49,251 nt of DNA from Clostridia bacterium (GTDB taxonomy: Bacteria; Bacillota; Clostridia; Christensenellales; Borkfalkiaceae). This document shows, one piece after another, positions 1 to 49,251 of the stretch. Numbering within the stretch: the first letter of the stretch is position 1; each line of letters begins with the position of its first letter. The translations under genes were made by a program, and so were the position numbers. The stretch spans positions 1-49,251 of the forward strand of contig JAFVQM010000026.1 of the NCBI GenBank assembly GCA_017504795.1, read 5' to 3'. The notes below the pieces were generated by a model. It ran no database searches. It saw only the letters and a list, made by a program, of their open reading frames with translations, and had not been told where the DNA came from.

Positions 1-319
1 AGCCGGCGACCTCAGTGACCAGCTCGGTGGAGATCTCGCCGTCGGCGGTGATGGTCATCTTGCCGATGGCACCGAAGTACTCGCCGGTCTGGGTCAGCAG
101 GACCTCACCGCCGTTCTTGTCGGTGACGATCTCGGAGGGAACAGAGGAATGGCTGTGGCCGTCGATGAAGGCATCGAGGCCCTGGGTGTTGGCGATGACA
201 TCCTTGGAGGTCCAGGGCTCGCTGGATGCATCGATGCCCAGGTGGCCCAGGGCGATCACGATGTCGGCCTCGGCAGAGGCGGCATCGATGGCAGCCTGGA
301 CGGCATCGTACAGGGCAGC
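1..319 (-). CDS. Fragment of UshA-type 5'-nucleotidase / metallophosphoesterase, both ends missing
   Basis: Read on the minus strand, these 106 codons form an open stretch with the motifs IALGHLG and FIDGHSHS. These are the His-containing motifs of the metallophosphatase domain in exported 5'-nucleotidase/2',3'-cyclic phosphodiesterase proteins. LLTQTGEYFGAIG after them is the usual continuation. No start or stop is present: the left side runs off the window and the right side ends abruptly beside the recG stop. The first 60 bases are about 65% G+C, against about 40% at 361-420, and codons are strongly G/C-ending. I infer the piece comes from another organism or a distant locus and was joined here during assembly. 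Genuine recent transfer is less likely because neither end of the gene is present. Confidence 0.75.
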
Positions 320-342
320 ATTTCGCCGTTTTTTAATTTTTT

Positions 343-2352
343 TTAGTTGAGCGTTACGTTTTTAAGCCTTTCGTAAAACTCTACGGCGTGCTTTTTAAGA
401 AGTGGAACGTTTTCAGCGTTTGAAAAAGCCTCGTCAGACAGCGCCTTTGCAAAAAATACCGTTTTTGACGAGTATTTAAGAGATTTTAAGTCGGTTAAAA
501 TTCTACCAGACTGCCTTTCGCCAAGCAAATCACCGCCACCGCGCATATCAAAGTCAATCTCACTGATTTCAAACCCGTCCGAACAATTTTTAACTGCCGA
601 TAAGCGTTCCATAGCAACTTGTGTTTCCTTAGTACAAATTAAAAAGCAGTAACTTTTCTTATCCGACCTACCAACTCTACCTCTTAATTGATGAAGTTGC
701 GAAAGCCCAAACCTTTCGGCACTCATAATAACCATAACGGTAGCGTCGGGCACGTCCACCCCAACTTCGATAACCGTTGTTGAAACGAGTATATCGTACT
801 TTTTATCCTTAAAGTCCTTCATAACGGAAAGTTTTTCGCTATCTTTCATCTTACCGTGAAGTAACCCTATTTTAACACCCGATAATAGTAGCGACAATTC
901 GTCATATAACTCTTTAACGCTTAAAGTTGCACTCTCTTCGTCCCCGTCGATTTTCGGACAAACGAAATACGTTTGATTACCCTTATCCGCCTCACTTACG
1001 ATAAACGATAGCATATCTTCGTATTTGTGTAGCGGAACGATATTGGTTTGAACTTTTGCCCTTGCGCTTGGCTTATCTTTTATGGTAGAAACGTCTAAAT
1101 CGCCATAAAAAATTAGCGATAGTGAACGCGGTATAGGAGTTGCACTCATTACAAGCGTATCGGTAAATACGCCTTTACCTTCAAGAGCGCTACGCTGTGC
1201 CACACCGAAACGCTGTTGTTCGTCACACACGCACAAGGCAAGATTGTTAAATTCAACGTTTTCTTGTAAAACTGCGTGAGTTCCAACAACGAGTTCAATT
1301 TTGCCAAGTCTAATATCTTCTTTAATTTTTTCTTTTTCAGATTTTTTTACGCTACCAGATAAATAGGCAATTTCAAACTCGGGGAGATACTTTTTACAAA
1401 CTTCGTAGTTTTGCTTTGCTAAGACTTCGGTTGGCGATAGTAACGCCGATTGATAGCCAGATGAAAGCGCAATATAAAGCGCACAAACTGACACCGCGGT
1501 TTTACCACTGCCTACGTCACCTTGAAGTAACCTATTCATAACGTAAGGCGACGTTATATCTTTATAAATTTCGTTAACGGCTTGCTTTTGCCCAGCGGTA
1601 AACTCAAACGAAAAACGTTCGGTGAACGCTTTCATTTTTTCCGCAGTTATCGAATATTTTCGAGATTTTATTTGCTTTTTATCACCCTTTATTATCTTAA
1701 ACGCCGAGATGAGTTTGAAATACTCTTCAAGCGCAATTCTATCAAACGCTAATTTTAACGCCTTATCACTGCTAGGGCTATGAACTTCTAAATAGGCACT
1801 TTTAAGGCTTGATAAACCGTACTTAGAGACAAGGCTATTCGGTATTGCAGTAGTTGGGTTTACCGCGTTTACCGCATTACGGCAAATTTGTTTCATACCG
1901 CTTTGAGTAAGGTTGCCCTTTATCGTATAAACGGGCATAAGCCCTTTTAGACGGTAATTTTTATCTATCGGTTCAAATATAGGATTAGTCATAGAAACCG
2001 TGCCGTACTTTATAGATACGCGCCCGTAGAATAAATACTCTTCACCACACTTTAACTTGTTTACAACGTAGGGTTGATTAAACCAAACGACCGAAAAAGT
2101 GTCCGCCCCTTGCGAACAATAAGCCTTAACGTATTTCACACGCGTTCCTAACTGAGCGCGTGGCTCTATCTCAACGCGTGCTAGCGTTAAAACGAAATCG
2201 TTATTATACGCGTCACTAAGCGGGGTAACGTGCGTTAAGTCGAGATAGTTTCTGGGGAAGTGTTTGATAAGTTCTTCCGCAGTGGTTATTGAAAGTGTTT
2301 TTAGGTCTTTAATACGTTTATCTGAAACGTAAGGGACGTTTTTTAAGTTCAT
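343..2352 (-). CDS. recG: ATP-dependent DNA helicase RecG
   Basis: RecG remodels stalled replication forks and branch-migrates Holliday junctions. Counting from the ATG at 2352 (669 aa, normal for Firmicutes), residues 1-230 form the wedge/OB region, followed by Walker A GDVGSGKT at about 278-285. The helicase box II reads DEQQ (about 377-380) rather than the common DEQH. SATPIPR and the C-terminal motif QLRGRVGR are present. The reading frame extends upstream to a TTG at 2379, but that part overlaps a terminator hairpin, so I prefer the ATG. Neither start has an ideally spaced ribosome binding site: AAGGAG lies 14 nt before the TTG. It is the last gene of the Asp23 / fakA / recG set, a common Firmicutes order. 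The family assignment is secure; the start is not. Confidence 0.95.
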   Translation of the reverse strand: MNLKNVPYVSDKRIKDLKTLSITTAEELIKHFPRNYLDLTHVTPLSDAYNNDFVLTLARVEIEPRAQLGTRVKYVKAYCSQGADTFSVVWFNQPYVVNKLKCGEEYLFYGRVSIKYGTVSMTNPIFEPIDKNYRLKGLMPVYTIKGNLTQSGMKQICRNAVNAVNPTTAIPNSLVSKYGLSSLKSAYLEVHSPSSDKALKLAFDRIALEEYFKLISAFKIIKGDKKQIKSRKYSITAEKMKAFTERFSFEFTAGQKQAVNEIYKDITSPYVMNRLLQGDVGSGKTAVSVCALYIALSSGYQSALLSPTEVLAKQNYEVCKKYLPEFEIAYLSGSVKKSEKEKIKEDIRLGKIELVVGTHAVLQENVEFNNLALCVCDEQQRFGVAQRSALEGKGVFTDTLVMSATPIPRSLSLIFYGDLDVSTIKDKPSARAKVQTNIVPLHKYEDMLSFIVSEADKGNQTYFVCPKIDGDEESATLSVKELYDELSLLLSGVKIGLLHGKMKDSEKLSVMKDFKDKKYDILVSTTVIEVGVDVPDATVMVIMSAERFGLSQLHQLRGRVGRSDKKSYCFLICTKETQVAMERLSAVKNCSDGFEISEIDFDMRGGGDLLGERQSGRILTDLKSLKYSSKTVFFAKALSDEAFSNAENVPLLKKHAVEFYERLKNVTLN

Positions 2353-2362
2353 ATAAAATAAA

Positions 2363-2390
2363 GAGAAACCAAAAATCAACTTGGTTTCTC
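2363..2390 (-). terminator. Hairpin between fakA-type gene and recG
   Basis: A nine-base inverted repeat (arms GAGAAACCA and TGGTTTCTC) on the minus strand is followed by a T-rich run reading toward recG. It lies just after the fakA-type stop, so it is probably a partial terminator or attenuator that lowers recG expression. Confidence 0.55.
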
Positions 2391-2397
2391 TTTCTCC

Positions 2398-4023
2398 TTA
2401 TTCGAGTGAAACTACGAAATAATATACCGCTTGACCACCGAAGAAAAGTTCAACGTCAAGTTCAGGGAATTTTTCGCGTACTTTATTGCAAATAACTTCA
2501 GCGTCTTCTTCCTTGATATCAGCGCCAAAGTACAAATTTACTACCGAGTGAGACTCGTTTGCAAGTTTTTCAATTAAGTTGAGCGTACACTCGCCTATAT
2601 CGTTAGATTTTGCAAGAATCTTTTTGTCGTTAAGACCGATAATATCGCCCTTTGAAAGAGTAAACCCGTCAACCTTAGTGTTTCTAACCGCGTAGGTTAC
2701 TTGACCTGCTGCAACGTTGTCTATCGCGTGGAGCATATTTATCTTGTTAACCGACGGAGATTCTTCTGGATTAAACGACAATGCGGCAAGTATGCCTTGC
2801 GGAACGTTTTTAGTAGGTATAACGTGGATATTTTTGCCTTCAACTAGTTGTTTTGACTGTTCAGCCGCCAAAATAATGTTTTTATTGTTGGGGAAAACGA
2901 AAACGTTATCGGCGTTGATACGACAAATTGCGCTTGCAATATCGTCCGCCGACGGGTTCATCGTTTGACCGCCTTCAATTACCCTATCAACTGCAATATC
3001 CTTAAATATAGTTTCAAAACCTTTACCCGAACAGATGGAAAGCATACCCATTTCCTTCTTTTCGGCTTGATACTTCTTCATAAGTTCACGGTTTTGTTCG
3101 AGCATATTTTCGATTTTAACCTTGTCAATCTCGCCGAGTTCTAACGCGTGCGATAACGCGCGACCTGGTTGGTTGGTGTGAACGTGAACTTTAACGAACT
3201 CTAAGTCACCCACAACGATAACGCTATCGCCTATCGTCATAAGATACTCGCGAAGTTTATCAATGGCAGCAAGAGTGGTCTTCTTTTTGATGTTGGTTAT
3301 GAAAAATTCGGTGCAATAGCCAAATTCTATAACGCCTAAATTCAAAATATCGGCGTGTTCAACGGCTTTTTCTTCTTGTTGCTCGACTATTTCTTCTTCC
3401 GTTCCTTCTACTTCTTCACCAAGGATTGCCTTTTGCATACCCTTAAAGATAGTAAGTAAACCCATACCGCCACTATCTACAACGCCTGCTTTTTTAAGCA
3501 CGGGAAGGAGTTCGGGAGTGAGTTCAAGGGCTTCTTCACCCTTTCTTATAACGTCAACAAACAAGTCTTCAAACGACTTTGCTTTAGAAGAAGTTGCAGC
3601 CTCGCTCATCATACGGCAAACGGTAAGCATAGTGCCTTCTTTGGGCTTTGATACTGCGCCGTACGCTATTTCAGTTGCCGTTTTCATTGACTTTACGAAA
3701 GTCTTCACGTCAACGTCTTGCTGAGATTTTGAAAGGGTTGAACAAACACCCCTAAATACTTGTGAAGTGATAACGCCCGAGTTACCTCTCGCACCTCTTA
3801 ATGCGCCACGGGTTACCGCTTCGCAAACTTCTTGCATAGTGTGAGATTTTACCGCTTTTAATTCCTTAACCGCCGATTTTACGGTGAGCGACATATTCGT
3901 ACCGGTATCACCGTCTGGCACGGGGAAAACGTTCAAAGCGTCAATCCTGTCTCTATTTATATCTAATAATTTAGACGCGTTAGTTATCATCTTTGATAGC
4001 ATAACGCCGTTAATTGATTTCAT
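2398..4023 (-). CDS. fakA: DAK/DegV-partner kinase, FakA (YloV)-like
   Basis: This 541-aa protein has an N-terminal DhaL (Dak phosphatase/kinase) domain with the nucleotide and metal binding signature PVPDGDTGTNMS near residue 35, and ARGNSGVI near residue 100. A longer C-terminal region follows. This architecture belongs to FakA, the ATP-binding subunit of fatty acid kinase, which phosphorylates fatty acids presented by FakB (DegV) proteins for phospholipid synthesis. Its position between an Asp23-family gene and recG matches B. subtilis yloU-yloV-recG. AGGAG lies 9 nt before the ATG. No DegV gene is seen in this window. The DhaL family is clear; the fatty-acid kinase role is inferred from family and synteny. 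Confidence 0.9.
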   Translation of the reverse strand: MKSINGVMLSKMITNASKLLDINRDRIDALNVFPVPDGDTGTNMSLTVKSAVKELKAVKSHTMQEVCEAVTRGALRGARGNSGVITSQVFRGVCSTLSKSQQDVDVKTFVKSMKTATEIAYGAVSKPKEGTMLTVCRMMSEAATSSKAKSFEDLFVDVIRKGEEALELTPELLPVLKKAGVVDSGGMGLLTIFKGMQKAILGEEVEGTEEEIVEQQEEKAVEHADILNLGVIEFGYCTEFFITNIKKKTTLAAIDKLREYLMTIGDSVIVVGDLEFVKVHVHTNQPGRALSHALELGEIDKVKIENMLEQNRELMKKYQAEKKEMGMLSICSGKGFETIFKDIAVDRVIEGGQTMNPSADDIASAICRINADNVFVFPNNKNIILAAEQSKQLVEGKNIHVIPTKNVPQGILAALSFNPEESPSVNKINMLHAIDNVAAGQVTYAVRNTKVDGFTLSKGDIIGLNDKKILAKSNDIGECTLNLIEKLANESHSVVNLYFGADIKEEDAEVICNKVREKFPELDVELFFGGQAVYYFVVSLE

Positions 4024-4041
4024 TAAATAAAACTCCTATAA

Positions 4042-4392
4042 TTAAAGTTTTACGCCTGTTATAAAAACGTTCACAGCGCCAACTATCATACCGGTAGACT
4101 TCTCAACGTTATATTTAATTGTTTCTTTAAGCGAGTCTGCCACGGCTGAAATTGATACGCCGAACTTAATAATCACGTAAACGTCGATAAAAATACGGTC
4201 GCCGTTTGTAACTACTTTTACACCCTTAGCCCCCGTCGATTTACCGAAAAGTTCAAAGAGAGAATCGGTAAAACGGCGTGAAACGAGTTCAACTATGCCG
4301 TAGCAATCTAGCGTAGCGTGTGAAGTTACTTTTGCAATCGCTTGGTCAGATATAGAAATATTGCCGTACGCGTTACTAGTTTTAACTGCCAT
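4042..4392 (-). CDS. Asp23/Gls24 family envelope stress protein (YloU-like)
   Basis: This 116-aa protein begins with the typical pattern GNISISDQAIAKVTSHA and continues with the alternating beta/alpha Asp23 fold, including the GVKV...IDVYVI segment. Asp23 proteins are abundant and often associate with the membrane in Gram-positive bacteria, where they are linked to cell-envelope stress. The frame extends to a TTG at 4410, but AAGGAG sits 6 nt before the ATG at 4392, which decides the start. It is the first gene of the minus-strand unit with the fakA-type gene and recG, divergent from rpmB. Confidence 0.88.
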   Translation of the reverse strand: MAVKTSNAYGNISISDQAIAKVTSHATLDCYGIVELVSRRFTDSLFELFGKSTGAKGVKVVTNGDRIFIDVYVIIKFGVSISAVADSLKETIKYNVEKSTGMIVGAVNVFITGVKL

Positions 4393-4526
4393 AACTCTCT
4401 CCTTTTTCAATATATTACTATTTTACAATAATATCTTAATTTTTGCAACAAAAAATAAAACTTTTACTTATTTTTTATAAATATTAAAAAAATATTGATT
4501 TATTACGCTTAAAATTGTTGCTTTTT

Positions 4527-4555
4527 TTGGCGAATAATGATAAAGTATATATGCT
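4527..4555 (+). promoter_or_regulatory. Putative sigma-A promoter for rpmB
   Basis: TTGGCG and TATGCT are separated by 17 bases, about 36 bases before the rpmB start codon. Each box has partial agreement with consensus. The A/T-rich intergenic region is shared with the divergent Asp23-family gene. Confidence 0.4.
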
Positions 4556-4591
4556 AAAAATAATTTATGTCCAGTTTTCGGAGGTGTAGTT

Positions 4592-4780
4592 ATGTCAAAA
4601 GTATGTAGCGTTTGCGGTAAAGGTAAATTATCCGGCAACAAAGTAAGCCACAGTAACCGTAAAACTCCTCGTTTATATAACGCTAACGTTCAGAAAGTTA
4701 GAGTGGTAAATGACGGTGTTGTTAGTTCTGAGTACGTTTGCGCACGTTGTCTTAAAAGCAAAAAAGTAGAAAGAGCATAA
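4592..4780 (+). CDS. rpmB: Ribosomal protein bL28, zinc-binding form
   Basis: This 62-aa protein has the bL28 core (GNKVSHSNRKTPR, then NVQKVRV). Cysteine pairs at residues 5/8 (CSVC) and near 51/54 (CARC) mark the zinc-ribbon (C+) form of L28, a component of the large ribosomal subunit. GGAGG lies 8 nt upstream of the ATG. A terminator follows directly. Its place beside the Asp23 / fakA / recG unit is the usual one in Firmicutes. Confidence 0.97.
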   Translation: MSKVCSVCGKGKLSGNKVSHSNRKTPRLYNANVQKVRVVNDGVVSSEYVCARCLKSKKVERA

Positions 4781-4787
4781 AACGTTA

Positions 4788-4815
4788 AGGCCGAGTGTTG
4801 CTCGGTCTTTTTGTT
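4788..4815 (+). terminator. Terminator after rpmB
   Basis: GGCCGAG pairs with CTCGGTC across a short loop (one G-U pair) and is followed by TTTTTGTTT. It lies just downstream of the rpmB stop and rules out the upstream GTG start for hpt. Confidence 0.8.
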
Positions 4816-4830
4816 TACTACGGAGAGTTT

Positions 4831-5367
4831 ATGAAAGAGTTTGATAAAGTTTTAATATCCAAAGAAGATATTGAAATCAAGGTTAAAGAAATTTCTAAAA
4901 AAATTAGCGCAGATTACAAAGGGCTTAACCCCCTTTTCGTGTGCATCTTAAAAGGTAGCGTATTCTTCACTGCCGACCTTCTTAGGAACGTTGATACGCC
5001 CGCTCAAATTGATTTTATGGTTGTGTCTAGTTACGGCTCGGGCACGACTTCGTCTGGCACGCTCAACATTAAAAAAGACTTGGCGGTTGACATTAAAGAC
5101 AAGCACGTTATCATAGTTGAAGATATAATTGATTCTGGTAATACCCTAGCACTCCTTAAAGAAATGCTACTTAAAAGAAACCCAAGTTCGGTTAAAATTT
5201 GCACTCTTTTAGATAAACCCGATAGGCGCGTGAGAGACGTTAAGGTTGACTACTGCGGTTTCCAAATTCCAGACGAGTTCGTGGTAGGTTACGGCCTTGA
5301 TTACGACGAGAATTATAGAACTCTTCCTGATATTAGAGTTTTATCTCGCGAAGTTTACGAAAAATAA
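4831..5367 (+). CDS. hpt: Hypoxanthine phosphoribosyltransferase
   Basis: This 178-aa enzyme converts hypoxanthine or guanine plus PRPP to IMP or GMP in purine salvage. The PRPP loop VEDIIDSGNTL is intact. The acidic pair and downstream LLDKPDRR and the terminal DEFVVGYGLDYDE motif are characteristic of bacterial Hpt. The frame continues upstream to a GTG at 4795, but that codon lies within the rpmB terminator. The ATG at 4831 has GGAGAG 5-6 nt upstream and a normal Hpt N-terminus. In many Firmicutes hpt sits near tilS and ftsH; here it stands with rpmB instead. Confidence 0.95.
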   Translation: MKEFDKVLISKEDIEIKVKEISKKISADYKGLNPLFVCILKGSVFFTADLLRNVDTPAQIDFMVVSSYGSGTTSSGTLNIKKDLAVDIKDKHVIIVEDIIDSGNTLALLKEMLLKRNPSSVKICTLLDKPDRRVRDVKVDYCGFQIPDEFVVGYGLDYDENYRTLPDIRVLSREVYEK

Positions 5368-5380
5368 CATTAAACTAAAA

Positions 5381-5407
5381 AACCTCGATTTTATCGAGGT
5401 TTTTTTG
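5381..5407. terminator. Bidirectional terminator between hpt and the YhaN-like gene
   Basis: CCTCGAT and ATCGAGG form a stem with a three-base loop. An A-run on the left and a T-run on the right let it act on both convergent genes. Confidence 0.85.
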
Positions 5408-5409
5408 TT

Positions 5410-7932
5410 TTAGAATTTTCTAGAACTGTGGCAGGTAAAGTAGATGATTTGCGTGTCTTTTGCAAGTTCGTCAATCACGAGTTTTACCTTTTTAAGATGC
5501 GTTTCGTCAAGCGTTGTAAACGGGTCGTCAAGCACCAAAAACGGCATAGCGCCACTGTACATATTTTTAATCATAGCAAGCCTAAACGCAAACGCACAAA
5601 TAGAGAGTATTCCTGAACTTAAATGTTTTTCAAGCCTTTCTTTACCGGCGCGTTCAAACCTTATTTCAAAGTTTTTAGTCATAGTGACTTTTTCGCCAAG
5701 AACTTTTTCTAAAACGCTTGCATACTTTACAAACTCGTCTTTCACGGGCTTTACGTATTTATCTTTAAGGTTTTGCTCGGCAAGGCGCAAAAACTCTGCG
5801 GTTTTAGTTAAAAGTTTATGTTTTTGTTTATAGTTTGTAAGCGTGTTTTCTAATTGCTCTTTATCAATATAGTAGCCGTCAAGCCTGTCTACCGCGTACT
5901 CGTCGTCAACCACTTGGTGTTTAAGCGCACTATACTCGCGTTCACGCTCGTGTAAAAGGTTTGAAATTTCTTCTAAACTCTCCCCGCCACCTTGCGGTTT
6001 AACGTCAAGATTTTTTTCCTTTTTATACTTAACTGCGGTGGTTTTAAGGTTTTCGAGCATAGATTTAGAAGTTTCAAAGGTCTTAACGTCTGATAAAACT
6101 TCACTCGGCGAGATTGCTTGAAGGTTGAACTTTTGTAAAAAGGCGTTAACGTCCGCTTTGATTTTTTTGGTTTCTAACTCAATTTTAGAAGTTTCAGCGC
6201 TTACGTTTTCAGCCCGTTTTTTAAGCGAATAAAGTTCGTCAACCCCGCTTTGTAACCTAGTTAAGTTAGATAAAAAGTTTTCGCCCGTTAAACCGTATTT
6301 TGAAAAGAACTCACCAAGTTTAGAAATAAAGTTTTTAATTTCGCGTTGTAGGTCGGCTTTTGTTTTATCCTTTTCAAACGCGCCCTTTTCAATTTCTAAA
6401 TATCTTTGATAGTTTGAATTAAAGGTTGCGTAATCGTATAAAACGCCGTTGCCTGACGAATAGCCGTAAGGAATTAAAACGGCTTTGATTTTGTCTTCAC
6501 ACTCGCGAATTTCAAGTTCAAGTTTGCGCTTGTTTGGGTTTTCAAGGCGCTCGACTTTACTTAGTTTATCGCTAAGATATAAAAACGCCGAAATGCCGAG
6601 CGCAAGCCCGCCGATTATCGTAAGCGCTACGCCGACGCCAGAGTTTATTAAAATTATGCCTACGATAGTTGCAAGTAGCGATAATATCGCGATAATTCCA
6701 TAGGTTACCGAGTTCGATTTTTTACTTTTAGTTCCGCCTATAAAATCTGGCGTACAGTCGTACTCGGTTTTGAAAAACTTATAGTCTTGAACGTTCTTTT
6801 CAAGCGCGGATATTTTATCGCTAGTTGGGGGATTATTAGAAAACGTATTTACTAGCGATTTATCTTGCTGCGAAAAGTCGTTAGAACTTAGTTGAGATAA
6901 TTTGGCGTTTAGTTTTGAAAGGCTATCTATATCGCTTTCAGCCGTTATCATATCTTGCTTTGACGGAACGCCCTCAATAAACGCTTTTTCAAGGCGGTAT
7001 AGCCTTGCGCTTTCGTCTTGCGATAAGCCCGTGCTAGATTTAGCCGAAAGTTCACGCAGTTTTATAACGTTTTCAGAATAACTTTCAACTTCAACGTGAG
7101 TGGGAATTATGCCCGAATACTTTTGAGTGATTGTATTTATTAAAGTTTGTTGCTCTTCAATTTGCGTGAGTAAGTGTTCGTAATACTCCCACTCGGAAAG
7201 TATTTTGCTAGTTTGTTGTAAACTCTCTATCTTTTTAGCAAGTGCATCAATTTCGTTTTGATAGTCGCTTAACCGTTGATATTTACTATCAAGCGCTAAC
7301 GATATCGCCTCGGTATTGAGTATTTTTTCGCTTAAAGATGAAATCTCTTCGGAAACGGCAGAGATTTTATCCCTACCGCCCTTGCTTTTTTTATATTCTT
7401 TTGCAAGTTTTTCTAAGGATGAAACCGCGTCGTCAACGTCAAGATCTCCGCCACCTTGTAAAAACCCGCTTAGTTTTGAGTTGATTGAAGAAGTTGATTT
7501 TATCTCGATTTCTTCGCCCGATATAAACGCCGTGCGCTCGAAAGACTGTTTGTCTATTCCAAATACGGTTTTACCTATATCAAGCCCAAGTTCAGTTGAT
7601 AGGTTGCCGTTTTTATATACGGTAAGCGTGTCTTGCGTTTGGCTTTTCTCACCGAAAAATCTTTCGATTTTGTAGACGTTACCGTCCATTTCAAAGGTTA
7701 AGTTACCGCCGAAATTACCGCCTTCAAAGGGATAGTAGCGTTGGCGGTCACAAAACTCGGTTGAGTTTATTTTATAACTTTCAAGCCCGTAAAACATTGC
7801 TTTTATAAAAGATGCAAGCGTTGATTTGCCTGCGCCGTTTTCTTCGTAAAAACAGTTCATTCCGCTTGAAAAATCGTAATCTTTACTCGACAGTCTACCA
7901 TAGTTTTCAACGTGGCAAGAAATTAGTTTCAT
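5410..7932 (-). CDS. YhaN/SbcC-like ABC-type ATPase with coiled coils and membrane hairpin
   Basis: This 840-aa protein has the Rad50/SbcC layout: N-terminal Walker A (GAGKST, about residues 33-38), a long coiled-coil middle, and a C-terminal signature (HLSSG) plus Walker B FLVLDDPF (about 798-805) followed by a D-loop and TCHSS. Unlike classical SbcC it has no obvious CxxC zinc hook. Instead, residues about 410-453 form two hydrophobic segments separated by a short turn, a feature of the YhaN family. It should work with the nuclease encoded just upstream in processing DNA ends, perhaps near the membrane. Its ATG overlaps the stop of that gene by 4 bases, showing translational coupling. The exact substrate is unknown. 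Confidence 0.85.
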   Translation of the reverse strand: MKLISCHVENYGRLSSKDYDFSSGMNCFYEENGAGKSTLASFIKAMFYGLESYKINSTEFCDRQRYYPFEGGNFGGNLTFEMDGNVYKIERFFGEKSQTQDTLTVYKNGNLSTELGLDIGKTVFGIDKQSFERTAFISGEEIEIKSTSSINSKLSGFLQGGGDLDVDDAVSSLEKLAKEYKKSKGGRDKISAVSEEISSLSEKILNTEAISLALDSKYQRLSDYQNEIDALAKKIESLQQTSKILSEWEYYEHLLTQIEEQQTLINTITQKYSGIIPTHVEVESYSENVIKLRELSAKSSTGLSQDESARLYRLEKAFIEGVPSKQDMITAESDIDSLSKLNAKLSQLSSNDFSQQDKSLVNTFSNNPPTSDKISALEKNVQDYKFFKTEYDCTPDFIGGTKSKKSNSVTYGIIAILSLLATIVGIILINSGVGVALTIIGGLALGISAFLYLSDKLSKVERLENPNKRKLELEIRECEDKIKAVLIPYGYSSGNGVLYDYATFNSNYQRYLEIEKGAFEKDKTKADLQREIKNFISKLGEFFSKYGLTGENFLSNLTRLQSGVDELYSLKKRAENVSAETSKIELETKKIKADVNAFLQKFNLQAISPSEVLSDVKTFETSKSMLENLKTTAVKYKKEKNLDVKPQGGGESLEEISNLLHEREREYSALKHQVVDDEYAVDRLDGYYIDKEQLENTLTNYKQKHKLLTKTAEFLRLAEQNLKDKYVKPVKDEFVKYASVLEKVLGEKVTMTKNFEIRFERAGKERLEKHLSSGILSICAFAFRLAMIKNMYSGAMPFLVLDDPFTTLDETHLKKVKLVIDELAKDTQIIYFTCHSSRKF

Positions 7933-8981
7933 ATATCCACCTCCACGCCTGAAAGCGATTTTAAGCCGTAAGATAATACTTTTGCCTTTTCGTCGTCAGT
8001 TAAGTCAGACGCGTACACCAGTCGCACGAACTCGCCTTTGAGCGACGTGTCGTTTTCATACTTAGATACGTCGATTTTCTTTTTAGTTAGGTCTTTAACG
8101 TCAATATAAAGCGCGGATGCGGAAAGGTATTTTTTAACGTCACTTTCCAAATCGTCGATAGACGCATCAAGTTCCCCGTGAAGTTCAACGCGGTATATCC
8201 CCTTTTTGTCAAAGTTTGCAACCGCTTTAACGTTAAGGTAGATGGAATACGCGTCTTTAAGGTTTGAAACGTCAACCTTTACTAAACTTATGTTACTTTG
8301 CGAAAAAGGAATAAATTCGCTAGAAATTTTATTATCGATATCGAGTAGAACGAAACCCTTTTCGCCCGTTTCGTCATACCCGCGACCTTCCAAACAACCA
8401 CTGTAAGCGTAAACGCCCCTATCGTCAAGTTGATTTTTAAGGTGGCTGTGGTAATGCCCTAGCGCCAAGTAGTCGATATTCTTTCCACGAAGTTTAGAAA
8501 GGTTTACCTTTTGAACGCCAAAACTATCCGACGCCTCGCCATGGAGCATTACGATATTTATATCGCTTTCTTTTAAGTTTAAGGTCGAATATATTGACGT
8601 GGCGTTCTCGCTAACCGTTTCAACACCTGAAATAACTACGTTGCCGTAGCGATAACTAGCCCAGCCCGTTGAAAAGGTTTTAAGGTTTGGATACTCTATA
8701 CTTTCAGACGCTAAGTCGTGATTGCCTTTTAGGTACAAAAAGTCGATATCGGGGTTGTTTTGAACTACGCTATAAAAAAAGTCTTTATCCTTAACTAGTG
8801 GTTTAACCCCGTCGAACAAGTCACCGCTAATTAGCACGACTTGAACTCCGTTTTGCTTGGCAAAATCAACCATACGCCTAAAAGAATTTCTAAGTTCTTC
8901 TTTGCGCACGGTAGACACGTCTTTTGGAAATGAATTTATTTTCGAGCCGAGATGTATATCGGCAGTATGTATAATTTTCAC
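7929..8981 (-). CDS. YhaO/SbcD-like metallophosphoesterase (DNA repair exonuclease)
   Basis: This 350-aa protein carries the calcineurin-like metal-binding motifs in order: DIHLG (residue 8 on), GDLFD (near 54), GNHD (near 87), VMLHGE and GHYH. These give the two-metal site of Mre11/SbcD nucleases. The C-terminal third is the more variable capping and ATPase-contact region. The start is GTG, supported by AAGGAG 6 nt upstream. It is the first gene of a two-gene operon with the YhaN-like ATPase, and together they form an SbcCD-type complex. A role in DNA end processing is inferred from the family. Confidence 0.9.
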   Translation of the reverse strand: MKIIHTADIHLGSKINSFPKDVSTVRKEELRNSFRRMVDFAKQNGVQVVLISGDLFDGVKPLVKDKDFFYSVVQNNPDIDFLYLKGNHDLASESIEYPNLKTFSTGWASYRYGNVVISGVETVSENATSIYSTLNLKESDINIVMLHGEASDSFGVQKVNLSKLRGKNIDYLALGHYHSHLKNQLDDRGVYAYSGCLEGRGYDETGEKGFVLLDIDNKISSEFIPFSQSNISLVKVDVSNLKDAYSIYLNVKAVANFDKKGIYRVELHGELDASIDDLESDVKKYLSASALYIDVKDLTKKKIDVSKYENDTSLKGEFVRLVYASDLTDDEKAKVLSYGLKSLSGVEVDI

Positions 8982-9045
8982 GCTTATCTCCTTGTGTTAT
9001 TTAATATAACACAAAACCACTTAAAACACAATAGCATAAATAAAA

Positions 9046-9082
9046 AATACCGCCTAATTAGTGGTAATTAGTTTGCGGTATT
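9046..9082. repeat. Nested hairpin repeat, short form
   Basis: An outer stem AATACCGC / GCGGTATT encloses a second perfect stem CTAATTA-GTGG-TAATTAG. The right half is nearly identical to the right half of the larger element at 9921-9990. It lies just past the SDR stop and may end that transcript, but it has no T-run and looks more like a member of a repeat family. Confidence 0.7.
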
Positions 9083-9102
9083 AAATATTATCGTTTGTTT
9101 TA

Positions 9103-9831
9103 TTAAATTAAAAATGGGGTTTTGCCCGCACGGTGAATAAGTATTTCGTCAATAACGGCGTTTCCACGATGTTTAAGTAAAAACATAATAACTTCTGCTA
9201 CTTCTTCGGGCGTGGTCATACCGTCGGGAGTTAAGTCGGGGCGGGAAACTTTAACCATATCCGTATACACCCCACCCGGTGATATTGCGTGAACGCGAAT
9301 ACCTTTATCAAAAACTTCTCCTGCAAGTGATTTCGTAAAGCCTAAAAGCGCGTGTTTTGACGCTACGTACGCGCTTTGCATTGCGTATCCTGCGTGTGCT
9401 ACGACGGACGCTACGTTTATAATACTTGCCCTATCCGACTTTTTAAGTTCAGGTAACGCTAGTTGCGTAAGAATATACGGCACGCGAACGTTTATATTCA
9501 TAATTTTATCAAAAAGGCTTGCGGTAGTATCTTCAAACGCTGAGTTTAACGCCATACCCGCGTTATTGATTAGAATATCAATTTTGCCAACCTTATTAAG
9601 CGCTGAACTAAACAAATCTTTCATACAAGACTCGTCTGTTAAGTCGCCACTAAAAACTTCTACCTTTCCACCGATATCTTTTATTTTTTGCGCGGTTTTA
9701 TTTAGTTTTTCAATCGATTTGCCACCAAAAAGCACTACATTGCAACCTTCTTTTGCAAGCGCCAAGGCAACTGCACTACCTATTCCGCCACCTGCACCCG
9801 TTATAAATGCAACCCTATTATCTAAAACCAT
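9103..9831 (-). CDS. Short-chain dehydrogenase/reductase (SDR)
   Basis: This 242-aa classical SDR has the cofactor motif TGAGGGIG near residue 11, NNAG near 86, the catalytic serine in IINVAS and the active-site pair YxxxK in YVASK. It should be an NAD(P)-dependent oxidoreductase acting on a carbonyl or alcohol; the substrate cannot be told from sequence. FabG-like and sepiapterin-reductase-like enzymes are the nearest types by eye. The long open extension to 10032 is not real: AAAGGAG lies 7 nt before the ATG at 9831 and the SDR fold starts there. It is monocistronic, bracketed by two related hairpin repeats. Confidence 0.9.
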   Translation of the reverse strand: MVLDNRVAFITGAGGGIGSAVALALAKEGCNVVLFGGKSIEKLNKTAQKIKDIGGKVEVFSGDLTDESCMKDLFSSALNKVGKIDILINNAGMALNSAFEDTTASLFDKIMNINVRVPYILTQLALPELKKSDRASIINVASVVAHAGYAMQSAYVASKHALLGFTKSLAGEVFDKGIRVHAISPGGVYTDMVKVSRPDLTPDGMTTPEEVAEVIMFLLKHRGNAVIDEILIHRAGKTPFLI

Positions 9832-9852
9832 TTTAATTCTCCTTTGCATAAA

Positions 9853-9882
9853 ATAATAACACAAAATCAAGATTTGTGTCAA
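9853..9882 (-). promoter_or_regulatory. Putative sigma-A promoter of the SDR gene
   Basis: On the minus strand TTGACA and TATTAT are separated by 18 bases, about 20 bases before the SDR start codon. Confidence 0.6.
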
Positions 9883-9884
9883 TA

Positions 9885-9910
9885 TTTCGCGTAGCCGAAA
9901 CGTATTAAAA
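9885..9910. repeat. 26-nt direct repeat, copy 1
   Basis: These 26 bases recur exactly at 10149-10174. The core TTTCG...CGAAA can pair as a small hairpin. It lies directly upstream of the SDR promoter. Confidence 0.85.
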
Positions 9911-9920
9911 TAAATAGAAA

Positions 9921-9990
9921 ATACCGCTTGCAACGGTAGTTGCGCGTTATGAAAATAACGCCTAATTACAGCGTAATTAGTTTGCGGTAT
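9921..9990. repeat. Four-way-junction hairpin element, long form
   Basis: An outer stem ATACCGC (9921-9927) / GCGGTAT (9984-9990) encloses three successive perfect hairpins. These are GCAAC-GGTA-GTTGC (9930-9943), GCGTTAT-GAAA-ATAACGC (9944-9961) and CTAATTAC-AGC-GTAATTAG (9962-9980). The middle loop is a GNRA tetraloop when read on the plus strand. No coding function is apparent. Part of it matches the element at 9046-9082. It could be a cruciform-prone DNA repeat or a structured RNA; I cannot tell which. Confidence 0.75.
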
Positions 9991-10041
9991 AAAATAGTTT
10001 TGTTTGGTAGATGCTTGCATATACAAAAACAAAACAAAAAA

Positions 10042-10165
10042 AATCTTCCATTTGTGAGAAGATTCGGTGTCAAAGACACTTGCTTTTTCGGTAAGTTTAC
10101 TTACGGAAGAAAAAGCAATACATCCGGCCGTAGGACGGAAGTTCGGCGTTTCGCGTAGCCGAAAC
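10042..10165 (-). ncRNA. Candidate structured RNA: five consecutive hairpins ending in a terminator
   Basis: Read on the minus strand, the segment gives five stems in a row: GTTTCG/CGAAAC (10148-10165), CCGT/ACGG (10128-10138), and a ten-base stem TTGCTTTTTC/GAAAAAGCAA containing an inner GTAAGT/ACTTAC (10080-10118). Next come GTGTC-TTT-GACAC (10067-10079) and a terminator-like AATCTTC/GAAGATT followed by eight T (10042-10064). No open reading frame with a ribosome binding site is present. No family was recognised and no promoter stands out, so it may instead be a cluster of intergenic repeats. The 26-nt repeat copy 2 (10149-10174) forms its first hairpin. Confidence 0.4.
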
Positions 10166-10174
10166 GTATTAAAA
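10149..10174. repeat. 26-nt direct repeat, copy 2
   Basis: It is identical to 9885-9910. Here it runs directly into the terminator downstream of tRNA-Pro. Confidence 0.85.
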
Positions 10175-10203
10175 AAGCAACGGCTTTATACCGTTGCTTT
10201 TTT
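10170..10203. terminator. Terminator downstream of the tRNA pair
   Basis: AAAAAAGCAACGG pairs with CCGTTGCTTTTTT around a seven-base loop. It lies just past the CCA end of tRNA-Pro and works in either direction. Confidence 0.8.
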
Positions 10204-10211
10204 GATAAATC

Positions 10212-10288
10212 TGGTCTGAGTGAGAAGATTCGAACTTCCGGCCTCTTGAACCCCATTCAAGCGCGCTACCAAACTGCGCCACACCCAG
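10212..10288 (-). tRNA. tRNA-Pro (anticodon GGG)
   Basis: On the minus strand the cloverleaf is complete: seven-base acceptor stem CTGGGTG/CACTCAG, D arm GCGC/GCGC, anticodon stem CTTGA/TCAAG with loop ATGGGGT (anticodon GGG), and T arm GGAAG-TTCGAAT-CTTCT. A genomically encoded CCA follows. Confidence 0.95.
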
Positions 10289-10322
10289 ATAATTTAGGCT
10301 CACGTAAAACGCGAGCCTTATT

Positions 10323-10398
<76 letters not shown>

Positions 10399-10416
10399 AA
10401 ACCAAATTGCTATACT

Positions 10417-10445
10417 ATATTACCACAACAAAATTTATTTGTCTA
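10417..10445 (-). promoter_or_regulatory. Putative promoter of the tRNA-Thr/tRNA-Pro unit
   Basis: On the minus strand TAGACA and TAATAT are separated by 17 bases, ending 19 bases before tRNA-Thr. Confidence 0.5.
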
Positions 10446-10481
10446 CCGTTTTTTCGTTGTTTTTTGATAAATTGTGCAAAA

Positions 10482-11162
10482 CTATTTTCTAAAAAGGTAC
10501 TCGTATTCTTGAAAAAAGATTGACGCTAACATTTCTTCACTAACGCTAACGCTTGCGCTACTAGCCGATTTTAGATATACGCTTGAAATTTCGTAAAGCA
10601 AATCGTCTGAAACTGAAAGCAAACCTTTTTGCTCGCACCAAAGCGCTAGTTTAAGTGCTAGCGGAATATACCCGCTTTGATATTTGCTTGGCAACTTATA
10701 ATCTTTAATAGAAAAGGCTTTATCAAACTCTAAACTTGCGCTTATACTTTTTAACTTGTAGGATAAATAGAATATTAAATCGCCTACCGTTTCGGCGTAT
10801 TCAGGCTTAAATCCGCTAGATTTTGAAAATACTTTATCGTAAAGCGTTTTTATGATTTTTACGGGTTTTTCAAACTCTAACTTTATATCGTAAACTGGTA
10901 AAGAAACAACTTCACACTCTACTACTTCTTCGGCGGTTTGTTGAACTTGGTGTTCGATTTCGTCTTGTATAGTTTCTTCGACTATCGTTTCTTCGATAGT
11001 TTCGGTAGTTTCTATCGGTTCTTCTATCTCTACCGCCACCTTACTAACTACGTTTTCACTTGGCAAGTCAAACGCCGAAACGGAAGTTTCCGTTTCGGTA
11101 TTTTTGCTTATCGGTGCAATAACCTTGCTATTTAGTTTTACTGCACCGCTAACGCCTGGCAC
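10482..11162 (-). CDS. Hypothetical acidic protein overlapping the parC end
   Basis: This 226-aa protein has no recognised family. Residues about 45-85 are extremely Glu/Thr/Ile rich (repeated EETI and ETI-like units) and probably disordered. The C-terminal 130 residues look helical and folded (from [13 protein letters not shown] onward). The predicted start is a GTG at 11162, so the gene overlaps the end of the ParC gene by 14 bases. I see no internal ATG near the N-terminus, so the start is uncertain. The overlap suggests cotranscription with parE-parC, but a topoisomerase-related function would be speculation. Confidence 0.6.
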
Positions 11163-13578
11163 GGTAGACGATTAAAGGCTGACACGCTCCTATCTTTTGA
11201 AGGTATTTGCCTTTACTCGTCCTGCTGTCTTGCACGATATCTAAAAGCGATACGTAATAGACAGCGCCTATTCTATCAACGACGGTAAGCGTAGACTTAT
11301 CGTCACCAACTACGCATTCGGCGTACACGACGCACTCGTTCATCTTCGGGTCGCCAAGTTCTACAATTTTTACGCCCTTTCTTGCCCTTGCGGTTTTAGT
11401 AATCGTACCCGTGATAACTTTCTTAAACGTTCCAAAACTAGTAACGATAACACACTCGGTGGTCAAGTCGTCGTCAATAAGCGAAGCGTAAACTACACTG
11501 TCACCGTCGCTTAAATCCATACCTTTTACACCGCCTGCCACTCTGCCTTGAACGGGAACGGACTTTTCAGCGCGCAAGCACATACCCTTTGACGATACGA
11601 AGAACATATCTTTACCGTCAACGTCTTGACAGACGGTTAAAATCTCGTCACCATCTTTGAGTTTGAAGGCTTGAACGGAAGTTCTTGATATAACGCAATC
11701 CTTCCACTCGGTAATCTTTACAAAACCTTGTTTTGTAAACGTGATAAACTTGCCCTCGGGCTCACCGTCAAACGCGAAGAAACTTACGGGGTATTCGCCC
11801 TTAATCGCGTCTTTATAAATTTCGTTAAAGGTAGCGCCACCTTGCGATAAACCCCTACCTTCGGGAACAACGTCAGGACTAATTTTGAAAAGGTTGCCTT
11901 TGTTCGTAAAGGCGTAAGCCACTCCGTTCGAGTTAACTTTTGCGTGGCTTGTAAAGATTTCAGCAACCGAAGGCTCGTCACTCAAACGCTTGTACGCCGA
12001 GTATTTAACTTTTTTTACAAGCCCTTTTGCAGTTACGCCGAGAGCGTAAGTTTCAATCTTTTCTTCTCCGCCACCCTTGGGGGTTTCGGGGTCTAACTCT
12101 TTACCGTCTTTAACGATAATAGACTTTCTTTGGTCTTTATACTTTTTCTTAACTTCTTTAAGTTCCGAAACGACAAGCGCGCTTAGTTTACGCTTGCTAT
12201 CGATAATTTCTTGTAGCGACGCAATAAGGTTTTTAAGGTATTCGAGTTCGTCTTTTAAGTTGTCGATTTCAAGCCTTGTAAGTCTTGCAAGTTTTAAGTC
12301 GAGTATCGCTTGGGCTTGAACTTCGGATAAGTCAAACGCCTTTCTTAAATTTTGCCTTGCGGTAGAAGTGTCTGGCGATTTTTTGATGATTTGAATAACT
12401 TTATCAATGTTGGTTACGGCTACTATTAAACCCGTAACTACTTCGTACCTTGCCTTTGCCTTAGAAAGGTCGTACTTGGTGCGCCTTAAAACTACCTGCT
12501 TTTGATAGTCGGTATAATACTTTAACACGTCGATAAGCCCGAGTTGTTGGGGCTTGCCGTCGGCTATCATAACCATATTTATACCGTAACTAACTTGAAG
12601 GTTGGTGTTCTTGTATAAAAGTTCTAAAATTGAAGCAACGTCCGTTTCTTTTTTGAGTTTGATAACGATGCGCATACCGTGGCGGTCAGACTCGTCAACC
12701 ACGTCTGCAATACAGCCGAACTCTTCTTTTCTGTCAACCATAAGTTGACCGATTTTAGCAATTAGCGCAGACTTATTTACTTGGTATGGAATTTCAGTTA
12801 CTATTATGTTTTGGCGACCTGTTTTTTCCGTTTCTATCGAGATTTTTGAACGAATTAAAATTTTGCCTTTACCCGTTTCGTAAGCCGTTTTCAACTCTTC
12901 GCCAGCGATTATATAACCGCCCGTAGGAAAGTCAGGCCCGATAACGGTTTTCATAAGTTCATCAAGTGAAATTCTTGGGTTTTCGATAACGGAAATAGCC
13001 CCGTCAACAACTTCTGCAAGGTTATGCGGTGGGATATTAGTTGCTAGGCCTACCGCTATACCCATAGCGCCGTTAACTAAAACGTTAGGGTATCTTGACG
13101 GAAGGGTTTTAGGTTCTTTAAGCGTATCGTCAAAGTTGTTTTCCCAGTCAACCGTGTCCTTTTCTAAATCTTTAAGCATTTCAAGGGCTAAGGTGTTGAG
13201 TTTAGCCTCGGTATAACGCATTGCAGCAGCCCCGTCACCATCGACTGAGCCGAAGTTTCCTTGCCCGTCAACGAGTTTCATTCTCATATTGAAAGGTTGA
13301 GCAAGTCTAACCATCGCGTCGTACACCGAAGTATCGCCGTGGGGGTGGTACTTTGCCAAGCACTCACCTACTACCCTTGCGCTTTTTTTGTAGGGTTTAT
13401 CAGGCGTTAAGCCAAGGTCGTGCATAGCGTAAAGAATTCTTCTTTGAACGGGTTTAAGCCCGTCTTCTACCCTTGGTAACGCTCTATCTAAAATAACGTA
13501 TTCGGCGTAAGGAATCATAGAATTATGCAAAACTTCTTCTATGGTACTTACTATGACGTTTTTATTCTCGTTTTCCAT
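11149..13578 (-). CDS. parC: DNA topoisomerase IV subunit A (ParC-like; GyrA family)
   Basis: This 809-aa type IIA topoisomerase A subunit has the winged-helix region with [10 protein letters not shown] and the catalytic tyrosine at about residue 122 (MRYTEAK). A tower/coiled-coil region follows, then a six-bladed C-terminal propeller from about residue 500. The blade-1 position that holds the GyrA box (QRRGGRG type) in gyrase reads YKRLSDEPS, so the wrapping motif is missing. This favours ParC over GyrA. It breaks and rejoins DNA with the ParE subunit encoded just upstream to decatenate chromosomes. GGAAG lies 7 nt before the ATG at 13578; an in-frame TTG at 13584 would overlap parE. The residue equivalent to quinolone-determining Ser83 is Thr. 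Confidence 0.85.
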
Positions 13579-13580
13579 AA

Positions 13581-15542
13581 TCAATCTTCCTTAACTTTTA
13601 TTTCAAAATTTTCTTCTTTATTGAAGTTTGCGTGTTTTTGGATATATTTTTTACGCTCGTCAACCGCGTCGCCCATAAGCGTGGTTATAAGCATTTCAGC
13701 GCTTGCCGCCTCTTCGATAGTAACTTGCATAAGCATACGGTTTTCGGGGTTAAGCGTAGTGTCCCAAAGTTGTTCGGGGTTCATTTCGCCAAGACCTTTG
13801 TAGCGTTGAATTTGATAGCCTCTACCTACCTTTTCTTGCTTTAACTTTCTCTCGTTTTCGTCGTAAGCGTACTCAACCACGTCTTTTTTATACACTTTGT
13901 AAAGCGGTGGCATACCGATATAAACGTGCCCGTCGGTAATGAGTTTTTTCATATAGCGGTAGAAGAAAGTAAGTAGTATACATCTAATATGATAACCGTC
14001 TTGATCGGCGTCTGATAAAATGATAACTTTGTCGTAATTTAGGTTTTCGATATTGAAATCGTCACCCATACCAGTACCGAGTGCGGATATTATCGTTTTG
14101 ATTTCTTCGTTTTTCAAAACTTCTACTTGCGACTTTTTCTCGGTGTTGAGCGGTTTACCGCGTAGCGGTAAAATTGCTTGGTGCTTTCTATCGCGCCCTT
14201 CTTTGGCACTACCGCCTGCCGAGTCGCCTTCTACGATAAATATTTCGTTAAGACTGCTATCGCGACTAGAACACCCAGCGAGTTTACCAAGTAATCTCGT
14301 ACTGTCCGCCCCCGATTTTGCACGGTTGAGTTCTTTGGTTTTTCTAACCGCTTCTCTTTCCTTAGCGGCGGAAGTTGCCTTTTCAACGATAGCGTCAAAA
14401 CACTTAACGAGTTTTTTGTTTTTAGAAATTTCAGTAAGCGCGTCAATCGTAACGGCTTCAACTGCGGGGCGAACTTCTACGTTGCCAAGTTTCCCCTTGG
14501 TTTGACCTTCAAACTGAGCGTTTTTAACTTTAACCGTGATAACCGCGGTAATGCCTACTCTAAAATCTTCGCCGTTAAAGGCTATTTCTTTATTTTTACC
14601 CGTGGCGTTCTTTTTAGAATATTCGCCCATAAAACGAGTTAAGCCCGACTTAAAGCCAACGTCGTGCGTGCCCCCGTCAACCGTAGGAATATTGTTTACG
14701 AAAGAAAATACCGACTCACTATACCCGTCCGTATGTTGAAAGGACGCTTCTATCACGATATCGTCTTTTACCGCTTGGAAATATAAAGGTTCTTGATATA
14801 AAACGTTTTTGCCGGTGTTGATATAGGAAACGTAGTCCTTAATACCCCCGTCCGACTTGAACACTAATTCTTCACTGTTTGGCTTTCTTAAATCCTTAAA
14901 CCTAAGTTCTACGCCCTTGTTCAAAAAGGACGTTTCGCGCAATCTCGTTATAACCGTTTGGGCGTTAAATTCTACCGTTTCAAACACGCTAGCGTCGGGC
15001 TTAAATTGAACGCGAGTTCCCTTTTTTATCGTTTTAATGCCCGTATTTACTAGCGGTGCTTTGGGGACGCCGGATAAAACCTTGTTTTGCGCTTTATCAA
15101 AGTAGGAGTGGAATTCCATCGAGTATACCGTTTTATTGTAAACTTCAACTTTAAGCCACTCGGATAAGGCGTTCGTAACCGACGCGCCTACCCCGTGCAA
15201 ACCGCCCGAGTACGCGTAGTTGTCGTTATTAAACTTACCGCCTGCGTGAAGTTGGGTAAAGATAACTTCTACACCTGAAATGCCCGCGTCCGGATGGATA
15301 TCAACGGGCATACCCCTACCGTTATCTTCTACCGATGCAGACCCGTCAGGATGCAAACAAACGTTAACCGTGGTGGCGTAGCCGTTGGACGCTTCGTCCA
15401 CCGCGTTGTCTATAATTTCCCATAAAATATGATGAAGCCCCTTAGAACCGGTTGAGCCGATATACATACCCGGCCTAACCCTAACAGCCTCTAACTCTTT
15501 TAAGATTTTTATATCTTCAGAACTGTAACTCGTTTTAGCCAA
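13581..15542 (-). CDS. parE: DNA topoisomerase IV subunit B (ParE-like; GyrB family)
   Basis: This 653-aa protein has a GHKL ATPase domain ([25 protein letters not shown]), a transducer domain, and a TOPRIM domain with EGDSAGG and the metal motif DADQDG. The C-terminal [10 protein letters not shown] signature is present. Its length matches ParE of B. subtilis. The frame is open far upstream, but the start is a TTG at 15542: GGGAGG lies 7 nt before it and [19 protein letters not shown] is a normal N-terminus. Two bases separate its stop from the parC start. GyrB is a possible alternative, since the two subfamilies are similar; lack of a GyrA box in the partner favours ParE. Confidence 0.87.
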
Positions 15543-15576
15543 AACAATGCCTCCCGAAATCAAAATATACGCAGTT

Positions 15577-15605
15577 ATTTTACCACATATTGTAGAATTT
15601 AGCAA
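15577..15605 (-). promoter_or_regulatory. Putative promoter of parE-parC
   Basis: On the minus strand TTGCTA and TAAAAT are separated by 17 bases, about 35 bases before the TTG start of parE. Confidence 0.45.
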
Positions 15606-15660
15606 TACATTTACACAAAATAAAGCATTTTTGACAATTTTTGCAGTAAATTTTAGCAAT

Positions 15661-15688
15661 AAAAAAGGCAACTCGTTTTCGAGTTGCC
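15661..15688 (-). terminator. Terminator after the aldose-epimerase-like gene
   Basis: GGCAACTCG and CGAGTTGCC form a nine-base perfect stem with a four-base loop. On the minus strand it is followed by six T. Confidence 0.85.
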
Positions 15689-15694
15689 GTATCG

Positions 15695-16561
15695 TTAGAT
15701 AATAGTTATACTGTGGTATAAAGTTATAGACGATTTCGGTTGTAATTTTTGTACCGCCACCTTGTTTTCAAGCGAGTGGTCGGTATCGACTGCATCGGGA
15801 AGACCGTTCCACGGTTCAATGCAGATAAAGTTAGCGCCAACCTGCGTCCACAACACTAAACTTTCAAAGTCTTTATAGTAAACGGATAATTCCTCTTCGT
15901 CACCGCGCATGAGCGTTACGCGTTTAGATTTGATAGGCGCAACAACCATAGAATCACCGTAGTTTTCCTTCTTAAAGTAATCGGTTAATTTTAGGCGGTT
16001 ACCACTAAGTGATATAACTTCTTTTTTAGTAGTTGTAAAGTTGTCTTCTAAAATGGTGCGGTCGATAGAATTTTCATCTTCTTCAAACGCGATATAGTAC
16101 TCGGACAAATCGCCTTTAAGCGCGTACCCCTCGTGACAACCAACGCTATAAAGCATAGTTTTATCCGAGTGGTTTTCTACGAAAAAGTATACGCCGAGAG
16201 AATTTTCAAGTAGTTTATACATTACCCTAAACTTAAACTCGAAAGGATACTCTTTTAGCGTTTCTTCATTGCTTTCAAGTAAAAAAGTTGCGGTAGATTT
16301 TTCTTCGTTAACAACTTCCGTTTCTAACGCCTTGAAAAAGCCGTGAGTTTTAATCTCGTAACGAGCGCCTTCGTAGGTATAATACCCGCCTAATAATCTA
16401 CCACATATGGGAAAGAGTATAGGCGCTTTACCAGCCCAAAAGCCATCAGCGCCTTGCCACATTTTTTCTTCGCCGTTTACGGTAAGCGAAAGTATCTCAG
16501 CGCCTATTGTAGAAATTTTGCAAACTGTGTTACCGTTTTGTAAAGTTATAATTTTACTCAT
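15695..16561 (-). CDS. Aldose 1-epimerase family protein (LacX-like)
   Basis: This 288-aa protein has the galactose-mutarotase-like beta-sandwich pattern: an early IGAEILSLTVNG, then PILFPICGRL, the histidine in KTHGFF, a second in VGCHEGY, and the late FICIEPWNGLPD with its catalytic-type Glu. This matches the LacX/YeaD-like branch, which interconverts anomers of hexoses or hexose phosphates; the exact sugar is unknown. The start is the ATG at 16561 with GAGGTG close upstream; an ATG at 16576 has no ribosome binding site. It is monocistronic and divergent from leuS. Confidence 0.85.
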   Translation of the reverse strand: MSKIITLQNGNTVCKISTIGAEILSLTVNGEEKMWQGADGFWAGKAPILFPICGRLLGGYYTYEGARYEIKTHGFFKALETEVVNEEKSTATFLLESNEETLKEYPFEFKFRVMYKLLENSLGVYFFVENHSDKTMLYSVGCHEGYALKGDLSEYYIAFEEDENSIDRTILEDNFTTTKKEVISLSGNRLKLTDYFKKENYGDSMVVAPIKSKRVTLMRGDEEELSVYYKDFESLVLWTQVGANFICIEPWNGLPDAVDTDHSLENKVAVQKLQPKSSITLYHSITII

Positions 16562-16644
16562 ATTGTCACCTCGCATTTATTTTAGTACCGCGCTAAAATT
16601 TTGTCAATATTTATAGTAAATATTTATAAAAAGAATTAAAAGAC

Positions 16645-16674
16645 TTGTCTTTTATTATAGTTTTGTGTTAAAAT
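16645..16674 (+). promoter_or_regulatory. Putative promoter of leuS
   Basis: TTGTCT and TAAAAT are separated by 18 bases, about 30 bases before the leuS ATG. No T-box leader fits in the short upstream region. Confidence 0.45.
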
Positions 16675-16704
16675 AATAGCGTATTGTCAAAAACGGAGGA
16701 TAAT

Positions 16705-19134
16705 ATGGATTACAAGGCTATTGAAAAAAAGTGGCAGGCTAAGTGGGAAAAGGATAAACTTCACAACTTTGACAAGAAAAACGTTGACAAAAAGTTTTAC
16801 GTTCTTGAAATGTTTTCCTACCCGTCCGCTGCAAAACTTCACGTTGGGCACTGGTATAACTACGGCCCTACCGATAGTTACGCGCGCTATAAAAAGATGA
16901 AAGGGTTTGAAATCTTTCAACCTATGGGGTTTGACGCTTTCGGTTTACCCGCTGAAAACTACGCTATAAAAACGGGTATTCACCCGCAAGACTCCACCAT
17001 TAAAAATATTGAATTGATGGAGAACACGCTTAGAGAAATGGGCGCTATGTTCGACTGGTCGAACGAGATTAAAACGTGCATGCCCGATTATTATAAGTGG
17101 ACGCAGTGGCTCTTTTTACAACTTTACAAAAAAGGCTTGGCGTACAGAAAAGAAGCACCCGTTAACTGGTGCCCTGACTGTCAAACCGTTCTTGCTAACG
17201 AACAAGTTATTCAAGGTCAATGCGAGAGATGTCACTCTACCGTAATTCAAAAAAACTTAACTCAATGGTTCTTCAAAATAACCGACTACGCCGAAGAATT
17301 ACTTCAAGGTTTAGACGGGCTTGACTGGCCTGAAAAAACCAAGGCTATGCAGAAAAACTGGATAGGTAAATCGGTTGGCGGTGAAATTTTGTTCCGCTTA
17401 GAAAACGGGGAAGACGAGTTTAAGGTATTCACTACCCGCGCAGATACCGTTTACGGCGTATCTTACGTAGTGCTTGCACCCGAACACCCGCTCGTTAAGA
17501 AAATTACCACCAAAAAGCAACAACCACTCGTTGAAAAATACGTTGAAGATACCGCTAAAACTAAGGAAATTGAAAGGCTTTCTCTCGATAGAGAGAAAAC
17601 GGGCGTATTCACGGGCGCTTACTGTATAAACCCCGTTAACGGCAAAAAAGTTCCTATTTGGATATCCGACTACGTTTTATACTCCTACGGTACGGGTTGC
17701 GTTATGGGCGTTCCCGCACACGACGAGAGAGATTACGTTTTCGCTCAAAAGTATGACCTGCCTATTACGAGAGTAGTTAAAGGAACGACAGGTAGCGACA
17801 ATCTTCCCTACGTTGGCGACGGTGTTCTCGTAAACAGCGTTGATTACGACGGGCTTACTTGCGAAGAGGCAAGAAAGGCAATTCTTTGCGACTTAGCCGT
17901 TAAAAACGAAGGCGGTTTCAAGGTAAATTATAGGCTACGCGACTGGCTCGTTTCACGCCAAAGATACTGGGGCGCACCTATTCCCGTTATTCACTGTGAA
18001 AAATGTGGCGCAGTGCCCGTTCCCGAACAAGATTTACCCGTAAAACTCCCCTATAACGTGGAGTTTAAGCCGGACGGAAAGTCTCCGCTTGCTAAGTGCG
18101 ACGAGTTTATGAACACTAAATGCCCCATTTGCGGTGGCAAGGCAACGCGTGACCCCGATACGCTTGACACCTTCGTTTGTTCAAGTTGGTATTTTTTAAG
18201 ATATCCTGACGCTAATAATTCGAAAGAACCTTGGAATAAAGAAACGGCTAACAAGATGCTCCCCGTTGACAAGTACGTTGGCGGTGCTGAACACGCTTGC
18301 ATGCACCTACTTTACTCTCGTTTCATAACAAAAGCGCTTAGAGATATGGGCTATCTTGATTTTGACGAACCTTTCAAATCACTCGTTCATCAAGGCGTTA
18401 TTTTAGGGCCTGACGGTAACCGTATGAGTAAATCACGCGGAAACGTTATCTCGCCAGACGATTACGTTAAGGAATACGGCTCGGATATATTTAGAATGTA
18501 TTTGATGTTCGGTTTTTCGTACACCGAAGGCGGTCCTTGGAACGACGGTGGCATTAAGTCAATTGCTAAATTCTTAGATAGAGTTGAAAAAATCGTTACT
18601 ACGGTTAACGGTTATAAAAACAATAAAGTTACCGCTTTTGAAAGAGACGAAAAGGAACTTAACTACGTTCGCAACTACACTATTAAATCAGTTGATAGAG
18701 ATATGGAAGCCTTCTCGTTCAATACCGCGTTAGCAAGGCTTATGGAATACGTTTCGGCAATTTATAAGTACGATACGAAAGAAGTTAAAAACGTTGCGTT
18801 TATGAAAGACTGCGTTAAAGACTTAGTTTTACTTATAGCGCCTTGCGCACCACACTTTGCAGAAGAACTTTGGTCGATAATGGGCAACAAAAAATCTGTT
18901 TTCTTAACTAGTTACCCCACCTTTGACGAATCTGCCCTTCAAAAAGACGAAATTGAACTTGCAGTTCAGTTAAACAGCAAAGTAAAAGCAAAAATTATGG
19001 TACCTGGCTCTGCTGACAGTCAAGAAATTGAAAAAATAGCGCTATCTGACGAAAACGTTATTAAAGCGCTTGACGGCAAGCAAGTTAAAAAAGTTATCGT
19101 AATTAAAGGTAGATTAGTTAACATCATAGTATAA
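16705..19134 (+). CDS. leuS: Leucyl-tRNA synthetase
   Basis: This 809-aa class I synthetase charges tRNA-Leu. It has the HIGH-type motif HVGH (residues 46-49), zinc-type clusters CPDC...CERC near 160 and CPIC near 475, and a CP1 editing domain with [15 protein letters not shown]. The KMSKS-type motif MSKS is at about 574-577, followed by an anticodon-binding region and a short C-terminal domain. The frame reaches a TTG at 16684, but GGAGG just before the ATG at 16705 sets the start. The length is standard for Bacillota. Confidence 0.98.
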
Positions 19135-19161
19135 AAAAAGCACGCTACGGCGTGCTTTTTT
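19134..19161 (+). terminator. Terminator after leuS
   Basis: AGCACGC and GCGTGCT form a seven-base stem, followed by a T-run, directly after the leuS stop. Confidence 0.85.
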
Positions 19162-19186
19162 ATTTGCTTTAATATATTTATATATT

Positions 19187-19212
19187 AAAAAAGACGGCTT
19201 TGCCGTCTTTTC
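19187..19212. terminator. Second hairpin downstream of leuS, terminator-like
   Basis: AAGACGGC and GCCGTCTT pair around a three-base loop, with A-rich and T-rich flanks. It may serve as a backup terminator or stop minus-strand transcription. Confidence 0.7.
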
Positions 19213-19254
19213 TATTTTATTATTGTCTATTACAACCTACGTTTTAAGACCTTA

Positions 19255-19350
19255 GAAGCGAGCAGAACAAGGCTCGCAAGGGCTTGCGGACAAAACTAAC
19301 CTTGTTGGTTGTTGTGGTCGCAAGACCGAAGCAGTAACGCCGTTATGCGA
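19255..19350 (+). ncRNA. Candidate structured RNA between leuS and the membrane protein gene
   Basis: This non-coding stretch is more GC-rich than its flanks and folds well on paper. AACAAGG (19266-19272) pairs with CCTTGTT (19300-19306) around CGCAAG/CTTGCG (19275-19288). GGTC-GCAA-GACC (19316-19327) has a GNRA tetraloop on the plus strand. TAAC/GTTA with an outer GCA/TGC (19331-19348) follows. No ribosome binding site or reading frame was found. No known RNA family was recognised, and no promoter stands out. It could also be a degraded repeat. Confidence 0.3.
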
Positions 19351-19369
19351 CGCTTATAAGGGATTAAAA

Positions 19370-20335
19370 TTAGTCGATGTCCACTTTGTTAAGCAACTGC
19401 TCACCCTTATTTCTAAGTTCTTTTGGAACGACGATTTCGTCAAAGGTAAGGTAGTATTTTTTGTGATGAACGGTATAGTAATCAACGAATCTTACCGACA
19501 TATACGCAACCGAGAAGAAAGGTACTGTTACGATAAAGGATACGCCAAGCGTTGCAAAACTCATAATTACCGTAATGGTGATATGAATTAAACGCATAAT
19601 AAAGTAAGATAAAAACCTTTCGAGCATAAGTTTGAAATTTAAGCCCTTGAAAGCATCTCTAAACGCCTTGGTTACACCGCACTTTTCACACACCATTTTA
19701 GCGGGAACTAAACCCACTATCATAAGCCTAAACGAATCGGCAAAAACGACAAAGAATAGTACCACCGTAAAGGTGAAGAAACCTATATATCTTATAAGTA
19801 AAATAAATAGAAGTGCCGAGACTGAAATGATAAAGGTATTATATATAAGAAGTGATAAAACGCAGTAGGTTGCATACCTTATCGCAGGAGAGAAATGTTC
19901 AACAAGCGTTGTAAAGAACTCTGCGTGGCGAAGACTTGACATATGTTCGTTAACGTTTACTGCCATAACGTAGTCACAAATACCTGTAAAGAATTTAGCG
20001 ACTTGAATAATTAAAAGGATAACGATAGGCATCCACATAAACTCGGCAATTTTTGCCTTTAACATAGCAAGCGTTGCGGAAATATTAGCGTTTAATTGTG
20101 CGCTAAGGTCAGCGTTAGAAGTTGGGTTACCCAAAATAAAATTTTTAAATTCTTGTACGGCAAACCCAAAAAAGTCTTTTACTTCTTGGCTTTCAACAAC
20201 GTCCTTTATCAAGATATTAGCAATTAAAAAACAAACAATATACGCAATAACAGTAATAACCGTTCTACTAAAAAGCATTTTGTAGCAAAGCGGTTTATTT
20301 GCCATTGCAACTTTTAATCCGTTTGTAACTTTCAT
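19370..20335 (-). CDS. Polytopic membrane protein of unknown function
   Basis: This 321-aa protein has about five or six hydrophobic segments, including TVITVIAYIVCFLIANI near residue 30, PIVILLIIQVAKF near 105, a long pair around 155-205 and ITITVIMSFATLGVSFIV near 255. The loop FRDAFKGLNFK between the last segments resembles the amphipathic loops of general 'membrane protein' families in Clostridia, but no function is recognised. The start is the ATG at 20335 (GAGG 7-8 nt upstream), not the TTG at 20347. It is probably a host gene rather than part of the viral cassette, because a terminator separates them. Confidence 0.8.
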   Translation of the reverse strand: MKVTNGLKVAMANKPLCYKMLFSRTVITVIAYIVCFLIANILIKDVVESQEVKDFFGFAVQEFKNFILGNPTSNADLSAQLNANISATLAMLKAKIAEFMWMPIVILLIIQVAKFFTGICDYVMAVNVNEHMSSLRHAEFFTTLVEHFSPAIRYATYCVLSLLIYNTFIISVSALLFILLIRYIGFFTFTVVLFFVVFADSFRLMIVGLVPAKMVCEKCGVTKAFRDAFKGLNFKLMLERFLSYFIMRLIHITITVIMSFATLGVSFIVTVPFFSVAYMSVRFVDYYTVHHKKYYLTFDEIVVPKELRNKGEQLLNKVDID

Positions 20336-20418
20336 ATAAAACCTCAAAATTATATTTGATATTTAGATTATATATTATATTTTAATTTTTGTAAAGCGTT
20401 TTAATTACAACCAAAAAA

Positions 20419-20444
20419 CGGCGTAAATATAATTACGCCGTCCA
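20419..20444 (-). terminator. Terminator of the capsid cassette
   Basis: ACGGCGTAA and TTACGCCGT form a nine-base stem followed, on the minus strand, by TTTTTGG. It lies 5 bases past the last cassette gene. Confidence 0.85.
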
Positions 20445-20448
20445 CACC

Positions 20449-21414
20449 TTAGTTACCGCCTTTAATATATCTTCTAACCATCGTTTTAAGTTCGCCTAAA
20501 AGTAACTGGACTTCTTCGTCTTCATCAAATTCTTTAAGCGCCTCTTCTTTTGGAAGAGCCATATAGTAATTAAGCGCCTCGTCAAGCATTTGCCTTTTAA
20601 TTTCTCGCGCTTTTTCACCAACTAACGGGCTATTGCCCTTTTCTTCCATCTCGGCAAGTTGGCGTTTTACGGTGTTGTTGTATTTAAGTACGTCTTCAAT
20701 TTTTTTGTTTTGCTTTTCAGTACGGTCTTGAATTTTATCGCTAATTTCTAACGCTTTTTCTACGTTTAACTTGTTAACCGCCGTTAAATAATCGCTTTCA
20801 AGTTCGCTAATTTTGTCGGAATTATCTTTGAGTTCGCTTGCCAAAGTTCTATCTATTTGAAATAAGTCTTTAATCTTTTCAACGCCCAAGCCCTTTATTT
20901 GTTCTTGAACGATTGAAGACCTTGAAATTCCCCTTTTTATAGCGCTTTGTTCAACCTTTTCTTCCGCATCTTTATATAAAAGGTCTAAAACGTCCTTTTG
21001 CTCGTTTGCAGTTTTAGTTAAGTTTTCGTTGCTTTTTTCAACGTCGTTTATTTTTTTGGCGGTAACGGAAGCCAAATCGTCAAGTTTAGCGCCGTACTTT
21101 AAGTCAATACCCTCGCTTGCCTTTTGTTTAATTTCTTCTTCGGTAAGCGGTGTGTACTCAATGGTTTGTAAAGTTTTTTCACTATTTACGCCTTTTAACT
21201 TATCGTCAAGCACTTTTAGTTTTGAAACAAAATCGTTTTTAGAACTGCTAGTTTTAACACTTGGCTCATCGGCTTTTATTTCCGTTTCGCTACTCTCTTC
21301 TACTTTTATAGCGTCTTTTTTCTCTTCGTCGTCGTTAGAATTTGTAAGTTTAATTCCGCTACCTATATTGTGATTTTTGAAGTACTGTAATATCTTTTCG
21401 TGAATACTAATCAT
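20449..21414 (-). CDS. Coiled-coil protein, last gene of the capsid cassette (possible internal/ejection protein)
   Basis: This 321-aa protein has no recognised domain. Residues about 1-15 are a short helix. Residues 25-75 are charged and low-complexity, and most of 85-265 looks like long amphipathic helix or coiled coil rich in Lys, Glu, Asp and Gln. The C-terminal end is acidic and then basic. It follows the preceding structural gene with a 1-bp gap and ends at a strong terminator. In P22-like phages the genes after the tail stopper and needle encode DNA ejection proteins, so an internal or ejection role is a position-based guess. A scaffold or tail assembly factor is also possible. Confidence 0.55.
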   Translation of the reverse strand: MISIHEKILQYFKNHNIGSGIKLTNSNDDEEKKDAIKVEESSETEIKADEPSVKTSSSKNDFVSKLKVLDDKLKGVNSEKTLQTIEYTPLTEEEIKQKASEGIDLKYGAKLDDLASVTAKKINDVEKSNENLTKTANEQKDVLDLLYKDAEEKVEQSAIKRGISRSSIVQEQIKGLGVEKIKDLFQIDRTLASELKDNSDKISELESDYLTAVNKLNVEKALEISDKIQDRTEKQNKKIEDVLKYNNTVKRQLAEMEEKGNSPLVGEKAREIKRQMLDEALNYYMALPKEEALKEFDEDEEVQLLLGELKTMVRRYIKGGN

Positions 21415-21415
21415 T

Positions 21416-22531
21416 TTAATCCTCGCTTATTTTTATTAAATCTCTTACCCTTATTAAAAATTTTCCGTCTAAAAGCGTAATTCTTTCGTCGGCATAACCT
21501 GCGCTTTGCGGTGTGGTAACTCTTTCGCCAACTTCTTGATAATAAAGGGAATTTTTATCGCTATAAGTTATGGCGTAACCGCCTTCGATTTTAGAAAGAT
21601 GATGATTACCGCCCCTATCTAAAACGTAGGTTTCTTCGCTCGTTACTAGTTTGTTTGACGAGTACGCATCGCTTATTATATACACACCCGGAACGCTTGC
21701 TTCGGCAGTTACCTTAACCCCCTTTCTCTTTACGGCTTGATAGGTAAAAGGCTCGCCTTTTACGTAAACGCCTACGTAGACGTTTCCCGTTAGAACAAAA
21801 ATTATCTCTACCCCGTCGTCGTAACCGTATCCGCAAAGAGAAGTCACGCCACTAACTGATAGGTTGGCGATTAAACCGCCAAACGTTTGTACGTTATACA
21901 TAAGAACTTTTAACGCGTTTTGTTCGTCGATAAACGAAACGTATAATTCGCCGTTTATAAAACCTACGATAGACGCGTCTTTTATCTCAGTTAAAATAAA
22001 GAGTTCGTGCAAGCCTTCTAAAACCGAATAACCGTATATAGTCAAAACGTTACCGCTAATTGTCGTTATATAAGTAACGTCGCCGTGAGTGTAGTAAGAT
22101 AATCTTCTAAACTCAGTCAAATACGAAACTTTACCACTAAGCGTAACGTATAAATTACTTATGGTAAACGAAGTTACCGCAATCAATTTTAACGTAAAAT
22201 TTAGTTTGCCTTGCGCTACGGCGTAATCAAAACTAAAACTTCCGTTTCCGCCCTGTAAAAAATCCGTTTTAACCAAGGTATCGCCTATAAAAAACTGATA
22301 TTCGATTTTAATCTCGGTATCCGTTTTTAAGTCGACTTTAACGTTTAAGGTAGAAGTTGAGTTTGATTTACACGTAAACTTTTTAGTAAATACCGTTCGC
22401 CTTTCAGGCGTTGTCAAGTCGTAAGTTAATAGGTCGGTTAAACTTCCTTTTAGGTCTTTTTGAAAGTTTTCAAAACGCTTTTCGAGTTCTAACACCTTTA
22501 AGTAGGCTAACTTTCCGTAATTAGATAACAT
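21416..22531 (-). CDS. Structural-type protein: short helix plus beta-rich domains, in the tail-needle position
   Basis: This 371-aa protein starts with an amphipathic helix (KLAYLKVLELEKRFENFQKDL). A beta-sandwich-like region follows (about 45-135), then a repetitive beta pattern to the end (IYGYSVLEGLHELFIL, IVGFINGELYVSF, VEIIFVLTGNVYVGVYV). This is consistent with propeller or fibre-like blades. Its ATG shares one base with the preceding gp10-like stop, so it is tightly coupled. It stands where P22 encodes its tail needle, but the sequence does not look like gp26. Function unknown; a tail tip, fibre or receptor-binding part is a reasonable guess. Confidence 0.55.
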   Translation of the reverse strand: MLSNYGKLAYLKVLELEKRFENFQKDLKGSLTDLLTYDLTTPERRTVFTKKFTCKSNSTSTLNVKVDLKTDTEIKIEYQFFIGDTLVKTDFLQGGNGSFSFDYAVAQGKLNFTLKLIAVTSFTISNLYVTLSGKVSYLTEFRRLSYYTHGDVTYITTISGNVLTIYGYSVLEGLHELFILTEIKDASIVGFINGELYVSFIDEQNALKVLMYNVQTFGGLIANLSVSGVTSLCGYGYDDGVEIIFVLTGNVYVGVYVKGEPFTYQAVKRKGVKVTAEASVPGVYIISDAYSSNKLVTSEETYVLDRGGNHHLSKIEGGYAITYSDKNSLYYQEVGERVTTPQSAGYADERITLLDGKFLIRVRDLIKISED

Positions 22532-23952
22532 TAAATCGCCCCCTTAACGTACTCTACGAAAACGCTTAAATTACAAATTTCAGGGTTTAACGTGGTGCTT
22601 TTTATTGAAATTCTAAACCTTTCGCCTTGAAGTGCGGGGTAAACTTCTTGCAAGCCACCGCCTTGAAATCTATAGGTTAGTTTTTTATTGTCACACTCAA
22701 CGGTTAAGGTTAGGCTTTCTAGCGTGTATAGGCTAAGTTTATAAAGCCGTTTGAGTTTAGATAAAACGCCAAAGTCGTAGTAAGGCGATATCCACTCTTT
22801 AACGAGTGGCGTTCCGTCTAACGCACCGTTGTTTCTAAAATAAAAAGGTGATTTATCCGCCGAAACCAAGCAAACCACTTTATTTACGTTTCCCGAAAAG
22901 AACTCAAAATCAGTAACCTTTAACCCCTTTGCAATATAGGACGATTTTTTTCTAACGTCGTACACGATAATCACGGTTTCAGTTTTATTGCCGTAGTTAA
23001 ACCTAACCATTAGGTATAAAACGTTGTTTATAAATACGCCTTTACAGTTGTTGTTTGAAACGTTTAGAAGATATTCGTCGTACTCGGGAAGTATTTTAAC
23101 AACGTCAAGCCCGTTAAAGCGGAATATGCCTGCGGTTGATAAAAATATTATAAAATCGCCACAATTAGTTACGCTACCGCCGTAAATTTTGCCAACGTTT
23201 CCAAAAATGGTATCGGTTGAAAACTCTTCTTGGTTGCCGTATGCGGTTACTCTTGAAATGCCGTATTCTCTAAACACGTAAACGTAGTCTAAAAAACTAA
23301 CTACTTTTAGAAGTTTTCCGCCCTCGCCTTGAAAGTCTATAAACCCCGCCTCGGTTAAAGATACTACCCAGTTAGTCGGGTCGAAATCGTCTGAAAACCA
23401 AAGTGACGTACCTTCTCCACCCGTCGTTACGAAAATTCTCTCTTTATGAACGCAAAGTGAAGTGATATTCGGTGCGCCATCTATTTTGATAAGGTTATCG
23501 TTATCAAGATAATAGGTTTCACCGCTACTACTTGCAAAAAGCATAATATCGCGGTCTAAGTAGTCGTAAGATATTGCAATAGGTTTTTCATTGAACAAAA
23601 CGTCGCTTATCTTTTTGAAAGTACCTTTTTCCATATTTGCGATATATAAACGCTTGTCCGAACAGTAGTAAATTATTTTTTCTATCCAAGAACCTAAGTC
23701 GGCGTCAAATCGCTTATAAAAATATACCCCTACAACCGCTATACCTGATAAAGCCGTTAAATCAAAACCGCTAAAACGAACTAAACCTACCCCGTTTTTA
23801 AGCGTTCCGCTAGACGCGTCGAAATTGTATAAAAACTTAGCGGTTGATAAATCTGAAACCTTTTCATCACGAGTACTTGCCATACCGTTTGAAAATGATT
23901 TTACCGTTATTCTCTTTCTAACCACCGTTGGATATTTAGTGCTGTGATACAT
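22531..23952 (-). CDS. P22 gp10-like tail stopper / packaged-DNA stabilization protein
   Basis: At 473 aa its size matches P22 gp10 (about 472 aa). After an N-terminal region with SFSNGMASTRDE, the protein is a run of beta strands typical of a propeller. It contains LWFSDDFDPTNW near residue 185, a type of phrase common in phage stabilization proteins, and VFREYGISRVTAYG after it. In P22 this protein forms a hexameric hub that closes the portal/gp4 channel after packaging. It follows the gp4-like gene and overlaps the next gene by one base. The assignment rests on order, length and fold pattern; no alignment could be run. Confidence 0.7.
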   Translation of the reverse strand: MYHSTKYPTVVRKRITVKSFSNGMASTRDEKVSDLSTAKFLYNFDASSGTLKNGVGLVRFSGFDLTALSGIAVVGVYFYKRFDADLGSWIEKIIYYCSDKRLYIANMEKGTFKKISDVLFNEKPIAISYDYLDRDIMLFASSSGETYYLDNDNLIKIDGAPNITSLCVHKERIFVTTGGEGTSLWFSDDFDPTNWVVSLTEAGFIDFQGEGGKLLKVVSFLDYVYVFREYGISRVTAYGNQEEFSTDTIFGNVGKIYGGSVTNCGDFIIFLSTAGIFRFNGLDVVKILPEYDEYLLNVSNNNCKGVFINNVLYLMVRFNYGNKTETVIIVYDVRKKSSYIAKGLKVTDFEFFSGNVNKVVCLVSADKSPFYFRNNGALDGTPLVKEWISPYYDFGVLSKLKRLYKLSLYTLESLTLTVECDNKKLTYRFQGGGLQEVYPALQGERFRISIKSTTLNPEICNLSVFVEYVKGAI

Positions 23953-23953
23953 A

Positions 23954-24505
23954 TTAAAACCACGTCCTTTGTTTAACTTTTCCTACTTTTTTTATACCGC
24001 TTGAATTTTTTAGCGACGTTATGAATTTATCAAGATAAGTACTTGCCTCTTCAAACCTACCTTTGTATATCAAATACTCGCTAAGTACCCCGTACGCCAA
24101 GTCGGTTTTAGACAGTGGCGAGTGCTCGTATATAAAGGCTTCGTCTAAGCCCGATACGGTTGGTACGTAAACGTACTCTACCGTGATTTTACCGCTAGTT
24201 TTAATTTCGGTGGGCAAAATTTCTACCGACTGAAAGGAGTCGGAAGTGGTAATTTTTAATATTTTGTATGGGTTGTAATGAAATTTTTGGTATTTTACGC
24301 TACCGTTTGTAGGCGTGAACGATTCGGTAAAGTATAGCGGACAATAGTTTATTGCCGTTTCTATTGCTTGGTTGTAAGCAATTATTAAAAGTTCTTTATC
24401 GTTTACGTAAACGTCTTGCTCTTCAGCCTTTCCTATAAGGTAATCGTAAAACCCAAAATCGCCCAGTATTTTAATTGCCGAGCAGACAACGTCTGATACC
24501 GTCAT
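23954..24505 (-). CDS. Head-to-tail adaptor, P22 gp4-like
   Basis: This 183-aa protein begins MTVSDVVCSAIKILGDFG and contains the helical pattern ELLIIAYNQAIETAINYCP. A beta section follows (KITVEYVYVP), then a C-terminal helix pair LLAYG-like / YLIYKGRFEEASTYLDKF. This is the usual look of small head-completion adaptors that dock under the portal. The ATG at 24505 has AAGGAGG 5 nt upstream; the longer frame to 24610 is not used because it overlaps the coat gene. P22 gp4 is 166 aa and has the same position between coat and gp10. Confidence 0.7.
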   Translation of the reverse strand: MTVSDVVCSAIKILGDFGFYDYLIGKAEEQDVYVNDKELLIIAYNQAIETAINYCPLYFTESFTPTNGSVKYQKFHYNPYKILKITTSDSFQSVEILPTEIKTSGKITVEYVYVPTVSGLDEAFIYEHSPLSKTDLAYGVLSEYLIYKGRFEEASTYLDKFITSLKNSSGIKKVGKVKQRTWF

Positions 24506-24523
24506 TTTTGCCTCCTTATTAAA

Positions 24524-24546
24524 TTCTCCGCCATAAGGGCGGAGAA
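24524..24546 (-). terminator. Stem-loop just downstream of the coat gene (attenuator-like)
   Basis: TTCTCCGCC and GGCGGAGAA form a perfect nine-base stem with a five-base loop in the only sizeable gap inside the capsid operon. The T-run after it is short (TTTAAT). Partial termination or RNA stabilisation here would raise coat protein over downstream products. Confidence 0.65.
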
Positions 24547-24558
24547 CCACAATACTAC

Positions 24559-25728
24559 TTACGCTTCGGTAATTCCCGAAATCATAATTTGCGCCCAAGG
24601 GCGTGAACACAATAATTCCGCATACTTTACAAGCGTTGCTCTATACACGGGCTTATCGTTGAGTTGCTTTAAGATTTTACCGTCGTCGCCTTCAATCCAC
24701 TCCCAGTCGCAAAGTTGATGAATGGCAAAGTCGTCGGTGTTGAGAAGATACATAGTACCTTCCGGGCAGAATCTATCGGACACTACGGGGATACCGTTAA
24801 ACGATATAGTTTTATATCCGCCTTTAAGTTCTAACATATCAAGGTTACGTCTATACGTGGACATATGTTCAATAAGCGCTCTTTTAACGCCCGAAGAACA
24901 AAGTATAAAGTTAATTTTTCCACCGCAAGTATCTTCTACGTTGTCAATTGCTCTTTGGATAAGCATTTCAGATATCTCGCCCGCATTTTCTACAACGTGG
25001 GGAAGAATATCTTTGTTATTACTCTTCTTTAAGCCGTATAAGGTGGTAACCGAACTATCGAAAATTGCTTTAAGCCCCGTGAGTTCGTTGCCGTACGCGT
25101 TAGGATAAACGATAACGTCGTCAGGGTCTACCTCGGCTGAAACGTCAAAACTAATTGCCTGAGATTCTTCGTCCGTTCTAGTAACCGTGTAAATTCTACC
25201 GTTTTCTATGTAACCTTTTTGATTCTTACTGTAAATCATAACTTTCATACCCACTTTGAAGTTAGATAAGTTAGTTACTTTATATGCATTTTCTCCCATA
25301 ATTTCGATAACGCCGACAGTACCGTTACCGTCACCGAAAAGCATACGGCTAAAATTGTAGTTTGCCGAGTTCATAAGCGATTCGATTTCGTCGTTAAGAA
25401 GGTTTGTAAACGCACCCGACTTGTTTTGTGACGCTCTTATCGCTTTATCGCTAATTTCAATCGTGCCGTAAAGGTTTTTAAGGTTTATAGTGAATTCTTT
25501 ATAAGTTTGACCGTCCGCGGTGGGTAAAACGCCGTCTTCCGTACCTGCCGAAACGCCGTTATTGTAACCCATACGAACGAGTTTTTTAATTTCTTTACCC
25601 CAAACGTTGTCGCTGGTTTTCTTAATTTTTGCTAAGAACGGGTTGACACCGTAATTAAGATATTCTGACACAACGTCAAGATATGCTGTTTTTAATACTT
25701 TATCTGCAGTTGAAGTAGTAACTGTCAT
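24559..25728 (-). CDS. Major capsid (coat) protein, HK97/P22 coat-like
   Basis: This 389-aa protein shows the usual coat protein progression. An N-terminal helix (YLDVVSEYLNYGVNPFLAKIKKT) comes first, then a conserved core where NLYGTIEISDKAIRAS precedes the long spine helix (LLNDEIESLMNSANYNFSRMLFGDG). An inserted beta domain (about 170-205) and a C-terminal segment with CSSGVKRALIEHM, GIPVVSDRFCPEG and KYAELLCSRPWAQ follow. It should assemble into the icosahedral shell with the scaffold encoded just upstream. The reading frame is intact and its codon use resembles the host's. The nearest GGAG is about 13 nt before the ATG, longer than usual. Confidence 0.85.
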   Translation of the reverse strand: MTVTTSTADKVLKTAYLDVVSEYLNYGVNPFLAKIKKTSDNVWGKEIKKLVRMGYNNGVSAGTEDGVLPTADGQTYKEFTINLKNLYGTIEISDKAIRASQNKSGAFTNLLNDEIESLMNSANYNFSRMLFGDGNGTVGVIEIMGENAYKVTNLSNFKVGMKVMIYSKNQKGYIENGRIYTVTRTDEESQAISFDVSAEVDPDDVIVYPNAYGNELTGLKAIFDSSVTTLYGLKKSNNKDILPHVVENAGEISEMLIQRAIDNVEDTCGGKINFILCSSGVKRALIEHMSTYRRNLDMLELKGGYKTISFNGIPVVSDRFCPEGTMYLLNTDDFAIHQLCDWEWIEGDDGKILKQLNDKPVYRATLVKYAELLCSRPWAQIMISGITEA

Positions 25729-25732
25729 AGTT

Positions 25733-26380
25733 TTATTTTATCTCCTTTGCTTTTTCAAAAATAATGTTTGCTATCCGATTAGCGTCGGATAAAGTTTTGG
25801 GTTTTGACGGCGGAGTTACTAACCCTTCGCCGTTTCCCTTAAATCGCCCGACAGTTGGTTTTGAGTCGCTTACGCCCATAAGATACTCGCGAATTATCTC
25901 GTCTTTAACGGCTTGGTTTTTGCCCGCCGTTTCAAGTAAATACCCGTTTGACGAGTAATAAGATTTTTGATTTTCTATCTCGCCTTTAAGGTAGTTTACG
26001 TACGCTCTTTCCAAAAAGCCTTCGGCTTCGTCGCCCGATTTTGCGGCAATTTCGTATAGCGACGATATTATTTCGTTTGTTTCAGGATATCTTTCCTTAA
26101 AAACTTTTCCCCCTTGAAAGTCTTTTTTGGCGGAATTCTTTATAGATTGTTCAACGCCTACAAGCCTTTCGTTTTCCCTCTCCAACTCTTTTAGTTTCTG
26201 ACAGCGCCTGGTAAATTCAGATTCTAACGAGTTGTAAGCGCTCAGCAACTCGCTCGCCGTTGAAAAACGCCCAAACTCCTTACTACCATCGCCTAAAACC
26301 CCTTCCGCCTCCGCGGTGTGCGAGGTGTTAATTTGATTGTTATCAACTGCCGTTTGCTCAGTTTCGCCCGCTTTATTCAT
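25733..26380 (-). CDS. Capsid scaffolding protein
   Basis: This 215-aa, highly charged, mostly helical protein lies between portal and coat, where P22-like and many other phages encode scaffold. Features: a polar N-terminus, a coiled-coil region around FTRRCQKLKELERENERLVGVEQS (about 55-80), a helical middle, and a basic/helical C-terminus (ANRIIFEKAKEIK-like). Scaffold C-termini often contact coat. It is free of catalytic motifs. GGAG lies about 7 nt before the ATG and overlaps the portal stop. Scaffolds diverge quickly, so this call relies on position and composition. Confidence 0.7.
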   Translation of the reverse strand: MNKAGETEQTAVDNNQINTSHTAEAEGVLGDGSKEFGRFSTASELLSAYNSLESEFTRRCQKLKELERENERLVGVEQSIKNSAKKDFQGGKVFKERYPETNEIISSLYEIAAKSGDEAEGFLERAYVNYLKGEIENQKSYYSSNGYLLETAGKNQAVKDEIIREYLMGVSDSKPTVGRFKGNGEGLVTPPSKPKTLSDANRIANIIFEKAKEIK

Positions 26381-26382
26381 TT

Positions 26383-28263
26383 TTATTCTCCTTTAAGTTT
26401 TTGCTCTATTTCTTCGATTGTATCTGTAAATTGTAGTTTTTTATGTTCCTTTACGTGGCGTTTTATTCTGCCTTTATATTCGCTATCACCTAGTTTTTCG
26501 TTGTCAAGCGACAATAGTTTTCTAAGGTGTTCTTCAACGTGAACGCCGTGATCGTCAAACTCGTCAACCGAAAGGTCTTTTTCCATAAGTTCTAAGTTTT
26601 CCTTTTCTGCCTTTTGTGAGTGAAGCGTTATTATATCTTGCGCGTTTGAAAGCGAGCCGTAGCCTAAAATTTCTAAAATTTTAACTTTGGTTCTTGAAGA
26701 AATTCTACCGCTATCGTCGGTAAGTAGCCCGCTAGATAACATTTCAAGCACCGCCGTTTTCTTTTGCGCGGGAGTTTGAGTGAGTTCGTTTTCGGTATCG
26801 AAAACAATATCGTCGCTAGATAAATCGCCCGAGTTAAAATAAAATAGTTTAACTGCTTTTCCCTCGCCTATACAACGCATTATTCTAGTGTTTTTAGCAA
26901 ACTGGCGATATAGCCTTATTACGTGCTTGCCGATATCTTTTACTGCCGAACGAATAGATTCAGCGGTGACTGAAAGTCTCGTTTCGTCCTGTTCGATAAG
27001 AAGTTCTATCGCCGCGCCCGACATAGTTGACGACGCCACCGTAGAATTTTTAGACACTTCGCTCGTTCCCGAGATAGTAACGAATTCAGATTTTAACCTT
27101 TCTTCTTCGTAGGTAAAATCAAGCGGAACAGAGCCCGAATTCATCATTTGCGGTGGGCGACTGCCTTGGCGGTAAACTATAACTTTACCGGGGGATAAAC
27201 CGTCGTCAACTAAGTCGTCGGTATCGACGGAGCCGTCTTCAACGTTGATAACGCCCATACTCACCCTGTTCATAAACTCGTACTTTCTGTTTTTTACGGC
27301 GTTGTACGCCCTTTGGAGCGGAATAAGTCTTTCAACTAAACTAACCCCGAAAAAAGCGCCCACTTGAACGGTGCTTACCTGCTTGATAAACGGAAAGCCC
27401 CTTTCACCGTCAGTCCCGTTTATATACGGTAGTTCGCCTTCTTCTAAAAGTTCACCGCCCGCAACCGCAACGTATCTGCCGTTAGGATAGTTTTTGTTGG
27501 GTTTTTCGTACCTTTCAATCAATATAATTTGGTCTTTTAGGCTTGCAGAAGTCTTTTTACTTCCACCGCTAGAAAGCCCTTGTTTATCAAGTGAAAACAC
27601 GTCTAGTTCTTCGCCTTCGAAAGCCTTATTATAGGTGGCGTTAAGTTCCATAACGCTAACTGCTCTTGCGTGAATTATGCTTTTAAGGTCTTTAATATCG
27701 CTGGTAAATAAATTGTCGGGATATATTTCAAACGGCGAAACAACTTTAATAAAAACGTCTCCTTCGTAGACGGGCAACCCGTCCTTTTCGCCAAGAACTT
27801 TGCCAAGGCTTGCATCCCACCCCACTTTATAAAAACTAGTTCCGCAGACTTCCGACCAAGCGGTTGCGTCTGAAATGCATTTATCAAGCCCAACTCTTTG
27901 AGTGGTTGAACGAAGTATATCCGACGCGACCACCGCCGATTTTAAGTCGCCTTCTTCTGAACTTACCGCCCTTACGCTCATTGCAGGGCGAACTCTTGAT
28001 AGTTTTGCAAGCCTAGTATCAACAATCGGCGCAACGTGATTAAACACGCTACGACTTTGCCAACCGTAGTACTTTTCTTCTTGGGTAACTTCGCCCGTTG
28101 GCGATATCTCGCAATATTGATTACCCGCAACGTAGTTAAGATTTAACCGCCATTGACGTTCTAAACTACTTCTTTGATCACGCCTAGCAAGATAATCGCT
28201 AGTAACTTCTTCGGCGACTTTGCGCCCGTACTCTAACTCTTTTTCAACATTACTTTTTTTCAA
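26383..28263 (-). CDS. Portal protein, P22-like podovirus type
   Basis: This 626-aa protein forms the dodecameric DNA entry ring of the capsid. Typical portal features include RRDQRSSLERQWRLNLNYV near the N-terminus, VFNHVAPIVDTRLAKL, the wing/stem region with VERLIPLQRAYNAVKNR (about 320-340), and ETRLSVTAESIRS / IGKHVIRLYRQFA helices near 440-465. A highly charged helical C-terminal part may form a short barrel. The start is a TTG at 28263 with AAGGAG 7 nt upstream; the next ATG has no comparable site. It overlaps the zinc-protein gene by 14 bases. The frame is intact. Confidence 0.85.
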   Translation of the reverse strand: MKKSNVEKELEYGRKVAEEVTSDYLARRDQRSSLERQWRLNLNYVAGNQYCEISPTGEVTQEEKYYGWQSRSVFNHVAPIVDTRLAKLSRVRPAMSVRAVSSEEGDLKSAVVASDILRSTTQRVGLDKCISDATAWSEVCGTSFYKVGWDASLGKVLGEKDGLPVYEGDVFIKVVSPFEIYPDNLFTSDIKDLKSIIHARAVSVMELNATYNKAFEGEELDVFSLDKQGLSSGGSKKTSASLKDQIILIERYEKPNKNYPNGRYVAVAGGELLEEGELPYINGTDGERGFPFIKQVSTVQVGAFFGVSLVERLIPLQRAYNAVKNRKYEFMNRVSMGVINVEDGSVDTDDLVDDGLSPGKVIVYRQGSRPPQMMNSGSVPLDFTYEEERLKSEFVTISGTSEVSKNSTVASSTMSGAAIELLIEQDETRLSVTAESIRSAVKDIGKHVIRLYRQFAKNTRIMRCIGEGKAVKLFYFNSGDLSSDDIVFDTENELTQTPAQKKTAVLEMLSSGLLTDDSGRISSRTKVKILEILGYGSLSNAQDIITLHSQKAEKENLELMEKDLSVDEFDDHGVHVEEHLRKLLSLDNEKLGDSEYKGRIKRHVKEHKKLQFTDTIEEIEQKLKGE

Positions 28264-28444
28264 TGCCTTTCTCCTTTTTTAACGCCTTACTAAGTTCAAC
28301 GCTTAGTTCCCTAGCGCAGTCTTGACACAGTTTCAAACTAAAATAGTTTGACTGCCCCACCTTTTTCTCTACGAAAAAAATTGCCTTTTTCGAGCAACCA
28401 CCCATATCGCATACGATAGGTGTGTTTACCTTTTTTATAATCAT
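28250..28444 (-). CDS. Small cysteine-rich (zinc-ribbon) protein in the capsid operon
   Basis: This 64-aa protein has two Cys clusters (CDMGGC and CQDC) about 25 residues apart, a likely single zinc site, followed by a helical lysine-rich tail. Its ATG overlaps the preceding stop in ATGA and GGAGG stands 7 nt upstream, so it is very likely translated. It has no P22 counterpart that I know of. A nucleic-acid or terminase/portal binding role is possible but unsupported. Confidence 0.7.
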   Translation of the reverse strand: MIIKKVNTPIVCDMGGCSKKAIFFVEKKVGQSNYFSLKLCQDCARELSVELSKALKKEKGIEKK

Positions 28445-28722
28445 TGTTCTTCCTCCATAAGCATTTTTATTAAGCGACGCTTTTCCTTTTCTAAGTCTTC
28501 GTCGCTCATATCTTCAACGGAAACGCTTTCTCCGTTTAGTTCGATAAGTAGTTTTAGCGCCGAAACGTCGGGCGGAACGTTTTTTTGAACCACCTTTCGC
28601 TTAACCATTCTAACTTCCCCTGAGTCCTCACCTAAATACTCTTCGGTAACTTCGGTAGAATCATAGCCAAGCGCACGTTTTTCAAGCGCTTTTTTTACGC
28701 TTTCTATTTCTTTATTATCCAT
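28441..28722 (-). CDS. Small terminase-associated protein (possible reduced small terminase)
   Basis: This 93-aa acidic/basic helical protein contains the phrase KNVPPDVSALKLLIEL. It resembles the VPPD-T/S-A-x-x-x-L segment seen near the C-terminus of many phage small terminase subunits. No DNA-binding helix-turn-helix is evident at its N-terminus (KKALEKRALGYDS). Its start overlaps the end of the terminase large subunit gene by 8 bases, with AAAGGGG upstream. If it is the small subunit, it has lost or replaced its DNA-recognition part, which would matter for packaging specificity. Confidence in function is low. Confidence 0.5.
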   Translation of the reverse strand: MDNKEIESVKKALEKRALGYDSTEVTEEYLGEDSGEVRMVKRKVVQKNVPPDVSALKLLIELNGESVSVEDMSDEDLEKEKRRLIKMLMEEEQ

Positions 28723-30148
28723 ACCTACCCCTTTTGTTGTTGTTAGATAACCGCCTTATAAGTCGTTGTTTATTAAGATATACTTCACTATGTGCGGTTG
28801 GTGGGCGGTCGTTTTTAGGCTTAGTCATAATATAGTATCTTAGTTCGTCTAGCGAGTGATCGTCACGCTTTATAGGGGTATCTTCCTTTCCCCAGCGATA
28901 GTTTTTTATCTCGCGAATTAGGTTAACGCAGTTTTTGAAAATAAATAATTTGTCGTTTTTGAAATACGATTTTACCCTATTTATCCCTGTAAATAAATCT
29001 TTGTTAACGCTTGGGTTAACGTTTATTCCGTTATCGTAAAATAGTTCTGAAACGCTTTTAACACCCGCAAGAGTTTTTTGGTTTGCAGCAGAATCTATAA
29101 GCGCGTTTAACCTACCAAAACTATCCGTTCTCCAACCCAAACTTTTTGCTAGACTTTTAATCATTTCAGCGTGCTCTTCAACGGATAACCCTTTTTCGTA
29201 GTGTTCACCACATACGAACACTCGTCCGTCGTAGTCAACCGCGTAAAAGTGGCAAGACAACGGGTTTTTAAGCCCCGGGTCTATGGAAATTCCGTCCTGC
29301 CAGTCAAATGGAATATCGAAGGGGTCTATTACGTGAACGTTTTCGTTAAACTCAGGATACACCGGCCCCGTATCGGTATAAAAAAGACCGTATCTTCTAG
29401 ATTGCAGTTCGCTATCACTCATAGACTCGGTCAGCATTTTTATTTCACTTTTTTTAAGGTACGGATTATCTGCCCACTCGATAAACTCGTACCACACGTT
29501 ATTCGAATTAAACTTATTCAAAAAAATCTCTTCGTATATAAAGGTCAAACCTTTAAGCGGTGTCATAGTGCCGAAGATATCTCCCTTTTTATCGAGAACA
29601 CGCATACGGCACTCGTCGTAGATATCTTTTGGGGGCTCTTCGTCAAACCACACAAAATCAAGCGACGCGCCTTGAAACTTTTCTCTACCTTGGTCGCAAC
29701 TTTTGAAACCTATCGTAGAAATTCCACCAAGTGCGCTTTTAATTTTGATTTGGTCTATCACGCCAGATTTTGGGCTATCTTTTTTTCCAGATAGCATCGT
29801 TATATCTACTATCCAGTCGGGGTTTAGGTATTTTAGAATTTTTTCTTGCGCAACGTCGCGCTGGACTTGTTGTGAAAGTGAAACCACCCACCCAAACACC
29901 GCTTTTTTGTTTTTTCTATACGGGTGAACGCCACGCGCCATATAAAGCGTTTCAACCGCACCACACTCAGTTTTTCCGCTACGGTTACCCCCGAAAACCC
30001 AACGATTACGCTTTTTGCATTTATGAAAGGCAATTTGCTTTTTGTGTTTAACTCTCCCCGCGTTATATCTAAGTAGCGCGTTTTTATCGTACCTTTTTTG
30101 CTGTTCTAACTCTATTTCTCGTATTTTTCTAATAAGGTCTTTTTCCAT
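28715..30148 (-). CDS. Terminase large subunit (packaging ATPase and nuclease)
   Basis: This 477-aa protein has an intact ATPase domain with Walker A GGNRSGKT (residues 53-60), Walker B VWFDEE (166-171) and coupling motif GTMTP (193-197). The C-terminal RNase H-like nuclease has candidate metal ligands Asp290 (SIDPG), Asp352 (LIDSA) and Asp434 (DHSLDELRY). It drives DNA into the procapsid through the portal and cuts it. All active-site residues I can see are present, which argues against a decayed remnant. It is the first gene of the contiguous structural operon; the sequence before the ATG (GGAT) is only a weak ribosome binding site. Confidence 0.93.
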   Translation of the reverse strand: MEKDLIRKIREIELEQQKRYDKNALLRYNAGRVKHKKQIAFHKCKKRNRWVFGGNRSGKTECGAVETLYMARGVHPYRKNKKAVFGWVVSLSQQVQRDVAQEKILKYLNPDWIVDITMLSGKKDSPKSGVIDQIKIKSALGGISTIGFKSCDQGREKFQGASLDFVWFDEEPPKDIYDECRMRVLDKKGDIFGTMTPLKGLTFIYEEIFLNKFNSNNVWYEFIEWADNPYLKKSEIKMLTESMSDSELQSRRYGLFYTDTGPVYPEFNENVHVIDPFDIPFDWQDGISIDPGLKNPLSCHFYAVDYDGRVFVCGEHYEKGLSVEEHAEMIKSLAKSLGWRTDSFGRLNALIDSAANQKTLAGVKSVSELFYDNGINVNPSVNKDLFTGINRVKSYFKNDKLFIFKNCVNLIREIKNYRWGKEDTPIKRDDHSLDELRYYIMTKPKNDRPPTAHSEVYLNKQRLIRRLSNNNKRGRYG

Positions 30149-30206
30149 TTGACTAAATCCAACTAAATACCACCCTTTTCGACATATCTTTTTATATTTT
30201 TTTTCG

Positions 30207-30212
30207 TATAAT
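30207..30212 (+). promoter_or_regulatory. -10 box just before the 30222 gene
   Basis: TATAAT lies only 9 bases before the ATG, with no convincing -35 box and no ribosome binding site between. The transcript would be nearly leaderless. Confidence 0.4.
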
Positions 30213-30221
30213 GATTAAACT

Positions 30222-30959
30222 ATGAAACGGTTTTTACATTTGGCGCTTTTAATAGCGGTAATATCATCAATAATAACTTATCCTAAACACCAAGTTTTAG
30301 CAGAAGAAAGTACGTATATGCGCGTTTTACAAAGCGGTGCTCTAATTTATCACGATATAAATTTAGAAGACCCTATTTTTGAAGTTCCTGTATCCTATTA
30401 CGTTAAGGTGGAATCTAAACAAGGTAGTTCCGTAAAAGTTTCCTACGGGGACGGTAGTAAGGACTGCCCCGTCATTATAGGTTATATGGATATATCTAAT
30501 TTAACCGAGATAGATTACGAGCCAACGTCGCCCTTTTTCATAATTAAAATATCAACTGACGTTTCCGATATCTTGTTTAACGACGTAGAACTCAAAACCC
30601 CTTACTTTAACGTTCCTAAAAACGAAGTTATGTATTACCTTGGCGAGATAAATTCATCAGATAGAGTTCTTTGCTACGTTTACTACGCTAAAAAACTCGG
30701 CTACGTTGACAAAACTTGTTTTAACCCCTTTACCGTAACGCCAAATCCAGATAAAATTGAAGATGAACCGATTAAAACCCCAAGCCTTAACGAAGAACCT
30801 AATAGTGGCGATAACGCGCCTACTTTTCAACTTGGCGAAAACTTGCAACTTTTAATTATTATAGGGATATCGGTGGTATCTATATCCGTAGTTTATTTTT
30901 TGTTCAAACCGCAAAAGAACAAAACCGGCGATGAGCAAAACGAATTTTCTACCGATTAA
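30222..30959 (+). CDS. Exported, membrane-anchored protein with SH3-like repeats, nested antisense in the capsid locus
   Basis: This 245-aa protein has a signal peptide (FLHLALLIAVISSII, residues 4-18, with cleavage likely after VLA). Two related beta-rich repeats of about 65 residues follow, each ending in a Gly-Tyr phrase (IIGYMDIS and KLGYVDKT), reminiscent of bacterial SH3 domains. Next come a Pro/Asn/Glu-rich linker, one C-terminal membrane helix (LLIIIGISVVSISVVYFLF, about 209-227) and a short Lys-rich cytoplasmic tail. It lies on the opposite strand between the regulator-like gene and the terminase gene, and its stop overlaps the regulator stop by 4 bases. There is no ribosome binding site. 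Function unknown; wall-binding is a family-based possibility. Confidence 0.7.
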   Translation: MKRFLHLALLIAVISSIITYPKHQVLAEESTYMRVLQSGALIYHDINLEDPIFEVPVSYYVKVESKQGSSVKVSYGDGSKDCPVIIGYMDISNLTEIDYEPTSPFFIIKISTDVSDILFNDVELKTPYFNVPKNEVMYYLGEINSSDRVLCYVYYAKKLGYVDKTCFNPFTVTPNPDKIEDEPIKTPSLNEEPNSGDNAPTFQLGENLQLLIIIGISVVSISVVYFLFKPQKNKTGDEQNEFSTD

Positions 30960-31417
30960 AACCTAACGTGTTTTTTGCCTTCTTCAAGTAAAGTCTTTTT
31001 ATATACCGCGGAAATAAAGGCAATTTTTAAGTACTTTTTTTGAAACCACTCTTCGTCGTATCCACCCGCTGAAAGTTTATTTGCAAACCTTTCAAGCGCT
31101 TTTATCTGTTTTCTAAAATAGTTTCTCGACGTGTGGTCAAAATCTTCACACTCAGGCGTTATTCCTAAATATTTGTATTTTAATAACACGGCGTCATCAG
31201 GCTTTATCTTATTAAATATCTCGTCAGCGATATATTTAAGTTCGATAAGGTCTTTTCTAATTTCGCCAAGCGTTATTAGTTGTTCGGCTAGCGATACGGT
31301 ATCGTGTCGCATATAAAAAGAATTCTTTGCCCTATGCGTTATCGTGTTTTCAATTTGAGTAATCATGCCTGAAATTTGGTTGTATGCCGACAGTATTGTT
31401 TTAGCGTAATTTTTCAT
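30956..31417 (-). CDS. Sigma-70 region 4-like / ArpU-type putative regulator
   Basis: This 153-aa basic protein begins with about 75 residues of helix, followed by DDAVLLKYKYLGI and then TSRNYFRKQIKALERFANKL. The pattern resembles sigma region 4 or phage late regulators: a helix ending in an LxxKYxxG phrase, then a recognition helix of type SRxYFRKQ. The C-terminal part (EEWFQKKYLKIAFIS) is helical. AGGAG lies 6 nt before the ATG, with a good promoter at 31485-31513. It stands alone ahead of the head genes, like a late-gene activator in a prophage. The DNA-binding role is inferred, not demonstrated by a clear family match. Confidence 0.55.
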   Translation of the reverse strand: MKNYAKTILSAYNQISGMITQIENTITHRAKNSFYMRHDTVSLAEQLITLGEIRKDLIELKYIADEIFNKIKPDDAVLLKYKYLGITPECEDFDHTSRNYFRKQIKALERFANKLSAGGYDEEWFQKKYLKIAFISAVYKKTLLEEGKKHVRF

Positions 31418-31484
31418 AATTTTCTCCTATTTCGACCGAAATTCTAATTTGATAAAAATGCCCTAAACGTTTTAATCTACCCAA

Positions 31485-31513
31485 ATTATAAGCAAGTACA
31501 CACCATTTTTCAA
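31485..31513 (-). promoter_or_regulatory. Sigma-A promoter for the regulator-like gene / capsid locus
   Basis: On the minus strand TTGAAA and TATAAT are separated by exactly 17 bases, ending 67 bases before the ATG at 31417. It is one of the best promoters in the window. Confidence 0.7.
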
Positions 31514-31620
31514 CCAAATATGACAATTTTGTACGAATTATTTATTTTTATTCAAAATTTAACACAACTCTGTCACAACTGCTTGACTACGCTTATATTT
31601 AGTTGTAAAATTGAACGTTT

Positions 31621-31638
31621 TACGAACATTTGTTCGTA
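31621..31638. promoter_or_regulatory. LexA (SOS)-like palindromic operator
   Basis: Eight-base arms TACGAACA and TGTTCGTA flank a TT centre, containing the Gram-positive SOS-box pattern GAAC-N4-GTTC. A TATAAT (31641-31646) lies three bases after it, with TTTACG 16 bases upstream of that box. The site therefore sits between the -35 and -10 of a possible plus-strand promoter. It is in the 364-bp control region shared by the capsid-locus regulator and the gene at 31782. Confidence 0.6.
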
Positions 31639-31722
31639 TTTATAATAGTAAAATAATGTTGACAGAATAAGACGCATAATAAAAATTTTCAAATAAAATA
31701 TCAAAAAACTATCGCGCGATTA

Positions 31723-31751
31723 TTGAAAATTTAGATAAATAGTGTTATACT
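31723..31751 (+). promoter_or_regulatory. Sigma-A promoter of the gene at 31782
   Basis: TTGAAA and TATACT are separated by 17 bases, ending 30 bases before the ATG. Confidence 0.6.
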
Positions 31752-31781
31752 AACTTATATTGTTATATATAAAGGGCACTT

Positions 31782-34274
31782 ATGAAAAAATTAGCGGTTT
31801 TACTATTAACAATTTTATCGGCGGTTTGCTTGGCGGTATCACTACCGCATTTTTCGGCGCGCGCTGAAACTATTAGTTCTAAAACCGTTCCAACAACTAC
31901 GTTTTTACCGTCGTCAGCCCTACAACTTTACGACTTAAAGTCGCCCGTATCTATCAGTTATTCAAGTTCTGGGTTTATGGTTATTTCCGAGCATATCGGC
32001 GGGACGGACGGAACGTCACTTTTTGATAGAATTTCCGTATACAACCCAAACACCCAAAAGTTTGGCGCGCTAGCACCCCACCCAACAATTTACAACGTTA
32101 CCCATGCCCAAGAATACGGCGGTTACGTTTTCTATCTAAGTAATTCTAGGCTTTATTCAGTTCCTACCACTTCTTTAAGTGAAGAGCCGTTTGAAACGCC
32201 TATAACGAGTTCTAACTTTTTTCAAATTAAAGGCAATTATTTAATTACCAACACAAACAACTCGATAGTGATTTACGAAGTTTCCACCCAAGGCGGTTTA
32301 ACTTTTACTAAAAAATCAACTCATAACTTCACTACTAAAAACGCGTTTATTTCGGAAGAAAACAACGTTTACTATCTATTTGGCGGTAAACTTTATTGTT
32401 TTGACACGCAGTCGTCAACTTCATACGAAGTTGCAACCGTTTCGGTTGACGTTAACTATATGACTGAAATCGGCGAGCATATATACCTTTCGTCAGGCAC
32501 GGGGATATACAAAGTTAAAAAGAGCGCAAATAGTCAAGTTGAACAAATAGTATCGACAGATAGCGTCAATAAACTTGGGCATTTATCAAGCCCGCAAGGT
32601 TTAGCCGTTATGGACGGGGACTTACTTATTGCAGACCCAACGCTGAAATGCGTTCAAGCGATAAACCCGATAAATAGCGAGTTTACCGACTTTGCTATCA
32701 CCACCGAGTCAACTGCCGATTATAGGTTAACTAATAACGCGTCAACCCTATCGCTTAGCGAAAATTACGCCTACGTTTTAGACGACGGAGAGGCAAAGGA
32801 AGACGGTACCGTTTACAAGCGTATAGTTAAAGTTGCGATAGACAAAAATACTGAAAAGCGCTATCAATCGTTTAGTTTAGAGCCGTTATACGAGCAAAAC
32901 GCAAACCTAAACGTTAAACTTGTAACGTGTTCAGATTCGCATATTGCAATTTATGCAGATAAAACGCTTAGTTTATATAACGTTTTAAGCGGAAGTTTAG
33001 TAAAAGAATATTCAATAGATAGCGAATCGGTAACATCACTATTTTACTTAGACGGGGAATTTTTCTATACCGACTATGCCCTTCACAACTTCGAACATAA
33101 CAAAGTAGTAGTTCATAAAATCACACTCCCGTCGCAAGACAATGAACTTAGCGAGATTAAAAACTCAAAACTAAGCGAAAACGCCCTTATAAAAGGCGTT
33201 TGCAAAAATATGTGTGTTGACGTTTTTGGTAGCGTTTATATGATAGTTGACCCGCAAGACGGAGACAGTCAAAAACTTATCAAACTTAAAAACGGCGTGG
33301 CAACTACCCTAGCGAGCGTTAACTACACCGTTAAAACTATAAAAGTTGACTTTGCTAGTAACTTATACGTTTTAAGCGACTCAAACGTTTTATATAAGTA
33401 CGGATATCGCGACTACGCTAGTTATGAAACGTATAATTTTGACACAGAATTTCCCATAAAGGATATTGACCTTAATTATAGAACTAACAAGTGCTACGCG
33501 CTAAGTAATTCGTGTATTTTACAAACGTCTAACGACGCGCTTGAAATTATAAACCTTTCGGCAATTAGCGCTAAAAACCTTATAATCAATCAAATTACCA
33601 CACCTAAATTTATAACGGCAAGTGAAGATGCAAAACTGTTTAAGATAACTCTTAACGATTACGACGAGAATTTTAATTTCAAATCGGTTACGCCTATCAC
33701 TAACCCAACGCCTGACAAAGTTTACCTAGTGGTTGCCGAAATTGAAAATTATTACATTGTGTCACACTCTAATAAACTCGTTGCGCTAATTAGCAAAACT
33801 GATGCGGAGTACTCTCCGTCACAAGTATACGATTCGGCTATAATTACCCCCACCTACTATAACGAGTTCGACATTTCGGTAGAAGACGTGCAAGGTGCTG
33901 AAAGATATTTATCTAGTAGCACGGTAGTATTTTCTAAGCCGATATTTGACTACAATTATCAAACCCAAACGATATCAAAAGGTGAAAAGGTTAAAGCAGT
34001 ACAAAAAGTAACCTTTAACGGAACGGAGTTAACGCTTGTTAGCGATTTAAGTGGCAACTTAAAAGGCTACGTAGTTAGCGGATATTTACAATCGTCTATT
34101 CAAGGTGACGTTGAAACTCAAAACCAAACAATAGAAGTGGTTACTAGTAACGGTAGCCGTCACTTTAACAACACACTTATGATACTTGTTATTGCCTTAA
34201 CGGTAACGCTAGTTGCACTCTTTATAGAAAAGAAGTTGCTTTTCGATAAAGAAGACCACAACTTAAACAAATAA
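31782..34274 (+). CDS. Large exported membrane-anchored beta-propeller protein with SH3-like domain
   Basis: This 830-aa protein has a signal peptide (LAVLLLTILSAVCLAVSL, ending near ARA at residue 28). Over 650 residues of repeating beta units in NHL/propeller style follow (for example LSSPQGLAVMDGDLLIAD near 268 and MCVDVFGSVYMIVD near 478). An SH3-like segment at about 735-775 ends KGYVVSGYL. A single C-terminal membrane helix (TLMILVIALTVTLVALFI, about 792-809) precedes a short charged tail. This places the propeller outside the cell. The layout of signal, beta domain, SH3-like part, helix and tail mirrors the smaller protein at 30222. AAAGGG lies 5 nt before the ATG. No enzyme motif was found; ligand binding or a cell-surface role is inferred. 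Confidence 0.75.
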   Translation: MKKLAVLLLTILSAVCLAVSLPHFSARAETISSKTVPTTTFLPSSALQLYDLKSPVSISYSSSGFMVISEHIGGTDGTSLFDRISVYNPNTQKFGALAPHPTIYNVTHAQEYGGYVFYLSNSRLYSVPTTSLSEEPFETPITSSNFFQIKGNYLITNTNNSIVIYEVSTQGGLTFTKKSTHNFTTKNAFISEENNVYYLFGGKLYCFDTQSSTSYEVATVSVDVNYMTEIGEHIYLSSGTGIYKVKKSANSQVEQIVSTDSVNKLGHLSSPQGLAVMDGDLLIADPTLKCVQAINPINSEFTDFAITTESTADYRLTNNASTLSLSENYAYVLDDGEAKEDGTVYKRIVKVAIDKNTEKRYQSFSLEPLYEQNANLNVKLVTCSDSHIAIYADKTLSLYNVLSGSLVKEYSIDSESVTSLFYLDGEFFYTDYALHNFEHNKVVVHKITLPSQDNELSEIKNSKLSENALIKGVCKNMCVDVFGSVYMIVDPQDGDSQKLIKLKNGVATTLASVNYTVKTIKVDFASNLYVLSDSNVLYKYGYRDYASYETYNFDTEFPIKDIDLNYRTNKCYALSNSCILQTSNDALEIINLSAISAKNLIINQITTPKFITASEDAKLFKITLNDYDENFNFKSVTPITNPTPDKVYLVVAEIENYYIVSHSNKLVALISKTDAEYSPSQVYDSAIITPTYYNEFDISVEDVQGAERYLSSSTVVFSKPIFDYNYQTQTISKGEKVKAVQKVTFNGTELTLVSDLSGNLKGYVVSGYLQSSIQGDVETQNQTIEVVTSNGSRHFNNTLMILVIALTVTLVALFIEKKLLFDKEDHNLNK

Positions 34275-34303
34275 AAAAACACCGATTAAATCGGTGTTTT
34301 TTA
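34275..34303. terminator. Bidirectional terminator between the propeller gene and dnaJ
   Basis: ACACCGATT and AATCGGTGT pair, flanked by A-runs and T-runs, between two convergent stops. Confidence 0.85.
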
Positions 34304-34307
34304 ATGC

Positions 34308-35417
34308 TTATTTTCCGTAAAGCGAATCCATATTGTCGCTGTACTTTTTCATTTTTTCGTAGTTTTTAAGTTCTAACTCCCCGTCAAACTTTTCAAGCGC
34401 TTTTTTTGCAGAACGCGATAGTTTTGACGGAACTTCCACGATAATAGTTACGTACAAATCGCCCGTTTGGTTGCGAGTTTTAATACCTTTGCCCCTAACT
34501 ATCATAGTTTTGCCACTTTGAGTGCCTTCTGGGATAGTAAGTTCATAAACATCGTCAAGCGTGGGAATTTTTACCTTTCCGCCTAAGCACGCCGTCATAA
34601 ACGATACGGGAAGTTCAACGTATAGGTCAAAATTCTTTCTCTTAAACAATTTATGCGGTGAGAGTTTGAAAACAACTATTAAATCGCCAGATTCTCCCCC
34701 CAAAGTAGACGCTTGACCATATCCCCTTTTAACCATATACGAGTTATTGTCAGCCCCTGCGGGGATATCTAGCGTAACGGTTGTTTGAGTTCTATTGTAA
34801 CCTTTACCGCCACAGTCTACGCACTTTTCAGTGATTTTCTTGCCCGTTCCGTTACAGTCTTTACACGGTTTTACGCTAATTGAACGGAAAAAACCACCGC
34901 CCGTAACGTACTGAACTTGACCTGTTCCTTTACACGTTGAACACGTAGTATAAGCCGTTCCGTTTTTAGCGCCCGTTCCCTTACAAGTTGAGCACGGTTC
35001 GTTTCTGTTGTATTTAATTTCACGCTTACAGCCCTTTGCCGCGTCTAAAAAGGAAAGTTCAACTTCTAACGTTATATCTTGCCCTTTTTTATTTTGCTCG
35101 GTTTGGCGAGCGCCACCGCCCGTAAAGGAACTAAATATATCGCCGAAAATATCTCCAAAACCGCCAAAGCCACCATCACCACCGAAGTTGAAACCGCCCA
35201 TACCGGGGTTTTCAAGTTCAAAATCGTATTTTTTACGCTTTTCGGGGTCAGATAAAACTTCGTTCGCTTCGTTTATCTCCTTAAACTTAGCGGCGGCTTG
35301 TTCGTCCCCCGGGTGAAGGTCTGGGTGATATTGACGGGCAAGTTTTCTATACTGCGATTTTATTTCATCTTGTGTTGCGTCTTTTTTAACGCCTAAAACG
35401 TCGTAATAATTTGCCAT
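34308..35417 (-). CDS. dnaJ: Chaperone DnaJ
   Basis: This 369-aa J-protein stimulates DnaK ATPase and delivers unfolded clients. It has an N-terminal J domain with the HPD motif (YHPDLHP), a Gly/Phe-rich linker ([16 protein letters not shown]), and four zinc-finger repeats CxxCxGxG (CSTCKGTG twice, [16 protein letters not shown]). A C-terminal substrate-binding region follows. The length is standard. AAGGAC lies 4 nt before the ATG. It is the fourth gene of the hrcA-grpE-dnaK-dnaJ unit, separated from dnaK by about 100 bases holding a hairpin. Confidence 0.98.
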
Positions 35418-35478
35418 AGTAGTCCTTAATTAGATAAGTCAAAATCAAAATTTATATAATACTGACTTACTTAGTCTA

Positions 35479-35510
35479 AAAGTGAAGAGCAAAACTGCCC
35501 TTCACTTTTT
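35479..35510. terminator. Hairpin between dnaK and dnaJ
   Basis: AAAGTGAAG and CTTCACTTT form a stem around a 12-base loop directly after the dnaK stop. It could attenuate dnaJ relative to dnaK or protect transcript ends, as in other dnaK operons. Confidence 0.6.
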
Positions 35511-35514
35511 TAAT

Positions 35515-37311
35515 TTAGTTTTGGTGGAATTCGGTGTCACCGTCCGTTTGGTTGTTATCTTCGGGGCTAGGTCCGCCTGCTTGTTGATAAAGTTTAGCAA
35601 AAATTGCTTGCGCTTCGTTTGAAAGTTTTTCGGTAGCCGATTTAATTCTATCGTTGTCGTTAGATTCAAGTTCGGTTTTCGCTTCCTTTATAAGTTCTTC
35701 AAGTTTAGCCTTGTCTTCTTCGGGAAGTTTATCACCGTTTTCTTTAAGCGCTTTTTCCATTTGGAAAATCATACCGTCAAGCGCGTTTCTATTGTCAACG
35801 GCTTCTTTTCTCTTCTTGTCTTCTTCTTCGTATTGCTCTGCTTCTTTAACGGCTTTATTGATTTCATCTTCTGAAAGATTAGTTGAAGAAGTAATAGTAA
35901 TATCCGCCGTTTTTTGAGTGCCTAAATCTTTTGCGGTTACGTGAACGATACCGTTAGCGTCGATATCAAAGGTAACTTCGATTTGAGGAATTCCACGCGG
36001 TGCAGGTGCAATACCCGTAAGGTTAAATTGACCAAGCGTCTTATTGTCTTTTGCAAACTTTCTTTCACCTTGAAGAACGTGGATAGTAACTTCGGGTTGA
36101 TTATCAGCCGCGGTTGAGAACACTTGCGATTTTTTAGCAGGAATAGTAGTATTTCTTTCGATAAGCGGAGTGCAAACGCCACCTAACGTTTCGATACCTA
36201 AGGTAAGCGGAGTTACGTCAAGAAGTAACACGTCTTTAACTTCGCCCGTGAGTACACCGCCCTGAATAGCAGCGCCGATTGCAACGCACTCGTCGGGGTT
36301 GATGCCCTTAAACGGCTCTTTACCGGTTACTTGTTTAACCCTTTCAATAACGGCGGGAATTCTAGTTGAACCACCAACCATAATAACCTTTGCAAGGTCG
36401 TTAAACGATAAGCCAGCGTCACTAAGCGCCTTGGTTAAAGGCTCGATAGTCTTTTCAACTAAATCAGAAGTGAGCGCGTCAAACTTTTGGCGGGTAATAG
36501 TTTCATCAAGGTGTTTAGGACCGTTAGCGTCCGCCGTAATAAACGGAAGGTTAACGTTGGTTGACGACATAGACGAAAGTTCAATTTTAGCCTTTTCTGC
36601 CGCTTCTTTTAAGCGTTGCATAGCCATTTTGTCTTTCGATAAGTCAATGCCTTCTTTCTTTTTGAACTCTTCAACGAGATAGTCCATAACCTTTTTATCA
36701 AAGTCGTCACCACCGAGCATATTGTTACCGCTGGTTGCTAAAACTTCGAACACACCGTCACCGATATCTAAAATAGAAACGTCGAAAGTACCACCGCCAA
36801 GGTCGTAAATCATAACCTTGTGCGACGAAGTGTCCTTATCTAAGCCGTAAGCAAGCGCGGCTGCGGTAGGTTCGTTAATTACTCTTAAAACGTTAAGACC
36901 TGCGATTTTGCCCGCGTCTTTGGTTGCTTGACGTTGCGCGTCGTTAAAGTATGCGGGGCAAGTGATAACCGCGTCTTTCACGGGTTCGCCAAGATATGCT
37001 TCGGCATCTTTTTTAAGTTTAGAAAGTATCATAGCCGAAATTTCTTGCGGAGAATATTTCTTACCGTCGATATCCACTTTGAAGTCTGAACCCATATGTC
37101 TTTTGATAGAAATAACCGTTCTATCGCTGTTTGCTACCGCTTGACGCTTAGCAACCTGACCTACGAGCCTTTCCCCGTCCTTTTGAAAACCTACGACCGA
37201 AGGGGTAGTTCTACTACCTTCGGCATTTGCAATAACTACCGGTTCACCGCCTTCCATAACGGCTACACACGAGTTTGTAGTACCTAAATCTATACCAATA
37301 ATTTTACTCAT
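35515..37311 (-). CDS. dnaK: Chaperone DnaK (Hsp70)
   Basis: This 598-aa Hsp70 folds and protects cytoplasmic proteins. The nucleotide-binding domain starts [14 protein letters not shown], includes [31 protein letters not shown] and VGGSTRIPA, and lacks the insertion typical of Gram-negative DnaK. The substrate-binding domain contains [16 protein letters not shown] and a helical lid ending in a charged tail. The frame extends to 37356, but AAGGAG 6 nt before the ATG at 37311 and the conserved N-terminus fix the start. Confidence 0.98.
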
Positions 37312-37342
37312 AATTATCTCCTTATATATTATATTTATAGTT

Positions 37343-37852
37343 TTATCCGATAACAACTACTTGCGCGTATCGAATAACTTTATCGCCTTGCTTATATCCT
37401 TTTAGGAACACTTGTTTAACCGTTCCCTCTTCTTCCCCGTCACTTTTAGGAACTTGCATAACCGCCTCTTGCGTGTTGGGGTCAAACTTTTCGCCTACGG
37501 GGTTAATTTCGGTAATGCCTTCACTTTCAAGCGTTTCAGAAAAACTTCTCACTATCATTTTAAGCCCGTCTTTGGTCTTATCGTCTAAATCCATTGAAAG
37601 CGCCCTATCCAAAGTATCGCCAACAACGAGTATTTTTTTTACGATATCAAACTTGCCTTCTTTGTAAGCGTTAATTCTCGTATCTTGATTTCTCTTTTTG
37701 AAGTTTTCAAAATCAGCGGCGCATCTAAGCCAACTGTCTTTGGTTTTTGCAACTTCGCCTTTAAGCGTTTCAATTTCTTGTTTTAACTGTTCATTTTCCG
37801 CGCTAAGCGCCTTAATAGTCGGTTTTTTAGTCGTTTCTACTTTCTCTTCCAT
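37343..37852 (-). CDS. grpE: Nucleotide exchange factor GrpE
   Basis: This 169-aa protein has an N-terminal coiled coil ([22 protein letters not shown]...), followed by the GrpE core ([12 protein letters not shown], then [13 protein letters not shown]) and the C-terminal beta wing ([20 protein letters not shown]). GrpE dimers release ADP from DnaK. The gene starts 7 bases after hrcA ends, with only a weak ribosome binding site, so it probably relies on translational coupling with hrcA. Confidence 0.95.
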
Positions 37853-37859
37853 AATCGTC

Positions 37860-38882
37860 TCACTTGTCTACTAATATACTTTCTAATATTCTACCTACGT
37901 TTTCGAGTACGGCTACTACCTTTTGATAATCCATACGCGACGGGCCTATCACCCCGTACGTTCCTATCTTTTTGCCGTTTGCCGTGTAAGTTGCCGTTAC
38001 TAGCGAACTTTCTTTGGGTAACTTCTCATACCCGTCCGACCCGATTTTTACGTTGATTTTTAACTCTTTGTTGTCTTCGGTCAAAACGTCTAACAGTTTA
38101 TCTTTACTAGTTACTACGGATAAGAATTCTTTAATTCTATCAACGTCTAAATAATCGGCGTGGCGTAAAATTTTGTCTTGCCCTTCCATAATAACCGTGT
38201 CTTCACGAGCGGTAAAATAGGTTTTAAGCGCGTCTACAACGTTAATAAATATCGTTTTGTAACCTGAAAAACTCTCGTTAAAATCAATTTCCATCTCGCA
38301 AATTTCGGTAAACGACTTACCTTCGAATAACCTTGATATAAAGGCGTTCGCCTCGTCTAACTGCTCGTTAGTCATATCGGAAGGAATATCTATATAATTA
38401 TCTTTTAATAGTTTGAGTTCAGTTACTATTATAACTAGCGCCTTATCGTCTTTGAACCTAAAAAACTTAATTTGTTTAAGTTTGTCTCCAACAGCCGACG
38501 GCGACACCGCAACCGACGTATAGTCCGTCAACTCGCTTATAACTTTAACGGCGTTTTTGAAAACGTTTTCAATGTTATCCGCTTTTTGAAGGAATATCTC
38601 TTTAATATAATCGAGTTCTTTATTCGATAAATGCTCCTTAGTCATAAGGTCGGAAACGTAAAGTTTATACGCCTCCGCCGACGGAACGCGCCCAGACGAA
38701 GTGTGCAGTTGAGTTAAATACCCAAGTTCTTCAAGCGCAGATAGTTCCGAACGAATAGTTGCTGAACTTACGTTTTGCATATACTTTTCAGATATTTGTT
38801 TACTAGATACCGGAACTGCCGTATCAATATAATCGTCAACGACAATTTGAAGTATCTTTTTCTTTCTGTCTGAAAGTTCCAT
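37860..38882 (-). CDS. hrcA: Heat-inducible transcription repressor HrcA
   Basis: This 340-aa protein has an N-terminal winged helix (RKKKILQIVVDDYIDTAVPV, then SSATIRSELSALEELGYL with the linker HTSSGRVPS typical of HrcA). A GAF-like middle domain and a C-terminal dimerisation region with GVIGPSRMDY follow. It represses its own operon through the CIRCE site directly upstream and is kept active by GroEL. GGGAG lies 8 nt before the ATG. Confidence 0.97.
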   Translation of the reverse strand: MELSDRKKKILQIVVDDYIDTAVPVSSKQISEKYMQNVSSATIRSELSALEELGYLTQLHTSSGRVPSAEAYKLYVSDLMTKEHLSNKELDYIKEIFLQKADNIENVFKNAVKVISELTDYTSVAVSPSAVGDKLKQIKFFRFKDDKALVIIVTELKLLKDNYIDIPSDMTNEQLDEANAFISRLFEGKSFTEICEMEIDFNESFSGYKTIFINVVDALKTYFTAREDTVIMEGQDKILRHADYLDVDRIKEFLSVVTSKDKLLDVLTEDNKELKINVKIGSDGYEKLPKESSLVTATYTANGKKIGTYGVIGPSRMDYQKVVAVLENVGRILESILVDK

Positions 38883-38905
38883 TTGGCAAACTCCCTATCA
38901 AAGTG

Positions 38906-38932
38906 TTAGCACTCTAACCCTTTAAGTGCTAA
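38906..38932. promoter_or_regulatory. CIRCE operator (HrcA binding site)
   Basis: TTAGCACTC and AAGTGCTAA are separated by 9 bases. Consensus is TTAGCACTC-N9-GAGTGCTAA, so only one base differs. It lies between promoter and hrcA start. Confidence 0.95.
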
Positions 38933-38942
38933 TTTCAAGTTT

Positions 38943-38971
38943 ATTGTACAACCGAATACGTCTTTTGTCAA
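38943..38971 (-). promoter_or_regulatory. Sigma-A promoter of hrcA-grpE-dnaK-dnaJ
   Basis: On the minus strand TTGACA and TACAAT are separated by 17 bases, just upstream of CIRCE, so bound HrcA would block transcription. Confidence 0.85.
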
Positions 38972-39051
38972 CCCTTTTTGACAAGTTTTTTTGATAATTT
39001 TAAGAATATATTTTTCGATGTTTGTCGATAATAATTTCGGAGGTTATATAT

Positions 39052-39213
39052 ATGGAAAATATTTGTTGTAACGTTAAATGTAACGTATGCGAATGCATGC
39101 ATAACTCACAGTGTAATACCTGTAACTTATCCACCATTGAGATAAGCCACGAACAAACGGGTGCTAATATAATGGAAGCACCACACTACTGTAAATCTTT
39201 TTGCAAAAGATAA
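39052..39213 (+). CDS. DUF1540 cysteine-rich small protein
   Basis: This 53-aa protein has nine cysteines arranged as in DUF1540 (CNVCECMHNSQCNTC early, then ISHEQTG... and HYCKSFC at the end). It is probably metal-binding; members are common in Clostridia, often spore-associated, but their role is not established. The start is the ATG at 39052 with GGAGG 7-8 nt upstream, not the upstream ATG at 39022. A strong terminator follows, so it is monocistronic. Confidence 0.85.
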   Translation: MENICCNVKCNVCECMHNSQCNTCNLSTIEISHEQTGANIMEAPHYCKSFCKR

Positions 39214-39216
39214 TTA

Positions 39217-39243
39217 AAAGCAAGGCATAGCCTTGCTTTTTTT
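39217..39243. terminator. Terminator after the DUF1540 gene
   Basis: GCAAGGC and GCCTTGC pair around three bases and are followed by a T-run. The A-run on the other side suggests it also serves the convergent gene at 39245. Confidence 0.85.
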
Positions 39244-39244
39244 A

Positions 39245-40000
39245 TTAAAGAATAATCGCGGTTTTGTTTTTAGTAAATTTACCTTTTTCTAGCGATAAAG
39301 TAGTTGCTACACGGCATATTACGTCACTTCTATCATACCCGAAAACTCTTCTTATAATTATTAGGTTATATCCGCCCGTTTCGTACGAGTACGTCGGCAC
39401 TACGCTTTTAACGTTTGAAACGGAGAGTTTACACTCTTTATAGAGTTTTCCATTTTCATTATATAATTTACTTAAATAGTTTCTATCTTTATTAGAAATA
39501 TCAACTAAAAAAGTATCTTTATCTAAATTTAAGGCAACTTTATAATAGTTTTTATAGTTTGCTTGAAGTTGAAAAACGTCAGTTTCAAAGTCGTAAAGGG
39601 TAAAAAATTCTTCGCTATCGCTACCAAAAACGTAAAAACAAGAATCGTCGCTACTAGTGTCGTTTTTTGCGCTAAACAACAGTTCGCAAACGCCGTTACC
39701 GTCAAAGTCGATAGGGGTAACGGTTGGGTTATACCCGTAGTTTATCGTAGGGCGCAAAGTTGAAAGTAGTTTTCCGCTTTTGTTTTCAAACACGGTAATT
39801 TTAATATCTTCGAAAAACGGGCTACCTTCTTTTTCAACGGCGGATAAAACAACCGTTTCCACTTCTTCGTCACCGCAGGCGTTTACGGTTGTTTGGCATA
39901 TTATAACGCGCTCTTTTTCGCCTTGCTCTGCACTCACGAAATTTAGCGATAAAGTTGATAAAAACAATAAACTTAAAACTAATAACAATTTAACTTTCAT
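39245..40000 (-). CDS. Exported protein of unknown function, VCBS/FG-GAP-like
   Basis: This 251-aa protein has a signal peptide (LLLVLSLLFLSTLSLNFVSA, cleavage after residue 24 or so). The mature part is beta-rich and contains PIDFDGNGVCELLFSA, a calcium-loop-like DxDGNG phrase seen in FG-GAP/VCBS repeat proteins. There is no membrane anchor at the C-terminus. The frame continues 12 codons upstream to an ATG at 40036, but the signal peptide begins naturally at 40000; neither start has a strong ribosome binding site. No function can be given. Confidence 0.65.
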   Translation of the reverse strand: MKVKLLLVLSLLFLSTLSLNFVSAEQGEKERVIICQTTVNACGDEEVETVVLSAVEKEGSPFFEDIKITVFENKSGKLLSTLRPTINYGYNPTVTPIDFDGNGVCELLFSAKNDTSSDDSCFYVFGSDSEEFFTLYDFETDVFQLQANYKNYYKVALNLDKDTFLVDISNKDRNYLSKLYNENGKLYKECKLSVSNVKSVVPTYSYETGGYNLIIIRRVFGYDRSDVICRVATTLSLEKGKFTKNKTAIIL

Positions 40001-40091
40001 ACCTATATTGTTTGTATTTAGTAAATTTTTAGTCATTTAAGTTATATTTGAAAATTCAAAAAAGTATAATTGTAAAAAGACCGAAATTTGC

Positions 40092-40120
40092 TTGACAATA
40101 GATAAAAAACAAATTATAAT
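40092..40120 (+). promoter_or_regulatory. Consensus sigma-A promoter of tRNA-Cys
   Basis: TTGACA, exactly 17 bases, then TATAAT: a full match to consensus, ending 17 bases before the tRNA. Confidence 0.9.
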
Positions 40121-40137
40121 TATTGCGTTAATAGTTC

Positions 40138-40212
40138 GGCGCCATAGCCAAGCGGTAAGGCACGGGTCTGCAAAACCCTTACGCCCCGGTTCAAATCCGG
40201 GTGGCGCCTCCA
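40138..40212 (+). tRNA. tRNA-Cys (anticodon GCA)
   Basis: The acceptor stem is GGCGCCA/TGGCGCC and the D arm GCC/GGC. The anticodon stem CGGGT/ACCCT carries loop CTGCAAA (anticodon GCA), and the T arm closes on TTCAAAT. CCA is encoded. Confidence 0.95.
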
Positions 40213-40216
40213 AAAC

Positions 40217-40247
40217 AAAAAGCACTTCGTACGAAGTGCTTTTTTTA
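40217..40247 (+). terminator. Terminator after tRNA-Cys
   Basis: AGCACTTCGT and ACGAAGTGCT form a perfect palindromic stem followed by seven T. Confidence 0.85.
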
Positions 40248-40319
40248 ATTATAACTTTATTGACTTATTATAATTATCTATGATAAACTAATAATATGCA
40301 TAACCAAAAGGGGTAATTT

Positions 40320-41612
40320 ATGTCTAACGTAAAAACCGAATTCGTTTACTCTAAAAAGTTAACGATTAAAAAAGAATATGACGTTATAGTGTGCGGTGGC
40401 GGGCTTGCTGGTGTTGCCGCAGCGGTAACTTCTGCAAAAAACGGGCACTCAACTTTATTACTTGAAAAAAGTAATATCTTAGGTGGGCTTGGAACGCTTG
40501 GGCTTATAAACCTATTCGTTCCTATGTGTAACGGGCGTGGCAAACAAATTATATTTGGGCTTGCTGAAAAGTGGCTAAGACTAAGCGCCAAGCAAGGGTT
40601 TGACACTATTCCGCCCGAGTGGAAGGACGGCGAGCCTAAAACATATACCGAAAAACGTTATATACAAAGATTTTCCCCTTCTATATTTGCTTATCAATTA
40701 ACCGAAGAAGTTACTCGCGCGGGCGTTGATTTATTATTTGACTGTATCGCGTGCGATCCCGTTATGAACGGTAAAGTATGCCGTGGAGTTATAACTGAAA
40801 GTAAAGGCGGAACTGAATTTTACGGTTGCAAAACGTTGATTGACACAACCGGCGATTGTGACGTTATTCGTCGCGGTGGCGTTCCTTACGTTAGCGGTGA
40901 AAACTTCTTTTCTTTTTACAATAAAATGATAACGCTTGATTCGTGTAAGGAAGCGGTTGAAAAGCAAAACGTTAGATTTGCTTGCGTTGGTATGGCAGGC
41001 GGAACGATAAACCTTTTTGGCGATAATCAACCCCAAGATATCCCTAAATGGTCTGGGCTTTCAGCGGAAGACGTTAGCGATTATATAATTAGAAACCACC
41101 TTCTCGTTCTAGAAAGGCTTAAAAAGACGGAGAGAACTTCAAGAGATATAGTTGCAACCCCAGGTATGCCACAATTTAGAACTACCGCGCACTTAAAAGC
41201 CGATTACTCGCTAAAAATATCTGACGCTTACCGCCACTTTGACGATTCTATTTGCGCAATTAACGATTTTGAGCATAGAGATCATTTATTTGAAGTTCCG
41301 CTTAGATGTTTAGTAAGAAGCGACTATCCCAACATCATTACCGCAGGTAGATCCGCCGACGGTACAGGTTACGGTTGGGATCTTATTCGCGTAATACCCC
41401 CTGCAATATTAACTGGTCAAGCAGCGGGCGAAGTAGCATCGCTTTCAATTAAAACCAACTGCGCCGTATCAAAAGTTGATATTTCTACCCTACAAAGAAA
41501 CCTTGAAAATGAAAACGTTATGATACACTTCCCCGACGAATACGTTCCCGAAGATAAAACGGTAATAATTCACGGAAAAAACGCCGCTGAAATAGACGGC
41601 GGACACTTTTAA
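40320..41612 (+). CDS. FAD-dependent oxidoreductase (FAD_oxidored family)
   Basis: This 430-aa flavoprotein has an N-terminal dinucleotide-binding fold (VIVCGGGLAGVAAA, Gly cluster at 26-31; Glu ending the second strand in LLLEKSN; LGGLGT). A long substrate domain follows, then the C-terminal FAD contact AGRSADGTGYGWDL...TGQAAGEVASL. This belongs to the PF12831-type family related to fumarate reductase flavoproteins and HdrA. The substrate is unknown. A GGGGTAA site precedes the ATG. It is monocistronic between two terminators and convergent with the MFS gene, with which it may share a pathway. Confidence 0.85.
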   Translation: MSNVKTEFVYSKKLTIKKEYDVIVCGGGLAGVAAAVTSAKNGHSTLLLEKSNILGGLGTLGLINLFVPMCNGRGKQIIFGLAEKWLRLSAKQGFDTIPPEWKDGEPKTYTEKRYIQRFSPSIFAYQLTEEVTRAGVDLLFDCIACDPVMNGKVCRGVITESKGGTEFYGCKTLIDTTGDCDVIRRGGVPYVSGENFFSFYNKMITLDSCKEAVEKQNVRFACVGMAGGTINLFGDNQPQDIPKWSGLSAEDVSDYIIRNHLLVLERLKKTERTSRDIVATPGMPQFRTTAHLKADYSLKISDAYRHFDDSICAINDFEHRDHLFEVPLRCLVRSDYPNIITAGRSADGTGYGWDLIRVIPPAILTGQAAGEVASLSIKTNCAVSKVDISTLQRNLENENVMIHFPDEYVPEDKTVIIHGKNAAEIDGGHF

Positions 41613-41615
41613 CAA

Positions 41616-41646
41616 TAAAAAAACACCGCAAATTGCGGTGTTTTTT
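41616..41646. terminator. Bidirectional terminator between the FAD oxidoreductase and MFS genes
   Basis: AACACCGCAA and TTGCGGTGTT pair, flanked by A-runs and T-runs, between convergent genes. Confidence 0.85.
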
Positions 41647-41647
41647 G

Positions 41648-42931
41648 TTATCCTTCAACTTTTTCAACTTCTAAACTTTCTATAAGTTTTCTATCACGGC
41701 TTGCCGATTTTACAACGAACTGCATAGTAACGGTTACAAACGCCATAAGTAGCGCAAACACGACAAACGATAAGTTGTAATTACCAACCGCGTCAAACAA
41801 AATGTTTCCAAGCGGTGCACCTATCGCGTAGCCAAAGTAGTTAGCCGCTGAAAAAATTCCCAAAACGCTTACGAAACTCTTATTTCCAAAAAGTTCGCTA
41901 GCGTATAGCGGAAGCATTACCGTTTCAAGCGGAAGCGCTATCGAGTTAAATATAAGCCTAATAAAGGCAAGAGTAATACCAAACGGCGTATTTGATACAA
42001 ACACCAAACTAATTAGTGATACGAACGATGAAAGTAGGCAAATATTCATAATGAGTTTTATGCCCTTTTTATCGTAAACGAAACCGATTAAGAACTTAGT
42101 TGCCATCATTATAATACTGCCAACGGACATTATAGTTGCAACCAAGGGTTCTGAAATGCCAACGTCGTACATATGCGGAGTTGCAATACCGCTTAACCCT
42201 TGTAGCGCCATACCCGTAAACGCAATACAAACTATCGCTAGATAAAAATACGGTTTTTTTACCGCGGTAGAATATTCCATACCTACCCAACCGCGACCGC
42301 GCGCTTTCTTTTGCTTTTTTACAAACTCCGTTTTTTCAGCGCCCTTAGGTCTATTTCTAAAAAAGATAATAACTAAGGCTAAAACCACTGCTAGCACGAT
42401 AGCAACTACTCTATAAGAATTTCTATACCCGAAAGGGTTACCTTCTTCAAATATAATAGGCGATAAAATTTGAACGGCAAGCGCACCACCTAGCCCGTTA
42501 GCAGATAGTACCGCACCCGTTACCTTGCCTCTATTTTCTTCCTTGGTCCACACGTTGACGATAGCGCTAACCATCGTAGTAGAAGTCCACGCGAGCCCAA
42601 CGCCAAGCAACACACCGCCAAGATAAAACAGCCACAACTGTTCTGCAAGCGAGTTTATAACGGCAAAGGCAATAAGGCACACAAACCCCGCGCACATAAG
42701 GTTTTTCATACCGAACTTGTTAACTAGCGTACCGAAAAAGATATTTACTATCGTAGTTGCGGCAAAGCGAAAAGTATCGTTAAGTGAAAAAGCACCGCGC
42801 TCGAAATTAAGCGCTTTAGTTATCGCCGTTAGGTACATAGTACGCCCACTTGAACAAAGCCCTAGCGTAGTGCAAATTACCAAAAAGCATATACCTATAA
42901 TAACCCAAGAATAATCGAATTTTTTCTTCAT
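41648..42931 (-). CDS. MFS transporter, OFA/monocarboxylate-like
   Basis: This 427-aa protein has about 12 membrane helices in two halves separated by a basic loop (KKQKKARGRG, about 205-215). The N-half has SSGRTMYLTAITKALNFERGAFSLNDTFRF and the motif-A-like loop GTLVNKFGMKNLM. The C-half repeats it as GFVYDKKGIKLIM. The pattern resembles oxalate/formate and monocarboxylate exchangers of the MFS, so an organic-acid substrate is a guess. AAGGAG stands 8 nt before the ATG. It diverges from the AraC-type gene at 43099, its probable regulator. Confidence 0.85.
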   Translation of the reverse strand: MKKKFDYSWVIIGICFLVICTTLGLCSSGRTMYLTAITKALNFERGAFSLNDTFRFAATTIVNIFFGTLVNKFGMKNLMCAGFVCLIAFAVINSLAEQLWLFYLGGVLLGVGLAWTSTTMVSAIVNVWTKEENRGKVTGAVLSANGLGGALAVQILSPIIFEEGNPFGYRNSYRVVAIVLAVVLALVIIFFRNRPKGAEKTEFVKKQKKARGRGWVGMEYSTAVKKPYFYLAIVCIAFTGMALQGLSGIATPHMYDVGISEPLVATIMSVGSIIMMATKFLIGFVYDKKGIKLIMNICLLSSFVSLISLVFVSNTPFGITLAFIRLIFNSIALPLETVMLPLYASELFGNKSFVSVLGIFSAANYFGYAIGAPLGNILFDAVGNYNLSFVVFALLMAFVTVTMQFVVKSASRDRKLIESLEVEKVEG

Positions 42932-42949
42932 AACCTTACTCCTTCGTCT

Positions 42950-42978
42950 ATTATATTTATATAGTATAAATTTGTAAA
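42950..42978 (-). promoter_or_regulatory. Promoter of the MFS gene
   Basis: On the minus strand TTTACA and TATAAT are separated by 17 bases, about 18 bases before the ATG. Confidence 0.6.
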
Positions 42979-43018
42979 TGGAATAAATATAACTTTATGG
43001 AAAATTCGAAACAAAAAG

Positions 43019-43047
43019 TTGAATTTTTTTTATTATGCTGTTATAAT
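43019..43047 (+). promoter_or_regulatory. Promoter of the AraC-type gene at 43099
   Basis: TTGAAT and TATAAT are separated by 17 bases. The 40 bases between this and the divergent MFS promoter are the likely operator zone. Confidence 0.65.
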
Positions 43048-43098
43048 CTATATAAAAGCAATTTTACGCTTTAATAAACGTTTTTATGGCAGGTTAAT

Positions 43099-43851
43099 AT
43101 GTTTTCTAACGTAGAGCAAATAAAAATAATTTCTTCGTTCAATCAGGAAAATAAAAAATATGGTAAAATTCAAAACAGAGTTTACCACGGTTTTATGTTT
43201 AGAATTAAAGGCGATGCTAAATACGTTTTCAACGATAAAACTATACTCGTTAAAGAAGGAGAAATAATTTTTTTACCAAAGCACTCTTTTTACGAATATT
43301 CAACCGTTGGTGAAGGCGTTTTTCTTTACACTTCAATAAACTTTGAAGCGGATATAGTAAACGCAAAACCCACCGTATATCGCTTAGAAGATTACCCTAA
43401 TAAAAACTTTATCTTACACCATTTTTCAAAAACGTGGAAGTTTGCAAACACCGCTGAAAAACTAAACTGCATTTCGATTTTTTATAATTTTATCTCACAC
43501 CTTTGTAGAGTTGAAAGCCTTAAAAATAAAGATAAATTTAACGTAATTGAACCGGCAATTGAATATCTTAAAAATAAAATTTTCGACCCAAAACTTAAAA
43601 TTGATAAACTCCATACTCTATGCGGTATTTCCAGCACCTATTTTAGAAAAATTTTCAAAAACGTATACGACACAAGCCCCCAACAATACGTCTTATCTAA
43701 TCGCTTATCTCACGCTAAACATATCATTGAAAGCGGTGACTATGACAGCCTTTACGAAGTAGCCTACTTAGTTGGATTTTCAGACCCTTTGTATTTTAGT
43801 AAAGCGTATAAAAACTACTTTGGTTGTTCACCATCAAAAACAATTGATTAA
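43099..43851 (+). CDS. AraC-family transcriptional regulator
   Basis: This 250-aa regulator has an N-terminal cupin-like sensor (FNDKTILVKEGEIIFLPKHSFYEYSTVGEG). The C-terminal pair of helix-turn-helix units reads KIDKLHTLCGISSTYFRKIFKNVYDTSPQQYVLSNR-type up to SLYEVAYLVGFSDPLYFSKAYKNYFGCSPS, the canonical AraC signature. It probably controls the divergent MFS gene; the ligand is unknown. The upstream sequence GCAGGTTAAT gives a modest ribosome binding site. A terminator follows at 43851-43876. Confidence 0.9.
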   Translation: MFSNVEQIKIISSFNQENKKYGKIQNRVYHGFMFRIKGDAKYVFNDKTILVKEGEIIFLPKHSFYEYSTVGEGVFLYTSINFEADIVNAKPTVYRLEDYPNKNFILHHFSKTWKFANTAEKLNCISIFYNFISHLCRVESLKNKDKFNVIEPAIEYLKNKIFDPKLKIDKLHTLCGISSTYFRKIFKNVYDTSPQQYVLSNRLSHAKHIIESGDYDSLYEVAYLVGFSDPLYFSKAYKNYFGCSPSKTID

Positions 43852-43876
43852 AGCACTGCAACGCAGTGCTTTTTTC
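43851..43876. terminator. Terminator after the AraC-type gene at 43099
   Basis: AGCACTGC and GCAGTGCT pair around three bases, followed by a T-run. It can serve both convergent genes. Confidence 0.85.
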
Positions 43877-43885
43877 ATTGAGTAT

Positions 43886-45790
43886 TTACTTTATTTTATA
43901 AACGTTTTTGAAAAAGTTTTGGGTTTCTTCTATTGACTGAGCGTTACCCATACCACTTAAAATTTTATCGGTATAAAACCTAATCTTTTCGTCGGTAAGA
44001 TATTTTTGATAATTAGTTACGCCGTTTCTTTTACAAATTTTTATATACGAAACTATGGTGTGAGTTATCATTTGAAAGTATAAAAAATTTCTATCTTTAT
44101 GCCTATGGAACATATAATTAGGTTCAAGGGTGTGATATATTTTATTTTCAAACTCTAACGGCGATAAAATTTTATCAAGCGTTGATAAATTTTCAATCTC
44201 ACCTAACCTACCAAGCAAACAAACTGCTATAACGCTTCTAAATTGATTAGAACGCCTATTGTCCTTAAAATAAAAACAATCTCTGTTTTCAATAATTTCA
44301 ATTAAAGTATAAAGACTTCGCTTATCTTTTAATAAGCCTAATGCTATCGCCAAATTGTATTTATATAGTTTATTTTCGGTTGAAATCATTTGGTTATATA
44401 AATAATTAGCAAGTCTTTTACGGTTTTTATAGATATAACAAGACCATAGCGCTACGCCAGGTTCGTCGGTATACAATAAGTCGTAACACTTTTTTATATC
44501 AAACTCAACGGGGAAATAAATTTCGCTACTAGGCGATAAATTTTCATACTTTTTATCTGGAATTTTACCCGTAACTTTTATTTTATTATCATACCACGCC
44601 TTGTTGGTTTGAAATGCGTAATCTCTATCTACGTTACCCTTGAAACAACCGAGTTCGCTTACGCGCTCACGGTATTTATTATAATCTATATCAAGTAAGT
44701 CAACCCCTTTTTTAACAGCGTGCGAAATAGCAACGCCCAAGCACTCGCCCAGCCTAAACATATCTTTATTCATACGCACCGCGCCTTGGGTATAACAATC
44801 GGTACTTAAACAACGCCCAGCGGTAACTATTCCCTTTATTCCTTTTGGAACTACTGCGCCCATAGGAACGGGCACGTTAACTGCAACGGTTGAAAGGTTA
44901 GATATAACCCACCAGTCTTGAAAACCTTCTTCTTCAACGGCGCGGTCGTATCCGTGCTTATCAAGGTCGGAATACGCGTAAAAAAGCGCCTTATCGGTGT
45001 GTTTTCTTAAAATAAAGTCTTTATAGTTAAGAGTTTCTTCGCCCTTAAACGTAAGCCCTTCTCTAATTCCTGCGTAAGATGCAAGGTTTATAAATTTTTT
45101 TGTATTAACAAATTTTTTAGCGTTTGCCCTTGCGCTTATTATTTTAGATGAAAAATCAAACTCGTCGTATTGATTAACGTGACCGCTATCGCTATTATTA
45201 GTAACGTACGTTTCGCCTTGCAAATACTGCCTTCTTATGGTAAAGGGGGCGGTAGAACCGTCAAAATCTCTGCCGTAGCGCTTTTTAACTGAAAACATTC
45301 TAAGTAAATGCCCGTCACTAGTAGCGTCAACTATAAAAGACGCTTTTATATTGATAAATTTTTCGCCGTTAAAAGCGCAAACGCCTACCGCCTTGTTTTC
45401 ATCAAAATATATTCCTAGTATAACGGTAGAAATATAAATTTTAGCACCGCTATTTTTAAGCCTTTCAACTACTCTAATTTGCTTTAACTCGTAATTACTT
45501 TCATTGCTATAAAAAACGTCGTCACTATTATTTTTTTCAACGTCACTTTCATAACTACCGCCGTTAGAACCCATATAAAAGCCCGTAACGTTACCTTTTA
45601 CGTGCATACCGCCAAGTGTTTTACTTTGCTCAATTAGTAATACGTTTAACCCTTCTTTCGAGGCAGAATCACAAACGAAAACGCCTGAACTTCCAGCGCC
45701 CACTACTACTACGTCAAAACTCTCGTCAAACGCAATACTTGAAACTTTTCTTTTAACTACCTTTTTGTTAATAAGCGATGATATTATCAT
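43886..45790 (-). CDS. FAD-dependent oxidoreductase with C-terminal helical (HEAT-like) domain
   Basis: This 634-aa protein has an FAD-binding fold (VVVVGAGSSG at 27-36, LLIEQSKTLGGMHV near 50-65), a substrate region, and a second FAD contact near 310-355 (VTAGRCLSTD...GAVRMNKDMFRLGECLGVA). It belongs to the PF12831-like group. The last 170 residues are helical repeats (YNLAIALGLLKDKRSLYTLIEII, then FRSVIAVCLLGRLGEIENLSTL), a HEAT-like tail not needed for FAD binding. Its start overlaps the upstream partner gene by 4 bases. The substrate is unknown. No iron-sulfur Cys motif was seen. Confidence 0.8.
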   Translation of the reverse strand: MIISSLINKKVVKRKVSSIAFDESFDVVVVGAGSSGVFVCDSASKEGLNVLLIEQSKTLGGMHVKGNVTGFYMGSNGGSYESDVEKNNSDDVFYSNESNYELKQIRVVERLKNSGAKIYISTVILGIYFDENKAVGVCAFNGEKFINIKASFIVDATSDGHLLRMFSVKKRYGRDFDGSTAPFTIRRQYLQGETYVTNNSDSGHVNQYDEFDFSSKIISARANAKKFVNTKKFINLASYAGIREGLTFKGEETLNYKDFILRKHTDKALFYAYSDLDKHGYDRAVEEEGFQDWWVISNLSTVAVNVPVPMGAVVPKGIKGIVTAGRCLSTDCYTQGAVRMNKDMFRLGECLGVAISHAVKKGVDLLDIDYNKYRERVSELGCFKGNVDRDYAFQTNKAWYDNKIKVTGKIPDKKYENLSPSSEIYFPVEFDIKKCYDLLYTDEPGVALWSCYIYKNRKRLANYLYNQMISTENKLYKYNLAIALGLLKDKRSLYTLIEIIENRDCFYFKDNRRSNQFRSVIAVCLLGRLGEIENLSTLDKILSPLEFENKIYHTLEPNYMFHRHKDRNFLYFQMITHTIVSYIKICKRNGVTNYQKYLTDEKIRFYTDKILSGMGNAQSIEETQNFFKNVYKIK

Positions 45791-46497
45791 AAACTTTCTC
45801 CTACTTCGAACGCTTCAATAGGGTTAAGATAAAACCCGTCGCAATAAGGGTTATTACTGTCGTAACAAAAATCAGTAGGCATACTTAAAATTTTTGCCTT
45901 TATATTACTACTCTTCCACCTGTCGTAAACGTAAACTTTAATATCGTTAATATCAAAGTTTTCAGCGCTTATTTTCAAGGCGTACCACCCGTCGTAAAAC
46001 GCTTTATAAACCTTTCCGTTAAACGCCTTTTCAATATAGGGGATTTCTTTGCTATCACTAACGAATAAAACGGTAAAACTAGCGTTTAATTTTTCACTTC
46101 TTGTGTCAATTACCCTTTTAGAAAAATAACTTTTAATTCCGCCGTTATTGTATACCGTTACTTTGTAGTTAGTTTTTAACTTTTCAATCGAAACGACGAC
46201 GGTTCTTATCAATATTTTAGCGCCTATTTCTTTTGCGTAATTACAAAGCGCAACGTCAAACCCGTTTACGTTTTGCCTATCGCCGTCAAATAAATTAAGT
46301 TCGTTAAAAATTTCATTTAAGCGCTTAGAACCTTTTAGAGTTGGTGTAAACGGCGTATATTTATAACTTTTATACGGCTCGTAAAAATTTACGTCTAAAC
46401 ACTCTTTGTTTTCAATAATTAAAGTGCTATCGTATTTACTTGCTATGCCAAGCGAAGTAAATCCACTACCTAAAACAATAATTTCATAAGTTTTCAT
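45787..46497 (-). CDS. Small FAD/NAD(P)-fold-like partner protein
   Basis: This 236-aa protein begins EIIVLGSGFTSLGIA, a Rossmann-like strand-turn-helix whose glycine pattern is GSGFTS rather than GxGxxG. STLIIENK follows as a second strand. The middle has a beta-rich part and ends with IEAFEVGESL rather than the usual FAD-closing helix. At under half the normal length of its neighbours it could be a reduced flavoprotein, a subunit, or a catalytically weakened relative. It is translated before the 634-aa oxidoreductase and overlaps it in ATGA, so the two are likely used together. Confidence 0.6.
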   Translation of the reverse strand: MKTYEIIVLGSGFTSLGIASKYDSTLIIENKECLDVNFYEPYKSYKYTPFTPTLKGSKRLNEIFNELNLFDGDRQNVNGFDVALCNYAKEIGAKILIRTVVVSIEKLKTNYKVTVYNNGGIKSYFSKRVIDTRSEKLNASFTVLFVSDSKEIPYIEKAFNGKVYKAFYDGWYALKISAENFDINDIKVYVYDRWKSSNIKAKILSMPTDFCYDSNNPYCDGFYLNPIEAFEVGESL

Positions 46498-46498
46498 A

Positions 46499-46527
46499 TT
46501 GACATTTTACTGTAAAAATTATATACT
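46499..46527 (+). promoter_or_regulatory. Promoter and palindromic site upstream of the AraC-type gene at 46576
   Basis: TTGACA and TATACT are separated by 17 bases. The spacer holds TTTTAC-T-GTAAAA (46505-46517), a palindrome repeated in part as ACTGTAAAT at 46525-46533. It is a possible operator for this regulator and the divergent oxidoreductase pair. Confidence 0.6.
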
Positions 46528-46575
46528 GTAAATGTACTTATCGTACAAATATATGTAAAATTCAATTATTTAATT

Positions 46576-47409
46576 ATGAAAGTAGAAAATATTAACCCAA
46601 CCCTTTACGGCATATACGATTACACCTATTTATGCAAGGAAAGAAAGAATAAAAAAGCAACGCAAAAAACACATTACGCCTATCGCTTAATTTTTATAAA
46701 AACGGGCAATCCCGAAATTGTAATTAGCGGTAAAAAGTATCAATTAAAATCGGGCGATTTAGTTTATATGCTACCAAAAGTTAGGTATTGCTTTACAAAA
46801 TCCGATAGCGATTATTCGCTTATAAATATAATGTTCGATATGCGCCCCTACGATAGCGTATACAAAAAAAATACGTGCATAAGCGCTAACGCTTTTAACG
46901 AGAGTTTATCTTCTACGGTTGAAGATTTTGATATTCCCGCTCTTAATTCTAGCACTGTAATCACTGCGCCCGAACTTTTATATTTGTTAGAAAGTTTACT
47001 CCTTCTTGACGAAAAGTCCCCTAACTACTCTTTTCACGCTAAAAGCGTGATACTGTGCGCGCTATCTAGCATAGTTAACTTTGATAATTTAAGTAAAATA
47101 GGAAGTAAAGCAAACGAGATTATAACCTATATAAAACAACACCCCGAACTTGAACTTACGGGGGATACTCTATCCAAAACTTTTAATTACAGTAAAAACC
47201 ATATAAACCACCTAGTTAAAAAAGCGTGTAATTTATCCCTTTCAACTTTAATAAGAAAGGTAAAAATCAACCGTGCAATAGTTTTGATTAGAGAAAGTAA
47301 TTTAACACTAATTGAAATTAGTAATAGGCTAAACTATTACGATTATTCGCACTTTTATAAGGCGTTTATAAAAGAAACGGGCACAGCCCCTACCGAATAC
47401 TTAAAATGA
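46576..47409 (+). CDS. AraC-family transcriptional regulator
   Basis: This 277-aa regulator has a cupin-like N-terminal half (IVISGKKYQLKSGDLVYMLPK) and a C-terminal AraC DNA-binding domain. Its first helix-turn-helix is around LSKTFNYSKNHINHLVKKAC and the second is LIEISNRLNYYDYSHFYKAFIKETGTAPTEY-type. It lies 78 bases from, and divergent to, the oxidoreductase pair, which it probably controls. There is no clear ribosome binding site before the ATG, only A/T-rich sequence; a slightly different start is possible. Confidence 0.88.
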   Translation: MKVENINPTLYGIYDYTYLCKERKNKKATQKTHYAYRLIFIKTGNPEIVISGKKYQLKSGDLVYMLPKVRYCFTKSDSDYSLINIMFDMRPYDSVYKKNTCISANAFNESLSSTVEDFDIPALNSSTVITAPELLYLLESLLLLDEKSPNYSFHAKSVILCALSSIVNFDNLSKIGSKANEIITYIKQHPELELTGDTLSKTFNYSKNHINHLVKKACNLSLSTLIRKVKINRAIVLIRESNLTLIEISNRLNYYDYSHFYKAFIKETGTAPTEYLK

Positions 47410-47477
47410 CTTAATTTTAATTGATTTTTTATTTTTATTATATTAAAATATAATTATTAAACTAAAAGGATGCTTAT

Positions 47478-48623
47478 ATGAACATTTTAGATAAACTTTC
47501 AAAATTTCAACAGTCTTCAATAAATGAACTTCACGCTTTACTCAAATCGCTAGTTGAAATTCCCGCACCGTCGCATCACGAAAAAAATCGCGCTGAGTTT
47601 ATTAAATCCTGGCTTGAAAATTTAGGTGCAAAAGGCGTTTATATTGACGATGCTTATAACTGCGTATACCCTATAAATTGTGATGGTAACGACGATATCG
47701 TTGCTTTTTGCGCGCATACGGATACGGTTTTCCCTGACCTTACACCTTTTGAACTTAAAAGTGACAACGAGTATTTTTACGCCCCCGGCGTGTGTGACGA
47801 TACGTCGTCTTTATCGATACTACTTATGGTTACAAAGTTCATAATTGAAAATAATATAAAGCCAAAGCGCGGTATACTTATCGTTGCAAACGCGGGTGAA
47901 GAAGGGCTTGGAAACTTAAAAGGCGTAAGGCAACTTTTTAAGGACTATGAAGGTAGAATAAGTGAGTTTTACACCTTTGACGGAAGAATTAACGAAATCG
48001 CTACCAGATGCGTTGGTTCACACAGATACGAAATTGAGTGTAAAACCGAAGGCGGTCACTCGTTTATGGCGTTTGGCAACAACAACTCTATCTATGAATT
48101 ATCTAGGCTTATTTGCGACCTTTACTCGATAGAAGTTCCTAAAAAAGAAGGCGCTAAAACCACTTATAACGTTGGAATTATTGTAGGCGGTACTTCGGTT
48201 AACACTATCGCCCAAAGCGCTAAAATGCTATACGAATATCGGTCTGACGATTTTGAGTGCTTATCAATAATGCAAAAGGCGTTTGAAGATAAAATTGCAA
48301 GCGCAAACGCTCGCGGTAAGGCTAAATTTACAGTAAAAACGGTAGGTCTTCGCCCGTGCGGAATTGACGTTGATAATAAAGTTCACGATAAGATGATTGA
48401 AAGGGTAAAAATTTCAGCCTATAAACACTGTGGCATCGTGCCCCAAATTAAAACTTCGTCAACTGACTGTAATATTCCCCTATCGCTTGGTATCCCCGCC
48501 GTTTGCGTAGGAATATACGACGGGTTTGGCGAACACACCCGCGAAGAAAAACTTTTAATATCAAGTATGGAAAAGGGCTTAAAAATCTGCTCTGACGTTG
48601 TTCTTGATTATTTTGAAATCTAA
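47478..48623 (+). CDS. M20-family metallopeptidase (peptidase T / aminoacylase-like)
   Basis: This 381-aa enzyme has the two-zinc ligands of family M20: His80 and Asp82 in AHTDTVF, Asp107/108 in VCDDTSS, and the catalytic glutamate pair 141-142 in NAGEEGLG. The insertion dimerisation domain follows (RCVGSHRYEIECKTEGGHSFM), with a final His in FGEHTREE. It hydrolyses a di-/tripeptide or an N-acyl amino acid; the exact substrate cannot be assigned. AAAGGA is 7 nt before the ATG. It lies downstream of the AraC gene with its own spacing of about 68 bases and ends in a terminator. Confidence 0.88.
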   Translation: MNILDKLSKFQQSSINELHALLKSLVEIPAPSHHEKNRAEFIKSWLENLGAKGVYIDDAYNCVYPINCDGNDDIVAFCAHTDTVFPDLTPFELKSDNEYFYAPGVCDDTSSLSILLMVTKFIIENNIKPKRGILIVANAGEEGLGNLKGVRQLFKDYEGRISEFYTFDGRINEIATRCVGSHRYEIECKTEGGHSFMAFGNNNSIYELSRLICDLYSIEVPKKEGAKTTYNVGIIVGGTSVNTIAQSAKMLYEYRSDDFECLSIMQKAFEDKIASANARGKAKFTVKTVGLRPCGIDVDNKVHDKMIERVKISAYKHCGIVPQIKTSSTDCNIPLSLGIPAVCVGIYDGFGEHTREEKLLISSMEKGLKICSDVVLDYFEI

Positions 48624-48624
48624 C

Positions 48625-48652
48625 AAAAAACTCCCGCTATCGGGAGTTTTTT
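48625..48652. terminator. Terminator after the M20 gene, overlapping the next gene's stop
   Basis: ACTCCCG and CGGGAGT pair with a four-base loop and flanking A-runs and T-runs. It includes the stop of the convergent AraC-type gene. Confidence 0.8.
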
Positions 48653-49251
48653 ATATTGCTTGGAGATAAGCCGTATAGTTTTTTGAAAGTTCTAGTAAAA
48701 GTGTTTAGAGATAAAAACCCAACTTCGCTAGCAACTTCGGTAACACTTTTGCTTTTTAATTTTAGTAATACATACGCCTTTTCACACCGCAAACCGTTAA
48801 GGTACGTTCTAAACGGAATTTTAAGTTTATCGCTAAATACGTGCGCGATATACGATTTTGAGTAGCCAAACGTTTTTGATAAACTCTCTATCGTTAAATT
48901 TTCAGAAAAATTTAACTCAATATAACTACAAAGCGACTTAATTATATCCGCATTGTCAACGCTTTTACTAGGCGAAAAAGTTAAATAATTTAATGCTTTT
49001 GATAAAATTACCGTCAAATACCCTAGAATTTCAGTTTGGTTTTGCGTTTTTGAAATTTCTAAAAATAGCCTTTCAGTATCGGTAGAAAATTCGCCCGCTT
49101 TAATAATAGGAAATTTAAGATTGCACGTTGAAATTTCAGGAAATAATCTTTCTAATACGCTAGTTTCAGACATAATCGAAATCGAACTTCCACTTACGCT
49201 ATCGCCTACCATATATTCGTGTAAAACGTGCGGTAAAATAATTGCAGTATC
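48637..49251 (-). CDS. AraC-family transcriptional regulator, 5' end outside the window
   Basis: The frame is open to the window edge (205 codons), so the N-terminus is missing. An ATG at 49212 is internal: the residues before it, IILPHVLHEY, belong to a cupin-type sensor. The C-terminal 100 residues form a complete AraC DNA-binding domain (LTIESLSKTFGYSKSYIAHVFSDKLKIPF, then SVTEVASEVGFLSLNTFTRTFKKLYGLSP). It is the third AraC-type regulator in 6 kb. It is convergent with the M20 gene. Confidence 0.9.
   Translation of the reverse strand, partial: DTAIILPHVLHEYMVGDSVSGSSISIMSETSVLERLFPEISTCNLKFPIIKAGEFSTDTERLFLEISKTQNQTEILGYLTVILSKALNYLTFSPSKSVDNADIIKSLCSYIELNFSENLTIESLSKTFGYSKSYIAHVFSDKLKIPFRTYLNGLRCEKAYVLLKLKSKSVTEVASEVGFLSLNTFTRTFKKLYGLSPSNIKNSR

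Follow-up and report, generated by a model that had tools for sequence, protein, structure and literature searches.

The stretch of DNA analysed here (the window: 49,251 nucleotides, one whole contig, C25) raises the question of what a compact set of phage capsid genes is doing among the core genes of a bacterium of the order Christensenellales. A sequence-only reading had described a P22-like capsid cassette and placed its ORFs, and both the genes and their coordinates agreed with the ORF check and the family matches. The genes are intact and lie on the minus strand, from 30148 to 20449, in the order terL, terS, an ORF with a zinc motif, portal, scaffold, coat, adaptor, nozzle/stopper, g21 and a DUF7934 gene. 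From terL to DUF7934 the operon measures 9.7 kb. Beyond terL the unit takes in two more genes, one antisense (30222-30959) and one regulator-like (30956-31417). As had been proposed, leuS is found on one side and dnaJ and dnaK on the other, and we found gyrA and gyrB next to the former and grpE next to the latter; the GC content of the cassette falls inside the range of these flanks, again as proposed. The terminator of the earlier description corresponds to a strong intrinsic-terminator-like stem of 11 pairs with a T run after the DUF7934 gene (20416..20443, minus strand), identified by a scan in which terminator-like matches numbered 22 in 12.9 kb versus 12.2 in shuffles. The P22 gene order was right for the set of genes and wrong for the terminases, as terS follows terL. 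In P22, terS comes before terL.

The large terminase gene terL (28715..30148, minus strand) matches phrog_2 (3.4e-34), Terminase_6N and Terminase_6C, and the motifs GGNRSGKT, FVWFDE and DDHSLDELRY are all in place, confirming that the ATPase and nuclease residues are complete. Among 121 full-length TerL proteins from distinct order and named loci, Walker A is kept in 116, Walker B in 120 and the nuclease motif in 106. Used as a TerL marker, Terminase_6C scored only 6/18 and missed G205 and G033, whose loci do hold TerL; this count is therefore no evidence of absence. The small protein previously labelled 'VPPD'-type is indeed encoded, and its identity is that of the small terminase subunit, terS (28441..28722, minus strand, 93 aa), which matches the C-terminal part of phrog_309 (5e-7). 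Phage-type TerS relatives match that profile from positions 131-133, whereas the window TerS matches only 197-240 of 319 and is without the N-terminal helix-turn-helix (HTH) of those relatives. The HTH is missing in 65/67 order loci and in 65/65 further named loci (the named loci are the best 80 of 591 relatives, and six that share a coat with an order locus are left out of the further ones). It is retained in two of the 67 order loci, L060 and L301, both inside the order's coat branch, and is present in the phage-type loci L216 and L226. A TerS lacking a sequence-specific DNA-binding domain may be used as a proxy for random packaging. In families f13 and f33 the three loci read have terS first, and two of these three keep the HTH; in part of family f28, terL and the surface-protein gene have been relocated elsewhere. 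The gene-order tallies leave out the coat-less locus L048, and many loci in them end at contig ends.

A small ORF of 64 aa with a four-cysteine, zinc-finger-like pattern (28250..28444, minus strand), whose family occurs in 50/72 order loci, separates terS from the head genes, all of which are on the minus strand. The portal (26383..28263; phrog_156, 2.2e-40; P22_portal PF16510, 1.4e-23) fits P22 and SU10 portal models, and the major capsid or coat protein (24559..25728; phrog_14242, 1.2e-52) fits the SU10 (SU10_MCP, 1e-5) and NF033394 podovirus capsid (3.4e-75) models. The scaffold (25733..26380) is assigned by its position between portal and coat, with its family HMM found in 68/72 order loci; like g21 (21416..22531), a structural-type gene with its family in 15/72 order loci, it had no family match in the PHROGs and Pfam profile scans. 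The head-tail adaptor (23954..24610), whose uncertain ORF start overlaps the coat end and whose family is present in 70/72 order loci, had been called gp4-like: its position agrees, and the profile match, to tail tubular protein A, is weak (E 0.37). The proposed gp10-like stopper (22531..23952) does match phrog_3287 (2.2e-9), and its family profile matches 8jov, a solved virion-associated phage protein, at 7.5e-7 and nozzle proteins weakly (E 0.15); P22 gp10 was not among its 9 profile matches. With a nozzle and a probable adaptor encoded, the cassette is not head-only as had been supposed. The operon's last gene (20449..21414) encodes a DUF7934 protein (PF25588, 2.8e-28) of a family found in 61/72 order loci.

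Upstream of terL lie two genes that accompany it across families, one sigma-70-region-4-like and the other an antisense membrane-protein gene. The regulator-like gene g31m (30956..31417, minus strand, 153 aa) belongs to a family in which some members have a sigma-70 region 4-like HTH: the homologue L065 matches Sigma70_r4_2 at 8.8e-10, the homologue L090 does not, and for the window protein the family profile scans gave no match and no sigma-like HTH was detected. Its family HMM finds members in 50/72 order loci and 49/74 further named loci. A consensus scan placed a sigma-70-like promoter match upstream of it (TTGAAA-17-TATAAT, 11/12; 31485..31513, minus strand). The antisense gene g30p (30222..30959, plus strand, 245 aa), between g31m and terL, encodes a protein in which a signal peptide and a C-terminal membrane segment were recognized by eye, with weak similarity to a bacterial SH3-like structure (2krs, E 0.006); its family HMM is matched in 59/72 order loci and 52/74 further named loci. 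In the gaps between g30p and terL the word AATTATA occurs in 28/69 (some from duplicate loci), against a shuffle maximum of 16 for any word, and it reads as a putative -10 box of g30p. The strongest word of these gaps, TTTCATA, was set aside as a regulatory site because it contains the reversed g30p start.

Consistent with the earlier claim that phage life-cycle genes are absent, a Pfam scan of the 39 window ORFs found no integrase, phage replication, holin, endolysin or tailspike family, and no long-tail family was matched; 13 of these ORFs are without a match above the curated cut-off, so that missing families are not proof of absence. No tyrosine integrase was matched on the contig, and the genome's four such matches are on C34, C30, C7 and C6, one of them below the family cut-off; serine recombinases were covered through the Pfam scans of window ORFs only. 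The search for att sites in 18500-33000 returned seven direct-repeat families of 16-20 nt and no convincing pair. The sole repeat pair bracketing the cassette (D2; 19585 and 31665, 19 nt, 89%) resembles an AT-rich match that arose by chance. As for lysis, a BhlA gene (PF10960) was not found in the organism's own genome (83.6% complete), and the single PF04531 match, on C30 near an integrase, was read as part of another prophage. Two holin profiles of four seeds each detected a holin-type gene in 33/72 order loci, in 29 of them at most 500 nt after DUF7934. Pfam gave BhlA in L068, L087 and L059 and Phage_holin_1 in L059, and PHROGs gave a holin in L065; L088 (Pfam, PHROGs) and L293 (Pfam only) had no match.

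We found coat matches in 110/200 sampled Christensenellales genomes and 53/103 genera, so that the cassette is common to many families, and in all nine genomes of the genus, one match being partial. By family the distribution is nearly all-or-none: 14 families have it in at least 75% of their genomes (96/102), 15 families have none (72 genomes) and four are mixed; three families of the first group and seven of the second are represented by a single genome. Just one coat match among the 110 genomes has an internal stop, in agreement with the undamaged frames claimed for the window. The sequence-only reading had named presence in one strain, stop codons and an integrase alongside as evidence that would speak against it; none of these was borne out (110/200 genomes, one internal stop, a contig with no integrase match). 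Outside the order, 12/391 class genomes match at 1e-20, and in another small order the coat is present in 5/5 genomes of one genus.

The history of the cassette was compared with that of gyrB in 50 of the 110 coat-positive genomes. The two trees have 31/47 splits in common, against a mean of 0.18 and a maximum of 3 in 1000 permutations, and all 9 multi-member families are monophyletic in both. The distances are correlated (Mantel r 0.64, unreached in 2000 permutations); against this, between different families alone the correlation is only 0.30. The inheritance of the cassette probably predates the split of the 18 sampled families carrying it. A shared leuS/dnaJ position had been suggested as a further check: proximity to gyrB gives the wider signal, the cassette lying at most 20 kb from gyrB in 15/50 genomes of five families, while leuS was seen to adjoin only in L032 and L033, the two loci of the genus for which the retrieved sequence extended that far. 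Against this signal, the distance to gyrB is about 100 kb, 153 kb and 1.1 Mb in three of the 24 genomes in which a single contig carries both genes. The dN/dS values per gene are low in close pairs and indicate purifying selection. In G007/G037 they were 0.02 for portal, 0.04 for coat, 0.04 for nozzle and 0.03 for DUF7934, and in G098/G115 they ranged from 0.00 to 0.17, except for g30p (0.35); this reading rests on the two close pairs, other pairs being near saturation. Against the reading, cassette genes evolve faster than gyrB, for which the same pairs gave 0.00-0.08. In two diverged pairs the regulator, TerS, adaptor or nozzle reached 0.42-0.58, with dS about 1 or above and uncertain ORF starts.

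In the coat tree, the order's cassettes and five IMG/VR rows form one branch (SH-aLRT 99), and 17 other IMG/VR rows fall outside it. With P22-like and SU10-like podoviruses the cassette shares its type of portal (P22-type, PF16510) and of coat but differs from them in its HTH-less TerS, in terminase order and in the absence of any integration, phage replication, lysis or tailspike family among the window ORFs scanned. Could it then be the prophage of a temperate podovirus, either whole or as a recent remnant? Phage-type relatives do exist: the IMG/VR loci L216, L218, L226 and L229 have homologous coat and portal, with homologous terL in L218, L226 and L229, and an integrase is present in these same three and was not found in L216; moreover, genome G033 has, beside its own cassette, a second coat copy of phage type, L061. 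However, these relatives have wider gene spacing and, like L061, fall outside the order's branch, the closest coat among 50,697 phage records is just 28.5% identical, and the contig has no tyrosine integrase. The vertical inheritance, with purifying selection and one internal stop in 110 coat genomes, already contradicts this reading, which we consider very improbable. A capsid-encoding satellite of the cfPICI type, needing a helper for tails, would account for head and connector genes that come with no recognized tail fibre genes. Phage satellites are sporadic and mobile, whereas 14 families carry the cassette in at least 75% of their sampled genomes and its tree agrees with that of the host, again with no integrase found on its contig, and a satellite is extremely improbable. 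Distribution, host-tree agreement, intact frames and a contig without an integrase match led us to reject a young remnant, a satellite and a one-strain element alike.

It is unlikely, although less so, that the cassette makes a domesticated particle without useful DNA transfer, be it a killing or decoy particle like PBSX or a protein shell with other cargo. No receptor-binding or lysis part was recognized in the window by Pfam scans or the BhlA search, and in the passages we cite the authors describing the Faecalibacterium prausnitzii GTA (FpGTA) leave the same alternative open for their particle (PMC12946183). However, TerL is retained, with its motifs in most of the full-length copies, and the maintenance by selection of a packaging motor together with a modified TerS argues for DNA as the cargo. 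The tail of PBSX is contractile. PBSX is presented as a phage-tail-like killer (PMC12946183), and no long-tail family was matched here. The distribution, the agreement with the host tree, the dN/dS values in close pairs, the intact frames and the contig without an integrase match support the earlier proposal of a domesticated, GTA-like podovirus-type cassette kept by selection. Judged by its genes, the cassette is probably a podovirus-type GTA, vertically inherited in Christensenellales, with FpGTA as its closest known counterpart.

RcGTA of Rhodobacter capsulatus is siphovirus-like. Its likeness to the cassette is that of a phage-derived cluster kept by its host, with a TerS that appears to be without the N-terminal HTH (PMC6854486, in the part cited); the host is alphaproteobacterial, unlike that of the window. 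GTAs are described as known mainly from Alphaproteobacteria (PMC12946183), and the statement that known GTAs are siphovirus-like or myovirus-like no longer holds, as the podovirus-like FpGTA is already in print (PMC12946183, Nat Commun 2026). According to the sections of that paper used here, the FpGTA operon of about 10.5 kb has ten ORFs, among them small and large terminase, portal, scaffold and capsid, with no replication genes and a TerS without an obvious DNA-binding domain; its particles of about 40 nm hold 8.4-9 kb of host DNA; and a second operon encodes tail fibre, receptor-binding protein, holin and endolysin. Compared with the paper's text, the cassette has a similar gene set (TerS, TerL, portal, scaffold, capsid, short-tail genes) and size and is likewise podovirus-like, but its terS lies downstream of terL instead of upstream. 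No counterpart of the second operon is known for the cassette, while in many of its relatives the main operon ends with holin-type genes. A profile scan of genome contigs gave no named Faecalibacterium sequence among the best 80 of 591 relatives. Faecalibacterium belongs to a different order of Clostridia.

Perhaps the two are orthologues, that is, one Clostridia-wide podovirus GTA that descends from an earlier ancestor or has passed from one order to another, and not a separate domestication; this is compatible with the GTA reading and concerns origin. The similar gene set, size and TerS (PMC12946183, as far as cited) and the coat-positive genus of another small order speak for it. The opposite order of the terminase genes, the few matches in the class outside the order and the fact that the authors, who sought homologues across all their scaffolds, report none from Christensenellaceae in the text cited (PMC12946183) speak against it, and we regard it as possible but doubtful. 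The GTA reading can be taken further, to an ancient podovirus-type GTA that is older than most carrier families and that other families have lost altogether. In this history terS would have shifted to a place downstream of terL and its product would have lost the DNA-recognition domain; two genes, one sigma-70-region-4-like and one for an antisense surface protein, would have become fixed beside terL; and the system could be split up without disappearing, as with terL and the surface-protein gene in part of f28. This fuller history is somewhat favoured.

From gene content we infer that particles of the window cluster may carry host DNA. In such a system the regulator-like gene would activate the operon running from terL to DUF7934 in a part of the cells; from portal, scaffold and coat a small procapsid would form, which TerL and the HTH-less TerS would fill headful-wise with any available chromosomal DNA; and adaptor and nozzle would seal the filled head. 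Should the capsid hold as little DNA as that of FpGTA (8.4-8.9 kb), it would be too small for the complete operon of 9.7 kb. A lysis function, for which many relatives have a holin-type gene directly after DUF7934 and which here would be encoded elsewhere or by a gene outside the recognized lysis families, would release the particles, and their DNA would be delivered to kin.

Many families in a large, mostly uncultured gut order appear to carry a short-tailed Gram-positive GTA as a standing trait. Random-fragment packaging has been reported in Christensenellaceae MAGs (3/25 events), with no cluster described there in the text cited (PMC12946183), and the cassette is a candidate gene cluster for it. 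The cassettes also form a large natural series for dating steps of domestication, namely the loss of the TerS HTH, the relocation of genes and wholesale loss. If the GTA reading is true, many gut bacteria with small genomes would possess capsid-carried DNA exchange as an inherited trait.

The window is one entire contig (C25, 49,251 bases) of a genome of 1.40 Mb that is 83.6% complete. The cassette in it is a compact operon on the minus strand, from 30148 to 20449, in the order terL, a terS-like gene (93 aa), an ORF with a four-cysteine pattern (64 aa), portal, a gene in the scaffold position, coat, a gene in the adaptor position, a nozzle-like gene, a gene without an assigned family and the DUF7934 gene, and a strong terminator-like stem stands at its end (20443-20416, minus strand). 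Upstream of the operon are an antisense gene (30222-30959, plus strand) and the gene of a 153-aa putative regulator (30956-31417, minus strand). The cassette lies between a group of gyrA, gyrB and leuS and a group of dnaJ, dnaK and grpE. Of 39 window ORFs scanned with Pfam, none matched an integrase, phage replication or lysis family, and the four tyrosine-integrase matches in the genome are all on contigs other than C25. On contig C30 (38594-40239) integrase and holin-like matches lie close together and are probably an ordinary prophage. At the far end of the window, three AraC-family regulator genes (at 43099, 46576 and 48637) are clustered in 43099-49212, adjoining FAD-dependent oxidoreductase and M20 peptidase genes.

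The sequence-only reading had proposed a possibly domesticated cassette, and its occurrence agrees with this proposal. The window coat matched 110 of 200 genomes, sampled evenly across the host order (probably Christensenellales), and 53 of 103 genera, rather than one strain; contig ends truncate some of the matches, and a single one is interrupted by an internal stop. All nine genomes of the window's genus carry the coat (one match partial). By family, presence is nearly all-or-none: 14 families (three with a single genome) are at least 75% positive, with 96 of 102 genomes, and 15 families (seven with a single genome; 72 genomes in total) have none, leaving four mixed families (f13 3/5, f14 4/6, f16 6/12, f33 1/3). 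A class-wide search of 391 genomes gave 25 matching ones at 1e-20, of which 13 belong to the order itself. GTDB species genomes gave at least 591 confirmed relatives, and the best 80 of these were kept as named loci, among them Candidatus Borkfalkia, Christensenella sp. UBA1259, Ca. Scatosoma, Ca. Fimimonas and Ca. Gallimonas; six of the 80 have the same coat as a locus from the order sample, which leaves 74 further named loci. The placement of Borkfalkia in Christensenellales is the ground for assigning the host to that order. One record titled Corallococcus sp. (L119, JAMPAB010000028.1) holds a Christensenellales-type cassette and is probably misnamed or a mixed MAG. In another small order, the coat is found in five of five genomes of one genus (L313-L316; f76, g157); by eye, a scaffold-coat-adaptor-nozzle block lies between serine and leucine biosynthesis genes in L314 and L316, and neither portal nor terL was detected by profile in L313-L316. 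In L319 (G541, f107) one scaffold-like gene and one coat gene stand alone among housekeeping genes, by eye with pyruvate formate lyase on one side.

Gene order was tallied in 145 distinct coat-bearing loci from the order sample and the named set (best 80 of at least 591), many of them cut by contig ends. The full order of regulator, antisense gene, terL, terS, zinc ORF, portal, scaffold, coat, adaptor, nozzle and DUF7934 was present in 42; a further 21 lacked only the zinc ORF, and seven more had an extra relative of the antisense gene. One regulator relative (L065) matched sigma-70 region 4 (8.8e-10) and another (L090) did not. The antisense gene product has weak SH3-like similarity. In the gap between antisense gene and terL (30149-30221), a TATAAT-like box lies about 10 nt from the antisense start codon, a spacing suggesting that the transcript may be leaderless; AATTATA is present in 28 of 69 such gaps. 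The mapped f28 loci of genus g31 have head genes with no adjacent terL, which lies about 40 kb off in G073, about 100 kb off in G138 and on other contigs in G163 and G175. In all four genomes the antisense gene is alongside the relocated terL, which argues that the two belong together. Across these loci (L326-L329, L072, L075, L077 and L078), with terL and the antisense gene apart from the remaining cassette, a GTA-like cluster has been divided between places. In two further f28 genomes (L074, L305) the cassette still includes terL; in L305 (G092, 8035-10379) there are two coat genes in tandem.

Of the 72 order loci, 33 carry a holin-type gene (like BhlA or Phage_holin_1/phrog_297), which in 29 of them follows DUF7934 at no more than 500 nt; none of the named loci (best 80 of at least 591) has one. 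The window's genome yielded a single holin-type match, close to an integrase on a contig other than C25. A gene for an 830-aa surface-like protein (31782-34274) adjoins the cassette, and its family is found at 11 of 72 order loci and 30 of the 74 further named loci. Beyond the terminator is a gene for a 325-aa membrane protein (19370-20347), with homologues near the cassette at 16 and 15 of these loci respectively (named loci in both counts from the best 80 of at least 591).

Inheritance was examined in 50 of the 110 coat-positive genomes, those for which the cassette and a listed gyrB were both available (TerL in 43), by comparing quick-method trees of gyrB and of coat, portal and TerL. The two trees had 31 of 47 splits in common (label permutations: mean 0.18, maximum 3 in 1000), all nine families with at least two members were monophyletic in both, and the Mantel correlation of distances was 0.64, reached in none of 2000 permutations. 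However, the correlation for between-family pairs alone was 0.30, so that agreement in the deep branching is not close, which is a point against vertical inheritance. Of the 50 genomes, 15 (from five families) have the cassette at most 20 kb from gyrB, and 21 have it no more than about 60 kb away; different contigs hold the two in 26, and in the other three the distance is about 100 kb, 153 kb and 1.1 Mb. This suggests that the position beside gyrB is ancestral and that moves came later. In a quick-method coat tree of 64 rows, in which many inner forks are open, the order's cassettes and five IMG/VR rows (one, L227, long-branched) form one branch with SH-aLRT 99; outside it fall 17 other IMG/VR rows, the phage-type L061 and 11 rows from elsewhere in the class. 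Genome G033 holds both L061 and a cassette adjoining the diadenylate cyclase gene cdaA (L060); L061 and L218, the record of which has an integrase, share an identical coat. A few kb beyond the downstream end of the cassette, L068 (f16) and L087 (f3) have a murG-like gene that scores just under the murG model cut-off, and L065 (f6) has murC.

The idea that the genes are kept by selection was borne out by dN/dS (Nei-Gojobori counts) in close pairs. Six cassette genes compared between G007 and G037 gave 0.02-0.09 at synonymous distances of 0.37-0.88, and G098/G115 gave 0.00-0.17 with the exception of the antisense gene (0.35). Eleven more diverged pairs, with synonymous changes near or past saturation, gave mostly 0.05-0.5, with values of 0.42-0.58 for regulator, TerS, adaptor or nozzle in two pairs. 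Wherever computable, gyrB gave 0.00-0.08 in the same pairs, which means that cassette evolution outpaces that of this core gene.

The small terminase has points of likeness to known agents. TerS of the phage-type L216 and L226 matches phrog_309 from position 131-133 on, helix-turn-helix (HTH) included, whereas the window TerS and seven more (L032, L051, L053, L073, L124, L138, L213) match within 189-254 only. Beyond its seeds (L060, L216, L226), a profile of the HTH segment matched only L301, giving 2 of 67 order loci, 2 of 54 IMG/VR loci and none of 71 named loci (65 of them absent from the order set; best 80 of at least 591). At some loci TerS has a long N-terminal extension that resembles an overlapping stretch of terL read out of frame. 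Only three of the 145 distinct loci (named loci from the best 80 of at least 591) have terS before terL: L060 (f33), L301 and L069 (both f13). We read these as a less domesticated form, in families with patchy presence, and the profile found no HTH in the L069 TerS. Like the window TerS, that of RcGTA appears to have no HTH, which its authors offer as a possible explanation for random packaging (PMC6854486), and that of FpGTA is described as having no obvious DNA-binding domain (PMC12946183).

FpGTA, a probably podovirus-like agent of Faecalibacterium with ten ORFs in 10.5 kb, is the closest known system; its particles have been seen (about 40 nm, about 9 kb of DNA) (PMC12946183). Random-fragment packaging in Christensenellaceae (HGM11616, QANA01; 3 of 25 events) is also reported there. 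The authors sought FpGTA homologues across all their scaffolds, and looked for new clusters in four MAGs (Onthomonas, Gemmiger and two Faecalibacterium); the sections examined report no Christensenellaceae cluster (PMC12946183). The packager in Christensenellaceae may be the present cluster, too different for their homologue search. In a body of literature that takes in only a minority of subscription papers, no other paper links gene transfer agents with Christensenellaceae or like-named taxa and none links Borkfalkia with prophage; papers there on Clostridia with podovirus and on Bacillota with capsid, judged by title and abstract start, showed no other GTA cluster of the order.

That the cluster is domesticated and vertically inherited is well supported, and we hold it to be nearly certain. 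From its anatomy, its inheritance and the analogy with known systems, it is likely that the cluster works as a gene transfer agent.
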